A stretch of 45,924 bases of DNA from contig JAQWTI010000047.1 of NCBI GenBank assembly GCA_029242745.1, positions 1 through 45,924 on the forward strand, given 5' to 3'. Made by a program: the position numbers and the translations under genes. Below are positions 1 through 45,924 of this stretch, one piece after another; positions within the stretch are counted from its first letter, which is position 1; the number at the start of each line of letters is the position of its first letter. Below the pieces are notes generated by a model. The model was not told the DNA's origin and did no database searches. It saw nothing but the letters and a program-made list of their open reading frames with translations. The DNA is from Acidimicrobiales bacterium. GTDB taxonomy: Bacteria > Actinomycetota > Acidimicrobiia > Acidimicrobiales > MedAcidi-G1.

Positions 1-1
1 C

Positions 2-196
2 ATCCTATCCACCCCGCACCACCCAGAGAAAGAATTACGGCGAGCCGGTGCGGTCTTTCAGAGCAGCACCAGATTTCGTGACCCGCTTGCCAATCATTGG
101 GTGGTTGACGGCAACCTCGTCACCGGTCAGAACCAGAATGCCGGTCCGATGGTTGCAAGGGAAATGATGAAACTCCTCACTGCCCAGGATCTCTAG
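2..196 (+). CDS. DJ-1/PfpI (class I glutamine amidotransferase-like) protein, C-terminal fragment
   Basis: This is an open frame entering from the left edge and ending at a TAG (194-196), so only the last 64 residues are visible. The segment reads DPLANHWVVDGNLVTGQNQ (residues about 27-45), then a short helix ending in a MKLL-type tail. That pattern (V-V-D-G-N-L-V-T-G-Q-N, then a closing helix) is typical of the C-terminus of DJ-1/PfpI proteins such as Hsp31-like glyoxalases and intracellular amidotransferase-like proteins. The catalytic cysteine region lies outside the window, so the exact activity cannot be stated. A 44-base gap separates it from the next plus-strand gene, so the two may be co-transcribed. 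Confidence 0.75.
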   Translation: MLSTPHHPEKELRRAGAVFQSSTRFRDPLANHWVVDGNLVTGQNQNAGPMVAREMMKLLTAQDL

Positions 197-240
197 CCAC
201 ATCCACGATGGCTATGACTCCTAAGTAGAGGAAGGGTCTG

Positions 241-1068
241 ATGGGCAGCGACGCACCTCGCTATGGTCTCGTCGACCGGGAATATGGCATCCGGTTGGCT
301 ACTACCTCACTATCTGACGATGGCCCTGTATGGATGGTCAACCTGATGAAATATCGTGAAGTGGCCGAATACTTAGACGGCCGAAAGGCAACCATCTCTG
401 GTCAAGAGGCAGATGACCTTTACTCGCCGATCGAGTCGTTAACGGCGGTCGGAGCCGAGATCGTCTTCGTAGGAGACGTCGATCAGCAACTCCTCGGTGA
501 CAACACCGTCTGGGATCGCATCGCTGTTGTGAAATACCCAACCCGCAAGTCTTTTATCGAGATGCAGTCGCGCCCCGAGTTTCAGGAGTCGCACAAGCAT
601 AAGGACGCTGGGATGGACAAGACCATCGTCATGGGCTGCCAACCCTTGAATATTCCGAGAGCATCCGACACGGAATTCGATAATTGGTCCAATGTCCCAT
701 ACCCTGCGACCAAAAGTGATGGACCGGTAGTTGTGCTGCACGTGATCCGGTTCGAGGACACGGACTCCGGGGTCCAGACCCCCGCATATATGGAGGCCTA
801 TCAGTCGGTTGCGGCAGTAGTCGCCTCAAAGCACGGCTTGAGAGTCTCTGGCTGGTTCACAGTTGAAGGAACCATCATCGGTGACGGGCGGGATTGGCAC
901 CAGGTGCGCTTCAACCAATTTCCAAGCAAGGCAGCGTTCATGGCCGTTGTTGCTGATCCAACCCGTCTAAAGGCTCAAAATGACCATCGTGAGACAGCGA
1001 TTGCTGATACTTACACGATGATCCTTCGTCCACGGTTCAACCGACTCGACGAACCCATACAGACCTAA
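241..1068 (+). CDS. Tandem DUF1330-like (dimeric alpha-beta barrel) protein
   Basis: A 275-residue soluble protein, ATG start preceded by a good ribosome site (GAGGAAGG, about 227-234). Two ferredoxin-like alpha-beta halves are visible. The first, residues about 28-140, has VNLMKYR near 34, then the DRIAVVKYP strand and a helix with SRPEFQESHKHKDAG. The second, residues about 160-265, starts VVVLHVIRF and has a parallel VRFNQFPSKAAFMAV segment. The first half closely resembles the DUF1330 pattern (strand, 'YPSRxAFLEM', 'PEYQxxHxHRxAG'), a family of small dimeric barrels of mostly unknown function. The second half is more divergent. I infer that the duplicated fold forms a pseudo-dimer in one chain. 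Function and ligand are unknown. Confidence 0.75.
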   Translation: MGSDAPRYGLVDREYGIRLATTSLSDDGPVWMVNLMKYREVAEYLDGRKATISGQEADDLYSPIESLTAVGAEIVFVGDVDQQLLGDNTVWDRIAVVKYPTRKSFIEMQSRPEFQESHKHKDAGMDKTIVMGCQPLNIPRASDTEFDNWSNVPYPATKSDGPVVVLHVIRFEDTDSGVQTPAYMEAYQSVAAVVASKHGLRVSGWFTVEGTIIGDGRDWHQVRFNQFPSKAAFMAVVADPTRLKAQNDHRETAIADTYTMILRPRFNRLDEPIQT

Positions 1069-1180
1069 GTCGGATTTGTGGGCTTCGTCGGGGAACGTCA
1101 TGGCCTCCAAATTGGCTCCTCTTCAAGGCAACCGCATCATGGGTAGGGGCCCGACGTTCGTACCAGCGTGCTAGTGGTGC

Positions 1181-1918
1181 CTATGAGGTGAAGGAACCGC
1201 CGTTTAGGCCGATTGTTTGGCCGGTGATCCACGCTGCTTCGTCTGAGGCCAGGTAGGCGCAGAGCGAGCCGACATCATCAGGAGAGCCGAGCCGGCCTGC
1301 AGGAACAGTCTGAGTGAGTGCTCTAGCTGTTTCAATCCTCACTGAGTCCATAATGCCGAGAGCTACCGAGTTAGCGGTGATTCCATCTCTTCCATGTTCG
1401 AGAGCCAGGCTTCGCATCAGGCTAAGTGAGCCGCCTTTTCCGACTGAGTAGGGAACAAATCCCAAGCCCACTCCGTGAGTACCTGCTGCTGAAGAGATGG
1501 TGATTATCCTTCCATGGCCCCTTTCGACCATGGTAGGTAGCACAGCGTGGCAGCAGTGCAGAACCCCGTCCGTGTTGACCTGCATCGGTCCCCGCCAGTC
1601 GGCTGGGTTGGTATCTACGAAGCGCTTGGGCAACATTGTTTCTGCACCGCCGTTGCCCGCGTTATTGACGAGCACGTCGATTGGACCATGGGCGGCCACC
1701 GCCCTGTCGATGGCTAGCCGGTCAGTTACGTCGAACACTGTGGATAGTGCGGTCACTCCGTTTGACCTCAGTTCTTCAACGATTTCGTCAGCCCGGTCAG
1801 TCCGTAGGTCGTTGACGAGCACATTGGCACCCATTGCCCCGAGGGCTCGGGCGATACCGGCGCCGATGTTCTGTCCAGCCCCGGTAACCAGTGCCGTGCG
1901 TCCCGTGAGGTTGAACAT
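1181..1918 (-). CDS. Short-chain dehydrogenase/reductase (SDR), 3-oxoacyl-ACP-reductase-like
   Basis: A classical single-domain SDR of 245 residues from the ATG at 1918 (MFNLTGRTALVTGAG). An upstream in-frame GTG at 1939 would add seven residues. The glycine-rich cofactor loop TGAGQNIGAG lies at residues about 12-21. NNAG follows near 85, the catalytic serine in TISSAAG near 141, and the YSVGK motif (Tyr and Lys) near 156-160. The end, with 'ITGQTIGLNGG', is typical of FabG-like and sugar/steroid SDRs. It should use NAD(P)H to interconvert an alcohol and a ketone; the substrate is not evident. It lies downstream of the PhyH gene on the same strand across a 150+ base gap that may hold its own control site. 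Confidence 0.85.
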   Translation of the reverse strand: MFNLTGRTALVTGAGQNIGAGIARALGAMGANVLVNDLRTDRADEIVEELRSNGVTALSTVFDVTDRLAIDRAVAAHGPIDVLVNNAGNGGAETMLPKRFVDTNPADWRGPMQVNTDGVLHCCHAVLPTMVERGHGRIITISSAAGTHGVGLGFVPYSVGKGGSLSLMRSLALEHGRDGITANSVALGIMDSVRIETARALTQTVPAGRLGSPDDVGSLCAYLASDEAAWITGQTIGLNGGSFTS

Positions 1919-2042
1919 GTCAGGCAGAGTACGCCTCACCAGCGGCAGCCGCTGGACTGTTTGCCGAGAGCGCAGCTTGTTGTTCTTATTGCCTCAAGTC
2001 CAGTTGCTACATACCCAGCCTTTTGGGGCTTAAGACCTCGTG

Positions 2043-2058
2043 TTTGAAATAAATCAAA
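2043..2058. promoter_or_regulatory. FNR/CRP-like near-palindrome upstream of the SDR gene
   Basis: The element TTTGA-N6-TCAAA lies in the gap between the PhyH gene end (2090) and the SDR start. Read on the minus strand it is TTGAT-TTAT-TTCAA, one base off the FNR-type TTGAT-N4-ATCAA box. It sits about 125 bases upstream of the SDR start codon. A 15-base palindrome, CAGCGGC-A-GCCGCTG, lies at 1940-1954 just ahead of the possible GTG start. A regulator of the CRP/FNR family was not seen in the window, so this is a weak call based only on symmetry. Confidence 0.2.
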
Positions 2059-2089
2059 GTCGAATGGGACTTCGCCCTGTTCTTGCTTC

Positions 2090-3349
2090 TCAGGGTGCTG
2101 TGCACTCGTGACTTCCGTGAAACAGGCGTTGGCCCAAGTGGTCCACCTGACCATCATCGTTGATTAGCAGAGCGTCGTTGTAGTGGCGGTCTCCCCGGTG
2201 GTGAGCGGTGTCCCCGGGGGCAAAACCCAGAAGCACTGATATCCGGTGTGGCCCCTTCACGGAGCTAGGGGGTAGTGAGGCATGCATGAGGTCGGAGTAG
2301 TGAATGGTCACGTCTCCTGGCCCAGTGGACAGTCCTACGCCCAAAGGGGCTTCGACTGCCGTGCCGTCTACAAACGGGAATGCCCCCTTGTGTGACCCGG
2401 GTAAGAACCGCAACTCACCTGCTTGTGGGGACCCTTCGGTAAGGCAAATGGTCAGAACAATTGACGGACACCGGTTGGCATGCCCACCCATGCCGCAGTC
2501 CCGGTGCCATGGCAGATCACCCAATCCCTCGGCCATGTTTGGGTGCTTCCACAGCACCGTTACTCGGTCAATGGAATCTGTTCCTTTGTCTACGCTGGGT
2601 TCGAGTTTCTCGTCGCCTAGTGCGACCATCTGGCAGATACGAGAGTCACTAACTAGGGCTTCCAATCCAGGCCGGCTAGCGGCTCGAAGAACTCGGGTTA
2701 GGACCTCCTTACCGGTGTGGTCGCGCCCCCACCACGAGGCCATGTCGCCGGGGTCTGCCTGCTCAAAGAGGATCGCTGCGTCAGAAAGCATTGCGTCGAC
2801 TTCATCTTGTACGAAAACGTCTTGGATACATAGATAGCCGGTAGTGCGCAGAAAGTAAGCCGCCTCATTTGTCTCTGTGCCGAGTCGATCGAAAGCGAAT
2901 GACTGCTGAAGATCTAGTGGTGCTCCTTGAAGATCGAGAAGGTCGGTGTTCTTGGGATCAAAAATGGGGAGCCCATGAAAAAGTGCTCGTAGACCCGGTT
3001 CCCACTCCATGAAGCGCAGGGGATTTCCAACTGGTACCTGCGCCCGCTCGGTGTAAAAGAGCCCAGGGGCAGTATCGAGGTCTGAGACAAGGCCCAACCA
3101 GCCATCAAGATCGACAGCCACCACAGTGTCGGCGGTCGTTTCCCCCTCAAGGAGGAGGATCGATCCGTCCGACGGGACATATGTCCAAGACCCGGCAGGG
3201 GTCTGGATAGCCAACGTCCCAAGTGGAGCTAGGTAGTGGTGCGCCAGAGCACCATTTCCTGCAGAAATGCGTTCTGGAAGTACATCCACATGGAACCTTC
3301 GAAACGACGCCGAGTCAGCTTCTAGGACTTCACTGGATATAGGAGCCAT
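2090..3349 (-). CDS. Phytanoyl-CoA dioxygenase (PhyH) family Fe(II)/2-oxoglutarate oxygenase
   Basis: A 419-residue protein whose second half is a PhyH-type double-stranded beta-helix oxygenase. Metal ligands visible are His282 and Asp284 (PWHRDCG) and His356 (DLMHASLP); Arg369 (PHRISVLLGF) is the likely 2-oxoglutarate anchor. Residues 312-320 read ELRFLPGSH, a hallmark of the family. The N-terminal part, about residues 1-160, is not part of the standard PhyH fold and resembles nothing I can name; it is mostly beta-strand-like. The family hydroxylates carbon centres next to carbonyl or CoA groups, but many bacterial members act on small natural products. The substrate is unknown. The zinc-ribbon gene lies 126 bases upstream on the same strand. 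Confidence 0.85.
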   Translation of the reverse strand: MAPISSEVLEADSASFRRFHVDVLPERISAGNGALAHHYLAPLGTLAIQTPAGSWTYVPSDGSILLLEGETTADTVVAVDLDGWLGLVSDLDTAPGLFYTERAQVPVGNPLRFMEWEPGLRALFHGLPIFDPKNTDLLDLQGAPLDLQQSFAFDRLGTETNEAAYFLRTTGYLCIQDVFVQDEVDAMLSDAAILFEQADPGDMASWWGRDHTGKEVLTRVLRAASRPGLEALVSDSRICQMVALGDEKLEPSVDKGTDSIDRVTVLWKHPNMAEGLGDLPWHRDCGMGGHANRCPSIVLTICLTEGSPQAGELRFLPGSHKGAFPFVDGTAVEAPLGVGLSTGPGDVTIHYSDLMHASLPPSSVKGPHRISVLLGFAPGDTAHHRGDRHYNDALLINDDGQVDHLGQRLFHGSHECTAP

Positions 3350-3475
3350 ACCAAGACGCTAGCCAAATGGCCCCTTTGGGTGTCGTTAGTCCGCTGGTTC
3401 CCGTTCTAGAAAAACTCACTTCAACTTTCTGCCTTGAGCCGACGAGCCAACCGCAGGGACTCCAGTCGGCCGACT

Positions 3476-3685
3476 TCAGTTAGTGAGAACGTCCAACACC
3501 GTTCCCATGCCACCTCGGCCATCCATGCGATAGAACTCGGTGTAGCCGCAAGCTGAACAGGCTTGGAACTTAAATTTTTGGTTCTGCAGGTTGAGAAATC
3601 GACTTACTCCGGAGCCGGTGGTCCGGATCTCACCGGTCTCACATGTTGTGCTGCCGCACTTACCACAAGAGTAAACCTCCATCAT
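3476..3685 (-). CDS. DUF2082 zinc-ribbon protein (predicted nucleic-acid-binding)
   Basis: A 69-residue protein with two knuckles: Cys7-x2-Cys10 (CGKC) and Cys43-x2-Cys46 (CSAC). The conserved middle GEIRTTGSG (residues 18-26) and the end GYTEFYR match the DUF2082/COG3478 family of predicted zinc-ribbon proteins. No catalytic role is known. An AAAGGG ribosome site stands upstream of a double ATG start, and the second ATG (Met2) is equally possible. The gene follows the LLM oxidoreductase on the same strand with a 42-base gap, so they may share a transcript. One extra cysteine (Cys15) has no clear partner. Confidence 0.85.
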   Translation of the reverse strand: MMEVYSCGKCGSTTCETGEIRTTGSGVSRFLNLQNQKFKFQACSACGYTEFYRMDGRGGMGTVLDVLTN

Positions 3686-3727
3686 TGATCCCTTTCATCC
3701 AGTGCCGAGTCGCTTTGTTTGCTGTAA

Positions 3728-4504
3728 CTACCGTAAATTATCACGTTGGGTGATCAGGTTCTCGAGTGGTTTTAGGTCGAATGGATGTCCGATCATCACG
3801 ATCAGGTGGCTAACGCCCACGTCGACGTAGCGGCCTACGTCCTCCACGTCGTCTTCGCCGATACAAACTGTGCGTTCGATTTCTCCGGGATCTCGACCGA
3901 CAGATTCACACCAGTCGTCAAGAATTGTTGATAACTCAGCAACGTTTTCCGGGGGGCCGAAGCAGTTCCAGGCATCCGCATACTGTGCTACCAATCGCAG
4001 GGTGACCTTGCGTCCCGAACCTCCGATGAGTAAGGGCATTGGGCCCACCGGCGGGGGGTTTAGCTTTCCTAGGCGGCTGCGCATTCTCGGAAGGTCAGCT
4101 TCGAGTTGGCGGAGCCGACTCCCTACCGTGCCGAACTCGTAGCCGTATTCTTCGTAGTCACGTTCGAACCAGCCGGCGCCTACTGCTAGGTACATACGTC
4201 CATTCGATAGGTGATCAAGGGTGCGAGCCATATCGGCAAGGAGTTCTGGATTTCTGTATGAGTTGCCAGTGACCATCGTGCCAAGCATGGCGTTCGACGT
4301 TTCGGCGGCCATGGCTGACAAAAGGGTCCATCCTTCGAAGTGCTCAGCATCGGGTTCGCCGTACAACGGGTAGAAGTGGTCCCAAACCCATATCGAGTCG
4401 GCTCCCATGGCGTCAGCTTGACGCCACGCGTCGCGCATGGCGTTTACCGTTGTGGCTTGAGGTCGAATTTGGCAACCGACTTTGAGTGTCATATGGGGCA
4501 TCAT
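3728..4504 (-). CDS. LLM-class (luciferase-like) flavin/F420-dependent oxidoreductase
   Basis: A 258-residue TIM-barrel protein of the bacterial-luciferase superfamily. Visible features are ADSIWVWDHFYPLYG (residues 34-48), GTMVTGNSYRNPELLA near 75-90, TLDHLSNGRMYLAVGAGWF near 95-113, and PLLIGGSGRKVTLRL near 156-170. The order and motifs match the actinobacterial 'LLM class F420-dependent' subfamily. These enzymes use reduced F420 or FMN for hydride transfer or monooxygenation. The cofactor cannot be fixed from sequence alone. Met5 is an alternative start. The gene is divergent from the hydrolase at 4566, sharing a 61-base promoter region. Confidence 0.85.
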   Translation of the reverse strand: MMPHMTLKVGCQIRPQATTVNAMRDAWRQADAMGADSIWVWDHFYPLYGEPDAEHFEGWTLLSAMAAETSNAMLGTMVTGNSYRNPELLADMARTLDHLSNGRMYLAVGAGWFERDYEEYGYEFGTVGSRLRQLEADLPRMRSRLGKLNPPPVGPMPLLIGGSGRKVTLRLVAQYADAWNCFGPPENVAELSTILDDWCESVGRDPGEIERTVCIGEDDVEDVGRYVDVGVSHLIVMIGHPFDLKPLENLITQRDNLR

Positions 4505-4565
4505 GATGCAGTGAGATGGAAAATGACTAGACCAACATATTTGAGTTGCGGGTCAGGACCACATA

Positions 4566-5363
4566 TTGGATGAGGTTGTGAGAGTCCGTAGGGGGCCTTT
4601 GTCGGTCTTGGAGTGCGGGGAGGCCGGTTCGCCTACCTTGGTGCTCCTACATGGGATTGGTTCGTCAGGCGATGCTTTTCGAGGGCAGTTCGCCGGTCTC
4701 GCAGATCGTTGGCGGATACTCGCTCCTGATGCCCTTGGCTACGGGTTGTCTGAGGACTTGAAGAGTGCCCCTGGGATCGACGGGTACGCCGACTCGGTGG
4801 CCGGCCTATTAGATGAGGTGGGCGTTGAGAGCGCTGTCGTGCTTGGCGTGTCGTGGGGGGGTTTGGTAGCAACCCGGTTTGCGCTCCGTCACCCTGCCCG
4901 CCTCCGTGCCCTTGTGCTTGCTGATACCTCTCGTGGATCGGGCTTTGACCCTGAACTAGTCAAGATGATGATCGCCCGGGTGCGCGAGTACTCGGCTGAC
5001 CCTGAAGCCTTCGTACATGACCGAACTCCGCTGTTGGTTGCGGATGGGACTCCGGCGGAGGTGGTGGCAAGAGTGGCATCCATTATGACTAGGGCGTGCC
5101 GGATGCCTGGATACGGCTACGCCGCGTCATCTATCGCAGAAACAGACCATCTTCCTGACCTAGGGCAGATCACCGTGCCAACTTTGGTCATCGTCGGTGA
5201 GCATGACCGGGTCTGTCCACCATCTGATTCTCGGGTCCTTGTTGATGGAATTCTGGGTTCAGAATATGCAGAGGTGCCCGCTACGGGACATCTTCCCAAC
5301 CAGGAAAGCCCAGAAGAGTTCAATCAGATTGTTGGTGACTGGTTGGACAAGTTGCCGGACTGA
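4566..5363 (+). CDS. Alpha/beta-fold hydrolase
   Basis: A complete 265-residue alpha/beta hydrolase. The oxyanion-hole motif LLHGIGSSG lies at residues 27-35 and the nucleophile elbow GVSWGG near 94-99 (serine nucleophile). The acid is in GEHDRVCP near 212-219, and the base histidine in ATGHLPNQE near 239-247. The start is TTG 4566 or GTG 4578. The latter begins directly before VRVRRGPL and has GATGAGG only three bases away, so the upstream TTG is kept. The fold covers esterases, C-C hydrolases and dehalogenases; residues give no firm substrate. It converges on the SnoaL gene with 39 bases between. Confidence 0.85.
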   Translation: MDEVVRVRRGPLSVLECGEAGSPTLVLLHGIGSSGDAFRGQFAGLADRWRILAPDALGYGLSEDLKSAPGIDGYADSVAGLLDEVGVESAVVLGVSWGGLVATRFALRHPARLRALVLADTSRGSGFDPELVKMMIARVREYSADPEAFVHDRTPLLVADGTPAEVVARVASIMTRACRMPGYGYAASSIAETDHLPDLGQITVPTLVIVGEHDRVCPPSDSRVLVDGILGSEYAEVPATGHLPNQESPEEFNQIVGDWLDKLPD

Positions 5364-5402
5364 AGTCGTTGGGAGAGTAGATATGGCCGATAGCGGCTTT
5401 GC

Positions 5403-5843
5403 TCATGTGTTTCCAAGCGTTGCGAGCATGACCGCCATTTGGTCGCGAACTGCTGCAACGGCCTTCATGGGTCGCAGCATGACTTTGAACTCGACAATGA
5501 AGCCGCTGTCATCACAAGTAATGATGTCGACGCCGTTTACGACGACCCCACCCATCGTGGTCTCGAACTCGAGAACAGCGTGGTTTCCATCGAGGACCTT
5601 CTTCGTGTACCGAAAACCTGCCGCGTCGATGGCTGCTGGGCCTTCAGGATCGTCTATGTAGGCGTGGGGGTCGCCGGGGAACACCTGGCTGGCTGCAGTG
5701 AGGTAGAGCTTTGTCAGATCTCGGCCTTTCTGCGGTTGGAAGAGAACGGGGGACCAGAAGACGCAGTCTTTGTGAAGGAGATCATCCAACTCGGCTTCAC
5801 CTCGGATAACGGCGTACCAGCGGGCGATAACAGCATCAATCAT
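5403..5843 (-). CDS. SnoaL-like / NTF2-fold protein
   Basis: A 146-residue protein with the cone-shaped NTF2-like pattern. An N-terminal helix (VIARWYAVIRG) is followed by LDDLLHKDCVFWSPV, a GRDLTKLYLTAA helix, and a curved sheet ending IITCDDSGFIVEFKVMLRP. SnoaL-type proteins serve as isomerases, cyclases, hydrolases or simple binding proteins for small hydrophobic ligands. No catalytic residue can be assigned here. It is the last gene of a three-gene minus-strand operon, and its ATG overlaps the stop of the MFS gene by four bases. It may handle the compound that the oxygenase and carrier of that operon act on; this is inference. Confidence 0.75.
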   Translation of the reverse strand: MIDAVIARWYAVIRGEAELDDLLHKDCVFWSPVLFQPQKGRDLTKLYLTAASQVFPGDPHAYIDDPEGPAAIDAAGFRYTKKVLDGNHAVLEFETTMGGVVVNGVDIITCDDSGFIVEFKVMLRPMKAVAAVRDQMAVMLATLGNT

Positions 5844-7084
5844 TGTGTTTCCCTCTCAGGTCTTACCTCGTCGAATGTGTCCATGTCGCGTAACTCCGGG
5901 AACCACCGCCACCAGAGAGCGACCACCACCAATGTGGCTGCCCCACCAAAAACTACGGCACCTACTAGCCCCATGAATGCGGCAGTCAAGCCGGACTCTG
6001 CTGCCCCGAGTTCGTTTGATGCGCCAATGAATACGTTCTCGACGGCCAGGACCCGTCCGCGCATCTCTTCTGGGGTGGCCAGAGGGACCAGCGTGAGGCG
6101 GATAAACATCGACACTGCGTCTGCTGCGGAAATGGCGATGATGATGACGAATGCCAAAGCAAAGTTCCGGGTCAGTCCGAGACCAATGGTTCCAAGTCCG
6201 AAAATAGCAACCACGGTGTAGAGGATCCGCCCAAGTCGGTGCTGAACAGGTCGTATCGACATGCAGACAGCGGTCAGACCAGCACCGATGCCTACCCCGG
6301 CCCGCAGCCAGCCAAGTCCGATAGCTCCGACGCCCAGGCGATCTTCAGCAATTGCTGGTAGGAGGGCAATAGCTCCTCCGAAGAGGACTGCGAATAGATC
6401 CAGTCCCATAGCACCGAACATCACTGGCCTGTGTCGTATGAAACGCAGGCCTTCGAGAGCATCGTGTATCACTCTTCGATCACCACTTGATGCAAGACGG
6501 CGAACCCTTGCGGACGGGACAACCGCAACGATGATGATGGCGGTTGTCATGGCAATAGCAGCTAGGAGATAAGGCAGGGATTCGTCAACGACGAAGGCGA
6601 ACCCAAAGACGACAGGCCCGCATATGTTTCCGGCCTGGAAACAGACTGACTTGATGGCGACGACCCTTGGAACCACCTCGGGTGGGCTCAGGTCAATTGG
6701 GAGAGCACGACTGGCTGGTGCAGCAAAGGCCCGGCACGTTCCAAAAAAAAGGACGATGATGAAAATAGGCGAGATGGAAGTCAGACCAGATCGCGCACAA
6801 AGGAACAAAAGGATCGAGGCGGCTACTTCGCCTGATAGCGCTATCCCAAGCACTTTGCGTCGGTCGAACCGGTCGGCGAGTGATCCGGCGATTAGGGCTA
6901 GCAGCGCTATCGGAAGAAATTCGGCTAGACCCAATAATCCAAGATCCAGTTCACGCCCCGTCAGGTCATATACCTGCTTACCGATGATGGTGACCTGACC
7001 CGTCACGGCGAACCAGGTGAGAAAATTCGCTCCCAGCAAGGCCTTGACCCCTAGAGGGATCAGGCCGACTTCAGAATTTGTCAC
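5840..7084 (-). CDS. MFS transporter (DHA3/EntS-like)
   Basis: A 414-residue integral membrane protein with about twelve hydrophobic segments. The cytoplasmic loop between helices 2 and 3 carries the MFS motif-A sequence GSLADRFDRRKVLG (residues 67-80), and the arrangement resembles the DHA3 drug/siderophore exporters. The GTG start at 7084 overlaps the TauD stop by four bases, and its own stop overlaps the SnoaL start by four bases. Translation of the three genes is therefore likely coupled. It probably exports or imports the product or substrate of the neighbouring oxygenase. Direction and ligand are unknown. Confidence 0.85.
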   Translation of the reverse strand: MTNSEVGLIPLGVKALLGANFLTWFAVTGQVTIIGKQVYDLTGRELDLGLLGLAEFLPIALLALIAGSLADRFDRRKVLGIALSGEVAASILLFLCARSGLTSISPIFIIVLFFGTCRAFAAPASRALPIDLSPPEVVPRVVAIKSVCFQAGNICGPVVFGFAFVVDESLPYLLAAIAMTTAIIIVAVVPSARVRRLASSGDRRVIHDALEGLRFIRHRPVMFGAMGLDLFAVLFGGAIALLPAIAEDRLGVGAIGLGWLRAGVGIGAGLTAVCMSIRPVQHRLGRILYTVVAIFGLGTIGLGLTRNFALAFVIIIAISAADAVSMFIRLTLVPLATPEEMRGRVLAVENVFIGASNELGAAESGLTAAFMGLVGAVVFGGAATLVVVALWWRWFPELRDMDTFDEVRPERETQ

Positions 7085-8124
7085 TGACTGTCAAATTTGC
7101 TGGCAAACGATGGTGTTCGCCCCGACTGTGGCGGGATACCCGGACCACCCACATATTGCTCAGTCTCGGGCGCCACCGGACGAGGCGGGTCCGCAGCCAG
7201 CCACAGACGCAGTAGGTGACGTCCGTGCTCTGGTGAGTCAGTGAATTCTGTTCGGGCATGGAACACGGTGTAGTTGTTTGCTACTACTGCTTCACCTGGC
7301 TTCATCGTGAAGTCGAGAACAAGGTCGGATCGGTTGGTAGTGGTGTGCAGTAGGTCGAGAGCTTCTTGGCCTAGGTCAGTGAGCACAACCTCCGGGTCTT
7401 CGTCAGCTGCCATCTGCACATACTCGGGCACGTAGCGGGCACTCACTAGCCCTTCCGAGAGGCTAAATACCGGCAGACGGTGGGGGGTGACAGGGTCGTC
7501 ATCTGGCCCCTGTTCACCGAACCGGTGATAGCGGAAACCTCGGGCAAGCACGGTGAGTAGATCCGGACGAAGCCGTCGGATCTCTTCGAAAACCGCCAAT
7601 GAGCTCACGAATCGGCTGATACCACCTTCAAGTGCCGGGCGGATACAGAGAAACGACAACAGGTCACCCGGGTCGGTATGTGGAGCCAGTTCGCTGCGGT
7701 TGCGGTAGGCCCGCGCATGCGGGTCAACATCGGTCACGTTGACTACGTGACCGAGCCGCTCGCCCATCACACTCTGGGAAACAGCTCGGCCAAGGTGGAG
7801 TCCGATACCCCAGAACACCAAGCCCATTTCAGCTACCGACAATCGGTTGACTGGTAATCCTCGTAGCAGGGCCAGACCGCGCCCGTAGAGCACCTCATGG
7901 CGAAGATCTTCAATGAGTGGCCCAAGGGGACCTAGGGGCAGATCTGCCCTGTTTGTCTCGACTGGGTCCACCCCTGCGGCGGCTAGTTCGATGGCTGCCG
8001 ACTCGAGATCGATCAGATCGGCAGCTGGGAGATCGATCGTGATTGGATCGGTACCACCTAAGTCGGCACCACGCCATAAGTTGACTGCTGGGATAGCGAC
8101 ATCAAGTAAGTCCACGGTAGGCAA
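7081..8124 (-). CDS. TauD/TfdA-family Fe(II)/2-oxoglutarate dioxygenase
   Basis: A 347-residue oxygenase with the TauD jelly-roll core. Metal ligands are His149 and Asp151 (ELAPHTDPGD) and His289 (YTVFHARTEF). Arg306 (HLLRLWL) is the expected 2-oxoglutarate anchor. Residues 281-289 read VANNYTVFH, a frequent TauD-family signature ('DNxRxLHxR' equivalent). It starts at a TTG (8124) and is the first gene of the TauD-MFS-SnoaL operon. The family hydroxylates small acids, amino acids or sulfonates, often to split off a leaving group. Substrate specificity is not readable here. The MOSC gene is divergent, with about 120-130 bases between the two. Confidence 0.88.
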   Translation of the reverse strand: MPTVDLLDVAIPAVNLWRGADLGGTDPITIDLPAADLIDLESAAIELAAAGVDPVETNRADLPLGPLGPLIEDLRHEVLYGRGLALLRGLPVNRLSVAEMGLVFWGIGLHLGRAVSQSVMGERLGHVVNVTDVDPHARAYRNRSELAPHTDPGDLLSFLCIRPALEGGISRFVSSLAVFEEIRRLRPDLLTVLARGFRYHRFGEQGPDDDPVTPHRLPVFSLSEGLVSARYVPEYVQMAADEDPEVVLTDLGQEALDLLHTTTNRSDLVLDFTMKPGEAVVANNYTVFHARTEFTDSPEHGRHLLRLWLAADPPRPVAPETEQYVGGPGIPPQSGRTPSFASKFDSQ

Positions 8125-8255
8125 CCTATGCGGTATTGGTCAGTGGGCTGGGCGTACTATTTTGCATCTATCAGTTAATTGATTGTCGACCGTTCCCAGA
8201 ACAAGTATGTCGGCATCGGTAGTGACACAATTCGGAGATCGAGGTGTTGGTTCAC

Positions 8256-8816
8256 ATGAGTGGCATTGAGCATCGGACGACTGAAGAACTTGTCGCTGGC
8301 CTTGATGAGGTCCGGTCATCACCGACTGATGAAGGGACCGTGGATTTGATTGTGCGACGTCCTGGTGTGGACGCACGCGAGGTCTTGAGTGAGGGCGAGT
8401 TGGATATCACCGACGGCCTGGTAGGTGACAACTGGAACCAGAAGCCGACCAGTATGGGTGCTCCTCATCCTGATATGCAGCTCACCCTCATCAACAGCCG
8501 GCTACTGGCACTTGTCTGTCCTGACCCCGACCGCCGTCCTCTAGCCGGGGACCAGTTGGTGGTCGATTTATCGTTGGCCCCCGACGACCTACCTGTGTGG
8601 TCACGTCTGCGAATTGGCGAGGCAGTGATCGAGGTCACCGACCAGCCCCATACAGGGTGCGCCAAGTTCACTCAGCGATTTGGGCTTGACGCCCATCGGT
8701 TTGTGAACTCCGAATTGGGCAAAGCACTGAACCTACGCGGGGTCAACGCGCGTGTAGTGGTTCCGGGCATTGTTCGAAAAGGCGACTGGATCGCGGTGGA
8801 ACGTCCCACCACTTAG
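8256..8816 (+). CDS. MOSC-domain protein
   Basis: A protein of about 186 residues with the MOSC (molybdenum cofactor sulfurase C-terminal) beta-barrel. The key motif is QPHTGCAKFTQRFG, whose cysteine is the conserved MOSC residue. GELDITDGLVGDNW and QLTLINSRLLALV form earlier core strands. GTG 8244 is also an acceptable start (GGAG six bases upstream); ATG 8256 has GAGG eleven bases upstream. Stand-alone MOSC proteins are thought to carry sulfur or bind molybdenum cofactor, as in YiiM and mARC relatives. The neighbouring oxidoreductases are not obvious molybdoenzymes. It heads a plus-strand run that continues with the SDR fusion ten bases downstream. Confidence 0.85.
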   Translation: MSGIEHRTTEELVAGLDEVRSSPTDEGTVDLIVRRPGVDAREVLSEGELDITDGLVGDNWNQKPTSMGAPHPDMQLTLINSRLLALVCPDPDRRPLAGDQLVVDLSLAPDDLPVWSRLRIGEAVIEVTDQPHTGCAKFTQRFGLDAHRFVNSELGKALNLRGVNARVVVPGIVRKGDWIAVERPTT

Positions 8817-8826
8817 TCTCTAAATC

Positions 8827-10515
8827 ATGCGCACTGCGATTGTCACCGGAGCGGCTGGAGGGATAGGGGAGGCCACCGCCTTGGACCTGGCTCGTTGGGG
8901 CTGGAGAGTCTTCGGATTTGACTTACGCGCTGGCGAATCACCCCTGCTGCCCTCGGACCTTGCGGGCTTTGGTGGCTCGGTCGAGCCGATCCGGGTTGAC
9001 GTAACCGACCGGGCTGCTGTGGAGGCAGCAGTTGCCGCAGTGCTAGCCACCACTGGTGGAACTTTGGACGCGGTCGTGGCCAATGCTGGGGTTCGCGTAG
9101 CTGGTGCCTTTGAGGAGACCCCATTCGCTCAGATCCGTCGGCTGTTCGAGGTCAACCTAGGTGGGGCCATGCATGTGACTCGAGCGGCGCTTCCGGCGCT
9201 ACGTATCACTGAGGGATCGCGGGTCGTAGTCGTGTCGTCCGCTGGTGGCCTGTCAGCCCTACCTGGGCTTGCCGCGTACTGCGGATCCAAATGGGCTCTC
9301 GAGGGTTGGGCCGAGTCCCTGGCCCACGAACTTCATCCAATGGGTGTTGGTGTTGCCATTGTTGAACCGGCGTCGGTACGGACCGGATTATGGGACCTAG
9401 GCAGTGTCCACGGTAATCCCGATGGGGCCTACGCTTCGCTGGTCGAGGGTGTGGAAGCCGGAGACGATCGAGCGTGGGCAAGGGCGCTGGATCCAGCGTC
9501 GGTGTCAGCAACCATGGTGGCGGTGGTGGAGGGTCGCAGGGGTCTACGTCACCCAGTCGGATTCACTGCACGTACCCGGTTGGCCGCTCGGGGGGTTGTG
9601 CCAGCTGCTATGCAGCGTCGACTTATCGCTCGTCTTACCCACCAGGCCCCAATGATGGCCTCACCCCGGAATCCTGAGGGGGTCATCATGGTGACCGGTT
9701 GCTCGTCGGGTTTCGGTTTAGGCGTGACTGTGGAGTTGGCTCGTCGGGGTCACCGAGTCGCCGCAACTATGCGCGACTTGGCGCGACGAGGGCCGTTGGA
9801 CGCAGCATTGACCGAAGCGGGGTTGGGAAACCGAGTCGAGATCCTTCCGATGGACGTTACTGATCCAACCTCGATCGCTGAGGCGTTTGCCCGGGCTGAC
9901 CAATGGGTGGGGCTGGCTGGCAACGTGGGGCGGATCGTGGGTCTGGTCAACAACGCCGGGGTGTTGTCGGTTGGGCCGTTTGAAGAGTTGTCGCCCTTTG
10001 ACACAGGTCGAGTCATCGAGACAAATTTGATGGGCACCTTGGCGGTCACTCATGCAGCCTTGCCACGTATGCGGCCACACGGGGGGCGCATCGTGTGCGT
10101 GTCGAGTTCTAGCGGTTTGGGAGGCCTACCGATGTGGTCGGCTTACTCGGCATCCAAGTGGGGAGTGGAAGGCTTTGCAGAGTCGTTGGCATTCGAGGTT
10201 GGACCTCACGGGATTGACGTGGCCCTCGTCGAGCCAGGGGCCTTCCCGACTGGGATCTGGCGAGATGATTCGTGGCGCAGCGATCCCAAAGGCCCCTATG
10301 TTGCTCTAGCTGAGGCCATGGCTAGTGCTGACCGCAGGGCTGCCGAGTTGGGAGGGGATCCGGCGGTGGTTGCCAGGGTTATTGCCGGATGCTTCGATGG
10401 AGGCCGCCCGTGGAGCCGACGCCCGGTTGGTCGTGGGGCCTGGTTGCGGTGGGCAGCGCGTGGTGTGGTGCCGTTTGGTATTCAGCGCCGCATGGTCGCC
10501 CGCTTGCTGACCTGA
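8827..10515 (+). CDS. Double short-chain dehydrogenase (two SDR domains in one chain)
   Basis: A 562-residue fusion of two full SDR domains. Domain 1 (about 1-270) has VTGAAGGIG at 6-14, NAG at 86-88, Ser138 region, and Tyr151/Lys155 (YCGSK). Domain 2 (about 285-562) has VTGCSSGFGLG at 289-299, NNAG near 375-378, a serine-rich VSSSSG near 425-430, and Tyr440/Lys444 (YSASK). Both catalytic sets are intact. Each half ends in a similar amphipathic tail, with RGVVPAAMQRRLIARL at 255-270 and RGVVPFGIQRRMVARL at the C-terminus, which points to internal duplication. The tails could bind membranes or lipid substrates; this is inference. Substrates are unknown. The acyl-CoA dehydrogenase starts 26 bases later. 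Confidence 0.88.
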   Translation: MRTAIVTGAAGGIGEATALDLARWGWRVFGFDLRAGESPLLPSDLAGFGGSVEPIRVDVTDRAAVEAAVAAVLATTGGTLDAVVANAGVRVAGAFEETPFAQIRRLFEVNLGGAMHVTRAALPALRITEGSRVVVVSSAGGLSALPGLAAYCGSKWALEGWAESLAHELHPMGVGVAIVEPASVRTGLWDLGSVHGNPDGAYASLVEGVEAGDDRAWARALDPASVSATMVAVVEGRRGLRHPVGFTARTRLAARGVVPAAMQRRLIARLTHQAPMMASPRNPEGVIMVTGCSSGFGLGVTVELARRGHRVAATMRDLARRGPLDAALTEAGLGNRVEILPMDVTDPTSIAEAFARADQWVGLAGNVGRIVGLVNNAGVLSVGPFEELSPFDTGRVIETNLMGTLAVTHAALPRMRPHGGRIVCVSSSSGLGGLPMWSAYSASKWGVEGFAESLAFEVGPHGIDVALVEPGAFPTGIWRDDSWRSDPKGPYVALAEAMASADRRAAELGGDPAVVARVIAGCFDGGRPWSRRPVGRGAWLRWAARGVVPFGIQRRMVARLLT

Positions 10516-10541
10516 CCGTTTGAAGCGTCAGACTTGGCATC

Positions 10542-11762
10542 GTGGACTTTGACTTCCCTCCAGACGACGATCACCGACGTTTGGAGGTGCGGGAATGGTT
10601 AATCAACCATCCGGAACCGACCGCCCGTCAACTCCATGATGCCGGTTACGTGGTACCCCACTGGCCTGCCCCTTACGGGATCGACGCTGAGCCAATACAC
10701 CAGATCGTCATCGACGATGAGTTACGGCGTGCCGGGGTAAGGCGGCCTGAAAATCCGATAGGCATTGGTTGGGCGGCCCCGACCATTGCTCTAGCTGGCA
10801 CTGAAGAGCAAAAGCATCGGTACCTGGATCCAATCTTTACTGGTGAAGAGTTCTGGTGCCAGATGTTCTCCGAGCCCGACGCCGGCTCAGATCTTGCCAA
10901 CCTCAGCACAAGGGCGGTGCGGGATGGTGACGAGTACGTCGTCAACGGGTCGAAGATCTGGACGAGCGGTGGCCACAGGTCCAAATTTGGGATCCTTATT
11001 GCCAGGACCGACCCAGATCAGCCCAAACACAAAGGCATCTCTTACTTCATCTGCCCCACTGGTCTTCCGGGTTTGACCATGACACCGATCATCGATGCCA
11101 CCACAGCCCATTCTTTCAATCAGGTGTTCTTTGACGACGTACGGATACCGGCAGCGAACCTCGTGGGGAGCGAGGGTGACGGATGGCGACTTACCCGTGT
11201 AACGCTGGCTAACGAGCGGGTTTCGCTGTCATCGGCTGGTTCGCTGTGGGGCGAAGGCCCGTCAGCCAACGATCTACTCGACTTGGTTCGTGGCACTGGA
11301 GTGGTGACTGATCCGTTGGCCCGTCAGCGCCTAGCCGACCTCTACTGTAAGTCGGAGGTGTTACGCCTGAATCGCCTTCGAACGCTGACAGCCCGTATAG
11401 CCGGGAAGGAACCGGGCGCCGAGGCGTCCATCCAGAAGGCCATGGCTGATGAGCACGGACAGCACGTCATGGAAATGGCCAAGGAAGTGGCAGGTACAGC
11501 CGGGATGCTTGTTGGTTCAGGTCCACCGGGTTCCTTAAGGGGGGCAAAGGCAGAGGGCACGACAGAGAATCGATTGGAGACCCGCCAGTTCCCTGATGTC
11601 TCGTCAATCTGGCACTACGGGTACGTGTTCTCCCCAGCGCTTACTCTTGGTGGCGGCACATTTGCGGTGCAACGAAACATCATTGCTGAGAGAGTTCTGG
11701 GACTTCCGCGCGAGATTGACTTGGAGCGCGGGATGTCGTGGGCTGAGGCTCGCCGGACCTGA
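10542..11762 (+). CDS. Acyl-CoA dehydrogenase family protein
   Basis: A 406-residue flavoprotein with the ACAD layout. It has a helical N-terminal domain, the FAD/substrate segment MFSEPDAGSDLANL near residues 108-121, and NGSKIWTSGGHRSKFGIL near 134-151. A middle beta domain is followed by a C-terminal four-helix bundle ending with GGGTFAVQRNIIAERVLGLPRE. The GTG start at 10542 is followed by a typical DFDFPPDDDHRRLEVREWL opening. It should transfer electrons from an acyl-CoA to electron-transfer flavoprotein, introducing an alpha-beta double bond. The catalytic glutamate was not assigned, so an atypical function (nitroalkane oxidase or hydroxylase-like) is not excluded. The next gene begins four bases after the stop. 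Confidence 0.88.
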   Translation: MDFDFPPDDDHRRLEVREWLINHPEPTARQLHDAGYVVPHWPAPYGIDAEPIHQIVIDDELRRAGVRRPENPIGIGWAAPTIALAGTEEQKHRYLDPIFTGEEFWCQMFSEPDAGSDLANLSTRAVRDGDEYVVNGSKIWTSGGHRSKFGILIARTDPDQPKHKGISYFICPTGLPGLTMTPIIDATTAHSFNQVFFDDVRIPAANLVGSEGDGWRLTRVTLANERVSLSSAGSLWGEGPSANDLLDLVRGTGVVTDPLARQRLADLYCKSEVLRLNRLRTLTARIAGKEPGAEASIQKAMADEHGQHVMEMAKEVAGTAGMLVGSGPPGSLRGAKAEGTTENRLETRQFPDVSSIWHYGYVFSPALTLGGGTFAVQRNIIAERVLGLPREIDLERGMSWAEARRT

Positions 11763-11766
11763 ATTT

Positions 11767-12804
11767 ATGAGAGCGGGCGAACTGACCACCCCGGTACTTC
11801 TGGCTGATGTCGGAGTGCTGGAGGCAAATATGGCTGCTATGTCGACGGCCCGGCCAGGACCGATGCTTCGGCCCCATGTAAAGGCCTTCAAGTGCACTGC
11901 CTTGGCGGCTCGTCTGGCTGACGACGGTCACCGAAGTTTCTGTTGTGCGACAGTCCGGGAAGTAGAGGGCATGGCTGCCGCTGGATTGGGTGATGATCTA
12001 CTGCTTGCCAACGAGGTGGTGGACCGACGAGCCGTTGATCGTCTGGGGGTACTGGTTGACAGCGGTGCAGCCAGGGTGACGGTCGCTGTCGATTCCTTGG
12101 CGGCCATCGAAGTTGCCGCAGCAGGCGGGATACGTGAAGTGCTTATCGATGTAGATGTCGGGATGCCGCGCTGTGGGTGTGAGCCGGCTGACGCTGGCCG
12201 TTTGGCGGATCAGGCTCGTTCTGTGGGTCTGATGGTGCGGGGCACCATGGGCTACGAGGGCCATCTCCAACACGTGGCCGACAGAGCTGACCGGGCCAGC
12301 CGTACAGAGGTGGCCATGGGTCTACTGTCTGCCGCCCATGCCGAGGTTGGTGGTGATGTGGTGTCGGGCGGCGGAACGGGAACCTGGGACTGCAATCTGG
12401 TGGTGACTGAGTTGCAGGCCGGTTCGTTCGTGTTGATGGATGGAGACTATGCACGTCTTAACCTCCCGTTTACTGAGGGACTGGTGGTCCTCACCACCGT
12501 TGTCTCAGCGCGTTCTGGTTCGCATGCGGCACTAGACGGTGGTCTCAAGGCTTTGGCGATGGACAGTGGTGGTCCGGTACTCGTCGATGACCAGAGCGGT
12601 TCTGCGGGAGTGCTCATATGTTCAGATGAGCACACGACCGTGACCGGCGGCTCCTGGCAGGTGGGAGATCGAGTCGGTCTACGTCCAGCGCACATCGATC
12701 CAACAATTGCCAAACACGAGGTACTACATCTGGTGGATGATGTAACTGCTGGAGGCGATGCCGAGGTACTGGCTTCTTGGATGATTGATCTGAGGGGTTG
12801 GTGA
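11767..12804 (+). CDS. D-threonine aldolase / D-serine dehydratase-like PLP protein
   Basis: A 345-residue fold-type III PLP enzyme with alanine-racemase N-terminal barrel. The PLP lysine is expected at Lys39 in LRPHVKAFK. Downstream barrel strands include LIDVDVGMPRCGC and a GGGTGTWD phosphate-binding loop. The C-terminal domain carries SDEHTTV and LRPAHIDPTIAKHE, where His and Asp residues resemble the metal site of DSD1/D-threonine aldolase proteins. The true start is taken as ATG 11767, just after the acyl-CoA dehydrogenase stop; the open frame extends upstream inside that gene but without homology. Likely substrates are D-hydroxy amino acids, though family members vary. Confidence 0.82.
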   Translation: MRAGELTTPVLLADVGVLEANMAAMSTARPGPMLRPHVKAFKCTALAARLADDGHRSFCCATVREVEGMAAAGLGDDLLLANEVVDRRAVDRLGVLVDSGAARVTVAVDSLAAIEVAAAGGIREVLIDVDVGMPRCGCEPADAGRLADQARSVGLMVRGTMGYEGHLQHVADRADRASRTEVAMGLLSAAHAEVGGDVVSGGGTGTWDCNLVVTELQAGSFVLMDGDYARLNLPFTEGLVVLTTVVSARSGSHAALDGGLKALAMDSGGPVLVDDQSGSAGVLICSDEHTTVTGGSWQVGDRVGLRPAHIDPTIAKHEVLHLVDDVTAGGDAEVLASWMIDLRGW

Positions 12805-14151
12805 TTGGAGATGTCCGGGGGCATCAAACCTGACGGTTCGTGGAGAAACTGGGCTGGTAACCAGCGGAGCCGCCCAGTTCGGATTGAGCACCCAACCTCA
12901 GAGACCGATGTGGTCGATCTGGTCCATCGGGCTGCGTCTGATGATTTGCGGGTGCGGGTGGTGGGAGCCGGGCACTCGTTTACTTCTATCGCCCGGACCG
13001 ATGATGTGCTGGTCAGCCTCGACAGGCTGACGGGGATCGAGTGCTTTGACGACACCACCGGTCGTGTCCGTGTTCGGGCTGGAACCCGCTTGTCTCATTT
13101 GAACCCCCTGCTAGATGAGCGAGGCCTGGCGATGCCCAATCTGGGTGATATTGCCTATCAGTCGGTGGCCGGCGCCATTTCGACCTCAACCCATGGAACC
13201 GGACTCGGATTCCGATCAATTGCCGCTGGAGTAGTAGGACTTCGGCTAGTGGCTGGTGACGGTTCGGTTGTGGTCCTTGATGACACCCATGATCCGGCGT
13301 TGCGCGACGTTGCCCGTGTGGGTTTGGGTGCATTGGGCGTTCTCACTGAAGTGACATTGCAGTGTGTCCCAGCGTTCAACTTGCACGCAATCGAGGAGAT
13401 CCTCCCGGTGGATCAAGTCTTATCTTCCTTTGACGAATGGGCGAACTCGACTGACCATGTCGAGTTCTTCTGGATGCCCTACACCGGCCTTGCCCAGGTG
13501 AAGCGCAATACTCGCACTGACGAGGTACCACCTCCCGCGCAAAACCAGCGCCATGCGATACGTCGACGGTGGAAACGGTTCAAGAACAAGGAGTTGTTGG
13601 AGAACGTTGCTTTCGGCGCCATGAACCATGTTGGGCGACTTCGCCCAGCGCTCATACCTCGGCTTAACCGCATGGCGTTTAATGAGATTGGTCGAGCTGA
13701 GTATCTGACGACGTCTTACTCGGTGTTCGCCAGTGAGCGGCGGGTTCGTTTCTACGAGATGGAATACGCCGTGCCTCGCGAAAGCGGCCTGGAAGCATTC
13801 AGTCGTGTACGGGCGTTGATTGAAACGCTGGATCGACCTATCAGTTTTCCAATCGAGTTTCGGATTTTAGGTGGCGATGACATCCCACTATCCACTGCGT
13901 ACGGTCGCGACTCCTGTTTCATCGCAGTACACGTCTTTCGGGGGACGCCCTACGAGCAGTATTTTCGAGGGGTGGAGGAGATCATGAACGACTATGGGGG
14001 TCGGCCACACTGGGGCAAACTCCATTTTCAGGACGTCGACGTGCTGGCTGGCCGTTACCCGCATTGGGCTCGTTTCCAAGAGGCTCGTGATCGGCTTGAC
14101 CCCGCTCGACGTTTCACCAACGACTATCTAGACAGAATGCTTGGCCTCTAG
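12805..14151 (+). CDS. FAD-linked oxidase of the D-arabinono-1,4-lactone / L-gulonolactone oxidase (ALO) type
   Basis: A 448-residue VAO-fold flavoprotein. The FAD domain holds VVGAGHSFTSIARTDD at residues 52-67; His57 occupies the position of the covalent-FAD histidine in aldonolactone oxidases. QSVAGAISTSTHGTG near 120-134 is the second FAD loop. The C-terminal ALO domain has RPHWGKLHF near 395-403, the signature His-Trp-Gly-Lys. The TTG start at 12805 follows the previous stop directly and has GAGGGG seven bases upstream; ATG 12811 is the alternative. It should oxidise a sugar lactone or polyol with oxygen or another acceptor. It ends the plus-strand run and converges on yaaA with 27 bases between. 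Confidence 0.88.
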   Translation: MEMSGGIKPDGSWRNWAGNQRSRPVRIEHPTSETDVVDLVHRAASDDLRVRVVGAGHSFTSIARTDDVLVSLDRLTGIECFDDTTGRVRVRAGTRLSHLNPLLDERGLAMPNLGDIAYQSVAGAISTSTHGTGLGFRSIAAGVVGLRLVAGDGSVVVLDDTHDPALRDVARVGLGALGVLTEVTLQCVPAFNLHAIEEILPVDQVLSSFDEWANSTDHVEFFWMPYTGLAQVKRNTRTDEVPPPAQNQRHAIRRRWKRFKNKELLENVAFGAMNHVGRLRPALIPRLNRMAFNEIGRAEYLTTSYSVFASERRVRFYEMEYAVPRESGLEAFSRVRALIETLDRPISFPIEFRILGGDDIPLSTAYGRDSCFIAVHVFRGTPYEQYFRGVEEIMNDYGGRPHWGKLHFQDVDVLAGRYPHWARFQEARDRLDPARRFTNDYLDRMLGL

Positions 14152-14178
14152 AGGTCGGCTTTCAGTGTTGGTTTGCTT

Positions 14179-14970
14179 CTACCGCCGGGCTACGAGTGCT
14201 ATCTCAGTAGTGGTGTTTCCGACCACTGTGAGCGATGAGTCGTACTCGTAACCCTCGGGATGAGTGAAGTCGATTAGGCCCTCAGGTTCGTCTACGCCGT
14301 GCTCCACCACGTGGCGTACCAGCGCACCTTTTAGCAACTTGTTCCAGTGAGACACAGTGACCATCTTGCGTTTGCCATCTCTTATTACGTCATCTAAAAA
14401 TCTGACCTTGATACGCCGTGCTGCAACAGATGGATCCCATGCCGCACTGTGCTCGTTGGGTAAAAGGTCCCAAACCGTTCCCGCCGCAGATTCAGCCAAA
14501 GTGGCACTGAGGATCGACTTCCAGAAGAGTGCCAGTCGACCGAGACCGGGCATCATCGCACCCATCTTGAGTTTGTAATCCGGTATCGGATCAGTGGGCC
14601 GGACGGCGCCCCACAAGCCAGAAAAAATCACTACCTGACGGTCCACCCCCTGACGAACCTCTGTCGGTAGCGACCGGTAGTCAAGCGCGTCGTAGAGCAC
14701 GCCGGTGTAGCGGCTCATAGCCACCATGGTGGGTGCTGTAGATACGGCCAAATTGGACGCGGTGGCCTCGACGGCCCTACCACCCTTAACTCCCAGCAGT
14801 TTCGACCGGGCTTCGGGCGCCTCGCCCATGGCCTCGGAAAGGGCGGCAATCACTTCCCGTCGGGATTCAGCAAGCTGAGGGAACGACTGGCCAGTGTTCT
14901 CCCAGGGTGGCCCCTCTCCGCCGTGGGCCTTTCCCTCAGATGGGGGCAGGAGGATCAGCGGCAGAGGCAC
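14179..14970 (-). CDS. yaaA: Peroxide stress protein YaaA (DUF328/UPF0246 family)
   Basis: A 263-residue protein matching YaaA over its full length. The opening LLPPSEGK (residues 7-14) is the family signature. It is followed by YTGVLYDALDY near 88-98, FSGLWGAVRPTDPIPDYKLKMG near 115-136 and VTVSHWNKLLKGALVRH near 210-226. In Escherichia coli YaaA limits free iron and damage during peroxide stress. The family has a DNA-binding fold with a helix-hairpin-helix element. Context gives no further clue: it stands alone between two convergent or divergent neighbours. Confidence 0.9.
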   Translation of the reverse strand: MPLPLILLPPSEGKAHGGEGPPWENTGQSFPQLAESRREVIAALSEAMGEAPEARSKLLGVKGGRAVEATASNLAVSTAPTMVAMSRYTGVLYDALDYRSLPTEVRQGVDRQVVIFSGLWGAVRPTDPIPDYKLKMGAMMPGLGRLALFWKSILSATLAESAAGTVWDLLPNEHSAAWDPSVAARRIKVRFLDDVIRDGKRKMVTVSHWNKLLKGALVRHVVEHGVDEPEGLIDFTHPEGYEYDSSLTVVGNTTTEIALVARR

Positions 14971-14993
14971 CAGCTGACGGTACTCTCACAGAT

Positions 14994-15152
14994 GTGGGCG
15001 ATCCAGACATAGATAACAGTGAACTTGAGACACTGGAGTCCGATCTGGCCATAATCGCCGTGGCGATGGATCAGGCTGACTCTGGCGACCTCGAAGGTGC
15101 CGAGACGTCCATGGGTCGCCTGAATGCTGATCCGGCTTTTGAGTCTGCCTAG
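14994..15152 (+). CDS. Small acidic hypothetical protein (52 residues)
   Basis: A short frame from GTG 14994 to TAG. It is strongly acidic and heptad-like in the middle (ELETLESDLAIIAVAMDQAD), suggesting a helical or coiled-coil protein. The pattern resembles the N-terminal helix of DksA/TraR-like proteins but without any zinc-finger cysteines. No Shine-Dalgarno site is visible, so it may be leaderless; its start is only 23 bases from the divergent yaaA start. The frame has gene-like codon choice, but the protein is not recognised and the call is tentative. Confidence 0.45.
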   Translation: MGDPDIDNSELETLESDLAIIAVAMDQADSGDLEGAETSMGRLNADPAFESA

Positions 15153-15189
15153 AGGATTCGTTTAGATCTCGACTGCATTCACAATCGGG

Positions 15190-15792
15190 TCAAAGTACGT
15201 CGGGCAAAGTCCCATTAGGAATCAGTTCTGCCCGCAGGCCAGACGATAATTTTCCATCGCTGATCTTGAACCACCGGGCACCCAGATTGGGGATGCGTTG
15301 CCATGGTTTCCCACAGGCCTCTTCAAGGGCATAGATCACCCCGCCATGGGCTACCACAAGAATCTCACCGTTAGCCCCCATTGCACCGGCTCGATCAACC
15401 ATCTGATCGATCGCTTCCGAGACTCGATTCAGCATCATTTCATCAGACTCATAACCCGGTGGGCGCTTCCCGCTCTCCAAGTAACCGGGCCAGTCCGTCT
15501 CGATCTGGCTACGTGTGAGACCCTGCCACTCACCAGCGTCGCGTTCCACTAGGGCTGGTTCGACCAGCACTGGGCCAATTCCAAGATGTTCAGCAATGAT
15601 TGTCGCTGTCTCGGCAGCCCGGAGGAGCGGTGAGGCAACTACGGCGTCAAATGATCCAAGTGAGCGGGCTGCGGCAGCCGCCTGTCGACGCCCCTCTGTA
15701 GTCAGCGGCGGGTTGGCTCGTCCCTGCCACCGGCCTGCGGCATTCCATTCTGACTGTCCGTGGCGGACTACGAGAAAATTGATGGCAGGCAC
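15190..15792 (-). CDS. Histidine phosphatase family protein (phosphoglycerate-mutase-like)
   Basis: A 200-residue member of the histidine phosphatase superfamily. The catalytic RHGQSEWN lies at residues 10-17 (His11), with the Arg in SPLLRAAETA near 54-63. A glutamate follows in LVERDAGEWQG and a second histidine in VVAHGGVIYAL near 147-157. Short, single-domain members of this kind are usually cofactor-independent phosphatases (GpmB/CobC-like) rather than mutases. In mycobacteria a phosphoglycerate mutase lies near mshA, so the location next to moaD/mshA fits actinobacterial gene order. Substrate is unknown. It is divergent from the MoaD-like gene at 15868. Confidence 0.87.
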   Translation of the reverse strand: MPAINFLVVRHGQSEWNAAGRWQGRANPPLTTEGRRQAAAAARSLGSFDAVVASPLLRAAETATIIAEHLGIGPVLVEPALVERDAGEWQGLTRSQIETDWPGYLESGKRPPGYESDEMMLNRVSEAIDQMVDRAGAMGANGEILVVAHGGVIYALEEACGKPWQRIPNLGARWFKISDGKLSSGLRAELIPNGTLPDVL

Positions 15793-15867
15793 GGCAAATC
15801 AACGTATCGGACCCAGACTAGATCCCCCAGACGGGGAGCCCTGCAGCGGTCTCCGTACACTCTTTCC

Positions 15868-16104
15868 ATGGCCGTGCTACGCCTCTTCGCTTCGGTCCGG
15901 GTCGCTGCCGACACCGGCAAGGTCGACGTCCCCGGTTGTACCGTGGGCGAGGTTCTTGCCGCGGCTGATGAGAAGTTTGGAAAGTCATTTGCCGGTGTTG
16001 CTGCTACATGTCGAGTTTGGTTGAACGGTGAGGCGGCGATCCCCACCGACGCTGTCAGTGATGACGACGAAGTGGCTCTCCTGCCGCCGGTATCGGGGGG
16101 TTGA
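15868..16104 (+). CDS. MoaD/ThiS family ubiquitin-like sulfur carrier
   Basis: A 78-residue protein from ATG 15868. It shows the beta-grasp pattern: LRLFASVRVAAD, then TVGEVLAAADEKFG, VWLNGEAA and DDEVALLPPVSGG. It ends with the exposed Gly-Gly needed for adenylation and thiocarboxylation by a MoeB/ThiF-type enzyme. The closing VALLPPVSGG is more MoaD-like than ThiS-like. No MoaE, MoeB or other molybdenum-cofactor gene is adjacent, so the pathway cannot be fixed. It may supply sulfur to molybdopterin or to another acceptor. The stop is 8 bases upstream of the mshA ATG. Confidence 0.87.
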   Translation: MAVLRLFASVRVAADTGKVDVPGCTVGEVLAAADEKFGKSFAGVAATCRVWLNGEAAIPTDAVSDDDEVALLPPVSGG

Positions 16105-16112
16105 GTTGCGTT

Positions 16113-17324
16113 ATGCGCCGTCTAGCTGTCCTCTCCCTACACACCTCACCGCTGGTCCAGCCTGGATCAGGCGACGGTGGTGGTATGAACGTTTATGTTC
16201 GCGAACTGGCCTTCGCTCTGTCTCAAGCTGGTGGAGGTTCGACGGTTTTTACCCGTCGCACTGACCGCGAAACACCCATGGTGGTGGATGTGGAACCGGG
16301 ATTTCGGGTTGTTCACGTAGACGCCGGTCCGCACGATCTCTCCAAGGAGCAGCTTCCGGGGATAGTCGACGATTTTGCCGATGGTGTGGCCTCCTACCTG
16401 GCGTCACGTCCTGACCATGACGGGCTATTGGCCAACTACTGGTTAAGTGGAGTGGCGGGTCACCGACTTAAGCACGAACTGGACCTACCCCTAATGACCA
16501 TTTTTCACACTCTCGCGCGGGTGAAGGCCGAAACCGGTGATCGGGAACCCCGCCGGCGTATAGAAGCTGAGGCCACGGTGGTCGGTTGCTCGGATCTGAT
16601 GCTGGCCAACAGCTCCGAGGAGCGTCGTCAACTTGTTGACCTGTATGGCGCCGACCCTGCGCGCATCGAGGTTGTTCCACCGGGGGTCGACCATGCCTTC
16701 TTTACTACAGGATCTCAGGCTGTTGCCCGACGGGCCACAGGGCTAGGTGCTGGACCGGTGCTGCTTTTTGCCGGGCGGATCCAACCCCTCAAGGGCGTCG
16801 ATGTAGCCCTAAGAACTCTCGAAGCGTTGAATCGTCCCGAAGCGTGCCTTGTGGTGGTGGGTGGTGCCAGTGGTGCAGAAGGTGAGGTTGAGGAGCAGCG
16901 CCTAAAGGACTTAGCCGTTGCCCACGGCCTAGTTGACCGGGTCCATTTCGTTGCTCCACAGCCGCATCATTCCCTTGCCTACTGGTACCGGGCGGCGGAC
17001 GTGGTTGTTATGCCCAGCCGTTCTGAATCGTTTGGCCTGGTCGCGTTGGAGGCCGCAGCCTGTGGAGTACCAGTTGTGGCGGCCGACGTGGGAGGTTTGC
17101 GGACACTCGTCGACCACGGTCGAACTGGCTATCTGGTTGAGGGCCGTGACCCGGCCGACTACGCCGCAGGGGTGGCTCGTATTCTCGATGACCCGGAACT
17201 GGCTGCTGGGATGGCCTTGGCGGCCGCTGAGCGGTCATGGTCTTACACTTGGTCGGCCACGGCAGCCCGTCTGCGACGCATCTGCGACGACGTCTCGTCG
17301 CGTTCGCTCGTGGATTGTTCCTGA
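16113..17324 (+). CDS. mshA: D-inositol-3-phosphate glycosyltransferase (mycothiol biosynthesis)
   Basis: About 403 residues, GT-B fold, GT4 family. The start LSLHTSPLVQPGSGDGGGMN is the MshA N-terminus, which forms the inositol-phosphate and nucleotide site. The middle has ADPARIEVVPPGVD and FAGRIQPLKGVD. The donor-binding segment SRSESFGLVALEAAACG includes the EX7E motif. MshA transfers GlcNAc from UDP-GlcNAc to 1-L-myo-inositol-1-phosphate, the first step to mycothiol. ATG 16113 is chosen; TTG 16101, overlapping the MoaD stop, is possible. The YbjN gene follows as in Mycobacterium tuberculosis (Rv0486-Rv0487). A related GT4 enzyme cannot be excluded without comparison. Confidence 0.88.
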   Translation: MRRLAVLSLHTSPLVQPGSGDGGGMNVYVRELAFALSQAGGGSTVFTRRTDRETPMVVDVEPGFRVVHVDAGPHDLSKEQLPGIVDDFADGVASYLASRPDHDGLLANYWLSGVAGHRLKHELDLPLMTIFHTLARVKAETGDREPRRRIEAEATVVGCSDLMLANSSEERRQLVDLYGADPARIEVVPPGVDHAFFTTGSQAVARRATGLGAGPVLLFAGRIQPLKGVDVALRTLEALNRPEACLVVVGGASGAEGEVEEQRLKDLAVAHGLVDRVHFVAPQPHHSLAYWYRAADVVVMPSRSESFGLVALEAAACGVPVVAADVGGLRTLVDHGRTGYLVEGRDPADYAAGVARILDDPELAAGMALAAAERSWSYTWSATAARLRRICDDVSSRSLVDCS

Positions 17325-17337
17325 CTGCTACCTAGCC

Positions 17338-17811
17338 GTGTCGGAGCAGTGTTTGCGGCCAGATGAGATCGAGGCTGTCGAGGTCCTCGTCGATAACTGG
17401 CTGGCACGGGCTCTCAATGAGAATCCAATTCTGGTCAACGTGGAGCGCGACTCGGATATGGCTGCCCTTGAGCGCCGCTGGTTCGTGCGGATAGAGGGTG
17501 AGGAGAAAGAGGCCTCAACTATTCGTCTTTGGTTGCGGCAGCGAATGCTTCACCATGAGACGTACGTGCTGCCGGCTCCTGAAGAGAACCACGCCGAGTT
17601 TTACGCCCACCTACTGCGTCGCAATCGAGCAATTGTGGGAGCCACATTTTGCATAGGTGAGGAAGAAGCAGTTTTCCTAGTTGGTGCCATCCCAAGTTCA
17701 ACGGTTGACGAAACTGAATTGGACCGCATCCTCGGAACGGTGTGGGCGGCTGTCGAGCGGTGCTTTAGACCGGCGCTGCGTATCGGTTTTGCGAGTCGGT
17801 TTTGTGAGTGA
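17338..17811 (+). CDS. YbjN-domain protein downstream of mshA
   Basis: A 157-residue protein starting at GTG 17338, 13 bases after mshA. The frame is open further upstream inside mshA but that part is a shadow. Core strands WFVRIEGEEKEASTIRLWLRQRMLHHE and NRAIVGATFCIGEEEAVFLVG show the YbjN-like, type III secretion chaperone-like fold. The final helix (DETELDRILGTVWAAVERCF) is typical. Function is unknown. Its place directly after mshA is conserved in actinobacteria (Rv0487), which suggests a role linked to mycothiol or to envelope stress; that link is inference. Confidence 0.82.
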   Translation: MSEQCLRPDEIEAVEVLVDNWLARALNENPILVNVERDSDMAALERRWFVRIEGEEKEASTIRLWLRQRMLHHETYVLPAPEENHAEFYAHLLRRNRAIVGATFCIGEEEAVFLVGAIPSSTVDETELDRILGTVWAAVERCFRPALRIGFASRFCE

Positions 17812-17904
17812 GTTGGTTGTGATAAACCTTTTTTCCAAGACCTTCGGCGCGACCGCAGCACGACCCGGAACCGGCGGGCAACACGGTGTGGTTCAATCCA
17901 GTAA

Positions 17905-19161
17905 ATGAGCTCCCCAGTCCCAAGGTGGCCAACTCCGTCACCTGCCAACACTGCTCTTGGGCGCAGACCGTCGCGCCTGCTCATATTCTCGGTCACCGCA
18001 TTGGCGCTCCTCAACAACTCTATTCTGATGAGTTCCACGCCAGAAATTCTTCAATCTTTTGGCGAGCCGGTGTCCCGAGCGGGACTGCTCATCGCAGCAG
18101 GCACCGTTACCGGAATCATTGCAGCTCCGGTTATCGGCTTCCTTGCGGATCGCTATGGACGCAAGCGCATCCTCGTACCTTGCCTTCTGGTATTTGGTAC
18201 TTTTGGCAGCCTCGGCGGATTTAGTTCGTCCTTTGAGTGGTTGCTCGTTATTCGGGTTATCCAGGGGCTCGGGTCGGCCGGACTGATCAACCTGGTAGTT
18301 GTCCTCATCGCTGATCACTGGTCGGGGCTCGAGCGGGCCCGCCTTCTAGGCCAGAACGCTGCTGTCATCACCGGTGTCGCCGCTGTCTTTCCGTTTCTTG
18401 GTGGGGTCACCACAGACCTAGTTGGCTGGCGGTGGAACTTCGCCTACTACGGGATGGCGTTGTTGGTCGCTGCCGTTGTGGTTCGCTTCCTTGACGACCC
18501 CTGGGTGGGTCGGTGGGTGCCAGTCGGACGTCAGTTCCGTCTGGCCATTGCCGAAGTTGCTACTCCCGTCAATGCCGTAACCATGGCTCTTGGCGCCCTG
18601 ACCTTCTTCGTGATGTTTGGCCTCTTTTTAACCCTGATTCCGATTCACCTCGATCTGGTATTCGACCTGAACCCCACCAAGCGGGGCCTAGTAGCCGCTA
18701 TACCAGCGCTAACTTCGACGGCAACAGCGCTGACCGTGAGCTGGTTCCGAGCTCGTCTTTCTGTGGGTTTTTTAGTGGCCACTGGTTTAGGGGTCTTTGG
18801 GGCTGCTTTCGTGGCCATGGGCCTCGGTTCGTTGTGGCTCCTAGTGGTAGCGGCTGCCGTTTACGGCCTTGCTGAGGGCCTCATGGTCCCTACATTGCAG
18901 GACTTAGTTGCTGAGAGGGCGCCAGAAGATCTGCGGGGTGTTCTCATGGCTCTCTGGGTTGGCGGCCTCCGGATTGGTCAGACCACCGGGCCGTTGTTCG
19001 TTGGAGCAGCGATCGGATTGTGGTCTACCGGTACTGTCCTGGTGCTGTCTGGAGCAACCACTGGCTTCCTCGCTGTAGCCGTTGCTGTATCCGGTGTTCT
19101 CCCATCGGGACGACCAGTGGGGCTTGAGGTGCCGGGGTCCTCGGCTCATGCAACCGGATAG
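17905..19161 (+). CDS. MFS transporter (DHA1-like)
   Basis: A 418-residue protein with about twelve membrane segments. The motif-A loop GFLADRYGRKRIL lies at residues 78-90. The fifth helix region has GVAAVFPFLGGVTTDLVGWRWNF, resembling motif C of drug:H+ antiporters. The ATG at 17905 comes after a 93-base gap that shows no other feature. The short C-terminal tail after the last helix is cytoplasmic. It is probably an exporter of small molecules; the ligand is unknown. proC follows nine bases later. Confidence 0.85.
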   Translation: MSSPVPRWPTPSPANTALGRRPSRLLIFSVTALALLNNSILMSSTPEILQSFGEPVSRAGLLIAAGTVTGIIAAPVIGFLADRYGRKRILVPCLLVFGTFGSLGGFSSSFEWLLVIRVIQGLGSAGLINLVVVLIADHWSGLERARLLGQNAAVITGVAAVFPFLGGVTTDLVGWRWNFAYYGMALLVAAVVVRFLDDPWVGRWVPVGRQFRLAIAEVATPVNAVTMALGALTFFVMFGLFLTLIPIHLDLVFDLNPTKRGLVAAIPALTSTATALTVSWFRARLSVGFLVATGLGVFGAAFVAMGLGSLWLLVVAAAVYGLAEGLMVPTLQDLVAERAPEDLRGVLMALWVGGLRIGQTTGPLFVGAAIGLWSTGTVLVLSGATTGFLAVAVAVSGVLPSGRPVGLEVPGSSAHATG

Positions 19162-19170
19162 GTTCACATT

Positions 19171-19962
19171 GTGGGTACCAAACTGCAGGTAATCGGTGGG
19201 GGCAAGATGGGTGAGGCCCTTCTTTGTGGCCTCGTTGCTGACGGCTGGGCAGCCACTGGAGAACTCCACGTCGTCGAACCTGATGAAAGCCGCCGTGATG
19301 TGCTGGCTGAATCCCTTCCGGGTGTCTCTGTTGGCGTGTTGGCTGTCTCTGGTGCAGACACCTTGATTGCCGTGAAACCCCATCTGGTAGTTGACGTTTG
19401 TATCGGACTAGCGGAGATAGGTGTGCCTCGAGTGCTGTCCATCGCGGCAGGCGTGACTACGGCAGCCATGGAGGCGGTTTTGGGTGCAGATGTACCCGTT
19501 GTACGAGTCATGCCCAACACTCCATCGCTGGTTGGCCAAGGTGCAGCCGCTGTTGCCGGGGGCAGTGTGGTCTCCTCTGGAGACCTTGACTGGGCAGCAG
19601 GAATCCTGAGAGCAGTTGGTGAGGTCGTGGTAGTTGACGAGTCGCTGCTAGATGCCGTAACTGGATTGTCTGGCTCAGGTCCGGCGTACGTGTTTCTGCT
19701 TGCAGAGGCCCTGATCGATGCGGGAGTAGCTGAGGGTCTTCCCGCTGATGTAGCCGTAGCCCTCACCGAGCAGACACTGCTGGGTGCGGCCACCCTCTTG
19801 AAGGCGTCAGAAGAGCCACCAGCCGTACTTCGGGAAAACGTCACTTCAAAGGGGGGAACCACTGCGGCCGGGCTTGCCGTGTTCGAGGCAGCCGAGTTCC
19901 GTGGTCTGGTAGCCGATGTGGTTGCCGCAGCCGCTGCCCGGTCGCGTGAACTGGGCGCTTGA
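19171..19962 (+). CDS. proC: Pyrroline-5-carboxylate reductase
   Basis: A 263-residue two-domain protein. The Rossmann start VIGGGKMGEALLCGL (residues 7-21) binds NAD(P)H. AVKPHLV lies near 70 and VVRVMPNTPSLVGQGAAAV near 108-126. The C-terminal helical dimer domain carries the P5CR signature LSGSGPAYVFLLAEALIDAGVAEGL near 166-190 and ENVTSKGGTTAAGL near 226-239. It reduces delta-1-pyrroline-5-carboxylate to L-proline, the last step of proline synthesis. Start is GTG 19171. The DUF62 gene starts at or just after its stop, and proC near hem genes is an actinobacterial arrangement. Confidence 0.92.
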   Translation: MGTKLQVIGGGKMGEALLCGLVADGWAATGELHVVEPDESRRDVLAESLPGVSVGVLAVSGADTLIAVKPHLVVDVCIGLAEIGVPRVLSIAAGVTTAAMEAVLGADVPVVRVMPNTPSLVGQGAAAVAGGSVVSSGDLDWAAGILRAVGEVVVVDESLLDAVTGLSGSGPAYVFLLAEALIDAGVAEGLPADVAVALTEQTLLGAATLLKASEEPPAVLRENVTSKGGTTAAGLAVFEAAEFRGLVADVVAAAAARSRELGA

Positions 19963-19973
19963 TCAGGCATCCC

Positions 19974-20879
19974 ATGGGTGAGCGATACCAAACCGTTTCT
20001 TTTCTCTCGGATTACGGCACCGATGACGAGTTCGTCGGTGTAGTTCATTCTGTGCTGGCGTCCGTAGCGCCCCATGTTCGAATAGTTGATGTAACACACA
20101 GAATCGCCGCCCATGATGTGCGGGCCGGCGGTCTGGCCCTGGCCCGTAGCGCCCAGTACCTCTGCGCTGGTGTAGTGCTTGCTGTAGTTGATCCCGGCGC
20201 AGGCACTGCTCGGCGGCGGATAGCCGTTGAAGTGGGTGGTGGCCAGTCGGTTCTCGTTGGTCCCGACAACGGCTTACTTGCTCCAGCTGTAGCCATGGTG
20301 GGTGGCGCCGACCGGGCTATTTCGCTGACTGATCCCACTTGGCATATTCCATCTCAGGGCACGACAGACGATGGGCGTGATGTGTTTGCCCCGGTAGCTG
20401 CGCATCTGGCCTGCGGTATCGACCTCGCGGAACTGGGTGAGGAAATCGACCCAAACAGCTTGCTGCCCGCTGTGGTGTCAGCGTCTGCTTTGGAGCCTGA
20501 CGGGCTCCACGCCGAGGTCTGGTGGATCGATCGGTTTGGCAACGTTCAGCTCAACGCTGGCCCTGAAGATCTTGACGAGTTGGCTAGGGATTCGTTGTCC
20601 GAGCGCTTCCGGGTTCGCATAGCTGACCGGGTGCTCCCGGCCCGGAGGGTCACCGCCTTTGACGAGGTGGAGCCGGGGGGTCTCGGCCTACTCGTAGATT
20701 CAGCGGGTTTAGTTTCACTGGTGATGTGTCGGATGTCTGCGGCCGACGACTTGGGTCTGAGACCATCGGACTCAGTGGTTGTGGAGGCGTCTGAAGGCAT
20801 ACCGGCTGTTGGTGCAGTCACGCCGGTGAGTCTCGGTGTCCGCCCGTCGGTTGACGTGGCTCCTGAGGAGGAGTCCTGA
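19974..20879 (+). CDS. DUF62 / S-adenosyl-L-methionine hydroxide adenosyltransferase-like protein
   Basis: About 301 residues from ATG 19974; a TTG at 19959 overlapping the proC stop is possible. The opening SFLSDYGTDDEFVGVVHSVL and the loop VVDPGAGTARR (Asp73, Arg80) match DUF62 SAM hydrolases, relatives of the fluorinase and chlorinase. GPDNGLL near 96-102 and WIDRFGNVQLN near 187 also fit. The family usually splits SAM with water into adenosine and methionine using an Asp-Arg-His triad. Here the 'FHGRD' histidine position reads D-D-G-R-D (Asp133), so the His appears to be lost. Its stop overlaps the start of a 29-residue peptide. Confidence 0.85.
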   Translation: MGERYQTVSFLSDYGTDDEFVGVVHSVLASVAPHVRIVDVTHRIAAHDVRAGGLALARSAQYLCAGVVLAVVDPGAGTARRRIAVEVGGGQSVLVGPDNGLLAPAVAMVGGADRAISLTDPTWHIPSQGTTDDGRDVFAPVAAHLACGIDLAELGEEIDPNSLLPAVVSASALEPDGLHAEVWWIDRFGNVQLNAGPEDLDELARDSLSERFRVRIADRVLPARRVTAFDEVEPGGLGLLVDSAGLVSLVMCRMSAADDLGLRPSDSVVVEASEGIPAVGAVTPVSLGVRPSVDVAPEEES

Positions 20880-20968
20880 TGCGCCCAGGGACGACGATTG
20901 TTACCGCGCTGCTTCTGATGGGAATACTTGGTGCGGCGGTTGTGCAGTTCGTTCTATTGATTGATTGA
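20879..20968 (+). CDS. Small single-span membrane peptide (29 residues)
   Basis: A very short frame starting at ATG 20879, overlapping the DUF62 stop (TGATG). It is preceded by an unusually strong ribosome site GAGGAGGAG (20866-20874). The peptide starts with MRPGTT and then is almost wholly hydrophobic (IVTALLLMGILGAAVVQFVLLI), ending in Asp. The positive N-terminus and about 21 apolar residues predict one membrane helix. The ribosome site, coupling and clean composition support translation. No family is recognised. It could regulate or anchor a neighbour, but there is no direct evidence. Confidence 0.6.
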   Translation: MRPGTTIVTALLLMGILGAAVVQFVLLID

Positions 20969-21080
20969 TCCCCTGGTCTTGGTTTGTCAGACGGGTTTCA
21001 GACCAGCTGATCTCAGAGGGTGGCGGATTATTGGAGGGTGGTGCCATATAGGCCCGCATACGAGCGCGTAGTTTTGGACT

Positions 21081-21779
21081 ATGGCTCTGGCCGGGAACTC
21101 AGGTCAGAACTCGGGGAACGGTTTTGCCGAACCTATTCCCGAGGCCACGGTGGCCCGTCTCCCGGTCTACTTACGCGGCTTGGTTGAGCTTGCCGAAACT
21201 GGCCAAGCCACCGTGTCTTCAGTTGAATTGGCGGACCTTGCTGGAGTCAACGCCTCCAACGTCCGCAAGGACCTCTCTTACCTCCACGCACACGGCACGC
21301 GCGGCGTCGGCTATCAGGTTGAGCATTTGATCGGGGAGATCAGTTTTGCGCTGGGTGGTAGCGCCCCGAGTCCGGTTGTAATAGTCGGGATAGGAAACCT
21401 TGGCCGAGCGCTGAGTAGATATGACGGTTTTTTGGCTGGTGGGTTTCCGGTTGTGGGCTTGGTCGACGTCGACCCGTTGGTGGTGGGAAGACACATCGGG
21501 GGCCAAGTCGTGCGGCCTGTTGAGGAGTTGGCTGCCGTCATCAGCGAATCAGGGTGCACGGTGGGCATTATTGCTACGCCTGCCGCTGCGGCGCAGGAGG
21601 CCGCTCGTCACCTAGTGGCTTCGGGTATCCGCTCAATACTTAACTTCGCCCCAGCGGTAGTCCAAGTACCTGATCACATTGGTCTCCGCCAAGTCGATCT
21701 GGCAACCGAGTTGCAGATCCTCGGCTATCACCAGCATCGTCGTATGGGTAAAAGCGTTCACGCCCGGGTTGCTAGGTGA
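21081..21779 (+). CDS. rex: Redox-sensing transcriptional repressor Rex
   Basis: A 232-residue Rex. The N-terminal winged helix (residues about 20-85) has LPVYLRGLVEL and the recognition region LAGVNASNVRKDLSYL near 53-68. The Rossmann domain holds VIVGIGNLGRAL (residues 100-111), followed by VGLVDVDP and the C-terminal domain-swapped helix VDLATELQILGYHQHRR. Rex releases DNA when NADH is high and so adjusts respiration genes. Targets in actinobacteria include cytochrome, NADH dehydrogenase and heme genes. hemA lies 175 bases downstream, and a Rex-like box stands before the cytochrome operon at 31224. Confidence 0.92.
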   Translation: MALAGNSGQNSGNGFAEPIPEATVARLPVYLRGLVELAETGQATVSSVELADLAGVNASNVRKDLSYLHAHGTRGVGYQVEHLIGEISFALGGSAPSPVVIVGIGNLGRALSRYDGFLAGGFPVVGLVDVDPLVVGRHIGGQVVRPVEELAAVISESGCTVGIIATPAAAAQEAARHLVASGIRSILNFAPAVVQVPDHIGLRQVDLATELQILGYHQHRRMGKSVHARVAR

Positions 21780-21860
21780 ATCACGCCATTAGGGGTTGGA
21801 ATAAGGCCCTGTAATCGGGAATGCTGGGTCCATCGGCGCTAACGTTCTACGTCGACCACC

Positions 21861-21904
21861 TGCCCTGCATATCCGCCTAATTATCTGCCCCATATATCCG
21901 CCTA
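21861..21904. repeat. Two imperfect 19-base direct repeats upstream of hemA
   Basis: Copy 1 (21861-21879) reads TGCCCTGCATATCCGCCTA and copy 2 (21886-21904) reads TGCCCCATATATCCGCCTA. They match at 16 of 19 positions, including an exact 11-base core ATATCCGCCTA, with a 25-base period. A TAATTAT stretch lies between them (21878-21884) and could be part of a -10 box. The pair sits 50-93 bases upstream of the hemA start within a 174-base gap. The layout suits a tandem binding site for a regulator of heme synthesis; the regulator is unknown. Confidence 0.5.
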
Positions 21905-21953
21905 CTGGCACTGCGGAACTCCGCTCGTGTCAGAGAAACTGGAGTAGCGACCT

Positions 21954-23213
21954 TTGTCGGTCGTAGCCGTTGGCCTGAATCACCGGACCGCCCCTCTCGA
22001 CTTGCTCGAGCGGATGACGGTTCCCGCGTCCCGATTGCCTAAGGCGTTGGCTGATCTGACGTCGCGAGAGAACATCACCGAGGCTGTCGTGCTCTCGACG
22101 TGCAACCGAATAGAGGTCTATGCCTTCGCCGAGCGGTTCCATGGGGCGTATCAAGACATCCGGAATTTCTTTGCCGAGGTTTCCCATGTGACCCCCGAGG
22201 ATTTCTCAGATCATCTTGTGGGCCTATTTGACGGTGATGCGGCTCGCCATCTTTTCTCTGTGGCCTCCGGCCTTGATTCAGCAGTTCTGGGAGAGCATGA
22301 GATCCTTGGCCAAGTTCGTGCGGCCTGGGAGACGGCGGCTACTGAGGGTGCCGTAGGACCGGTTCTCAACCCATTGTTCCGCCATGCGTTGGAGGTTGGC
22401 AAACGTGTCCGTACGGATACGGCTATTTCCCGCAATATCACCTCGGTATCGCAGGCTGCGGTGGCGATGGCCAGTGATCGGCTCGGCACGCTAGAAGGCC
22501 GTCAGGTCATGGTGGTGGGGGCTGGTGAAATGGGTGAGGGACTAGCCCGTGCCCTCCACGGTGGTGGTGTGGCTTCGGTCCTGGTGGCCAACCGCACTTG
22601 GGAGCGTGCTGTGGATGTGGCTCAAAGACTAGGAGGCACCCCGGTACGCCTCGACGATCTACCCCGACTCCTTCCGGAGGTAGACGTCCTCCTGACTTCG
22701 ACTGGTGCTTCAGCGGTCATTCTTGAACATGGTGACCTAGCCTCGGTGGTCGGTGAGCGCGAGGGTCGGGAACTACTGGTCGTCGATATAGCGGTGCCTC
22801 GAGACGTGGATCCTGCGGCTGGTGAGATTGACGGTTTGACACTGCTGGACATGGACGACCTCAAGGCATTCGCTGAAGCTGGTATTCGCGAACGCCAACG
22901 CGAGGTCACAGCGGTGCAGACCATCGTTGACATGGAACTGGATCGGTATGTCGGTGAGTCGACCGCTCGCTCAGTAGCGCCGCTTGTGGCCAATCTGCGC
23001 AGTCGTGGTGACGAGGTTCGAAAGAGTGAATTGGAACGCCTAGGTTCCCGATTGGGTGATCTCACCGACCGTCAACAGGCGGCTGTGGAGGCTCTGGCGG
23101 CCGGCATTATTGGCAAACTCTTACACGAGCCGACCGTTCGGATGAAGGACGCCGCCGGTACCGCTCGTGGTGAGCGTCTGGCCGAAGCCCTGCGCGACCT
23201 GTTCGACCTCTAG
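21954..23213 (+). CDS. hemA: Glutamyl-tRNA reductase
   Basis: A 419-residue HemA. The start is TTG 21954, with GGAG nine bases upstream and the family opening VVAVGLNHRTAPLDLLERM. The catalytic cysteine is Cys50 in LSTCNRIEVYAF. SAVLGEHEILGQVRAAW near 105-121 and the NADPH motif VVGAGEMGEGLARAL near 183-197 follow, with ANRTWERA next. A long C-terminal helix serves dimerisation. The enzyme reduces glutamyl-tRNA(Glu) to glutamate-1-semialdehyde, the first committed step of C5 heme synthesis. It begins the hemACDBL operon; hemC starts eight bases after its stop. Confidence 0.95.
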   Translation: MSVVAVGLNHRTAPLDLLERMTVPASRLPKALADLTSRENITEAVVLSTCNRIEVYAFAERFHGAYQDIRNFFAEVSHVTPEDFSDHLVGLFDGDAARHLFSVASGLDSAVLGEHEILGQVRAAWETAATEGAVGPVLNPLFRHALEVGKRVRTDTAISRNITSVSQAAVAMASDRLGTLEGRQVMVVGAGEMGEGLARALHGGGVASVLVANRTWERAVDVAQRLGGTPVRLDDLPRLLPEVDVLLTSTGASAVILEHGDLASVVGEREGRELLVVDIAVPRDVDPAAGEIDGLTLLDMDDLKAFAEAGIRERQREVTAVQTIVDMELDRYVGESTARSVAPLVANLRSRGDEVRKSELERLGSRLGDLTDRQQAAVEALAAGIIGKLLHEPTVRMKDAAGTARGERLAEALRDLFDL

Positions 23214-23221
23214 AGGTCGAC

Positions 23222-24130
23222 GTGCACATCCGTGCGGCGACTCGGGGCAGTGTGCTGGCACGCTGGCAGGCTGCGCGAATCGCCGATTTGATCGGTGCCG
23301 CTAGGCCGGAAACCACGGTGGAAATTGTGGTTGTCGAGACCACTGGTGATCGAGATCTTGCCACGCCACTCGAGCAGATGGGCGGGCACGGGGTATTCGT
23401 CAAGGAGGTACAGGCTGCCGTGCTCGATGGTCGGGCCGACGTAGCTGTCCACTCGGCTAAGGATCTGCCGGCCGTGACTCCCGAGGGCCTCATGTTGGCT
23501 GCTGTGCCTGAACGAGCAGATCCACGGGACGCCATAGTGGGCCACCGGTGGGAGGCATTGGCCGAGGGCGCCACAGTGGCGACCGGGTCGATTCGTCGTC
23601 GGGCACACCTTGGCTATCTCCGTCCTGACCTGGTCTTCAAGGGTCTCCGGGGGAACATCGGTACCCGGTTGTTGGCACTCGAAGGGCCGACCCGCGTGGA
23701 CGCCATCGTTGTGGCTGCTGCTGCCCTCGACCGTTTAGATTTGGCGCCCACGGTCCTGGACCGTCTTGATCCTTCCGTGCTGCTTCCGCAGGTGGGTCAG
23801 GGTGCACTTGCAGTGGAGTGCCGCGCCAGCGACGCTGACGTGAACGGATTACTGGCCGCAATAGATGATCCAGTAGCCCACCGGGCTGTGGCTGCTGAAA
23901 GGGCGTTCCTCTCTGAACTAGGGGCTGGATGCGATCTACCGGTGGCCGCCTATGCCGTGCTCCCCGATGGCCTCCATGGTGACCTTCACTTGACTGGATC
24001 AGTGTCATCCAACGATGGCACAATTCTGCTGCGCGAAGAGCGCGTCGGTTCCGATGGGCCAAGAATGGGCCGTACAGTTGCCCGGTTCCTCCTGGATGAT
24101 CAGGGTGGAGCCTCCCTGTTGGCCCGGTGA
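23222..24130 (+). CDS. hemC: Porphobilinogen deaminase (hydroxymethylbilane synthase)
   Basis: A 302-residue protein from GTG 23222. The opening IRAATRGSVLARWQA is typical. The catalytic Asp81 lies in HSAKDLPAVTP. TGSIRRRAHL (residues 121-130) supplies the arginines that bind pyrrole carboxylates, and LRGNIGTRL follows. The dipyrromethane cofactor cysteine is Cys237 in LGAGCDLPVAAY. It joins four porphobilinogen units into hydroxymethylbilane. Its stop overlaps the hemD GTG by four bases, so translation is coupled. Confidence 0.95.
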   Translation: MHIRAATRGSVLARWQAARIADLIGAARPETTVEIVVVETTGDRDLATPLEQMGGHGVFVKEVQAAVLDGRADVAVHSAKDLPAVTPEGLMLAAVPERADPRDAIVGHRWEALAEGATVATGSIRRRAHLGYLRPDLVFKGLRGNIGTRLLALEGPTRVDAIVVAAAALDRLDLAPTVLDRLDPSVLLPQVGQGALAVECRASDADVNGLLAAIDDPVAHRAVAAERAFLSELGAGCDLPVAAYAVLPDGLHGDLHLTGSVSSNDGTILLREERVGSDGPRMGRTVARFLLDDQGGASLLAR

Positions 24131-24909
24131 CCGCAGATCGAGTTGGTCCACTGGCCGGCTGTTCCATCGTCGTGACTCGGGCCACTAACCAGGCCAGTTC
24201 ATTATCTACCGCGCTGGCCGCGCGCGGTGCTGAGGTAATTCAGTTACCGGTTATCGCCATCGCAAAACCCACTGATGGGGGAGCGGCCCTGTCTGAAGCC
24301 ATAGATGAATCGGTTAGTGGTTCATACGAATGGATTGTTGTGACGTCGCCTAATGGGGCGCGTCTGGTGGCCGATGGTATTTCCAAGCAACTTGTTGGGG
24401 GAAGTGAGTTCTCTGTTCGCTTTGCTGCGGTCGGACCCAGGACTGCAGCCCCGCTGTTGGCTGCTGGTCATATCGTCGACCTGATTCCATTTGAGGCTTC
24501 GGCAGAGGGTTTGTTGGCTGAGTTTCCGAGACCGTCTGGTAACCGGAATCGTTTGCTGCTCGCTCGGGCTGAAACTGCCCGAGAGGTGCTACCTAAAGGC
24601 TTGCGAGCCTTTGGCTGGGAGGTCGAGGTGGTTGTCGTTTATCGGAATGTGGCCACTGATGTCGACGCAGCGACGCTGGCGGCTGCAGCCCAGGCTGACC
24701 TGATTACTTTTACGTCCGAATCCACCGTCCACCGTTACCACAGTCTTCTCGCCGGTGAACAGGTCACCCCACTTGATGCAGTTTGCATCGGATCGATCAG
24801 CGGTGCAGCGGCTCGTGACGTCGGGCATGAGGTGGTTGAGGCTGATACACAATCGGTCGAGGGTCTGGTCGCTGCGGTTGAGGGTTGGGCTAGATCCAGA
24901 GTTGACTGA
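24127..24909 (+). CDS. hemD: Uroporphyrinogen-III synthase
   Basis: A 260-residue protein with the two-lobed HemD pattern. Lobe 1 has IVVTRATNQASSLSTAL and RGAEVIQLPVIAI, followed by WIVVTSPNGARLVADG. Lobe 2 carries LLLARAETAREVLPKGL, VEVVVVYRNV and LITFTSESTVHRYHSLL. HemD sequences diverge strongly, and these semi-conserved strands plus location between hemC and hemB support the call. It closes hydroxymethylbilane with inversion of ring D. No methyltransferase domain is fused. The GTG start overlaps the hemC stop. Confidence 0.92.
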   Translation: MTADRVGPLAGCSIVVTRATNQASSLSTALAARGAEVIQLPVIAIAKPTDGGAALSEAIDESVSGSYEWIVVTSPNGARLVADGISKQLVGGSEFSVRFAAVGPRTAAPLLAAGHIVDLIPFEASAEGLLAEFPRPSGNRNRLLLARAETAREVLPKGLRAFGWEVEVVVVYRNVATDVDAATLAAAAQADLITFTSESTVHRYHSLLAGEQVTPLDAVCIGSISGAAARDVGHEVVEADTQSVEGLVAAVEGWARSRVD

Positions 24910-24945
24910 CCGGCGTTGGCGTTGACATACGTAGGCTTCAGTACT

Positions 24946-25929
24946 GTGGAATACCCCGTCTCACGACCTCGCCGTCTACGCCGCACAGCCGCCCTGCGGA
25001 GACTCGTGGCGGAGACTCGTCTTTCAGTTGATGACCTGGTTGCACCGCTATTCATCCGGGAAGGTATCGAGACCCCAAGGCCTGTGGCTTCCCTGCCTGG
25101 TGTGGTCCAGCACACTCGAGTAAGCCTCCGGTCAGAGGTAACTGAAATGCGGGACCTTGGTATCCCAGCGGTAATCCTCTTCGGGGTCCCCGAAAACAAG
25201 GATGCCTTCGGTTCAGGGGCCTGGAACCCGGACGGCATTGTTCAGGTGGCCTTGCGTGACTTACGCGACGAAGTGGGTGATGACATGGTTCTGATAGCCG
25301 ACTTATGCGTAGATGAGTACACCGACCATGGCCACTGTGGGGTGCTCGATGGTCGAGGTTCGGTCGACAACGACGCCACGCTCGAGTTGTACACCCAAAT
25401 AGCTGTAGCCCAAGCCGATGCTGGAGCGACCATTACAGCTCCCTCGGGAATGATGGATGGCCAAGTGGCGGCTATACGCGCCGCACTTGACGGTGCTGGC
25501 CATCAGCAAACGGCGATCTTGGCATATGCCGCCAAGTACGCCTCTGCCCTATACGGGCCCTTTCGCGATGCGGTAGACGTGGAGATCGTTGACGGTGGTG
25601 ATCGTCGGGGTTACCAGCAGGATCCGCCCAACGTTGGTGAAGCGCTGGTGGAAATTTTGGGTGACATTGATCAGGGCGCTGACATGGTCATGGTAAAACC
25701 GGCATTGGCATATCTGGATGTGATTGCCAAAGCACGGGCGGCTATCGACGTGCCGCTCGCTGCCTACCATGTCAGTGGCGAGTTCGCGATGGTGCAAGCA
25801 GCAGCGGCCAACGGTTGGATAGATGGTGACGCCGTTGGAATGGAGCACTTGCTCTCCATCCGCCGGGCTGGGGCCGACTTTATTCTCACCTACCTAGCCC
25901 GACGGGCCGCCGAACTACTCGGCAACTGA
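24946..25929 (+). CDS. hemB: Delta-aminolevulinic acid dehydratase (porphobilinogen synthase)
   Basis: A 327-residue HemB from GTG 24946, chosen because the family usually opens with 'P..RPRRLRRT' (here MEYPVSRPRRLRRTAALRRL); TTG 24916 would add ten residues. The metal-binding loop reads ADLCVDEYTDHGHCG, with two of the three zinc-site cysteines (Cys121, Cys131) and Asp123 in place of the middle one. The Schiff-base lysines are Lys197 (AYAAKYASALYGPF) and Lys251 (MVMVKPALAYLD). It joins two aminolevulinates into porphobilinogen. A conserved hemB position in actinobacterial hem operons. Confidence 0.95.
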   Translation: MEYPVSRPRRLRRTAALRRLVAETRLSVDDLVAPLFIREGIETPRPVASLPGVVQHTRVSLRSEVTEMRDLGIPAVILFGVPENKDAFGSGAWNPDGIVQVALRDLRDEVGDDMVLIADLCVDEYTDHGHCGVLDGRGSVDNDATLELYTQIAVAQADAGATITAPSGMMDGQVAAIRAALDGAGHQQTAILAYAAKYASALYGPFRDAVDVEIVDGGDRRGYQQDPPNVGEALVEILGDIDQGADMVMVKPALAYLDVIAKARAAIDVPLAAYHVSGEFAMVQAAAANGWIDGDAVGMEHLLSIRRAGADFILTYLARRAAELLGN

Positions 25930-25938
25930 GGAACACTG

Positions 25939-27213
25939 GTGGGCGCCAACTTCGACCTCTTCGAACGCGCACAGCGGGTTATCCCGGGAGGGGTGAACTC
26001 GCCGGTTCGGGCTTTCGGGTCTGTTGGGGGTACGCCCTACTTTGTGGACCGGGCTGATGGTCCGTACCTTTGGGATGCTGAGGGCCGCAGGTACATCGAC
26101 TACGTGCAGTCTTACGGCCCGGGCATCCTTGGACATGCTCATCCGGCAGTCGTCGAGGCCGTAACCCGTGCCGCATCGGCTGGTACCACTTACGGTGCTC
26201 CAACTGAGGCTGAGGTGGTTCTGGCTGAGATGGTTGTCGAACGGATTGCCGGACTGGAGTCCGTGCGATTCGTGTCTTCGGGCACTGAGGCCACCATGTC
26301 GGCAATTCGACTAGCCCGGGGAGCTACCGGGCGCTCGGGCATTGTGAAGTTCGCTGGCTGCTACCACGGTCATGCCGACGCGCTGCTGGCTGCCGGTGGT
26401 AGTGGCGTAGCTAATCAGGGTCTATCGGGATGCGACGGAGTTACCAGCGGTGCTGTGGCCGACACCATTGTCGCTCCGTACAACGTGGTGCCTGTTCTCG
26501 ATGACGGCGTCGCGGCAGTCATCGTGGAACCGGTTGCCGCCAACATGGGCCTAGTTGCGCCACTTGGCGGGTTCCTTGAGGGGTTGCGGACTGCATGTGA
26601 CGAGGTTGGTGCGCTGTTGATCTTCGACGAAGTCATCACTGGCTTTCGCCTAGCCCAAGGGGGGGCTGTTGAACAGTTCGGAGTAACCCCAGATTTATGG
26701 TGCTTCGGGAAAGTCATCGGTGGTGGTCTACCGGTTGGAGCCTTTGGTGGCCGGTGGGAAGTAATGGAGAATCTGGCTCCTCTAGGCGGCGTTTATCAAG
26801 GAGGAACTCTTTCAGGGAATCCGTTGGCCATGGCGGCTGGCCGCACAACACTAGAGCTGCTTGACGACGGACAATTCGACCGTCTGGCTGCCACGGCAAC
26901 CCGCTTAGCCAACGGCCTAACTGACGCATTTACATCAGCTGGGTTATCTGCAGTGATGCCCCGGGTTGGCTCTCTGCTCGGTCTGTACTTCGGTGAACGG
27001 GCACCAACTGATTTTGATGAGGCCAAGGTACTGGCCGACAACGGGATGTACCCAAAGGTGTTCCACGCGCTACTAGAACGCGGTGTGGCCTTGGCGCCGG
27101 GAGCGTACGAGGCGATATTTCCGAGTCTTGCCCACAATGAAACAGTGATCGAGGAGACCATCGAAATCGCAGCCGAGGCTGCTCTTGCCGTTTCTGTTCT
27201 AACTACCTCTTAA
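25939..27213 (+). CDS. hemL: Glutamate-1-semialdehyde 2,1-aminomutase
   Basis: A 424-residue PLP enzyme, GTG start nine bases after hemB. The opening LFERAQRVIPGGVNSPVRAF is the GSAM signature. Cofactor residues are Asp230 (LLIFDEVITGFR) and the PLP lysine Lys258 (DLWCFGKVIGGGLPVGAFGG). SSGTEATMSAIRLARG near 113-128 holds the phosphate. It turns glutamate-1-semialdehyde into 5-aminolevulinate, completing the precursor step started by HemA. It is the last gene of the operon, and its end overlaps the convergent pgi end by fifteen bases. Confidence 0.95.
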   Translation: MGANFDLFERAQRVIPGGVNSPVRAFGSVGGTPYFVDRADGPYLWDAEGRRYIDYVQSYGPGILGHAHPAVVEAVTRAASAGTTYGAPTEAEVVLAEMVVERIAGLESVRFVSSGTEATMSAIRLARGATGRSGIVKFAGCYHGHADALLAAGGSGVANQGLSGCDGVTSGAVADTIVAPYNVVPVLDDGVAAVIVEPVAANMGLVAPLGGFLEGLRTACDEVGALLIFDEVITGFRLAQGGAVEQFGVTPDLWCFGKVIGGGLPVGAFGGRWEVMENLAPLGGVYQGGTLSGNPLAMAAGRTTLELLDDGQFDRLAATATRLANGLTDAFTSAGLSAVMPRVGSLLGLYFGERAPTDFDEAKVLADNGMYPKVFHALLERGVALAPGAYEAIFPSLAHNETVIEETIEIAAEAALAVSVLTTS

Positions 27214-28779
27214 GGCTTGGAATCGGCGGAGTAGCTCAGATTTGGGTGCTATCCCGGCTGCCACATCGACGGCCATTTGCTTGCCTAACTCGACGCCCCA
27301 CTGGTCGAAGGGATTGATGTCCAGCAGAGAAGCGTTTGCGACCGTCCGGTTTTCGTAGAGGGCAATCAACTGGCCAAGCGTTGACGGTGTCAACTCGGGC
27401 ATCAAGATGGCTGTTGACGGACGATCACCGGGAAAGACCCGGTAGGCCAGCAGTTGCTCTTCGACACCGTGGGTCGTTTCTTTCTCGTTGCTGCGGCCGA
27501 AGGCCAACGCATCAGCTTGTGCTGCCAAGTTGGCCATCAGCAGATCGTTGCTCCGATACGCACTTCGGTTATCGATACTGGGTCGAGCTACGCCAATGAA
27601 GTCAACTGGGATGACATCGGTGCCCTGGTGTAGGAGTTGGAAGAAGGCGTGCTGGGCGTCGGTGCCGCTTCCGCCCCAGATCACAGCGCCGGTTGGGACG
27701 TCAGTTGGTAAGCCGTTACTGGTTACCCGCTTGCCAAGACTTTCCATCGACAGTTGTTGCAGGTGGGCGGGTAGCAGCCTGAGTCCGTGGGCATAGGGCA
27801 CTACAGCGAGTGAGGTCCGACCGAGGACTGACCGGTTCCAAAAGTCGATCAGAGCCATCAAGACGGCAGCGTTCTCGGTCACGGGGCTGGCGACTGCCTG
27901 TAAGTCGACGGTTCGCATACCGGCTAGCAACTCGGTGAAGTTGTCAGCCCCTATAGCAACCATGGCTGAAAGTCCCGTGGCTGATGAAACAGAGAAGCGG
28001 CCACCAACTGATTCTGGTACGTCGAAGATTCGATCTTCGGCAATACCGAGTGCCCGGGCCCGATCCGCCTCTGCTGTTACCGCTATCACGTGGTTAATGG
28101 CCGCGCCACCAATCCCATCGGTTAGCCAATCGGTAGCGTTGTCGAGAGCAGTCAATGTCTCGACGGTGGTGAAAGACTTAGAGCACGCCACGACCAGAGT
28201 GGTCGCCGGTTCGAGGCCGTGAAGCGCCTTGGATAGTTCGACGGTGTCCAGACCTGATGAGAATCGAACTGTTACTTCAGGCTGGCTGAGGTGGTTGAGG
28301 GCATCAGCCACGAGGGATGGACCGAGATGGCTGCCCCCGATCCCCAGGTTGACAACAGCACGAATTGGGGCACCAGTAGCCCCCATTTCTTCACCGGCGC
28401 GGATCCTTGAGGCAAGGTCCGCCATGCGGTCTCGAGTGGCGATCACATCAGTCGGTGACTCCTCGCGTGAGAGGCGCAGTGTTTGGTGCCCAGCCGGAAG
28501 GCCCTCGGTCCTATTGACCACCTCACCGGTAATCGTCTGAGTGAGAAAGCCCATGACGTCGCGCTCTTCTGCTAAGCGGACCAGAGCATCGAGCACGTCG
28601 CTGTCAAAGTGCTGACGCGACAGGTCAATCCAGAGGTCTCCCACCTGAACGGCTCGTCGGGCAGCTCGGTCAGGTTCAGAGGCGAACAATTCCGGGAGTC
28701 TGACGAGGCCGGTCTCCCGGAGCTTGATCAAAGCTTGCCACGATGGTGTGGTGGAAAGAGGTTGGCTCACGACAACCAT
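27199..28779 (-). CDS. pgi: Glucose-6-phosphate isomerase
   Basis: A 526-residue enzyme with both SIS domains. Phosphate-binding segments are VNLGIGGSHLGPSL near 144-157 and CSKSFTTVETLTAL near 200-213. The PGI signature VGGRFSVSSATGLSAM differs slightly from the common 'GGRYSLWSAIGL'. WGGSGTDAQHAFFQLLHQGTDVIPVDFIG near 370-398 has catalytic His and Glu-equivalent region; the C-terminal NPFDQWGVELGKQMA carries the Lys. It interconverts glucose- and fructose-6-phosphate. It stands alone on the minus strand, upstream neighbour at 61 bases. Confidence 0.93.
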   Translation of the reverse strand: MVVVSQPLSTTPSWQALIKLRETGLVRLPELFASEPDRAARRAVQVGDLWIDLSRQHFDSDVLDALVRLAEERDVMGFLTQTITGEVVNRTEGLPAGHQTLRLSREESPTDVIATRDRMADLASRIRAGEEMGATGAPIRAVVNLGIGGSHLGPSLVADALNHLSQPEVTVRFSSGLDTVELSKALHGLEPATTLVVACSKSFTTVETLTALDNATDWLTDGIGGAAINHVIAVTAEADRARALGIAEDRIFDVPESVGGRFSVSSATGLSAMVAIGADNFTELLAGMRTVDLQAVASPVTENAAVLMALIDFWNRSVLGRTSLAVVPYAHGLRLLPAHLQQLSMESLGKRVTSNGLPTDVPTGAVIWGGSGTDAQHAFFQLLHQGTDVIPVDFIGVARPSIDNRSAYRSNDLLMANLAAQADALAFGRSNEKETTHGVEEQLLAYRVFPGDRPSTAILMPELTPSTLGQLIALYENRTVANASLLDINPFDQWGVELGKQMAVDVAAGIAPKSELLRRFQALRGS

Positions 28780-28840
28780 TCTCGCCTGACCAGATGGCTA
28801 TCCGGGGTCATGGCGGCCAACCGGGGCATCAAACCGTTGG

Positions 28841-30121
28841 TCAGGCGTCGACTAGACGGTCAGGTACCAGACGAACCACGCCAGCGATGGCCGAGTAAGC
28901 AGCCTCAGCCATCCCCTTGTCCTCATCGCGCATCAGATTGGCCATGATTCTTAGTGCCCACTCCATCAGGGACTGGGACCGCATTCCGACCCGAGTCAAT
29001 TCCCGTATAAGTGCCGGATTGCCAATCGCCTTGGAGAAGAGCCGGGCAACCTTGAAGTAGAGCCCGTATTCCTCGTTGAGCAGATCGGGATACCGCGTCA
29101 GCACAGCGCTGTCACCTCGCGCCACTGCTTCCGCAATGAGACTGGCGGCCATTCGTCCAGTTTCGTAGGCGTAGTCGATCCCCTCCCCGTTGAACGGATT
29201 TACCGAGCCAGCAGCGTCACCGACCACTAGCCAGTTCGGCCCTGCTTTTGGCCCAACAGATCCGGCCATCGGTAGTCGCCCTCCAGTTGGAGGAGCGGTT
29301 GGGCGGGTGGGGTCAATCTGCCAGTGCTCAGGGAGTGTGCGGGCAAACTCTTCGAACAAATGGCTGGTATTGACATCCTTGTAGTCCCGGAATGTTGATA
29401 GCAGGCCTATTCCTACGTTGATGGTGCCGTTTCCCACTGGAAAGATCCAGCCATAGCCAGGCATGGCGTTGCCATCTCGGTCGCGGACGTCGAGCGAGGA
29501 CTCAATCCACGGATCATCGTGCAATGGGCTTTCGAAATAACCGCGAATGGCCATACCCATCGGGTAGGTCCGATCGCGTGCCGTACCCATCGCCCGGCCG
29601 AAGCGAGAATTGGCACCATCGGCCACCACTACGTGGTGGGCCCGGATTGTCCGTTCACTACCTAATTCCTTATCCAAGACCACTGCACCACCGATGGTGC
29701 CCGCAACTGTTCCAGCAGGAGGATCAACCGGGCGGACGGCCTCAGTACCTTGAAGGAGCGTTGCCCCTGCAGCCACTGCGTGGTCAGCCACGAAGGCATC
29801 AAGATCGCATCGGCGCACCACGTAGCCGTAGGACGGGTAGACACTGTGGTTCGGCCAGGCCATTTCGAGGGTCCGTCCGTGGGCGATAGCTCGGAGGCCA
29901 TCGAAACGGTGGTAACGCTCCAAGGTTGAGCCGAGGCCCATCTCCTCGATCTGGTGGACGGCTCTCGGCGTGAGGCCATCACCGCATGTCTTCTCTCGAG
30001 GAAAGGTCTTACGTTCAACGACAACCACGTCAAGGCCCTGTGAGGCTGCCCAGTAGGCAGTCGCAGCGCCGGCCGGACCTCCGCCGATAACCAGCAGGTC
30101 ATGAATCTTGTTGTCAGTCAT
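28841..30121 (-). CDS. Geranylgeranyl reductase family flavoprotein (MenJ-like menaquinone reductase)
   Basis: A 426-residue FAD protein. The dinucleotide motif LLVIGGGPAGAATAYWAA is at residues 9-26, followed by the acidic VVVVERKTFPREKTCGDGLTPRAV, a GGR signature. VVADGANSRFGRAMG near 166-180 and the second FAD motif WLVVGDAAGSVNPFNGEGIDYAYE near 294-317 complete the site. Members saturate isoprenoid chains. In mycobacteria MenJ (Rv0561c) reduces one bond of menaquinone next to complex I genes, and here it stands beside cytochrome and nuo operons. A menaquinone role is therefore likely, but archaeal-type lipid reductases look alike. The cytochrome c gene lies 36 bases upstream, same strand. 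Confidence 0.85.
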   Translation of the reverse strand: MTDNKIHDLLVIGGGPAGAATAYWAASQGLDVVVVERKTFPREKTCGDGLTPRAVHQIEEMGLGSTLERYHRFDGLRAIAHGRTLEMAWPNHSVYPSYGYVVRRCDLDAFVADHAVAAGATLLQGTEAVRPVDPPAGTVAGTIGGAVVLDKELGSERTIRAHHVVVADGANSRFGRAMGTARDRTYPMGMAIRGYFESPLHDDPWIESSLDVRDRDGNAMPGYGWIFPVGNGTINVGIGLLSTFRDYKDVNTSHLFEEFARTLPEHWQIDPTRPTAPPTGGRLPMAGSVGPKAGPNWLVVGDAAGSVNPFNGEGIDYAYETGRMAASLIAEAVARGDSAVLTRYPDLLNEEYGLYFKVARLFSKAIGNPALIRELTRVGMRSQSLMEWALRIMANLMRDEDKGMAEAAYSAIAGVVRLVPDRLVDA

Positions 30122-30157
30122 GGGGTTCGCGACAGCAGGCTCAGCCGCGCCGGGGGC

Positions 30158-31075
30158 TCAGCTGTCGCTGCCGTCCTCACCGACGGCAGCGAGAATGGCC
30201 TGAATCTCAGCAACAGTGAGAGTCGATGGATCAAGATGGCCTTGCAGATCAAGTTCGCCCATTTCCACGGCATATTCGATCGCTTCCGCCTGAAGAAGAG
30301 CTTCTTCAGAACCACCAAATGCGGCTCGCTCGTGCAGGACTACTCCGATTAGCTCCTCAGTAGTAAGAATGTCCGCCCATCCCGGCATTCCTCCAGCGAC
30401 GATTCGACCGCGTGCTGGATCGCCGTATGGGTTCCCAAGACCGATGCCGGCTGAGCCTTTAGCTAACCACTCAATCATGGGCTCCAGAGTAGGAAAGGTG
30501 ATCAGGACCTCTCCGTCTGCAAGTTTGTAACCGCTACCGCCGCCTCCGTTGGCTCCGTGGCAACTAGCACAGCGGGTTTCGTAGATGTGTTGTCCTTCAG
30601 CCAGAATTCCTGTGGCCTCCTGCGGTGGGCGTTCGAGCGTCCCGACGTAAGAGATGGCCCATATGGGCAGTAGCAATAATGCACCAGCTGCCCACCAAGG
30701 AATTTTCTTGCGCACATCAGCTGCCGCCATGTAGGGAGCTACTGGTTCTGGTGGGATCTCGGCTGGGGGCGTGGATTTTGTCTCAGCGACTGGGGCAGCA
30801 GGCACGGCCTCAACAGGCGCGGCTGGGCTATCGGCTGCTGGCGCATCAGCGCCAGCAGCTTTGGCCTTAGCGGCCTTGGCTCGCTTTAGAAGGTGTTCGG
30901 GTATCTCGGTCAACGTGGGCCCCGGAGGAGTCTGACGGTGCGGCGGTGTATTTGGATCCAGGCGACGACCATGTTGAGTAAGTCCAAAGCGCCGGTCTGG
31001 AACAGAAGGCAGGTTAGCGGCCGGCTGCCGGGTGCGGGCACCCTGAGCCCAGGTGTTGAACAGAGAGCTAATCAT
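30158..31075 (-). CDS. Membrane-anchored monoheme cytochrome c with IPEHL-type N-terminal module
   Basis: Up to 305 residues from ATG 31075. One membrane helix lies at about 126-145 (PWWAAGALLLLPIWAISYVG), then an outside cytochrome c domain: heme site CASCH at 169-173 and methionine ligand Met230 in VAGGMPGW. Before the helix stand a basic helix TEIPEHLLKRAKAAKAKAAG (56-75) and an Ala-Pro linker. TTG 30913, just ahead of TEIPEHL, is an alternative start (251 residues); the extra 54 residues are proline-rich and unlike anything known. It probably carries electrons from the bc complex encoded divergently at 31277. It may be co-transcribed with the reductase downstream. Confidence 0.82.
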   Translation of the reverse strand: MISSLFNTWAQGARTRQPAANLPSVPDRRFGLTQHGRRLDPNTPPHRQTPPGPTLTEIPEHLLKRAKAAKAKAAGADAPAADSPAAPVEAVPAAPVAETKSTPPAEIPPEPVAPYMAAADVRKKIPWWAAGALLLLPIWAISYVGTLERPPQEATGILAEGQHIYETRCASCHGANGGGGSGYKLADGEVLITFPTLEPMIEWLAKGSAGIGLGNPYGDPARGRIVAGGMPGWADILTTEELIGVVLHERAAFGGSEEALLQAEAIEYAVEMGELDLQGHLDPSTLTVAEIQAILAAVGEDGSDS

Positions 31076-31223
31076 GTCCTGTGCAGGTCGCTGATTTTGC
31101 TCAGATCATGATAGAAACAACCACTGGATTACCGCCGTATTTTGACTGCTGATCGGTTGGATTGACACTCTCGTATCGGTCGTCGTCACGGAGATCCAAC
31201 CGTTAGCATGGAGTGCGCACCGC

Positions 31224-31241
31224 TTGTGCACTATTTCACTA
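31224..31241. promoter_or_regulatory. Candidate Rex operator before the cytochrome bc operon
   Basis: The 18-base element TTGTGCA-CTAT-TTCACTA matches the Rex consensus TTGTGAA-N4-TTCACAA at 12 of 14 defined positions. It lies in the 201-base divergent gap between the cytochrome c gene (starts 31075) and the bc operon (starts 31277), 35-53 bases upstream of the latter's ATG and ahead of its ribosome site (GAGGGAGGG, about 31258-31266). Rex itself is encoded 10 kb away. Repression of the operon when NADH is low would fit, but no binding data exist. Confidence 0.5.
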
Positions 31242-31276
31242 AGTCCGCTTGAGCCGCCGAGGGAGGGTATGGATCG

Positions 31277-31732
31277 ATGGTCGCGTTCCTGACATCCGTT
31301 GTCGTACTGTTCATCCTTCTGGGTGGTGTCGACTGGTACCGCAAACGGACGCCAGCAGACAAGGACTTCACGTGGGGTGAGGCGATGCTCTTTGGCACCT
31401 ACGTCTTCTTCATCCTCTGGTGGGCATACGGAGTGGTACCTCACCAATGGTTGACCTGGGCTGACAGCGAACTCAATTGGCGCCCCGACCGGTTCTTAGT
31501 TGGCCCAGAACTTCCATGGACTGGTGACAAGGGCATAGTCGAGTGGGCACTCCCGTTCACTCTCACCTATCGGGCTATTCGTGATCTAGTCGCTGTCGTG
31601 ATTTATGGGATCGCCCTGGGTGGCAATGCCGCTCTATGGCGCCAGTGGCAGAATCGCGGCAAGACGGACGACACTCCGAAGCCCAAATCGGAATACGGTC
31701 GCCCACTCATTAGAGAGGGAGCTGGCGCATGA
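31277..31732 (+). CDS. Membrane protein of unknown function, first gene of the bc operon
   Basis: A 151-residue protein with a strong ribosome site nine bases before ATG 31277. Hydrophobic segments lie at about 2-19 (VAFLTSVVVLFILLGGV), 36-54 (AMLFGTYVFFILWWAYGVV) and perhaps 96-118 (YRAIRDLVAVVIYGIALGG). A Trp-rich external loop (WLTWADSELNWRPDRF) separates the second and third. No cofactor motif is present. The gene overlaps the ferredoxin start by four bases, so translation is coupled, suggesting that it anchors the ferredoxin or is a subunit of the complex. No family is recognised. Confidence 0.8.
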   Translation: MVAFLTSVVVLFILLGGVDWYRKRTPADKDFTWGEAMLFGTYVFFILWWAYGVVPHQWLTWADSELNWRPDRFLVGPELPWTGDKGIVEWALPFTLTYRAIRDLVAVVIYGIALGGNAALWRQWQNRGKTDDTPKPKSEYGRPLIREGAGA

Positions 31733-32145
31733 GTGTCACCGATGCCAATCCACCGCACCCAACGTTCGTAGATGACTATGTCCTGCGCGAGGTTGACGCG
31801 GACTGGATGACGACCAACAACCGAGTTAAGCAGTTCATTCACATTGACCAGTCTGAGTGCATAATGTGCGAAGGCTGCGTCGATATCTGTCCGTGGAAGT
31901 GCATTCACATGGTGTCCCCCGACGCAGTGGCTGAGTCAGTGGGGACTGAACAGCCGGGAGTGGACCCCAAAGACCACGTAATTTTCACCATTGACGACGA
32001 CGTGTGCACTCGGTGCGCACTTTGTGTTGATCGCTGTCCAACTGGGGTAATAATCCTTGGAAAGTGCAACGATGCACCAGCCGAGGGCGATGCCCACCAG
32101 CGGACCAATACCCACGGTTACGGCTACGGAATGCGCTTGGGTTGA
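31729..32145 (+). CDS. 2[4Fe-4S] ferredoxin-type protein
   Basis: A 138-residue protein with two full 4Fe-4S motifs. The first is Cys44, Cys47, Cys50, Cys54 (CIMCEGCVDICP). The second is Cys93, Cys96, Cys99, Cys103 (CTRCALCVDRCP). Two further cysteines (Cys58, Cys113) have no clear role. A 30-residue linker separates the motifs, longer than in small clostridial ferredoxins and closer to NuoI-like or dehydrogenase subunits. A Gly/Tyr-rich tail ends the chain. It has no signal or helix, so it acts on the cytoplasmic side. Encoded between a membrane protein and a b6-type cytochrome b, it may give electrons to that complex; this is inference. Confidence 0.88.
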   Translation: MSVTDANPPHPTFVDDYVLREVDADWMTTNNRVKQFIHIDQSECIMCEGCVDICPWKCIHMVSPDAVAESVGTEQPGVDPKDHVIFTIDDDVCTRCALCVDRCPTGVIILGKCNDAPAEGDAHQRTNTHGYGYGMRLG

Positions 32146-32184
32146 TGAACACAGCTACGAGAGTTTCAGAGGAGAGCGGACATC

Positions 32185-32967
32185 GTGTCTGACGATAAGA
32201 AGCCAGCTGGTCAGGCGCTGCAAAAGCAGCTTGGCCAGTTGTCTGACCAAGTGCAGGCCTCGCAGGCTTGGAGTTCAATTTTCCGTCCGGGCTCAATCTT
32301 CCGGAAGGGTTACAACGACAGCCCTCGAAACCGGTCGTATGTGATCATGAACAGTGTCCTCTACCACCTGCACCCGGTGAAGGTGAAGCGACACGCTGTG
32401 AAGGTCAGTTACACGCTGTGCCTCGGTGGACTGTCCTTCTTCTTGTTCATTCTGCTAACTATCACCGGCATCTTTTTGATGTTCTTCTACCGGCCCACTG
32501 CGGCGCAAGCGTGGGACGACATCCAGACCCTGCAGACAGCGGTGGGCTTTGGCCTACTTGTCCGCAATATGCATCGTTGGGCAGCCCACCTAATGGTGCT
32601 GGCCGTATTCCTGCATATGGCCAGAGTCTTCTACCATGGCGCGTATAAGCCGCCGCGTGAGTTCAACTGGGTAATAGGTGTCATGCTTTTACAGTTCACG
32701 CTGTTGCTTTCTTTCACTGGCTACCTCCTCCCTTGGGATCAATTGGCCCTTTGGGCGGTAACTGTGGGAACCAACATGATTGGCTATACGCCCGTTTTCG
32801 GTGATCAAGTGAGGTTTGTGTTGCTTGGTGGCGTTGAGATTGGAACTGACACCCTCTTACGTTGGTACACCCTTCACGTCCTCATGCTTCCATTCGTATT
32901 GGTCATATTTTTGGCCATCCATTTCTGGCGAGTCCGTAAGGACGGCGGCATCTCCGGGCCTCTGTAG
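32185..32967 (+). CDS. Cytochrome b6-type subunit of a bc complex, with heme c_n cysteine
   Basis: A 260-residue protein from GTG 32185 (GAGGAGAG upstream). It has four membrane helices. Heme b ligands are His130 and His144 (14 apart) and His231 and His246 (15 apart, as in b6). Cys79 in TLCLGGLSFF aligns with the b6 cysteine that binds heme c_n; Cys79 to His130 is 51 residues, equal to b6. The sequences FFYRPT, KPPREFNWVIGV, TGYLLPWDQ and GGISGPL (C-terminus) are b6-like. It is the N-terminal half of a split cytochrome b, paired with the subunit at 32999. An N-terminal extension of about 45 residues is unusual. Confidence 0.9.
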   Translation: MSDDKKPAGQALQKQLGQLSDQVQASQAWSSIFRPGSIFRKGYNDSPRNRSYVIMNSVLYHLHPVKVKRHAVKVSYTLCLGGLSFFLFILLTITGIFLMFFYRPTAAQAWDDIQTLQTAVGFGLLVRNMHRWAAHLMVLAVFLHMARVFYHGAYKPPREFNWVIGVMLLQFTLLLSFTGYLLPWDQLALWAVTVGTNMIGYTPVFGDQVRFVLLGGVEIGTDTLLRWYTLHVLMLPFVLVIFLAIHFWRVRKDGGISGPL

Positions 32968-32998
32968 GCCGGCCGCTCTGGTACCAGGACAAGAATCG

Positions 32999-33742
32999 AT
33001 GACTGAGATCCCCGAACACCTCCGTAAGAGAGCCGAGGCCGCCAAGGCTAAGGCTCAGGGTGCAACTGCTTCCCCTGCGGGTGATGCCGCCCCGGAGGGT
33101 GATGTCGCTCCGGCGGGCGATGCTGCACCCGTATCTGGCGACGAGAAAATTCCTAGCCACCTACTAGATCGCGGCACAGCAGCAGCCGACCTGCCGGCAC
33201 CCGCTGCTGGGGTCCCCGCTGTTCCTTCTGGTAACAGCGGCCCTGACGGTCACAACCAACGGCTGTTGACTGTCGTTAAGTCAGGGTCCATCCAAGACAC
33301 TAAGGCGACACCTCAGGACAAGGTCCATGTGTGGCCACACCTGCTATTGGCTGAATTCCTTGCGGCCCTAGCAATCACGCTGTTCACTCTTTTGTTTTCC
33401 ATATTTGTCAACGCCCCGCTGCTTGAACTGGCTGACTACAACAAGACGCCAAACCCATCCAAGGCGCCCTGGTACTTCCTCGGTCTGCAGGAACTCCTAA
33501 CCATGTTCCATCCGATGGTGGCCGGAGTGACTATCCCCGGCATTGGTTTGTTTCTGTTGGTGATGGCGCCCTACATCGACAAGAACCCGTCGAAGCGCCC
33601 GGAAGATCGAAAGTTCGCCATTTCCCTTATGACTGTGCATTTTATGTTCTGGGCGGTCCTTGTGATGATCGGTTCCTTCTTCCGAGGTCCTGGTTTCAAC
33701 TTCGTCTTCCCTTGGAACTCCGGACTCTTTTTCGAACTGTGA
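32999..33742 (+). CDS. Subunit-IV-like C-terminal part of cytochrome b, with IPEHL N-terminal extension
   Basis: A 247-residue protein from ATG 32999 (AGGA upstream). Three membrane helices lie at about 112-136, 178-192 and 209-227. Between the first two lies NPSKAPWYFLGLQELL (152-167), the counterpart of the quinol-site PEWY motif, here A-P-W-Y. The N-terminal 105 residues are unusual: TEIPEHLRKRAEAAKAKAQ (2-20), an Ala/Asp/Gly repeat region, and a second weaker copy EKIPSHLLDRGTAAA (49-63). The chain ends GPGFNFVFPWNSG. It completes the split cytochrome b and helps form the Qo site. The same basic module occurs in the divergent cytochrome c. Confidence 0.88.
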   Translation: MTEIPEHLRKRAEAAKAKAQGATASPAGDAAPEGDVAPAGDAAPVSGDEKIPSHLLDRGTAAADLPAPAAGVPAVPSGNSGPDGHNQRLLTVVKSGSIQDTKATPQDKVHVWPHLLLAEFLAALAITLFTLLFSIFVNAPLLELADYNKTPNPSKAPWYFLGLQELLTMFHPMVAGVTIPGIGLFLLVMAPYIDKNPSKRPEDRKFAISLMTVHFMFWAVLVMIGSFFRGPGFNFVFPWNSGLFFEL

Positions 33743-33798
33743 TTGCCATGAAACTCGTTATCCCATCCGCCATATCGACGAATCAGAGGAGTTGACCA

Positions 33799-34668
33799 GT
33801 GGCCGTTGTAGTTGCTGTCGTACTTCTCATCGTTCTTGCTGTAGCGGTCTTGGCTGGAGCTTCCAGGCGTAGTGATCGAAAGGCAGTTGGTCTATCTCGC
33901 GAAACGCGTCGACGCGATGCACCGAACCCTCTGATGGGCGAGTCAGGCGACGACACCCTTTCTGGCCGTGAGGTTGAGGCAGCTGCGCTTGCAGGCCGTA
34001 CCAGTACCAGTGTTGCGGTAGTTGAGTCGGCCCCGCTAGCGCCTTTTGTGGCCCCTGACCCTATGGCTTTAGGTGTAACTCGACGTCAGTTCTTCAATCG
34101 CAGCCTGGTCGGAATGATGGGCTTTGGCGTATCGGGCTTTGGCGCGGCCTGTATTGCTTTTCTTTGGCCACAGGGTGTGAGTGGCTTTGGTTCCAAGATC
34201 AAGGTCGGGGATGTGACTCAGTTGTTGGCTGACATCACTTCCAACAATGGTTTCCTCTATAAGCCCGAAGGTCGGATGTGGATTACCGCATACCCCAACG
34301 GTGCAGTTGAGAAGGCCCGGGCTACTTATTCGGCTCAGGAGTTGGCCGGTATGACCTCAGGCGTAGACGGTGGTTTCGATGCTGGCATTATCGCGCTTTA
34401 CCAGAAATGCCCCCATCTAGGCTGCCGGGTCCCCAACTGTGTTTCATCACAATGGTTTGAGTGCCCCTGCCACGGCTCCCAATACAACCAGGTTGGGGAG
34501 AAACGAGGAGGCCCGGCGCCACGTGGCATGGATCGTTTCGCTATGTCGGTCAGCGACGGCGTCTTGACTGTCGATACCGGCACGATCATTCAGGGCCCGC
34601 CCATCGGGACGAACACCACCGGCCAAGAGGCCGAGGGACCGAACTGCATCGGTTCTGCAGACCACTAG
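33799..34668 (+). CDS. Rieske iron-sulfur protein of the bc complex
   Basis: A 289-residue protein from GTG 33799 with GAGGAG upstream. The 2Fe-2S site is Cys204/His206 (CPHLGC) and Cys222/His225 (CPCHGS), with Cys209 and Cys224 as the likely disulfide. A first hydrophobic helix spans about 2-20. A twin-arginine-like motif TRRQFF (94-99) precedes a second helix (103-124), as in Tat-exported Rieske proteins. An unpaired Cys214 is present. It takes electrons from quinol at the Qo site and passes them to cytochrome c. The usual 'CTHLGC' threonine is proline here. Confidence 0.92.
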   Translation: MAVVVAVVLLIVLAVAVLAGASRRSDRKAVGLSRETRRRDAPNPLMGESGDDTLSGREVEAAALAGRTSTSVAVVESAPLAPFVAPDPMALGVTRRQFFNRSLVGMMGFGVSGFGAACIAFLWPQGVSGFGSKIKVGDVTQLLADITSNNGFLYKPEGRMWITAYPNGAVEKARATYSAQELAGMTSGVDGGFDAGIIALYQKCPHLGCRVPNCVSSQWFECPCHGSQYNQVGEKRGGPAPRGMDRFAMSVSDGVLTVDTGTIIQGPPIGTNTTGQEAEGPNCIGSADH

Positions 34669-34687
34669 CCCGCTCATCGAGAACCCT

Positions 34688-35893
34688 TTGAACGAAATGA
34701 ACACACTCCTCTTCGCAAGTACCCAACGGACGATCGGTTGGGTCATAGCGTCCGTCGTCCTGGTGGGTATGGGGGTCTACCTCCTCTTCAGCTTTCGTGT
34801 AGGCAAACGCGAGATCGGCTCTGAGATTGACCTGGCTCCCAACCGAGTGCGTCACGCCGATGACGACGAATTAGAGACCCGTTTTCTGGATCGCAATTTG
34901 GCATGGTCACTGGTCTTGCTAACTGTGGTGTCTCTCATTCTCCCGCTCTACTGGCTGATGGAGCCGGCACGTCAGGACAACGCTGCTTATGGCTGGGTAA
35001 AGCGGTTTGAAAAGCGCGGGGCCAATAGTTTCGAGGAAGCTTGTGTTGGTTGCCACGGTCCAGGTGGAGTGGGCGGTGTCGCTTCGTACACCCTTGCGGA
35101 TTCCAACGGTGTCTTCGTGGCCCAAGTCGACTGGAAGGCACCGGCGTTGACAACTGTGCTTAGCCGATTCGGTGAGTCCGAAGTGGAACACATTCTCAAC
35201 TATGGACGCCCAGGTAGCCCAATGCCGGCTTGGGGTCTGCCTGGTGGAGGGCCGATGACCTCCCAGCAGATTCACCAGCTGATTGTCTATTTACGTTCAA
35301 TCCAACTGTCACCTGAAGATGCCATCGCACAGGTGACGAGCGGCTTACAGGCTGGGGCCCGCGGCATCGTGACCTCCCGTGACCCGGGCCTAACCAACGC
35401 AGATGCTATTGCGGCTGCCGCTGATGCCTGGTTGATCCAAGCAGCTGACCCGGCGAGTAGTGACTACCGGGCATATGGAGAACTGCTTTTCAACAACCCT
35501 GCTGCCCAGGGGGCCAATAGTTGTGCCCGCTGTCATACCCCAGGCTTTTCCTACGGTGCTTCTAGTGACGAGGCCACCGCTGAGTTGATTGCGGAGTGGC
35601 CCCGTCTCGCTGAAGCTGGCGTCCTTACCGGTTACCAGCCAGGAACTGGCCATGTCGGTCCAAGCCTGATTGGAGTTGAAACTCACTTCCCGACTGCAGC
35701 AGGTCAGGAAGACTTCATACGGAGCGGTTCTGCCGTAGGGATTGGCTATGGAAACGCCCGTATCGGAACTGGTGGCATGCCCGGTTTCGGCGGGCGCACC
35801 GATGATCTGAATGTGATCGGTACGGTCGTGCGGCCTCGAATCCTCACCCCAGAGCAGATCGCCGCCATTGTGGCCTACGAGAGGGGCCTGTGA
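34688..35893 (+). CDS. Diheme cytochrome c subunit of the bc complex
   Basis: A 401-residue membrane protein. Hydrophobic segments lie at 15-36 and 70-90. Two heme c sites follow: CVGCH at 119-123 and CARCH at 279-283. Methionine ligands are probably Met179 (GSPMPAW) and Met364 (GTGGMPGF). The two cytochrome domains (about 100-205 and 260-400) are both class I-like, as in the fused diheme cytochrome c1 (QcrC) of actinobacteria, but here the helices are N-terminal. The start is TTG 34688 or ATG 34697. It likely serves as cytochrome c1 and electron shuttle. Its stop overlaps the next gene. Confidence 0.9.
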   Translation: MNEMNTLLFASTQRTIGWVIASVVLVGMGVYLLFSFRVGKREIGSEIDLAPNRVRHADDDELETRFLDRNLAWSLVLLTVVSLILPLYWLMEPARQDNAAYGWVKRFEKRGANSFEEACVGCHGPGGVGGVASYTLADSNGVFVAQVDWKAPALTTVLSRFGESEVEHILNYGRPGSPMPAWGLPGGGPMTSQQIHQLIVYLRSIQLSPEDAIAQVTSGLQAGARGIVTSRDPGLTNADAIAAAADAWLIQAADPASSDYRAYGELLFNNPAAQGANSCARCHTPGFSYGASSDEATAELIAEWPRLAEAGVLTGYQPGTGHVGPSLIGVETHFPTAAGQEDFIRSGSAVGIGYGNARIGTGGMPGFGGRTDDLNVIGTVVRPRILTPEQIAAIVAYERGL

Positions 35894-36903
35894 TGGATGC
35901 TCTCGTCACATTGGCAGGTCTGGGATGGGATCCTGAGATATCAGGAATCCTGACAGTCGTCGCCGGCGTCACAGTCCTTATGGGTTCTATCTGGTTGATT
36001 GTGGTCACGAACTCAGGGGTGCGCTTGGCCACTCTTATGACAGCTGCTGCCTTGATGGGATGGATGGTCATCCTCGGCAGTGCTTGGTGGATGTACGGCT
36101 CAGGATGGAAGGGGGATGCCCCGAGCTGGAAGACCGTGGATATCAACTTGGGAGACCTCGGTGCCAGCGGATTGTTTTACGCCCGGGAGTTGCCCAACCC
36201 AGGGGAAATGCCAACGGCCTACGAACTGGTTGTGGCCTCCGGGGATGCGGCGGCGGCTGCCGAGTTCGACACGCTTCCCACAGCAGACGATAATCCCGAC
36301 CTGTCAAGTGATGCGCTAGACGCTTTACGGGCCGATCGCCAACTGCGTAACGAAACCATCACCCGGTCCGAACTGGCCGCCGTGGCTCGCAATGTCACTG
36401 ATGCCGCTGGCCTGCGTGCCATCGGTCCATGGCGTCTGCTGGCCACCACCGAAGCTGGAGACGCCCAAGCTCAGGCAGCTGCAGACTTGCTGGCTCACCC
36501 CGATCTTGATTTTAATAGTTCGGCTGATTACAAATTACTTGACGCTTACACCATGGGTGGGAAGCCGTCATTGACTGACGACCCAAATCGCTGGGATCGG
36601 ATCAGTCACTGGATCACCAGTTCTGCCCGTCTAACTCACCCGACCCGCTACACGGTGGTGCAGCTGCAAGGTGTGCTCCGTCAGGAAGTGGCCGCTGGTG
36701 AAGCACCTCCACGACCGGTAGTCGACCCTGATGAGCCGGTGGTGTCAGTGGTGATGATTCGTGATCTGGGTTGGGTTCGTCTTAGGCCTGCGCTGGTCAC
36801 CATCGGGTCATTTCTGGTCTTCCTCGCTCTCTGCTATTGGCTCCATGTCCGTGATAAGGAGTTGATGGAGCGTCGCAGGGAGTTTGAGGCCAGTAAGGCC
36901 TGA
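35893..36903 (+). CDS. Membrane protein of unknown function at the end of the bc operon
   Basis: A 336-residue protein from ATG 35893, overlapping the previous stop (TGATG) and preceded by GAGAGGGG. Two N-terminal helices at about 17-38 and 42-65 and one near the C-terminus at about 300-320 flank a large external domain of about 220 residues with alternating helices. No cysteine cluster, heme or signature is visible. The two conserved-looking stretches are GSAWWMYGSGWKGDAPSWK and RPALVTIGSFLVFLALCYW. By position it is a subunit or assembly factor of the complex. I do not recognise a family. A hairpin separates it from nuoA. Confidence 0.8.
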   Translation: MDALVTLAGLGWDPEISGILTVVAGVTVLMGSIWLIVVTNSGVRLATLMTAAALMGWMVILGSAWWMYGSGWKGDAPSWKTVDINLGDLGASGLFYARELPNPGEMPTAYELVVASGDAAAAAEFDTLPTADDNPDLSSDALDALRADRQLRNETITRSELAAVARNVTDAAGLRAIGPWRLLATTEAGDAQAQAAADLLAHPDLDFNSSADYKLLDAYTMGGKPSLTDDPNRWDRISHWITSSARLTHPTRYTVVQLQGVLRQEVAAGEAPPRPVVDPDEPVVSVVMIRDLGWVRLRPALVTIGSFLVFLALCYWLHVRDKELMERRREFEASKA

Positions 36904-36930
36904 CCTATGAACAAATCTGTGGTCATAGGT
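36903..36930 (+). promoter_or_regulatory. Intercistronic hairpin before nuoA
   Basis: A perfect 8-base inverted repeat, ACCTATGA (36903-36910) and TCATAGGT (36923-36930). Inside, ACA (36911-36913) pairs with TGT (36918-36920), leaving a GG bulge and an AATC loop, so the stem can reach 11 pairs. It starts at the last base of the previous stop codon and ends seven bases before the nuoA ribosome site. No T-run follows, so it is not a standard rho-independent terminator. It may act on RNA stability or uncouple nuo from the bc operon. Confidence 0.55.
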
Positions 36931-36949
36931 GAGACTGGGGGAGAGTGAC

Positions 36950-37432
36950 GTGCTAGGGCAGTACCTACCAATCCTCTTCCTCCTGGTCTTGGCATTCCTC
37001 TTTGCCGCCCTCAGTTTCATGGCCTCGCGCCTATTGGCCCCCCGGAGCCCCAATCACCGCAAAGCGGCGCCCTACGAGTGCGGGATCATCCCGGGGCGGG
37101 AGACGCCGGAACGCTTCCCGGTCCGTTTCTTCCTTGTAGCGATGATCTTTATCGTTTTCGACATCGAGATCATCTTCTTCTATCCGTGGGCTATCGCCCA
37201 CGATGGTCTTGGCCTGTTTGGCTTGTTCGCCTTGTTAATTTTTTCAGCGGCAGTGTTCGAATCTTTCGTGTACCTCATCGGCAATGGTGCTCTCGAGTGG
37301 GGCCCAGTGCGTCGAACCCGTGAGGCCGTCTCCTCGCACCGGACTTCATCCTCGACCATCCGGCGCGCAGGTGTCCGGGAAGTAGGTCTGGAAGGCCGGG
37401 ACCAGATCCGCTCCGGGGAGCAGGCGGCCTGA
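36950..37432 (+). CDS. nuoA: NADH-quinone oxidoreductase subunit A
   Basis: A 160-residue protein starting at GTG 36950 (GGGGGAGAG just upstream; GTG 36929 is in frame but has no ribosome site and lies in the hairpin). Three helices are visible, with the family core [44 protein letters not shown]. The cysteine in YECG and acidic FDIE residues are conserved in NuoA. The end carries a roughly 40-residue hydrophilic extension beyond ALEWGP, longer than in most NuoA. It is part of the membrane arm at the quinone entry of complex I. The operon continues with overlapping genes. Confidence 0.93.
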
Positions 37433-38031
37433 TGGTCCACATCCCTGGCGTCGGCGATGTTTCCAATGTGCTTTCTGACGGTCTGGAAGGCCTTGAGCAC
37501 AACTTTGTCACCTCCCGGGTCGAAGACCTCGTCAAGTGGTCGCGCGCTCGGAGTTGTTGGCCAGCCACCTTTGGCCTGGCGTGTTGTGCGATAGAGATGA
37601 TGGCGACCGGTGCGGCACACTATGACCTGGCCCGATACGGCATGGAGGTCTTCCGTGCTTCTCCCCGCCAAGCTGATCTAATGATTGTGGCTGGTCGAGT
37701 TTCCCAGAAAATGGCTCCAATCTTGCGGCAGATCTACGACCAGATGATGGAGCCCAAGTGGGTCATCTCTATGGGAGTTTGCGCTTCCAGTGGTGGGATG
37801 TTCAATAATTACGCCATTGTTCAAGGTGTGGACCAGGTAGTACCAGTGGATGTGTACGCCCCGGGTTGCCCACCAGGCCCAGAGACACTGATGCACGCTA
37901 TTTTGACCCTTCACGACAACATTCAGAGTGGTGAACTGACTCGCCGTCGTGAGGCCAACGGCGGCGGCGCGTCCATTGAGGTAACGGTCCCGACTGAGAC
38001 GGTTCAAGCTGTAAAGCTGGGGACCCAGTGA
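37432..38031 (+). CDS. nuoB: NADH-quinone oxidoreductase subunit B
   Basis: A 199-residue NuoB. Cluster N2 ligands are the tandem Cys51-Cys52 ([11 protein letters not shown]), Cys117 (MGVCASSGG) and Cys146 ([10 protein letters not shown]). The core [32 protein letters not shown] is highly typical. N2 passes electrons to the quinone. The ATG overlaps the nuoA stop, and the nuoC GTG overlaps the nuoB stop. The C-terminal tail after about residue 165 is variable. Confidence 0.96.
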
Positions 38032-38519
38032 GCGACGGAACTGTCCTCTACGGCGTGCCCGTTGTTGAGACCGCTGGTCAAGTCGTTCTGCATCCTCGCG
38101 TCGACCAGTGGCTTGAAACTGTTTCTGCCCTAAAGGCTGATGGTTTCTGCATGGCCATTGACTTAACAGCCGTGGATTATTCAGCTCATCCCGGCCGAAC
38201 CAACCTGCCCGACGACGTGAATCCCGAGCGCTTTGAGGTGGTGGCCTCGTTCATCAGCCACGTTGACGGTGGTCGGAGAGTCCGCTTGCGAGTTCAAGTT
38301 CCTGAAGGTGATCCCTCGTTACCTTCGCTGTTCAACATTTTCCCCGGGACTGAAGCTATGGAGCGCGAAGTTTGGGACCTTTTAGGTATTGCTTTTGATG
38401 GACACCCTGACCACACCCGGATTCTGATGCCCGAGGATTGGGTAGGGCATCCGCTGCGTCGAGATGTTCCCATGGGGCGAATTCCTGTCCAGTTTAAAGA
38501 CTCCCCAGTCTCCCGATGA
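38028..38519 (+). CDS. nuoC: NADH-quinone oxidoreductase subunit C
   Basis: A 163-residue protein matching NuoC. It has [13 protein letters not shown] near 44-56, [12 protein letters not shown] near 65-76, and the signature [35 protein letters not shown] near 111-145. It is somewhat shorter than the usual actinobacterial NuoC because the N-terminal part is reduced. It is a 30-kDa peripheral arm subunit next to NuoD and is separate here, not fused to it. Starts and stops overlap both neighbours by four bases. Confidence 0.94.
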
Positions 38520-39847
38520 GCGACGTGGCAACTTCCGGGCTAGACGACGCTCCCGTTTCTGATTCGGATTCTGCCGAACGTATCTTTCGACTTGACGAGA
38601 CCAGCGCCGTACTCCGTCTCAGCGAAGCTGAGGCTGCTGCGCTAGCCGGAAATTCAGAGGATCCACCTAGCGGCGACTCAGCCGATCAGCGAATGATTCT
38701 CAACATGGGACCGTCGCACCCTTCCACTCACGGTGTGCTGCGCCTGATACTGGAGATGGAGGGTGAGACTGTCCTTCGGTCCAAGCCGGTCATCGGCTAC
38801 CTCCATACCGGCATGGAAAAGACCGCTGAGGATCTGACCTATCTCCAGGGTCCAACCAACGTCACCCGAATGGATTATGCCGCTCCGCTTTTTTCGGAAC
38901 TTGCGTTTTCGATGGCTGTGGAACAACTTCTTGGTATCGAGGTGCCACCCCGAGCTACATGGATCCGCATGCTTATGTGTGAACTGAACAGGGCTGCATC
39001 GCACTTGCTTTTCCAAGCCACCAACGGCATGGATCTCGGTGCTGTGTCGATGATGATCTACGGATGGCGTGAGCGCGAAGAGGTACTGCGATTTTTTGAG
39101 AAGGTCACTGGTCTGCGGATGAATCACAACTACATCCGGCCGGGTGGGGTTGCCGCTGATTTGCCCGATGGTTGGCAAAAAGACATCCACCGACTGTTGG
39201 AGTTGATCCCGCCCAGGCTGGATGAATATGACAAGCTTTTGACTGGTCAACCGATATTCAGAAAACGCCTTCAGGGTGTAGGCGTGCTGACCCCAGCTGA
39301 GGCGCTTGCCCTTTCAACCACCGGACCCATCCTGCGATCCACCGGCTATGCATGGGACTTGCGTCGCGATCAGCCTTACCTTGCTTACGACCAGGTGGAG
39401 TTTGACGTCATCGTAGGAACCCATGGTGACGCTTTCGATCGTTACGCCATCCGTCTAAATGAGATCCGGGAATCGCTCCGTATCGTCGAGCAAATCGTTG
39501 ATTTGATGCCCGATGGTGACTACCGCACTCAAGATAAGAAAGTTACGCCACCGCCACGGGCCCGGATCAACGAGTCGATGGAAGCACTCATTCATCACTT
39601 CAAGATCTTCACTGAGGGTTTCCACGTGCCTGAGGGCGAGACCTACGCAGCCGTGGAGTCTCCACGTGGTGAGTTGGGCTGCTACATGGTTTCAGACGGT
39701 GGTCCGAAACCATATCGGATGCATATTCGCGGACCGAGTTTCGTGAATCTACAGACCTTGCCGCACTTGATGGAGGGCGGGCTTATTGCTGACGGGGTGG
39801 CAGTCGTATCGTCAGTTGATCCGATCATGGGAGAGGTCGACCGGTGA
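38516..39847 (+). CDS. nuoD: NADH-quinone oxidoreductase subunit D
   Basis: A 443-residue NuoD (49-kDa). The core begins near residue 58 with RMILNMGPSHPSTHGVLR, then GYLHTGMEKTAEDLTYLQ and RADYAAP-like segment TRMDYAAPL. The C-terminus has the expected ESPRGELGCYMVSDGGPKPYRMHIRGPSF and DPIMGEVDR. It forms most of the quinone cavity with NuoB. The first 57 residues, acidic and serine-rich, are an extension not needed for the fold. ATG 38516 overlaps the nuoC stop. Confidence 0.96.
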   Translation: MSDVATSGLDDAPVSDSDSAERIFRLDETSAVLRLSEAEAAALAGNSEDPPSGDSADQRMILNMGPSHPSTHGVLRLILEMEGETVLRSKPVIGYLHTGMEKTAEDLTYLQGPTNVTRMDYAAPLFSELAFSMAVEQLLGIEVPPRATWIRMLMCELNRAASHLLFQATNGMDLGAVSMMIYGWREREEVLRFFEKVTGLRMNHNYIRPGGVAADLPDGWQKDIHRLLELIPPRLDEYDKLLTGQPIFRKRLQGVGVLTPAEALALSTTGPILRSTGYAWDLRRDQPYLAYDQVEFDVIVGTHGDAFDRYAIRLNEIRESLRIVEQIVDLMPDGDYRTQDKKVTPPPRARINESMEALIHHFKIFTEGFHVPEGETYAAVESPRGELGCYMVSDGGPKPYRMHIRGPSFVNLQTLPHLMEGGLIADGVAVVSSVDPIMGEVDR

Positions 39848-40494
39848 GCTGGTTTGATGCTGCTAACGAACGGACGGCTCGAGAGATTCTGAGCCACTAT
39901 CCGAGGCCTAAATCGGCTGTTATTCCTCTGCTTCACCTGGCGCAAGAGCAAGAGGGGTGGGTTACTCCTCAGGCTATGAGTGAGATAGCGGCGATGACCG
40001 GTACCACGGCCGCCGAAGTACTCGGCACTGGCAGTTTCTACGAGATGTTTAAGTTCCATCCGGTGGGGAAGTACATCGTCAACATCTGCACCAACATCTC
40101 GTGCCAGTTGTTGGGTGGTGAAGACTTACTGAACCATGCCGAGTCCACTCTGGATGTGCGGGCCGGTGGTACTACTGACGACGGCCTGTTCACCGTTGAG
40201 GACGTGGAGTGCGTGGCCGCGTGCACGGAGGCACCCTGCTTCACCGTGAACTACCGCTACTTCCACCGGGCTAACGCCGAAACCTTTGATGAGGTAGTAG
40301 CTGACATCCGGGCTGGACGTAGCCCACTGGAGCGCGGTGCTGCTGGCGACATCGGTGAGCTTCCTGAGCACGGCACCCTCGGCCGGATACGCCAGCACGT
40401 GCCTGACGATCGACGGGCTGGCGTGGTGCCACCCGAGGAGGTCAACGGTGCACCAGCGTGGATGCCCGAACCTGTAGTCGAGGAGGCCTTATGA
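39844..40494 (+). CDS. nuoE: NADH-quinone oxidoreductase subunit E
   Basis: A 216-residue protein with the thioredoxin-like 2Fe-2S fold. The cluster N1a ligands are Cys82 and Cys87 (ICTNISC) and Cys123 and Cys127 (VECVAAC). The N-terminal helices RPKSAVIPLLHLAQEQEGWV are family-typical. A C-terminal stretch of about 60 residues after FDEVVADIRAG is extra. It works with NuoF and NuoG in the NADH-oxidising module. GTG 39844 overlaps the nuoD stop, and the nuoF ATG overlaps its own stop. Confidence 0.95.
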   Translation: MSWFDAANERTAREILSHYPRPKSAVIPLLHLAQEQEGWVTPQAMSEIAAMTGTTAAEVLGTGSFYEMFKFHPVGKYIVNICTNISCQLLGGEDLLNHAESTLDVRAGGTTDDGLFTVEDVECVAACTEAPCFTVNYRYFHRANAETFDEVVADIRAGRSPLERGAAGDIGELPEHGTLGRIRQHVPDDRRAGVVPPEEVNGAPAWMPEPVVEEAL

Positions 40495-41915
40495 CGAGTG
40501 CCTACATTCCCCATGCGGCGGGTTATGTTGACAACGGAGGTCCAAAGATAGTTACCTCCCGGTTTGCCCACGAAGACTCGTTTACCTTTGAACGTTTCTT
40601 AGCTACCGGTGGCTACGTGGGGCTGAGAGCTGCTTTGGCCATGGCCCCCGAAGACGTCCATGCTCAGGTCCGCGAGGCCACCTTGTTGGGCCGTGGTGGG
40701 GCGGGCTTCCCAGCTGGTGTCAAGTGGGGCTTTTGTCCCGAAGGGGTATGGCCCCGCTATCTAGTGGTAAATGGCGACGAGAGTGAGCCCGGGACATACA
40801 AGGACCGTCTCCTCATGGAGCGTGATCCTCATCAACTAATCGAGGGCTGTCTGATCGCCTGCTACGCGCTGGGTCTTTCACAATGCTTCCTTTATGTTCG
40901 AGGAGAGATGGCTCTGGCCCAAGAGCGAATTGCTGTGGCGCTGAACGAGGCTTACACCGCTGGTTATGTGGGATGCAATGTGTTGGGTACTGACTTTTCA
41001 GTCGACATCACTCTCCACTGGGGAGCTGGCGCCTACATCGTTGGCGAGGAGACGGCCCTCATCGAGAGCCTTGAGGGCAATCGGGGCATGCCCCGCCTCA
41101 AACCTCCCTACTTTCCAGCAGCTATTGGTCTTTACGGCCAGCCGACCATTGTCAACAACGTTGAGACGCTGGCGAATGTGCCCTGGATCATGGCCAACGG
41201 GGCCGCGTCCTATCGCAAGATGGGATCAGAGTCCTCACCTGGGACTCGCCTGTTTGCTGTATCGGGTCACGTTAAGCGACCCGGTGTTTACGAGGTTGAG
41301 CAAGGTGTCACCACATTTCGTGACCTTTTTTACGGCGAAACCTACTGTCAGGGCATTCGTGACGGCCATGAACTGAAGATGTTTATCCCAGGCGGAGGGT
41401 CTTCGCCTTGGTTCTTCACCGAACATCTTGATCTGCCACTTGAGGCCAAGGAGGTGGGTGCGGCTGGGTCGATGCTCGGATCAGGTGCCATCATTGTCAT
41501 GGACGAGACCACCGATGCTGTGAAGGCCTGTCATCGAATGGTGAGATTTTTCGCACGGGAGTCATGCGGCAAGTGTTCTCCCTGCCGGGAAGGGACGAGT
41601 TGGGAAGAGAAGATCTTGGCACGCATCTTGGCTGGCCATGGGCGTCCATCTGACATTGACCTTCTACTGGACGTGGGCGACAACATCAGTCCGGGCCCTT
41701 ATCCAGTGGCTGCCCATGCTGCTGAAGGTTTGGATGCCGTACCGTTCCCGCCCCGCCAGACCACGATCTGTCCACTTGGCCCTTCGTCGGTTGCCCCGAT
41801 TACGTCAACCATTCGACGGTTCCGTCACGAGTTTGAGTCGCGCATCACCCGGAGCGATGGCATTCCCGTGTCTGCGGCGAACACGGCGAATAGTCCGGTG
41901 GGGGCTGGCTCATGA
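40491..41915 (+). CDS. nuoF: NADH-quinone oxidoreductase subunit F (NADH- and FMN-binding)
   Basis: A 474-residue NuoF from ATG 40491; the open frame upstream lies in nuoE. NADH/FMN motifs are LLGRGGAGFPAGVKWGF and VVNGDESEPGTYKDR. GAYIVGEETALIESLEGNRGMPRLKPP follows. Cluster N3 ligands are in ESCGKCSPCREGTSW with a fourth cysteine in TTICPLG. It takes hydride from NADH to FMN. Overlaps nuoE and nuoG by four bases each. Confidence 0.96.
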   Translation: MTSAYIPHAAGYVDNGGPKIVTSRFAHEDSFTFERFLATGGYVGLRAALAMAPEDVHAQVREATLLGRGGAGFPAGVKWGFCPEGVWPRYLVVNGDESEPGTYKDRLLMERDPHQLIEGCLIACYALGLSQCFLYVRGEMALAQERIAVALNEAYTAGYVGCNVLGTDFSVDITLHWGAGAYIVGEETALIESLEGNRGMPRLKPPYFPAAIGLYGQPTIVNNVETLANVPWIMANGAASYRKMGSESSPGTRLFAVSGHVKRPGVYEVEQGVTTFRDLFYGETYCQGIRDGHELKMFIPGGGSSPWFFTEHLDLPLEAKEVGAAGSMLGSGAIIVMDETTDAVKACHRMVRFFARESCGKCSPCREGTSWEEKILARILAGHGRPSDIDLLLDVGDNISPGPYPVAAHAAEGLDAVPFPPRQTTICPLGPSSVAPITSTIRRFRHEFESRITRSDGIPVSAANTANSPVGAGS

Positions 41916-44404
41916 CCCCCGAGAGTGTGGACATCTTGGTGGATGGTCGGACCGTGCGCGCCCGCCCGGGCGAATTATTAATTGAAGCCTGCGAGCGCGC
42001 TGGAACCTACATCCCCCGGTTCTGCCATCACAGCCGGATGAAGCCGGTCGGGATGTGTCGTATGTGCATAGTCGAGGTTGATACTGGACGAGGTCCCGCT
42101 CTTCAGCCTTCCTGCATGCTCGAGTGCTCGCCTGGAATGACTGTCGATACCGAATCTGACCTAACCAAAAAGACACAGGACGGGGTACTGGAGTTCCTGC
42201 TCATTAACCATCCTCTAGATTGTCCAGTTTGTGACAAGGGTGGTGAGTGTCCTCTGCAGGACCAGACCATGGCGTTCGGTCCAGGTGAAAGCCGGTTCGT
42301 TGAGGAAAAGCGTCACTTTGAGAAGCCGATTCCTGTTAACAGCAATGTCCATCTTGACCGCGAGCGTTGCATCCTGTGTGACCGGTGCACCCGTTTTGCC
42401 GGTGAGGTTGCGGGCGACCAACTCATTCATTTCATGGACCGCGGTGGGCAAACTCAGGTAAATACCTTCCCCGACCAGCCGTTCTCGTCGTACTTCAGTG
42501 GCAACACCGTGCAGATCTGCCCGGTGGGTGCGTTGACTGCTGCCCCCTACCGATTCAAAGCTCGCCCATGGGACCTCGAGGAAGTTGAGTCAACCAGCAC
42601 GTTGGACAGCGTAGGCAGTCGCATTGCCGTGCAATCGTCGCATGATCGGGTGCTCCGCTTTCTTGGGTTAGATGCGGATGCTGTGAATTGGGGGTGGTTG
42701 TCGGACAAAGAACGGTTCGTTTTCGAGGCCTACGACCACGAAGATCGCCTAGCTGCTCCGATGCTCCGTGGCGACGCTTTGGGTAATCGAATGCCCGGTG
42801 GCGACTCTCTGGTGGCTGCATCTTGGAGCGAAGCACTCAGCGTGGTCGCATCTACCCTGGTAGACGTTCCGGGGGACCGAGTCGCTGTGCTTGGTGGCGC
42901 CCGCATGACGAACGAGTCGCAGTACGCATGGGCCAAGTTGGCTAAGGGTGTGTTGGGTACCGACCACGTGGACGCTCAACTGGCTGACGGCTTGCCAGCG
43001 GAGGTATTGCTTAGCTTGCCCCGAGCCACAATTGACCGGGCTTGCACCCCCGGTGGAACGATTGTGCTCTTGGGACCGGACCCCAAGGAAGAACTGGGCG
43101 CGCTGTTCCTGAGACTCCGACACGCCATCGTTCATGACGGGGCCACCCTGATCGAGTTGACGCCTCGGCGCACCGGTCTAAGCGGCCATGCCGCCCATTC
43201 GTTGCGGGTTACCCCTGGCGATGCAGCGGGTGTAGTGGCCAGCCTGTTTGGTGAAGGGTCGCCGGCAGGCGCTGGTGGTCTCACAGCCGATGAGATAGCA
43301 GCGGCTGCAGGGACTTTGGCCGCATCGGTCGCCGCCGGTTCGTCGATTACCGTTCTACTGGGCCGCCCTTCACTCGCGGAGTCAGCCGGTCCGGTTGTGG
43401 ACGCAGCATTGGCCCTCCACGACTACCTACCAGAGGCCACTTTTCTGTCGTTGCTGCGTCGCGGCAATGTCCACGGGGCCTTGGACATGGGCTTGGCTCC
43501 CGGGCTGTTGCCGGGCCGGGCCGCACTTGCCGACATTGGGGTAGTTGAAGGGGTCTGGCCGACCGTTCCGACGACTGTCGGTCATGACGCACTGGGGATC
43601 CTGAGAGCGGCGGCAGATGGTGATATCGACGTGCTGTTTCTGCTGGGTGCAGACCTGCTGGCTGATGTGCCTGACCGCCAGCTGGCCGAGGAGGCACTGG
43701 CTGGAGCAGGGACCGTAGTGGCGGTAGACCTATTCGGTACCGACACCGTGACCCAGGCTGACGTGGTTCTGCCTGCCGTGGCCTCCACTGAACTAGATGG
43801 AACGTTCACCAATTTGGAGGGCCGGGTGAGTGTGGTGGCACGCAAAGTCAACTCGCCAGGAACCTCCCGTCCTGACTGGGCCATTGCTGTGGAGTTGGCA
43901 GAACACCTCGGTGTCGATCTGGGTTTTGCCACGGTGGCCGACGTTCGAACCGAGATTGCTTCGGTATCACCGCTGCATGCCGCTGTTACATCTGAGGCTC
44001 TTGTCGGGTCCACCCGAGAAGGAATTCTTCTTGAAGGTGGTCTAGTCGCTGACCGGCCTTTACCCACGAGTGTTCCTGGGCGTGATGGCTATGGGCTGCG
44101 CCTAGTAGTTGACCGGTCTATGTACGACACAGGGGTGTTTGTTGCTCATAGCCCCTCGCTGGCCGGCCTTGCTCCAGGTACTCGGGCCGGTATGGAGCCC
44201 ACTGACATAGCCCGCCACGGCATCACCGAGGGTGAAGTCATTGATCTCATCAGTTCTCGGGGCACTATCCAGGTAGAGGTGGCCGCCGATTTCGGGGTAA
44301 CACGCGGGACGGTGCACTTGCGAGCCAATCAGCCTGGTGCATGCGCCACCGTATTGATCGACGCCGCAGCGCCGGTTACAGAAGTGCGACTGGGTCGCCG
44401 ATGA
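41912..44404 (+). CDS. nuoG: NADH-quinone oxidoreductase subunit G
   Basis: An 830-residue iron-sulfur subunit. The N-terminal 2Fe-2S site is Cys38, Cys49, Cys52 and Cys68 (FCHHSRMKPVGMCRMC). The His-Cys3 and 4Fe-4S sites follow in HPLDCPVCDKGGECPLQDQ, CILCDRCTRFAGE and CPVGAL. The remaining 600 residues form the molybdopterin-oxidoreductase-like domain, which in complex I is structural; segments such as TDTVTQADVVLPA and ELDGTFTNLEGRV are typical. The C-terminus (about 730-830) has the dinucleotide-domain barrel. It is of normal actinobacterial length. Confidence 0.95.
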   Translation: MTPESVDILVDGRTVRARPGELLIEACERAGTYIPRFCHHSRMKPVGMCRMCIVEVDTGRGPALQPSCMLECSPGMTVDTESDLTKKTQDGVLEFLLINHPLDCPVCDKGGECPLQDQTMAFGPGESRFVEEKRHFEKPIPVNSNVHLDRERCILCDRCTRFAGEVAGDQLIHFMDRGGQTQVNTFPDQPFSSYFSGNTVQICPVGALTAAPYRFKARPWDLEEVESTSTLDSVGSRIAVQSSHDRVLRFLGLDADAVNWGWLSDKERFVFEAYDHEDRLAAPMLRGDALGNRMPGGDSLVAASWSEALSVVASTLVDVPGDRVAVLGGARMTNESQYAWAKLAKGVLGTDHVDAQLADGLPAEVLLSLPRATIDRACTPGGTIVLLGPDPKEELGALFLRLRHAIVHDGATLIELTPRRTGLSGHAAHSLRVTPGDAAGVVASLFGEGSPAGAGGLTADEIAAAAGTLAASVAAGSSITVLLGRPSLAESAGPVVDAALALHDYLPEATFLSLLRRGNVHGALDMGLAPGLLPGRAALADIGVVEGVWPTVPTTVGHDALGILRAAADGDIDVLFLLGADLLADVPDRQLAEEALAGAGTVVAVDLFGTDTVTQADVVLPAVASTELDGTFTNLEGRVSVVARKVNSPGTSRPDWAIAVELAEHLGVDLGFATVADVRTEIASVSPLHAAVTSEALVGSTREGILLEGGLVADRPLPTSVPGRDGYGLRLVVDRSMYDTGVFVAHSPSLAGLAPGTRAGMEPTDIARHGITEGEVIDLISSRGTIQVEVAADFGVTRGTVHLRANQPGACATVLIDAAAPVTEVRLGRR

Positions 44405-45642
44405 GCGTCTTGGACACCGCCGTACTGGCTATCGACCCGTTACTCAGTGGAGACCTTGACCTTGGGATAGTAGGCATTGTTGCGCTGAAGGTCGTGGTGG
44501 CGTTCGTTATTTTGCTGGTTTCAGTGATGCTGATGATCTGGTTCGAGCGGAAACTTGTAGCCGACATGCACAACCGGATTGGGCCTTCGGTGGCTGGCCC
44601 ATTCGGAGTTCTTCAAACCCTGGCCGACGGGATCAAGTTGTTCTTCAAGGAGGACCTCATCCCTGACCGGTCTGACCGAGTGGTCTTCAAGTTGGCCCCT
44701 TATTTGTCTCTAATCCCGGCTTTCCTCGTGTTCGCCATTGTCCCCATCGGGGGTGACTTTTCCTCGGGGGATGGCACTGTCACTTGGTTTGGGGAGCGGA
44801 CTTACCTTCAGGTTGCAGATCCACCAGTGGGTGTGCTGTTCTTTCTTGCTCTTTCGTCGATCGCCGTCTACGGCGTGATGCTGGCTGGCTGGTCATCAGG
44901 GTCAAAGTACCCACTGATTGGTTCGGTACGCGCCTCCGCCCAGATGATTAGTTATGAAGCGGCCCTAGGCCTAGCCATCGCAACGGTCTTTTTGACCTCA
45001 GGCTCACTTTCCACCCACGACATCGTGGCCAGTCAGGTTGAAGGCAACTGGAATGTGTTTGCTACTGGCGTAGTTCCGTTCTTGGTATTTGTGTTGGCTG
45101 GCACCGCCGAGTTAAACCGACCACCGTTCGATCTTGTGGAGGCTGAGCAGGAGTTGGTCGGCGGGTTCCACACCGAGTACAGCTCGATCCGGTTCGCCCT
45201 GTTCTTCCTCGCCGAGTTCATGAACGTGATCACCATGTCGGCGATCGCCGTCACCCTCTTTCTGGGTGGCCCCGACGGGCCGATCCTCGTGGAGCGGGTC
45301 GCCTGGGTCTGGCCGACCCTGTGGTTCTCCCTCAAGGTCCTGGCCTTCCTCTTCACCTTCGTGTGGCTGCGGGCGACCCTGCCGCGGATCCGGTACGACC
45401 AGCTCATGGACCTGGGCTGGAAGGTCCTGATCCCGCTGGCACTCGGCTGGTTCCTCCTGCTCGCGACGCTCAACGTGGGCCGCGACCGGGGTTGGTCGCC
45501 ACTGGTCGTCGTGTTCGCCAGCGTTGCCGTGCTGTGGGCGGGCGCCGCCATGCTGGGTGGCGCCGTCCGCAAGGCCCGTGCCGAGAGGCTCGCCCTCGAG
45601 TTCGAGTCCGACGAGGTGCTCGACGCCGGGGATGGTGCCTGA
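44401..45642 (+). CDS. nuoH: NADH-quinone oxidoreductase subunit H
   Basis: A 413-residue protein from ATG 44401, overlapping nuoG. It has about eight to nine helices and typical loops: [43 protein letters not shown] and [25 protein letters not shown]. It forms the quinone channel with NuoB/D. Up to about residue 247 (base 45,141) codon use is mixed like the rest of the window; from 45,145 onward almost every codon ends in G or C, although the protein reads on without a break. This marks a join between two compositions inside one gene. Confidence 0.94.
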
Positions 45643-45924
45643 TGGGCTACTTCCGCGGCTTCGCCGTCACGTTCCGCAAGCTCTGGGAGAAGCGGGTCAC
45701 CATCCCGTACCCCGAGCAGAAGCGCGACAAGCCCGAGCGCCTCCATGGCCGCCACGTCCTCAACCGCTACGAGGACGGCATGGAGAAGTGCATCGGCTGC
45801 GAACTCTGCGCGGGCGTGTGCCCCGCCGACTGCATCTACGTACGCGGTGCCGACAACCCGCCCGACGACCCGGTGTCGCCGGGGGAGCGCTTCGGCTTCG
45901 TCTTCGAGATCAACTACCTGCGGT
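45142..45924. other. Segment of high third-position GC (possible recombination or assembly join)
   Basis: From codon 249 of nuoH (about 45,145) to the window end, third positions are nearly all G or C: the 38 codons from 45,145 to 45,258 all end in G or C. Just upstream, codons such as GAT, CTT and GCT (45,130-45,144), and GTA, GTT, GTA, TTT, GCT, TTA, CGA (45,070-45,120) show the usual mixed pattern. The change falls in the most conserved stretch of the gene, where a crossover or misassembly is easiest. The reading frame stays intact into nuoI. Confidence 0.75.
45642..45924 (+). CDS. nuoI: NADH-quinone oxidoreductase subunit I (N-terminal part, cut by window edge)
   Basis: The frame starts at ATG 45642, overlapping the nuoH stop (TGATG), and runs off the right edge after 94 codons. 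The opening [25 protein letters not shown] is typical of NuoI. The first ferredoxin motif is Cys50, Cys53, Cys56 and Cys60 ([12 protein letters not shown]). The second motif lies outside. NuoI carries clusters N6a and N6b between NuoG and NuoB. Codon use is the high-GC type of the preceding half of nuoH, unlike the rest of the window. Confidence 0.94.

Follow-up and report, generated by a model that had tools for sequence, protein, structure and literature searches.

A ferredoxin-like subunit encoded beside a b6-type cytochrome b suggests a low-potential electron port in complex III of many Actinomycetota

Operon Organization

The window, i.e., the whole stretch of 45,924 nucleotides that was analysed, carries on its forward strand an operon for a Rieske/cytochrome b complex, with genes ordered as a small membrane protein, a ferredoxin, cytochrome b, subunit IV (SubIV), a Rieske protein, a diheme cytochrome c, a 337-residue protein and nuoA to nuoH. 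The first gene (31277..31732) encodes a membrane protein of 151 residues with three predicted helices; it has no match in Pfam or NCBIfam, and its structural model, a three-helix arrangement with a mean pLDDT of 86.9, finds no fold match in the PDB at E ≤ 0.001. Its stop codon is overlapped (ATGA) by the ATG of the ferredoxin-like subunit (31729..32145; 138 residues), characterized by two [4Fe-4S] motifs, a conserved Cys58 and a conserved N-terminal extension. A spacing of 39 bases leads to the four-helix, b6-type cytochrome b (32185..32967; 260 residues with a conserved N-terminal stretch), recognised by PF00033 (E = 1.8e-45) and by alignment with cytochrome b6. The preliminary description of this DNA had placed a 2[4Fe-4S] protein directly upstream of cytochrome b in the same operon, and this arrangement holds.

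SubIV, the C-terminal half of cytochrome b, has 247 residues from its ATG at 32999 (32999..33742); the PF00032 match was obtained on the longer frame 32816-33742, and the protein also gives profile matches to cytochrome b and PetD. It is followed by the Rieske [2Fe-2S] protein (33799..34668; PF00355), by a cytochrome c with two CXXCH motifs and hydrophobic N-terminal stretches (34688..35893; from its open reading frame and Pfam and motif scans) and by the 337-residue protein (35890..36903), which has no family match in Pfam or NCBIfam and is matched in 68 of 81 close loci, some of which end early. These close loci are that of the window plus those of the best 80 among 583 relatives, mostly labelled Acidimicrobiia, Acidimicrobiales, Acidimicrobiaceae or Microthrix and in some cases only Actinomycetota or similar. 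Downstream of the complex lies an ordinary NADH-type complex I, nuoA to nuoH (36929..45642; NCBIfam), including the NADH module nuoE, nuoF and nuoG.

Two genes are divergent, on the reverse strand. The nearer one (30158..31075; PF00034), whose true start is probably near 30913, encodes a monoheme cytochrome c with a hydrophobic stretch, matched in 63/81 close loci with a few of the matches being other cytochromes c. The other (28841..30121) encodes a MenJ-like geranylgeranyl/menaquinone reductase which, at 353 bits, lies below the MenJ cut-off of 700; judged by its sequence, it hints at menaquinone. The window's genome (2.44 Mb, 94.7% complete) contains a single cytochrome b match by profile search.

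Cytochrome b and the Putative Heme c_n Site

Cys79 (codon 32419..32421), the sole cysteine of cytochrome b and its putative point of heme c_n attachment, aligns with the c_n cysteine of five solved cytochromes b6, gap-free before the cysteine. The four conserved heme b histidines (His130, His144, His231 and His246) span 32572..32922. The spacings are 51 residues from Cys79 to His130, 14 from His130 to His144 and 15 from His231 to His246, as in b6 if the residue numbering that we assume for its c_n cysteine and heme histidines is correct. Both the location of Cys79 at the heme c_n position and the b6-like distances had been noted from the bare sequence, and alignment upholds them.

In what follows, type I denotes the cytochrome b class of the window and type II a sister clade of 12 loci. 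Cys79 is kept in all 156 type I loci, namely the 81 close ones and 75 further ones (in L059, where the start of the open reading frame was reassigned, the cysteine was read by eye). The same position is also Cys in 9/9 b6-like loci that have no match to this ferredoxin; it is Arg in 11/12 and Tyr in 1/12 type II loci, and Thr in the four other loci. None of the 100 further loci departs from His at any of the four heme b positions. The locus combines the split cytochrome b (four-helix b plus SubIV) and Rieske protein of a b6-type complex with a cysteine where such complexes hold heme c_n.

A likely second, axial ligand of the putative heme, from sequence considerations, is SubIV Glu119 (codon 33353..33355). 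This residue falls at or next to PetD Phe40, with one residue of doubt as it was placed from where the matches begin (the Trp of WPHL, at profile position 129, onto PetD chain residue 32); the match of a type II SubIV (L140) starts at the same place of PetD. In the part of the b6f literature used here, Phe40 caps heme c_n (PMC9342900), and passages of a study of anammox complexes associate low-potential hemes c_N with glutamate as second ligand (PMC12954380). Positions 79 of cytochrome b and 119 of SubIV vary together: Cys is paired with Glu in 144/144 readable loci, Arg or Tyr with His in 12/12 type II loci, and Thr with Asp in the two readable cases. This covariation supports, at the level of sequence, a genuine c_n site in type I. 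The SubIV residue was unreadable in 23 further loci, fifteen of which were re-examined by motif; two (L161 and L029) show Glu, L212 lacks such a motif though SubIV is present, and twelve, mostly short stretches ending at contig ends, are without any SubIV motif.

At the Qo site, the PEWY of b6f and bc1 is replaced in SubIV by KAPWY, so that the motif lacks its acid where quinol is oxidized. KAPWY is found in 77/77 readable close loci, in 61 of the 63 further type I rows (of the other two, one has KVPWY and one is cut), in all 12 type II loci and in the four ferredoxin-less type I loci that could be read; three b6-like loci have PEWY.

The Ferredoxin Subunit and Its Linkage to Cytochrome b

The ferredoxin contains two CxxCxxCxxxCP motifs, whose eight cluster cysteines are invariant in an alignment of 45 sequences over the phylum. 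A ninth cysteine, Cys58 (CPWKC), is conserved in at least 90% of these sequences and recurs in 11/12 type II domains. Among 26 aligned ferredoxins of the close loci the mean column identity is 84%, and they share a conserved N-terminal extension some 35 residues long. By sequence, the nearest solved relatives are FwdF polyferredoxins (E = 1.4e-13); FwdF-type polyferredoxins are also the nearest fold, by a weak match (E = 1.7e-4, TM about 0.4) of a model whose pLDDT of 77 indicates medium confidence (the four others reach 52-68).

The ferredoxin gene lies just upstream of cytochrome b in 81/81 close loci (gap of -2 to 187 bases; cut by the contig end in L078), all of which also carry Cys79. SubIV is found in 80, the 151-residue protein in 79 and the Rieske protein in 77 of the 81, some loci ending early. 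Across the phylum, 296 Actinomycetota genomes were surveyed with ferredoxin and cytochrome b profiles, genes at high-GC loci being located by tblastn and profiles. Ninety-seven of the 100 ferredoxin matches at E ≤ 1e-15 lie directly upstream of cytochrome b, and for the remaining three the contig ends less than 290 bases beyond the match or at that distance. The idea that this ferredoxin is a dedicated companion of cytochrome b is thereby strengthened, the dedication being seen as gene linkage.

Seen from cytochrome b, the phylum comparison covers, of the places listed, the 123 with the best matches, the weakest of these having E = 4.8e-52. Among the 99 strongest (E ≤ 6.3e-96), 92 have an adjacent ferredoxin; as two (G025 and G242) are cut by contig ends, the testable type I places number 97, with ferredoxin adjacent in 92. 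Because the same species may enter both the close-locus and the phylum counts, the two are not independent. G042:C115, among the 92 places, resembles contamination. Six genomes of the same order as the window's have no ferredoxin match and only a distant cytochrome b (E of about 1e-26 to 1e-31). Sampling beyond Actinomycetota consisted of three b6 chains, the control genomes and a plasmid search, in which the 40 of 101 records listed hold only distant cytochromes b of at most 41.1% identity.

The five type I operons in which the ferredoxin is absent (G118, G129, G151, G172 and G058) all keep the cysteine, and in four of them Glu is readable and present. The 151-residue membrane gene lies close upstream of cytochrome b in all five; its profile finds it in 32/70 further ferredoxin-bearing type I loci. 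SubIV, Rieske protein and cytochrome c are kept in four, G058 being cut downstream by a contig end.

A Sister Class with an NAD(P)H Flavoprotein

The type II cytochromes b are 47 to 55% identical to that of the window (eight measured). Directly upstream of each lies a long open frame, of 609 to 794 codons in the seven whole ones (L144 has only the tail on its contig), that ends in a homologous ferredoxin domain. In the three scanned of the 12, the encoded protein contains Fer4_20, Pyr_redox_2 and two Fer4 domains, and we take it to be an NfnB/GltD-like NAD(P)H flavoprotein. The 151-residue membrane gene is undetected in 12/12 type II loci and likewise in 38/70 ferredoxin-bearing type I loci. 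Type I is also carried by 11 of the 12 type II genomes, G095 being without it.

A midpoint-rooted tree built from all 100 further loci, 9 of the 81 close loci and three solved b6 (112 rows) gathers type II into one clade (support 100/98). A branch with 100/99 support has types I and II on one side and, on the other, b6f, the Thr-bearing forms and the other b6-like proteins that bear the cysteine; the window's cytochrome b thus has b6 architecture and belongs, with this rooting, to a clade separate from photosynthetic b6, outside cytochrome b6f. Several long branches were flagged in the tree. Four of the ferredoxin-less operons (G118, G129, G151 and G172) form two pairs among ferredoxin-bearing relatives in a poorly supported region, where the sequences would also allow a single loss of the ferredoxin, and G058 falls elsewhere.

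As ferredoxin-less type I operons keep the cysteine and type II, without it, has the ferredoxin domain, ferredoxin and c_n cysteine are separable. The co-occurrence expected from the preliminary description is therefore found in every close locus and in 92/97 testable type I places, but the tight pairing of ferredoxin with the c_n cysteine that it implied is broken in 5/97 type I places and in 12/12 type II loci. Of its ferredoxin-fed b6-type complex, the position of Cys79 and the dedicated ferredoxin stand, and the pairing with heme c_n is not a rule.

Proposed Mechanism and Alternatives

We estimate at roughly 58% the probability that the operon encodes a split quinol:cytochrome c reductase of b6 architecture, with a menaquinone-type c_n site and a bound, cytoplasmic 2[4Fe-4S] port at the Qi side. 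In this complex, heme c_n would be held by Cys79 of cytochrome b and Glu119 of SubIV, forming a site of the menaquinone type, and menaquinone is most likely the substrate. The 2[4Fe-4S] protein very probably binds to the complex as a cytoplasmic subunit; it would form, at the Qi site, an electron port onto the low-potential chain (heme c_n/heme b_n), electrons passing between ferredoxin and complex. The iron-sulfur wire at the end of the type II NAD(P)H flavoprotein would thus exist here on its own, as a separate protein. The occupation of the corresponding slot in type II by an NAD(P)H flavoprotein with the same ferredoxin domain fits a cytoplasmic electron port and, by analogy, the fused form would indicate the kind of electrons that such a port can handle.

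A long-standing question in photosynthesis is whether a Rieske/cytochrome b complex receives electrons from ferredoxin via heme c_n. Here, input through heme c_n in a manner reminiscent of cyclic flow is possible from the sequences, and the port may also run the opposite way. We lean tentatively, and with considerable doubt, towards a port that feeds low-potential electrons to the quinone pool rather than one with bifurcating output to ferredoxin. By the logic of the Q-cycle, input into quinone would be productive, since it consumes protons on the inner side and reoxidation frees them on the outer. The genome already encodes an NADH-type complex I, so that a second electron entry point is not obviously needed, which weighs against the need for a port.

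The reverse direction, which seems unlikely to us, would make the complex bifurcating: of the electrons from quinol oxidized at Qo, the high-potential one would go to cytochrome c and oxygen and the other through hemes b and c_n to ferredoxin. Biosynthesis would thereby be supplied with reduced ferredoxin or NADPH, a role that has been proposed for the anammox complexes. The NAD(P)H oxidoreductase in which type II ends agrees with such an output, and passages of the anammox study argue for the bifurcating direction from Rieske potentials above +300 mV (PMC12954380). Output would, however, require very low heme b potentials, and a working c_n/Qi site would short-circuit the electrons to menaquinone, a difficulty that is also discussed in the same portion of that study (PMC12954380).

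A search of the same 296 genomes for the alpha subunit of 2-oxoacid:ferredoxin oxidoreductase (TIGR03710) gave no match, or only matches at E > 1e-7, in 16 of the 96 ferredoxin-bearing genomes. Ten of these are at least 95% complete, and the retention of the ferredoxin in them favours output. The window's genome has a match, and all five ferredoxin-less genomes have a strong one (E ≤ 2.3e-191). This distribution led us to reject the enzyme as a general electron source, and gene content, as far as this enzyme goes, points to no firm source of reduced ferredoxin.

We also regard as improbable a structural or regulatory iron-sulfur protein, i.e., an assembly or redox-sensing subunit without electron throughput in an otherwise ordinary complex III. 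Five type I operons manage without the ferredoxin, four of them with SubIV, Rieske protein and cytochrome c in place, and no column of cytochrome b with 85% conservation among ferredoxin-bearing loci shows a different consensus (at least 60%) in the five. Against this, all eight cluster cysteines are invariant over the phylum, and in type II a redox flavoprotein ends in the homologous domain.

That the ferredoxin is a soluble carrier which shares the operon and serves other enzymes is very unlikely: the protein is short and has no hydrophobic membrane stretch, and operon membership alone does not prove binding, but its matches stand almost without exception beside cytochrome b, the three others being near contig ends, its N-terminal extension is conserved in close loci and a fused form exists in type II. 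Least credible of all is a requirement of the ferredoxin for the covalent attachment of heme c_n, which would account for their joint presence in 92/97 type I places and for the failure to find the CCB attachment factors of b6f in the window's genome, but is contradicted by the five operons that keep the cysteine without ferredoxin and by type II, which has the ferredoxin domain without the cysteine. Among the control genomes, only Synechococcus matches the CCB factors; Bacillus subtilis, which presumably has the covalent heme, is silent as well, and the absence of CCB matches is therefore uninformative.

Generalizing from the proposed port, this widespread class of actinobacterial complex III might be a two-way machine, acting as an ordinary menaquinol:cytochrome c reductase and also exchanging electrons with the low-potential pool of the cytoplasm via the resident 2[4Fe-4S] subunit at heme c_n, with a sister class that would do so directly with NAD(P)H and in which an Arg/His site replaces heme c_n; we put this somewhat short of even odds. 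If true, ferredoxin-driven cyclic flow would have a parallel in respiration, one that might also serve as an evolutionary model for it.

Relation to Known Complexes

The iron-sulfur protein beside a photosynthetic-like extra-heme site suggests an electron side door that has gone unrecognised in many actinobacteria; our literature search found no description of a ferredoxin in actinobacterial complex III, and an earlier mention is possible. For a substantial share of Actinomycetota, complex III would then depart from the mycobacterial model. The ferredoxin appears to be hard-wired to the complex, and the natural variants without ferredoxin (five genomes) or without the cysteine (twelve loci) offer ready comparisons.

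The menaquinol-oxidizing b6-type complexes of Bacillus and heliobacteria presumably have Cys and Glu at the c_n site, as in the window; unlike the window's complex, they have to our knowledge no ferredoxin gene. Cytochrome b6f shares with the window the c_n cysteine, the split cytochrome b and a possible entry of ferredoxin at the Qi side, heme c_n being treated in the part of the b6f literature used here as a possible conduit from ferredoxin/FNR (PMC9342900). The window's complex differs from it by its separate clade, a Glu at the c_n site, a diheme cytochrome c in the place of cytochrome f and an operon-encoded ferredoxin. Type II shares KAPWY with the window and also encodes a homologous ferredoxin domain ahead of its cytochrome b, which belongs to the sister clade; it differs in the fusion of that domain to an NAD(P)H flavoprotein and in the replacement of Cys79 by Arg or Tyr and of Glu119 by His.

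The comparison with anammox bacteria rests on published descriptions, in the passages of PMC12954380 drawn on here. According to these, the complexes Kuste4569-4574 and Kustd1480-1485 have, like the window's, a split b6-like cytochrome b, SubIV and a Rieske protein (PMC12954380). They bear cytoplasmic NAD(P) reductases with a modelled iron-sulfur path towards heme c_N/b_N, the nearest folds of the reductase subunits being FwdF-type and NfnABC structures (PMC12954380). The cytoplasmic iron-sulfur module with an NfnABC/FwdF-like fold and the modelled heme c_N with a Glu ligand are further likenesses (PMC12954380), and the same iron-sulfur wire is probably the tail of the NAD(P)H flavoprotein in these complexes. 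The anammox module, as there described, carries an NAD(P) reductase, and the anammox complexes have multiheme cytochromes c, whereas the window has a stand-alone ferredoxin and a diheme cytochrome c. A Pfam scan of ten genes around the window's complex found no NAD(P) reductase, the MenJ-like flavoprotein belonging to another family; the locus is hence distinct from an NAD(P)-linked complex of the anammox type, which has such a reductase in its operon.

A last resemblance is to ExtP and ExtQ of Geobacter (NF040969 and NF040970; described, in the part of the source used, in PMC5877670). The window's cytochrome b passes the ExtP cut-off (305 versus 290 bits), and its SubIV is far below that of ExtQ (52.5 versus 150). 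The Pfam scan of ten genes at the locus found no porin, none of six genes checked there has more than two CXXCH motifs, and identity with an ExtP operon was rejected as the ext gene neighbourhood is absent. The automatic name "selenite/tellurite reduction" for the window's cytochrome b would mislead, and automatic annotation would misname this actinobacterial complex III.

Conserved residues of the cytochrome b, SubIV and ferredoxin subunits

Two histidines of cytochrome b, His61 (codon at 32365-32367, forward strand) and His135 (32587-32589, forward), are present in every locus read of type I, the window's own kind, with Cys79 and SubIV Glu119 at the putative c_n site, and of type II, the sister clade whose ferredoxin domain is fused to an NAD(P)H flavoprotein; the nine b6-like loci, which bear the cysteine and have no match to the window's ferredoxin, carry glycine at position 61 (where read) and mostly asparagine at 135. 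His61 and His135 are possible ligands of an extra cofactor; at a guess, this could be like the heme that has been suggested for the centre of the anammox dimer. At the c_n site itself, the type II loci (L137-L144 and L216-L219) have Arg or Tyr together with His in place of Cys and Glu, a pair that possibly holds a non-covalent heme or else belongs to a Qi site that has no heme and is linked to NAD(P)H. Both types keep, by SubIV motif comparison, the Qo motif KAPWY (33464-33475, forward), in which the acidic residue of PEWY, the motif of b6f and bc1, is absent. The ninth conserved cysteine of the ferredoxin, Cys58 (31900-31902, forward), lies in CPWKC, outside both cluster motifs, and is retained in 11 of the 12 type II ferredoxin domains.

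Associated genes and survey loci

SubIV (tag at 32999-33060, forward) and the divergent cytochrome c (tag at about 30850-30913, reverse) have in common the N-terminal tag TEIPEHLxKRAxAAKAKA, possibly a signal that both use for docking or assembly; in a motif count over 81 close loci (the window's own and the best 80 of 583 relatives), 64 SubIV frames and 49 frames with CXXCH contained IPEHLLxR-like motifs. The first operon gene (31277-31732, forward) encodes a membrane protein with three predicted helices, without a Pfam or NCBIfam hit or a match in a PDB fold search, and is present in all five ferredoxin-less operons. Upstream of the respiratory genes lie the heme synthesis genes hemA, hemB and aminomutase (21954-27213, forward), the aminomutase (25939-27213, forward) being identified by eye from the sequence. 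Among the surveyed genomes, the short contig G042:C115 (loci L097 and L118) is probably contamination: its ferredoxin and cytochrome b are Acidimicrobiia-like, whereas the genome it is assigned to belongs to a different family.
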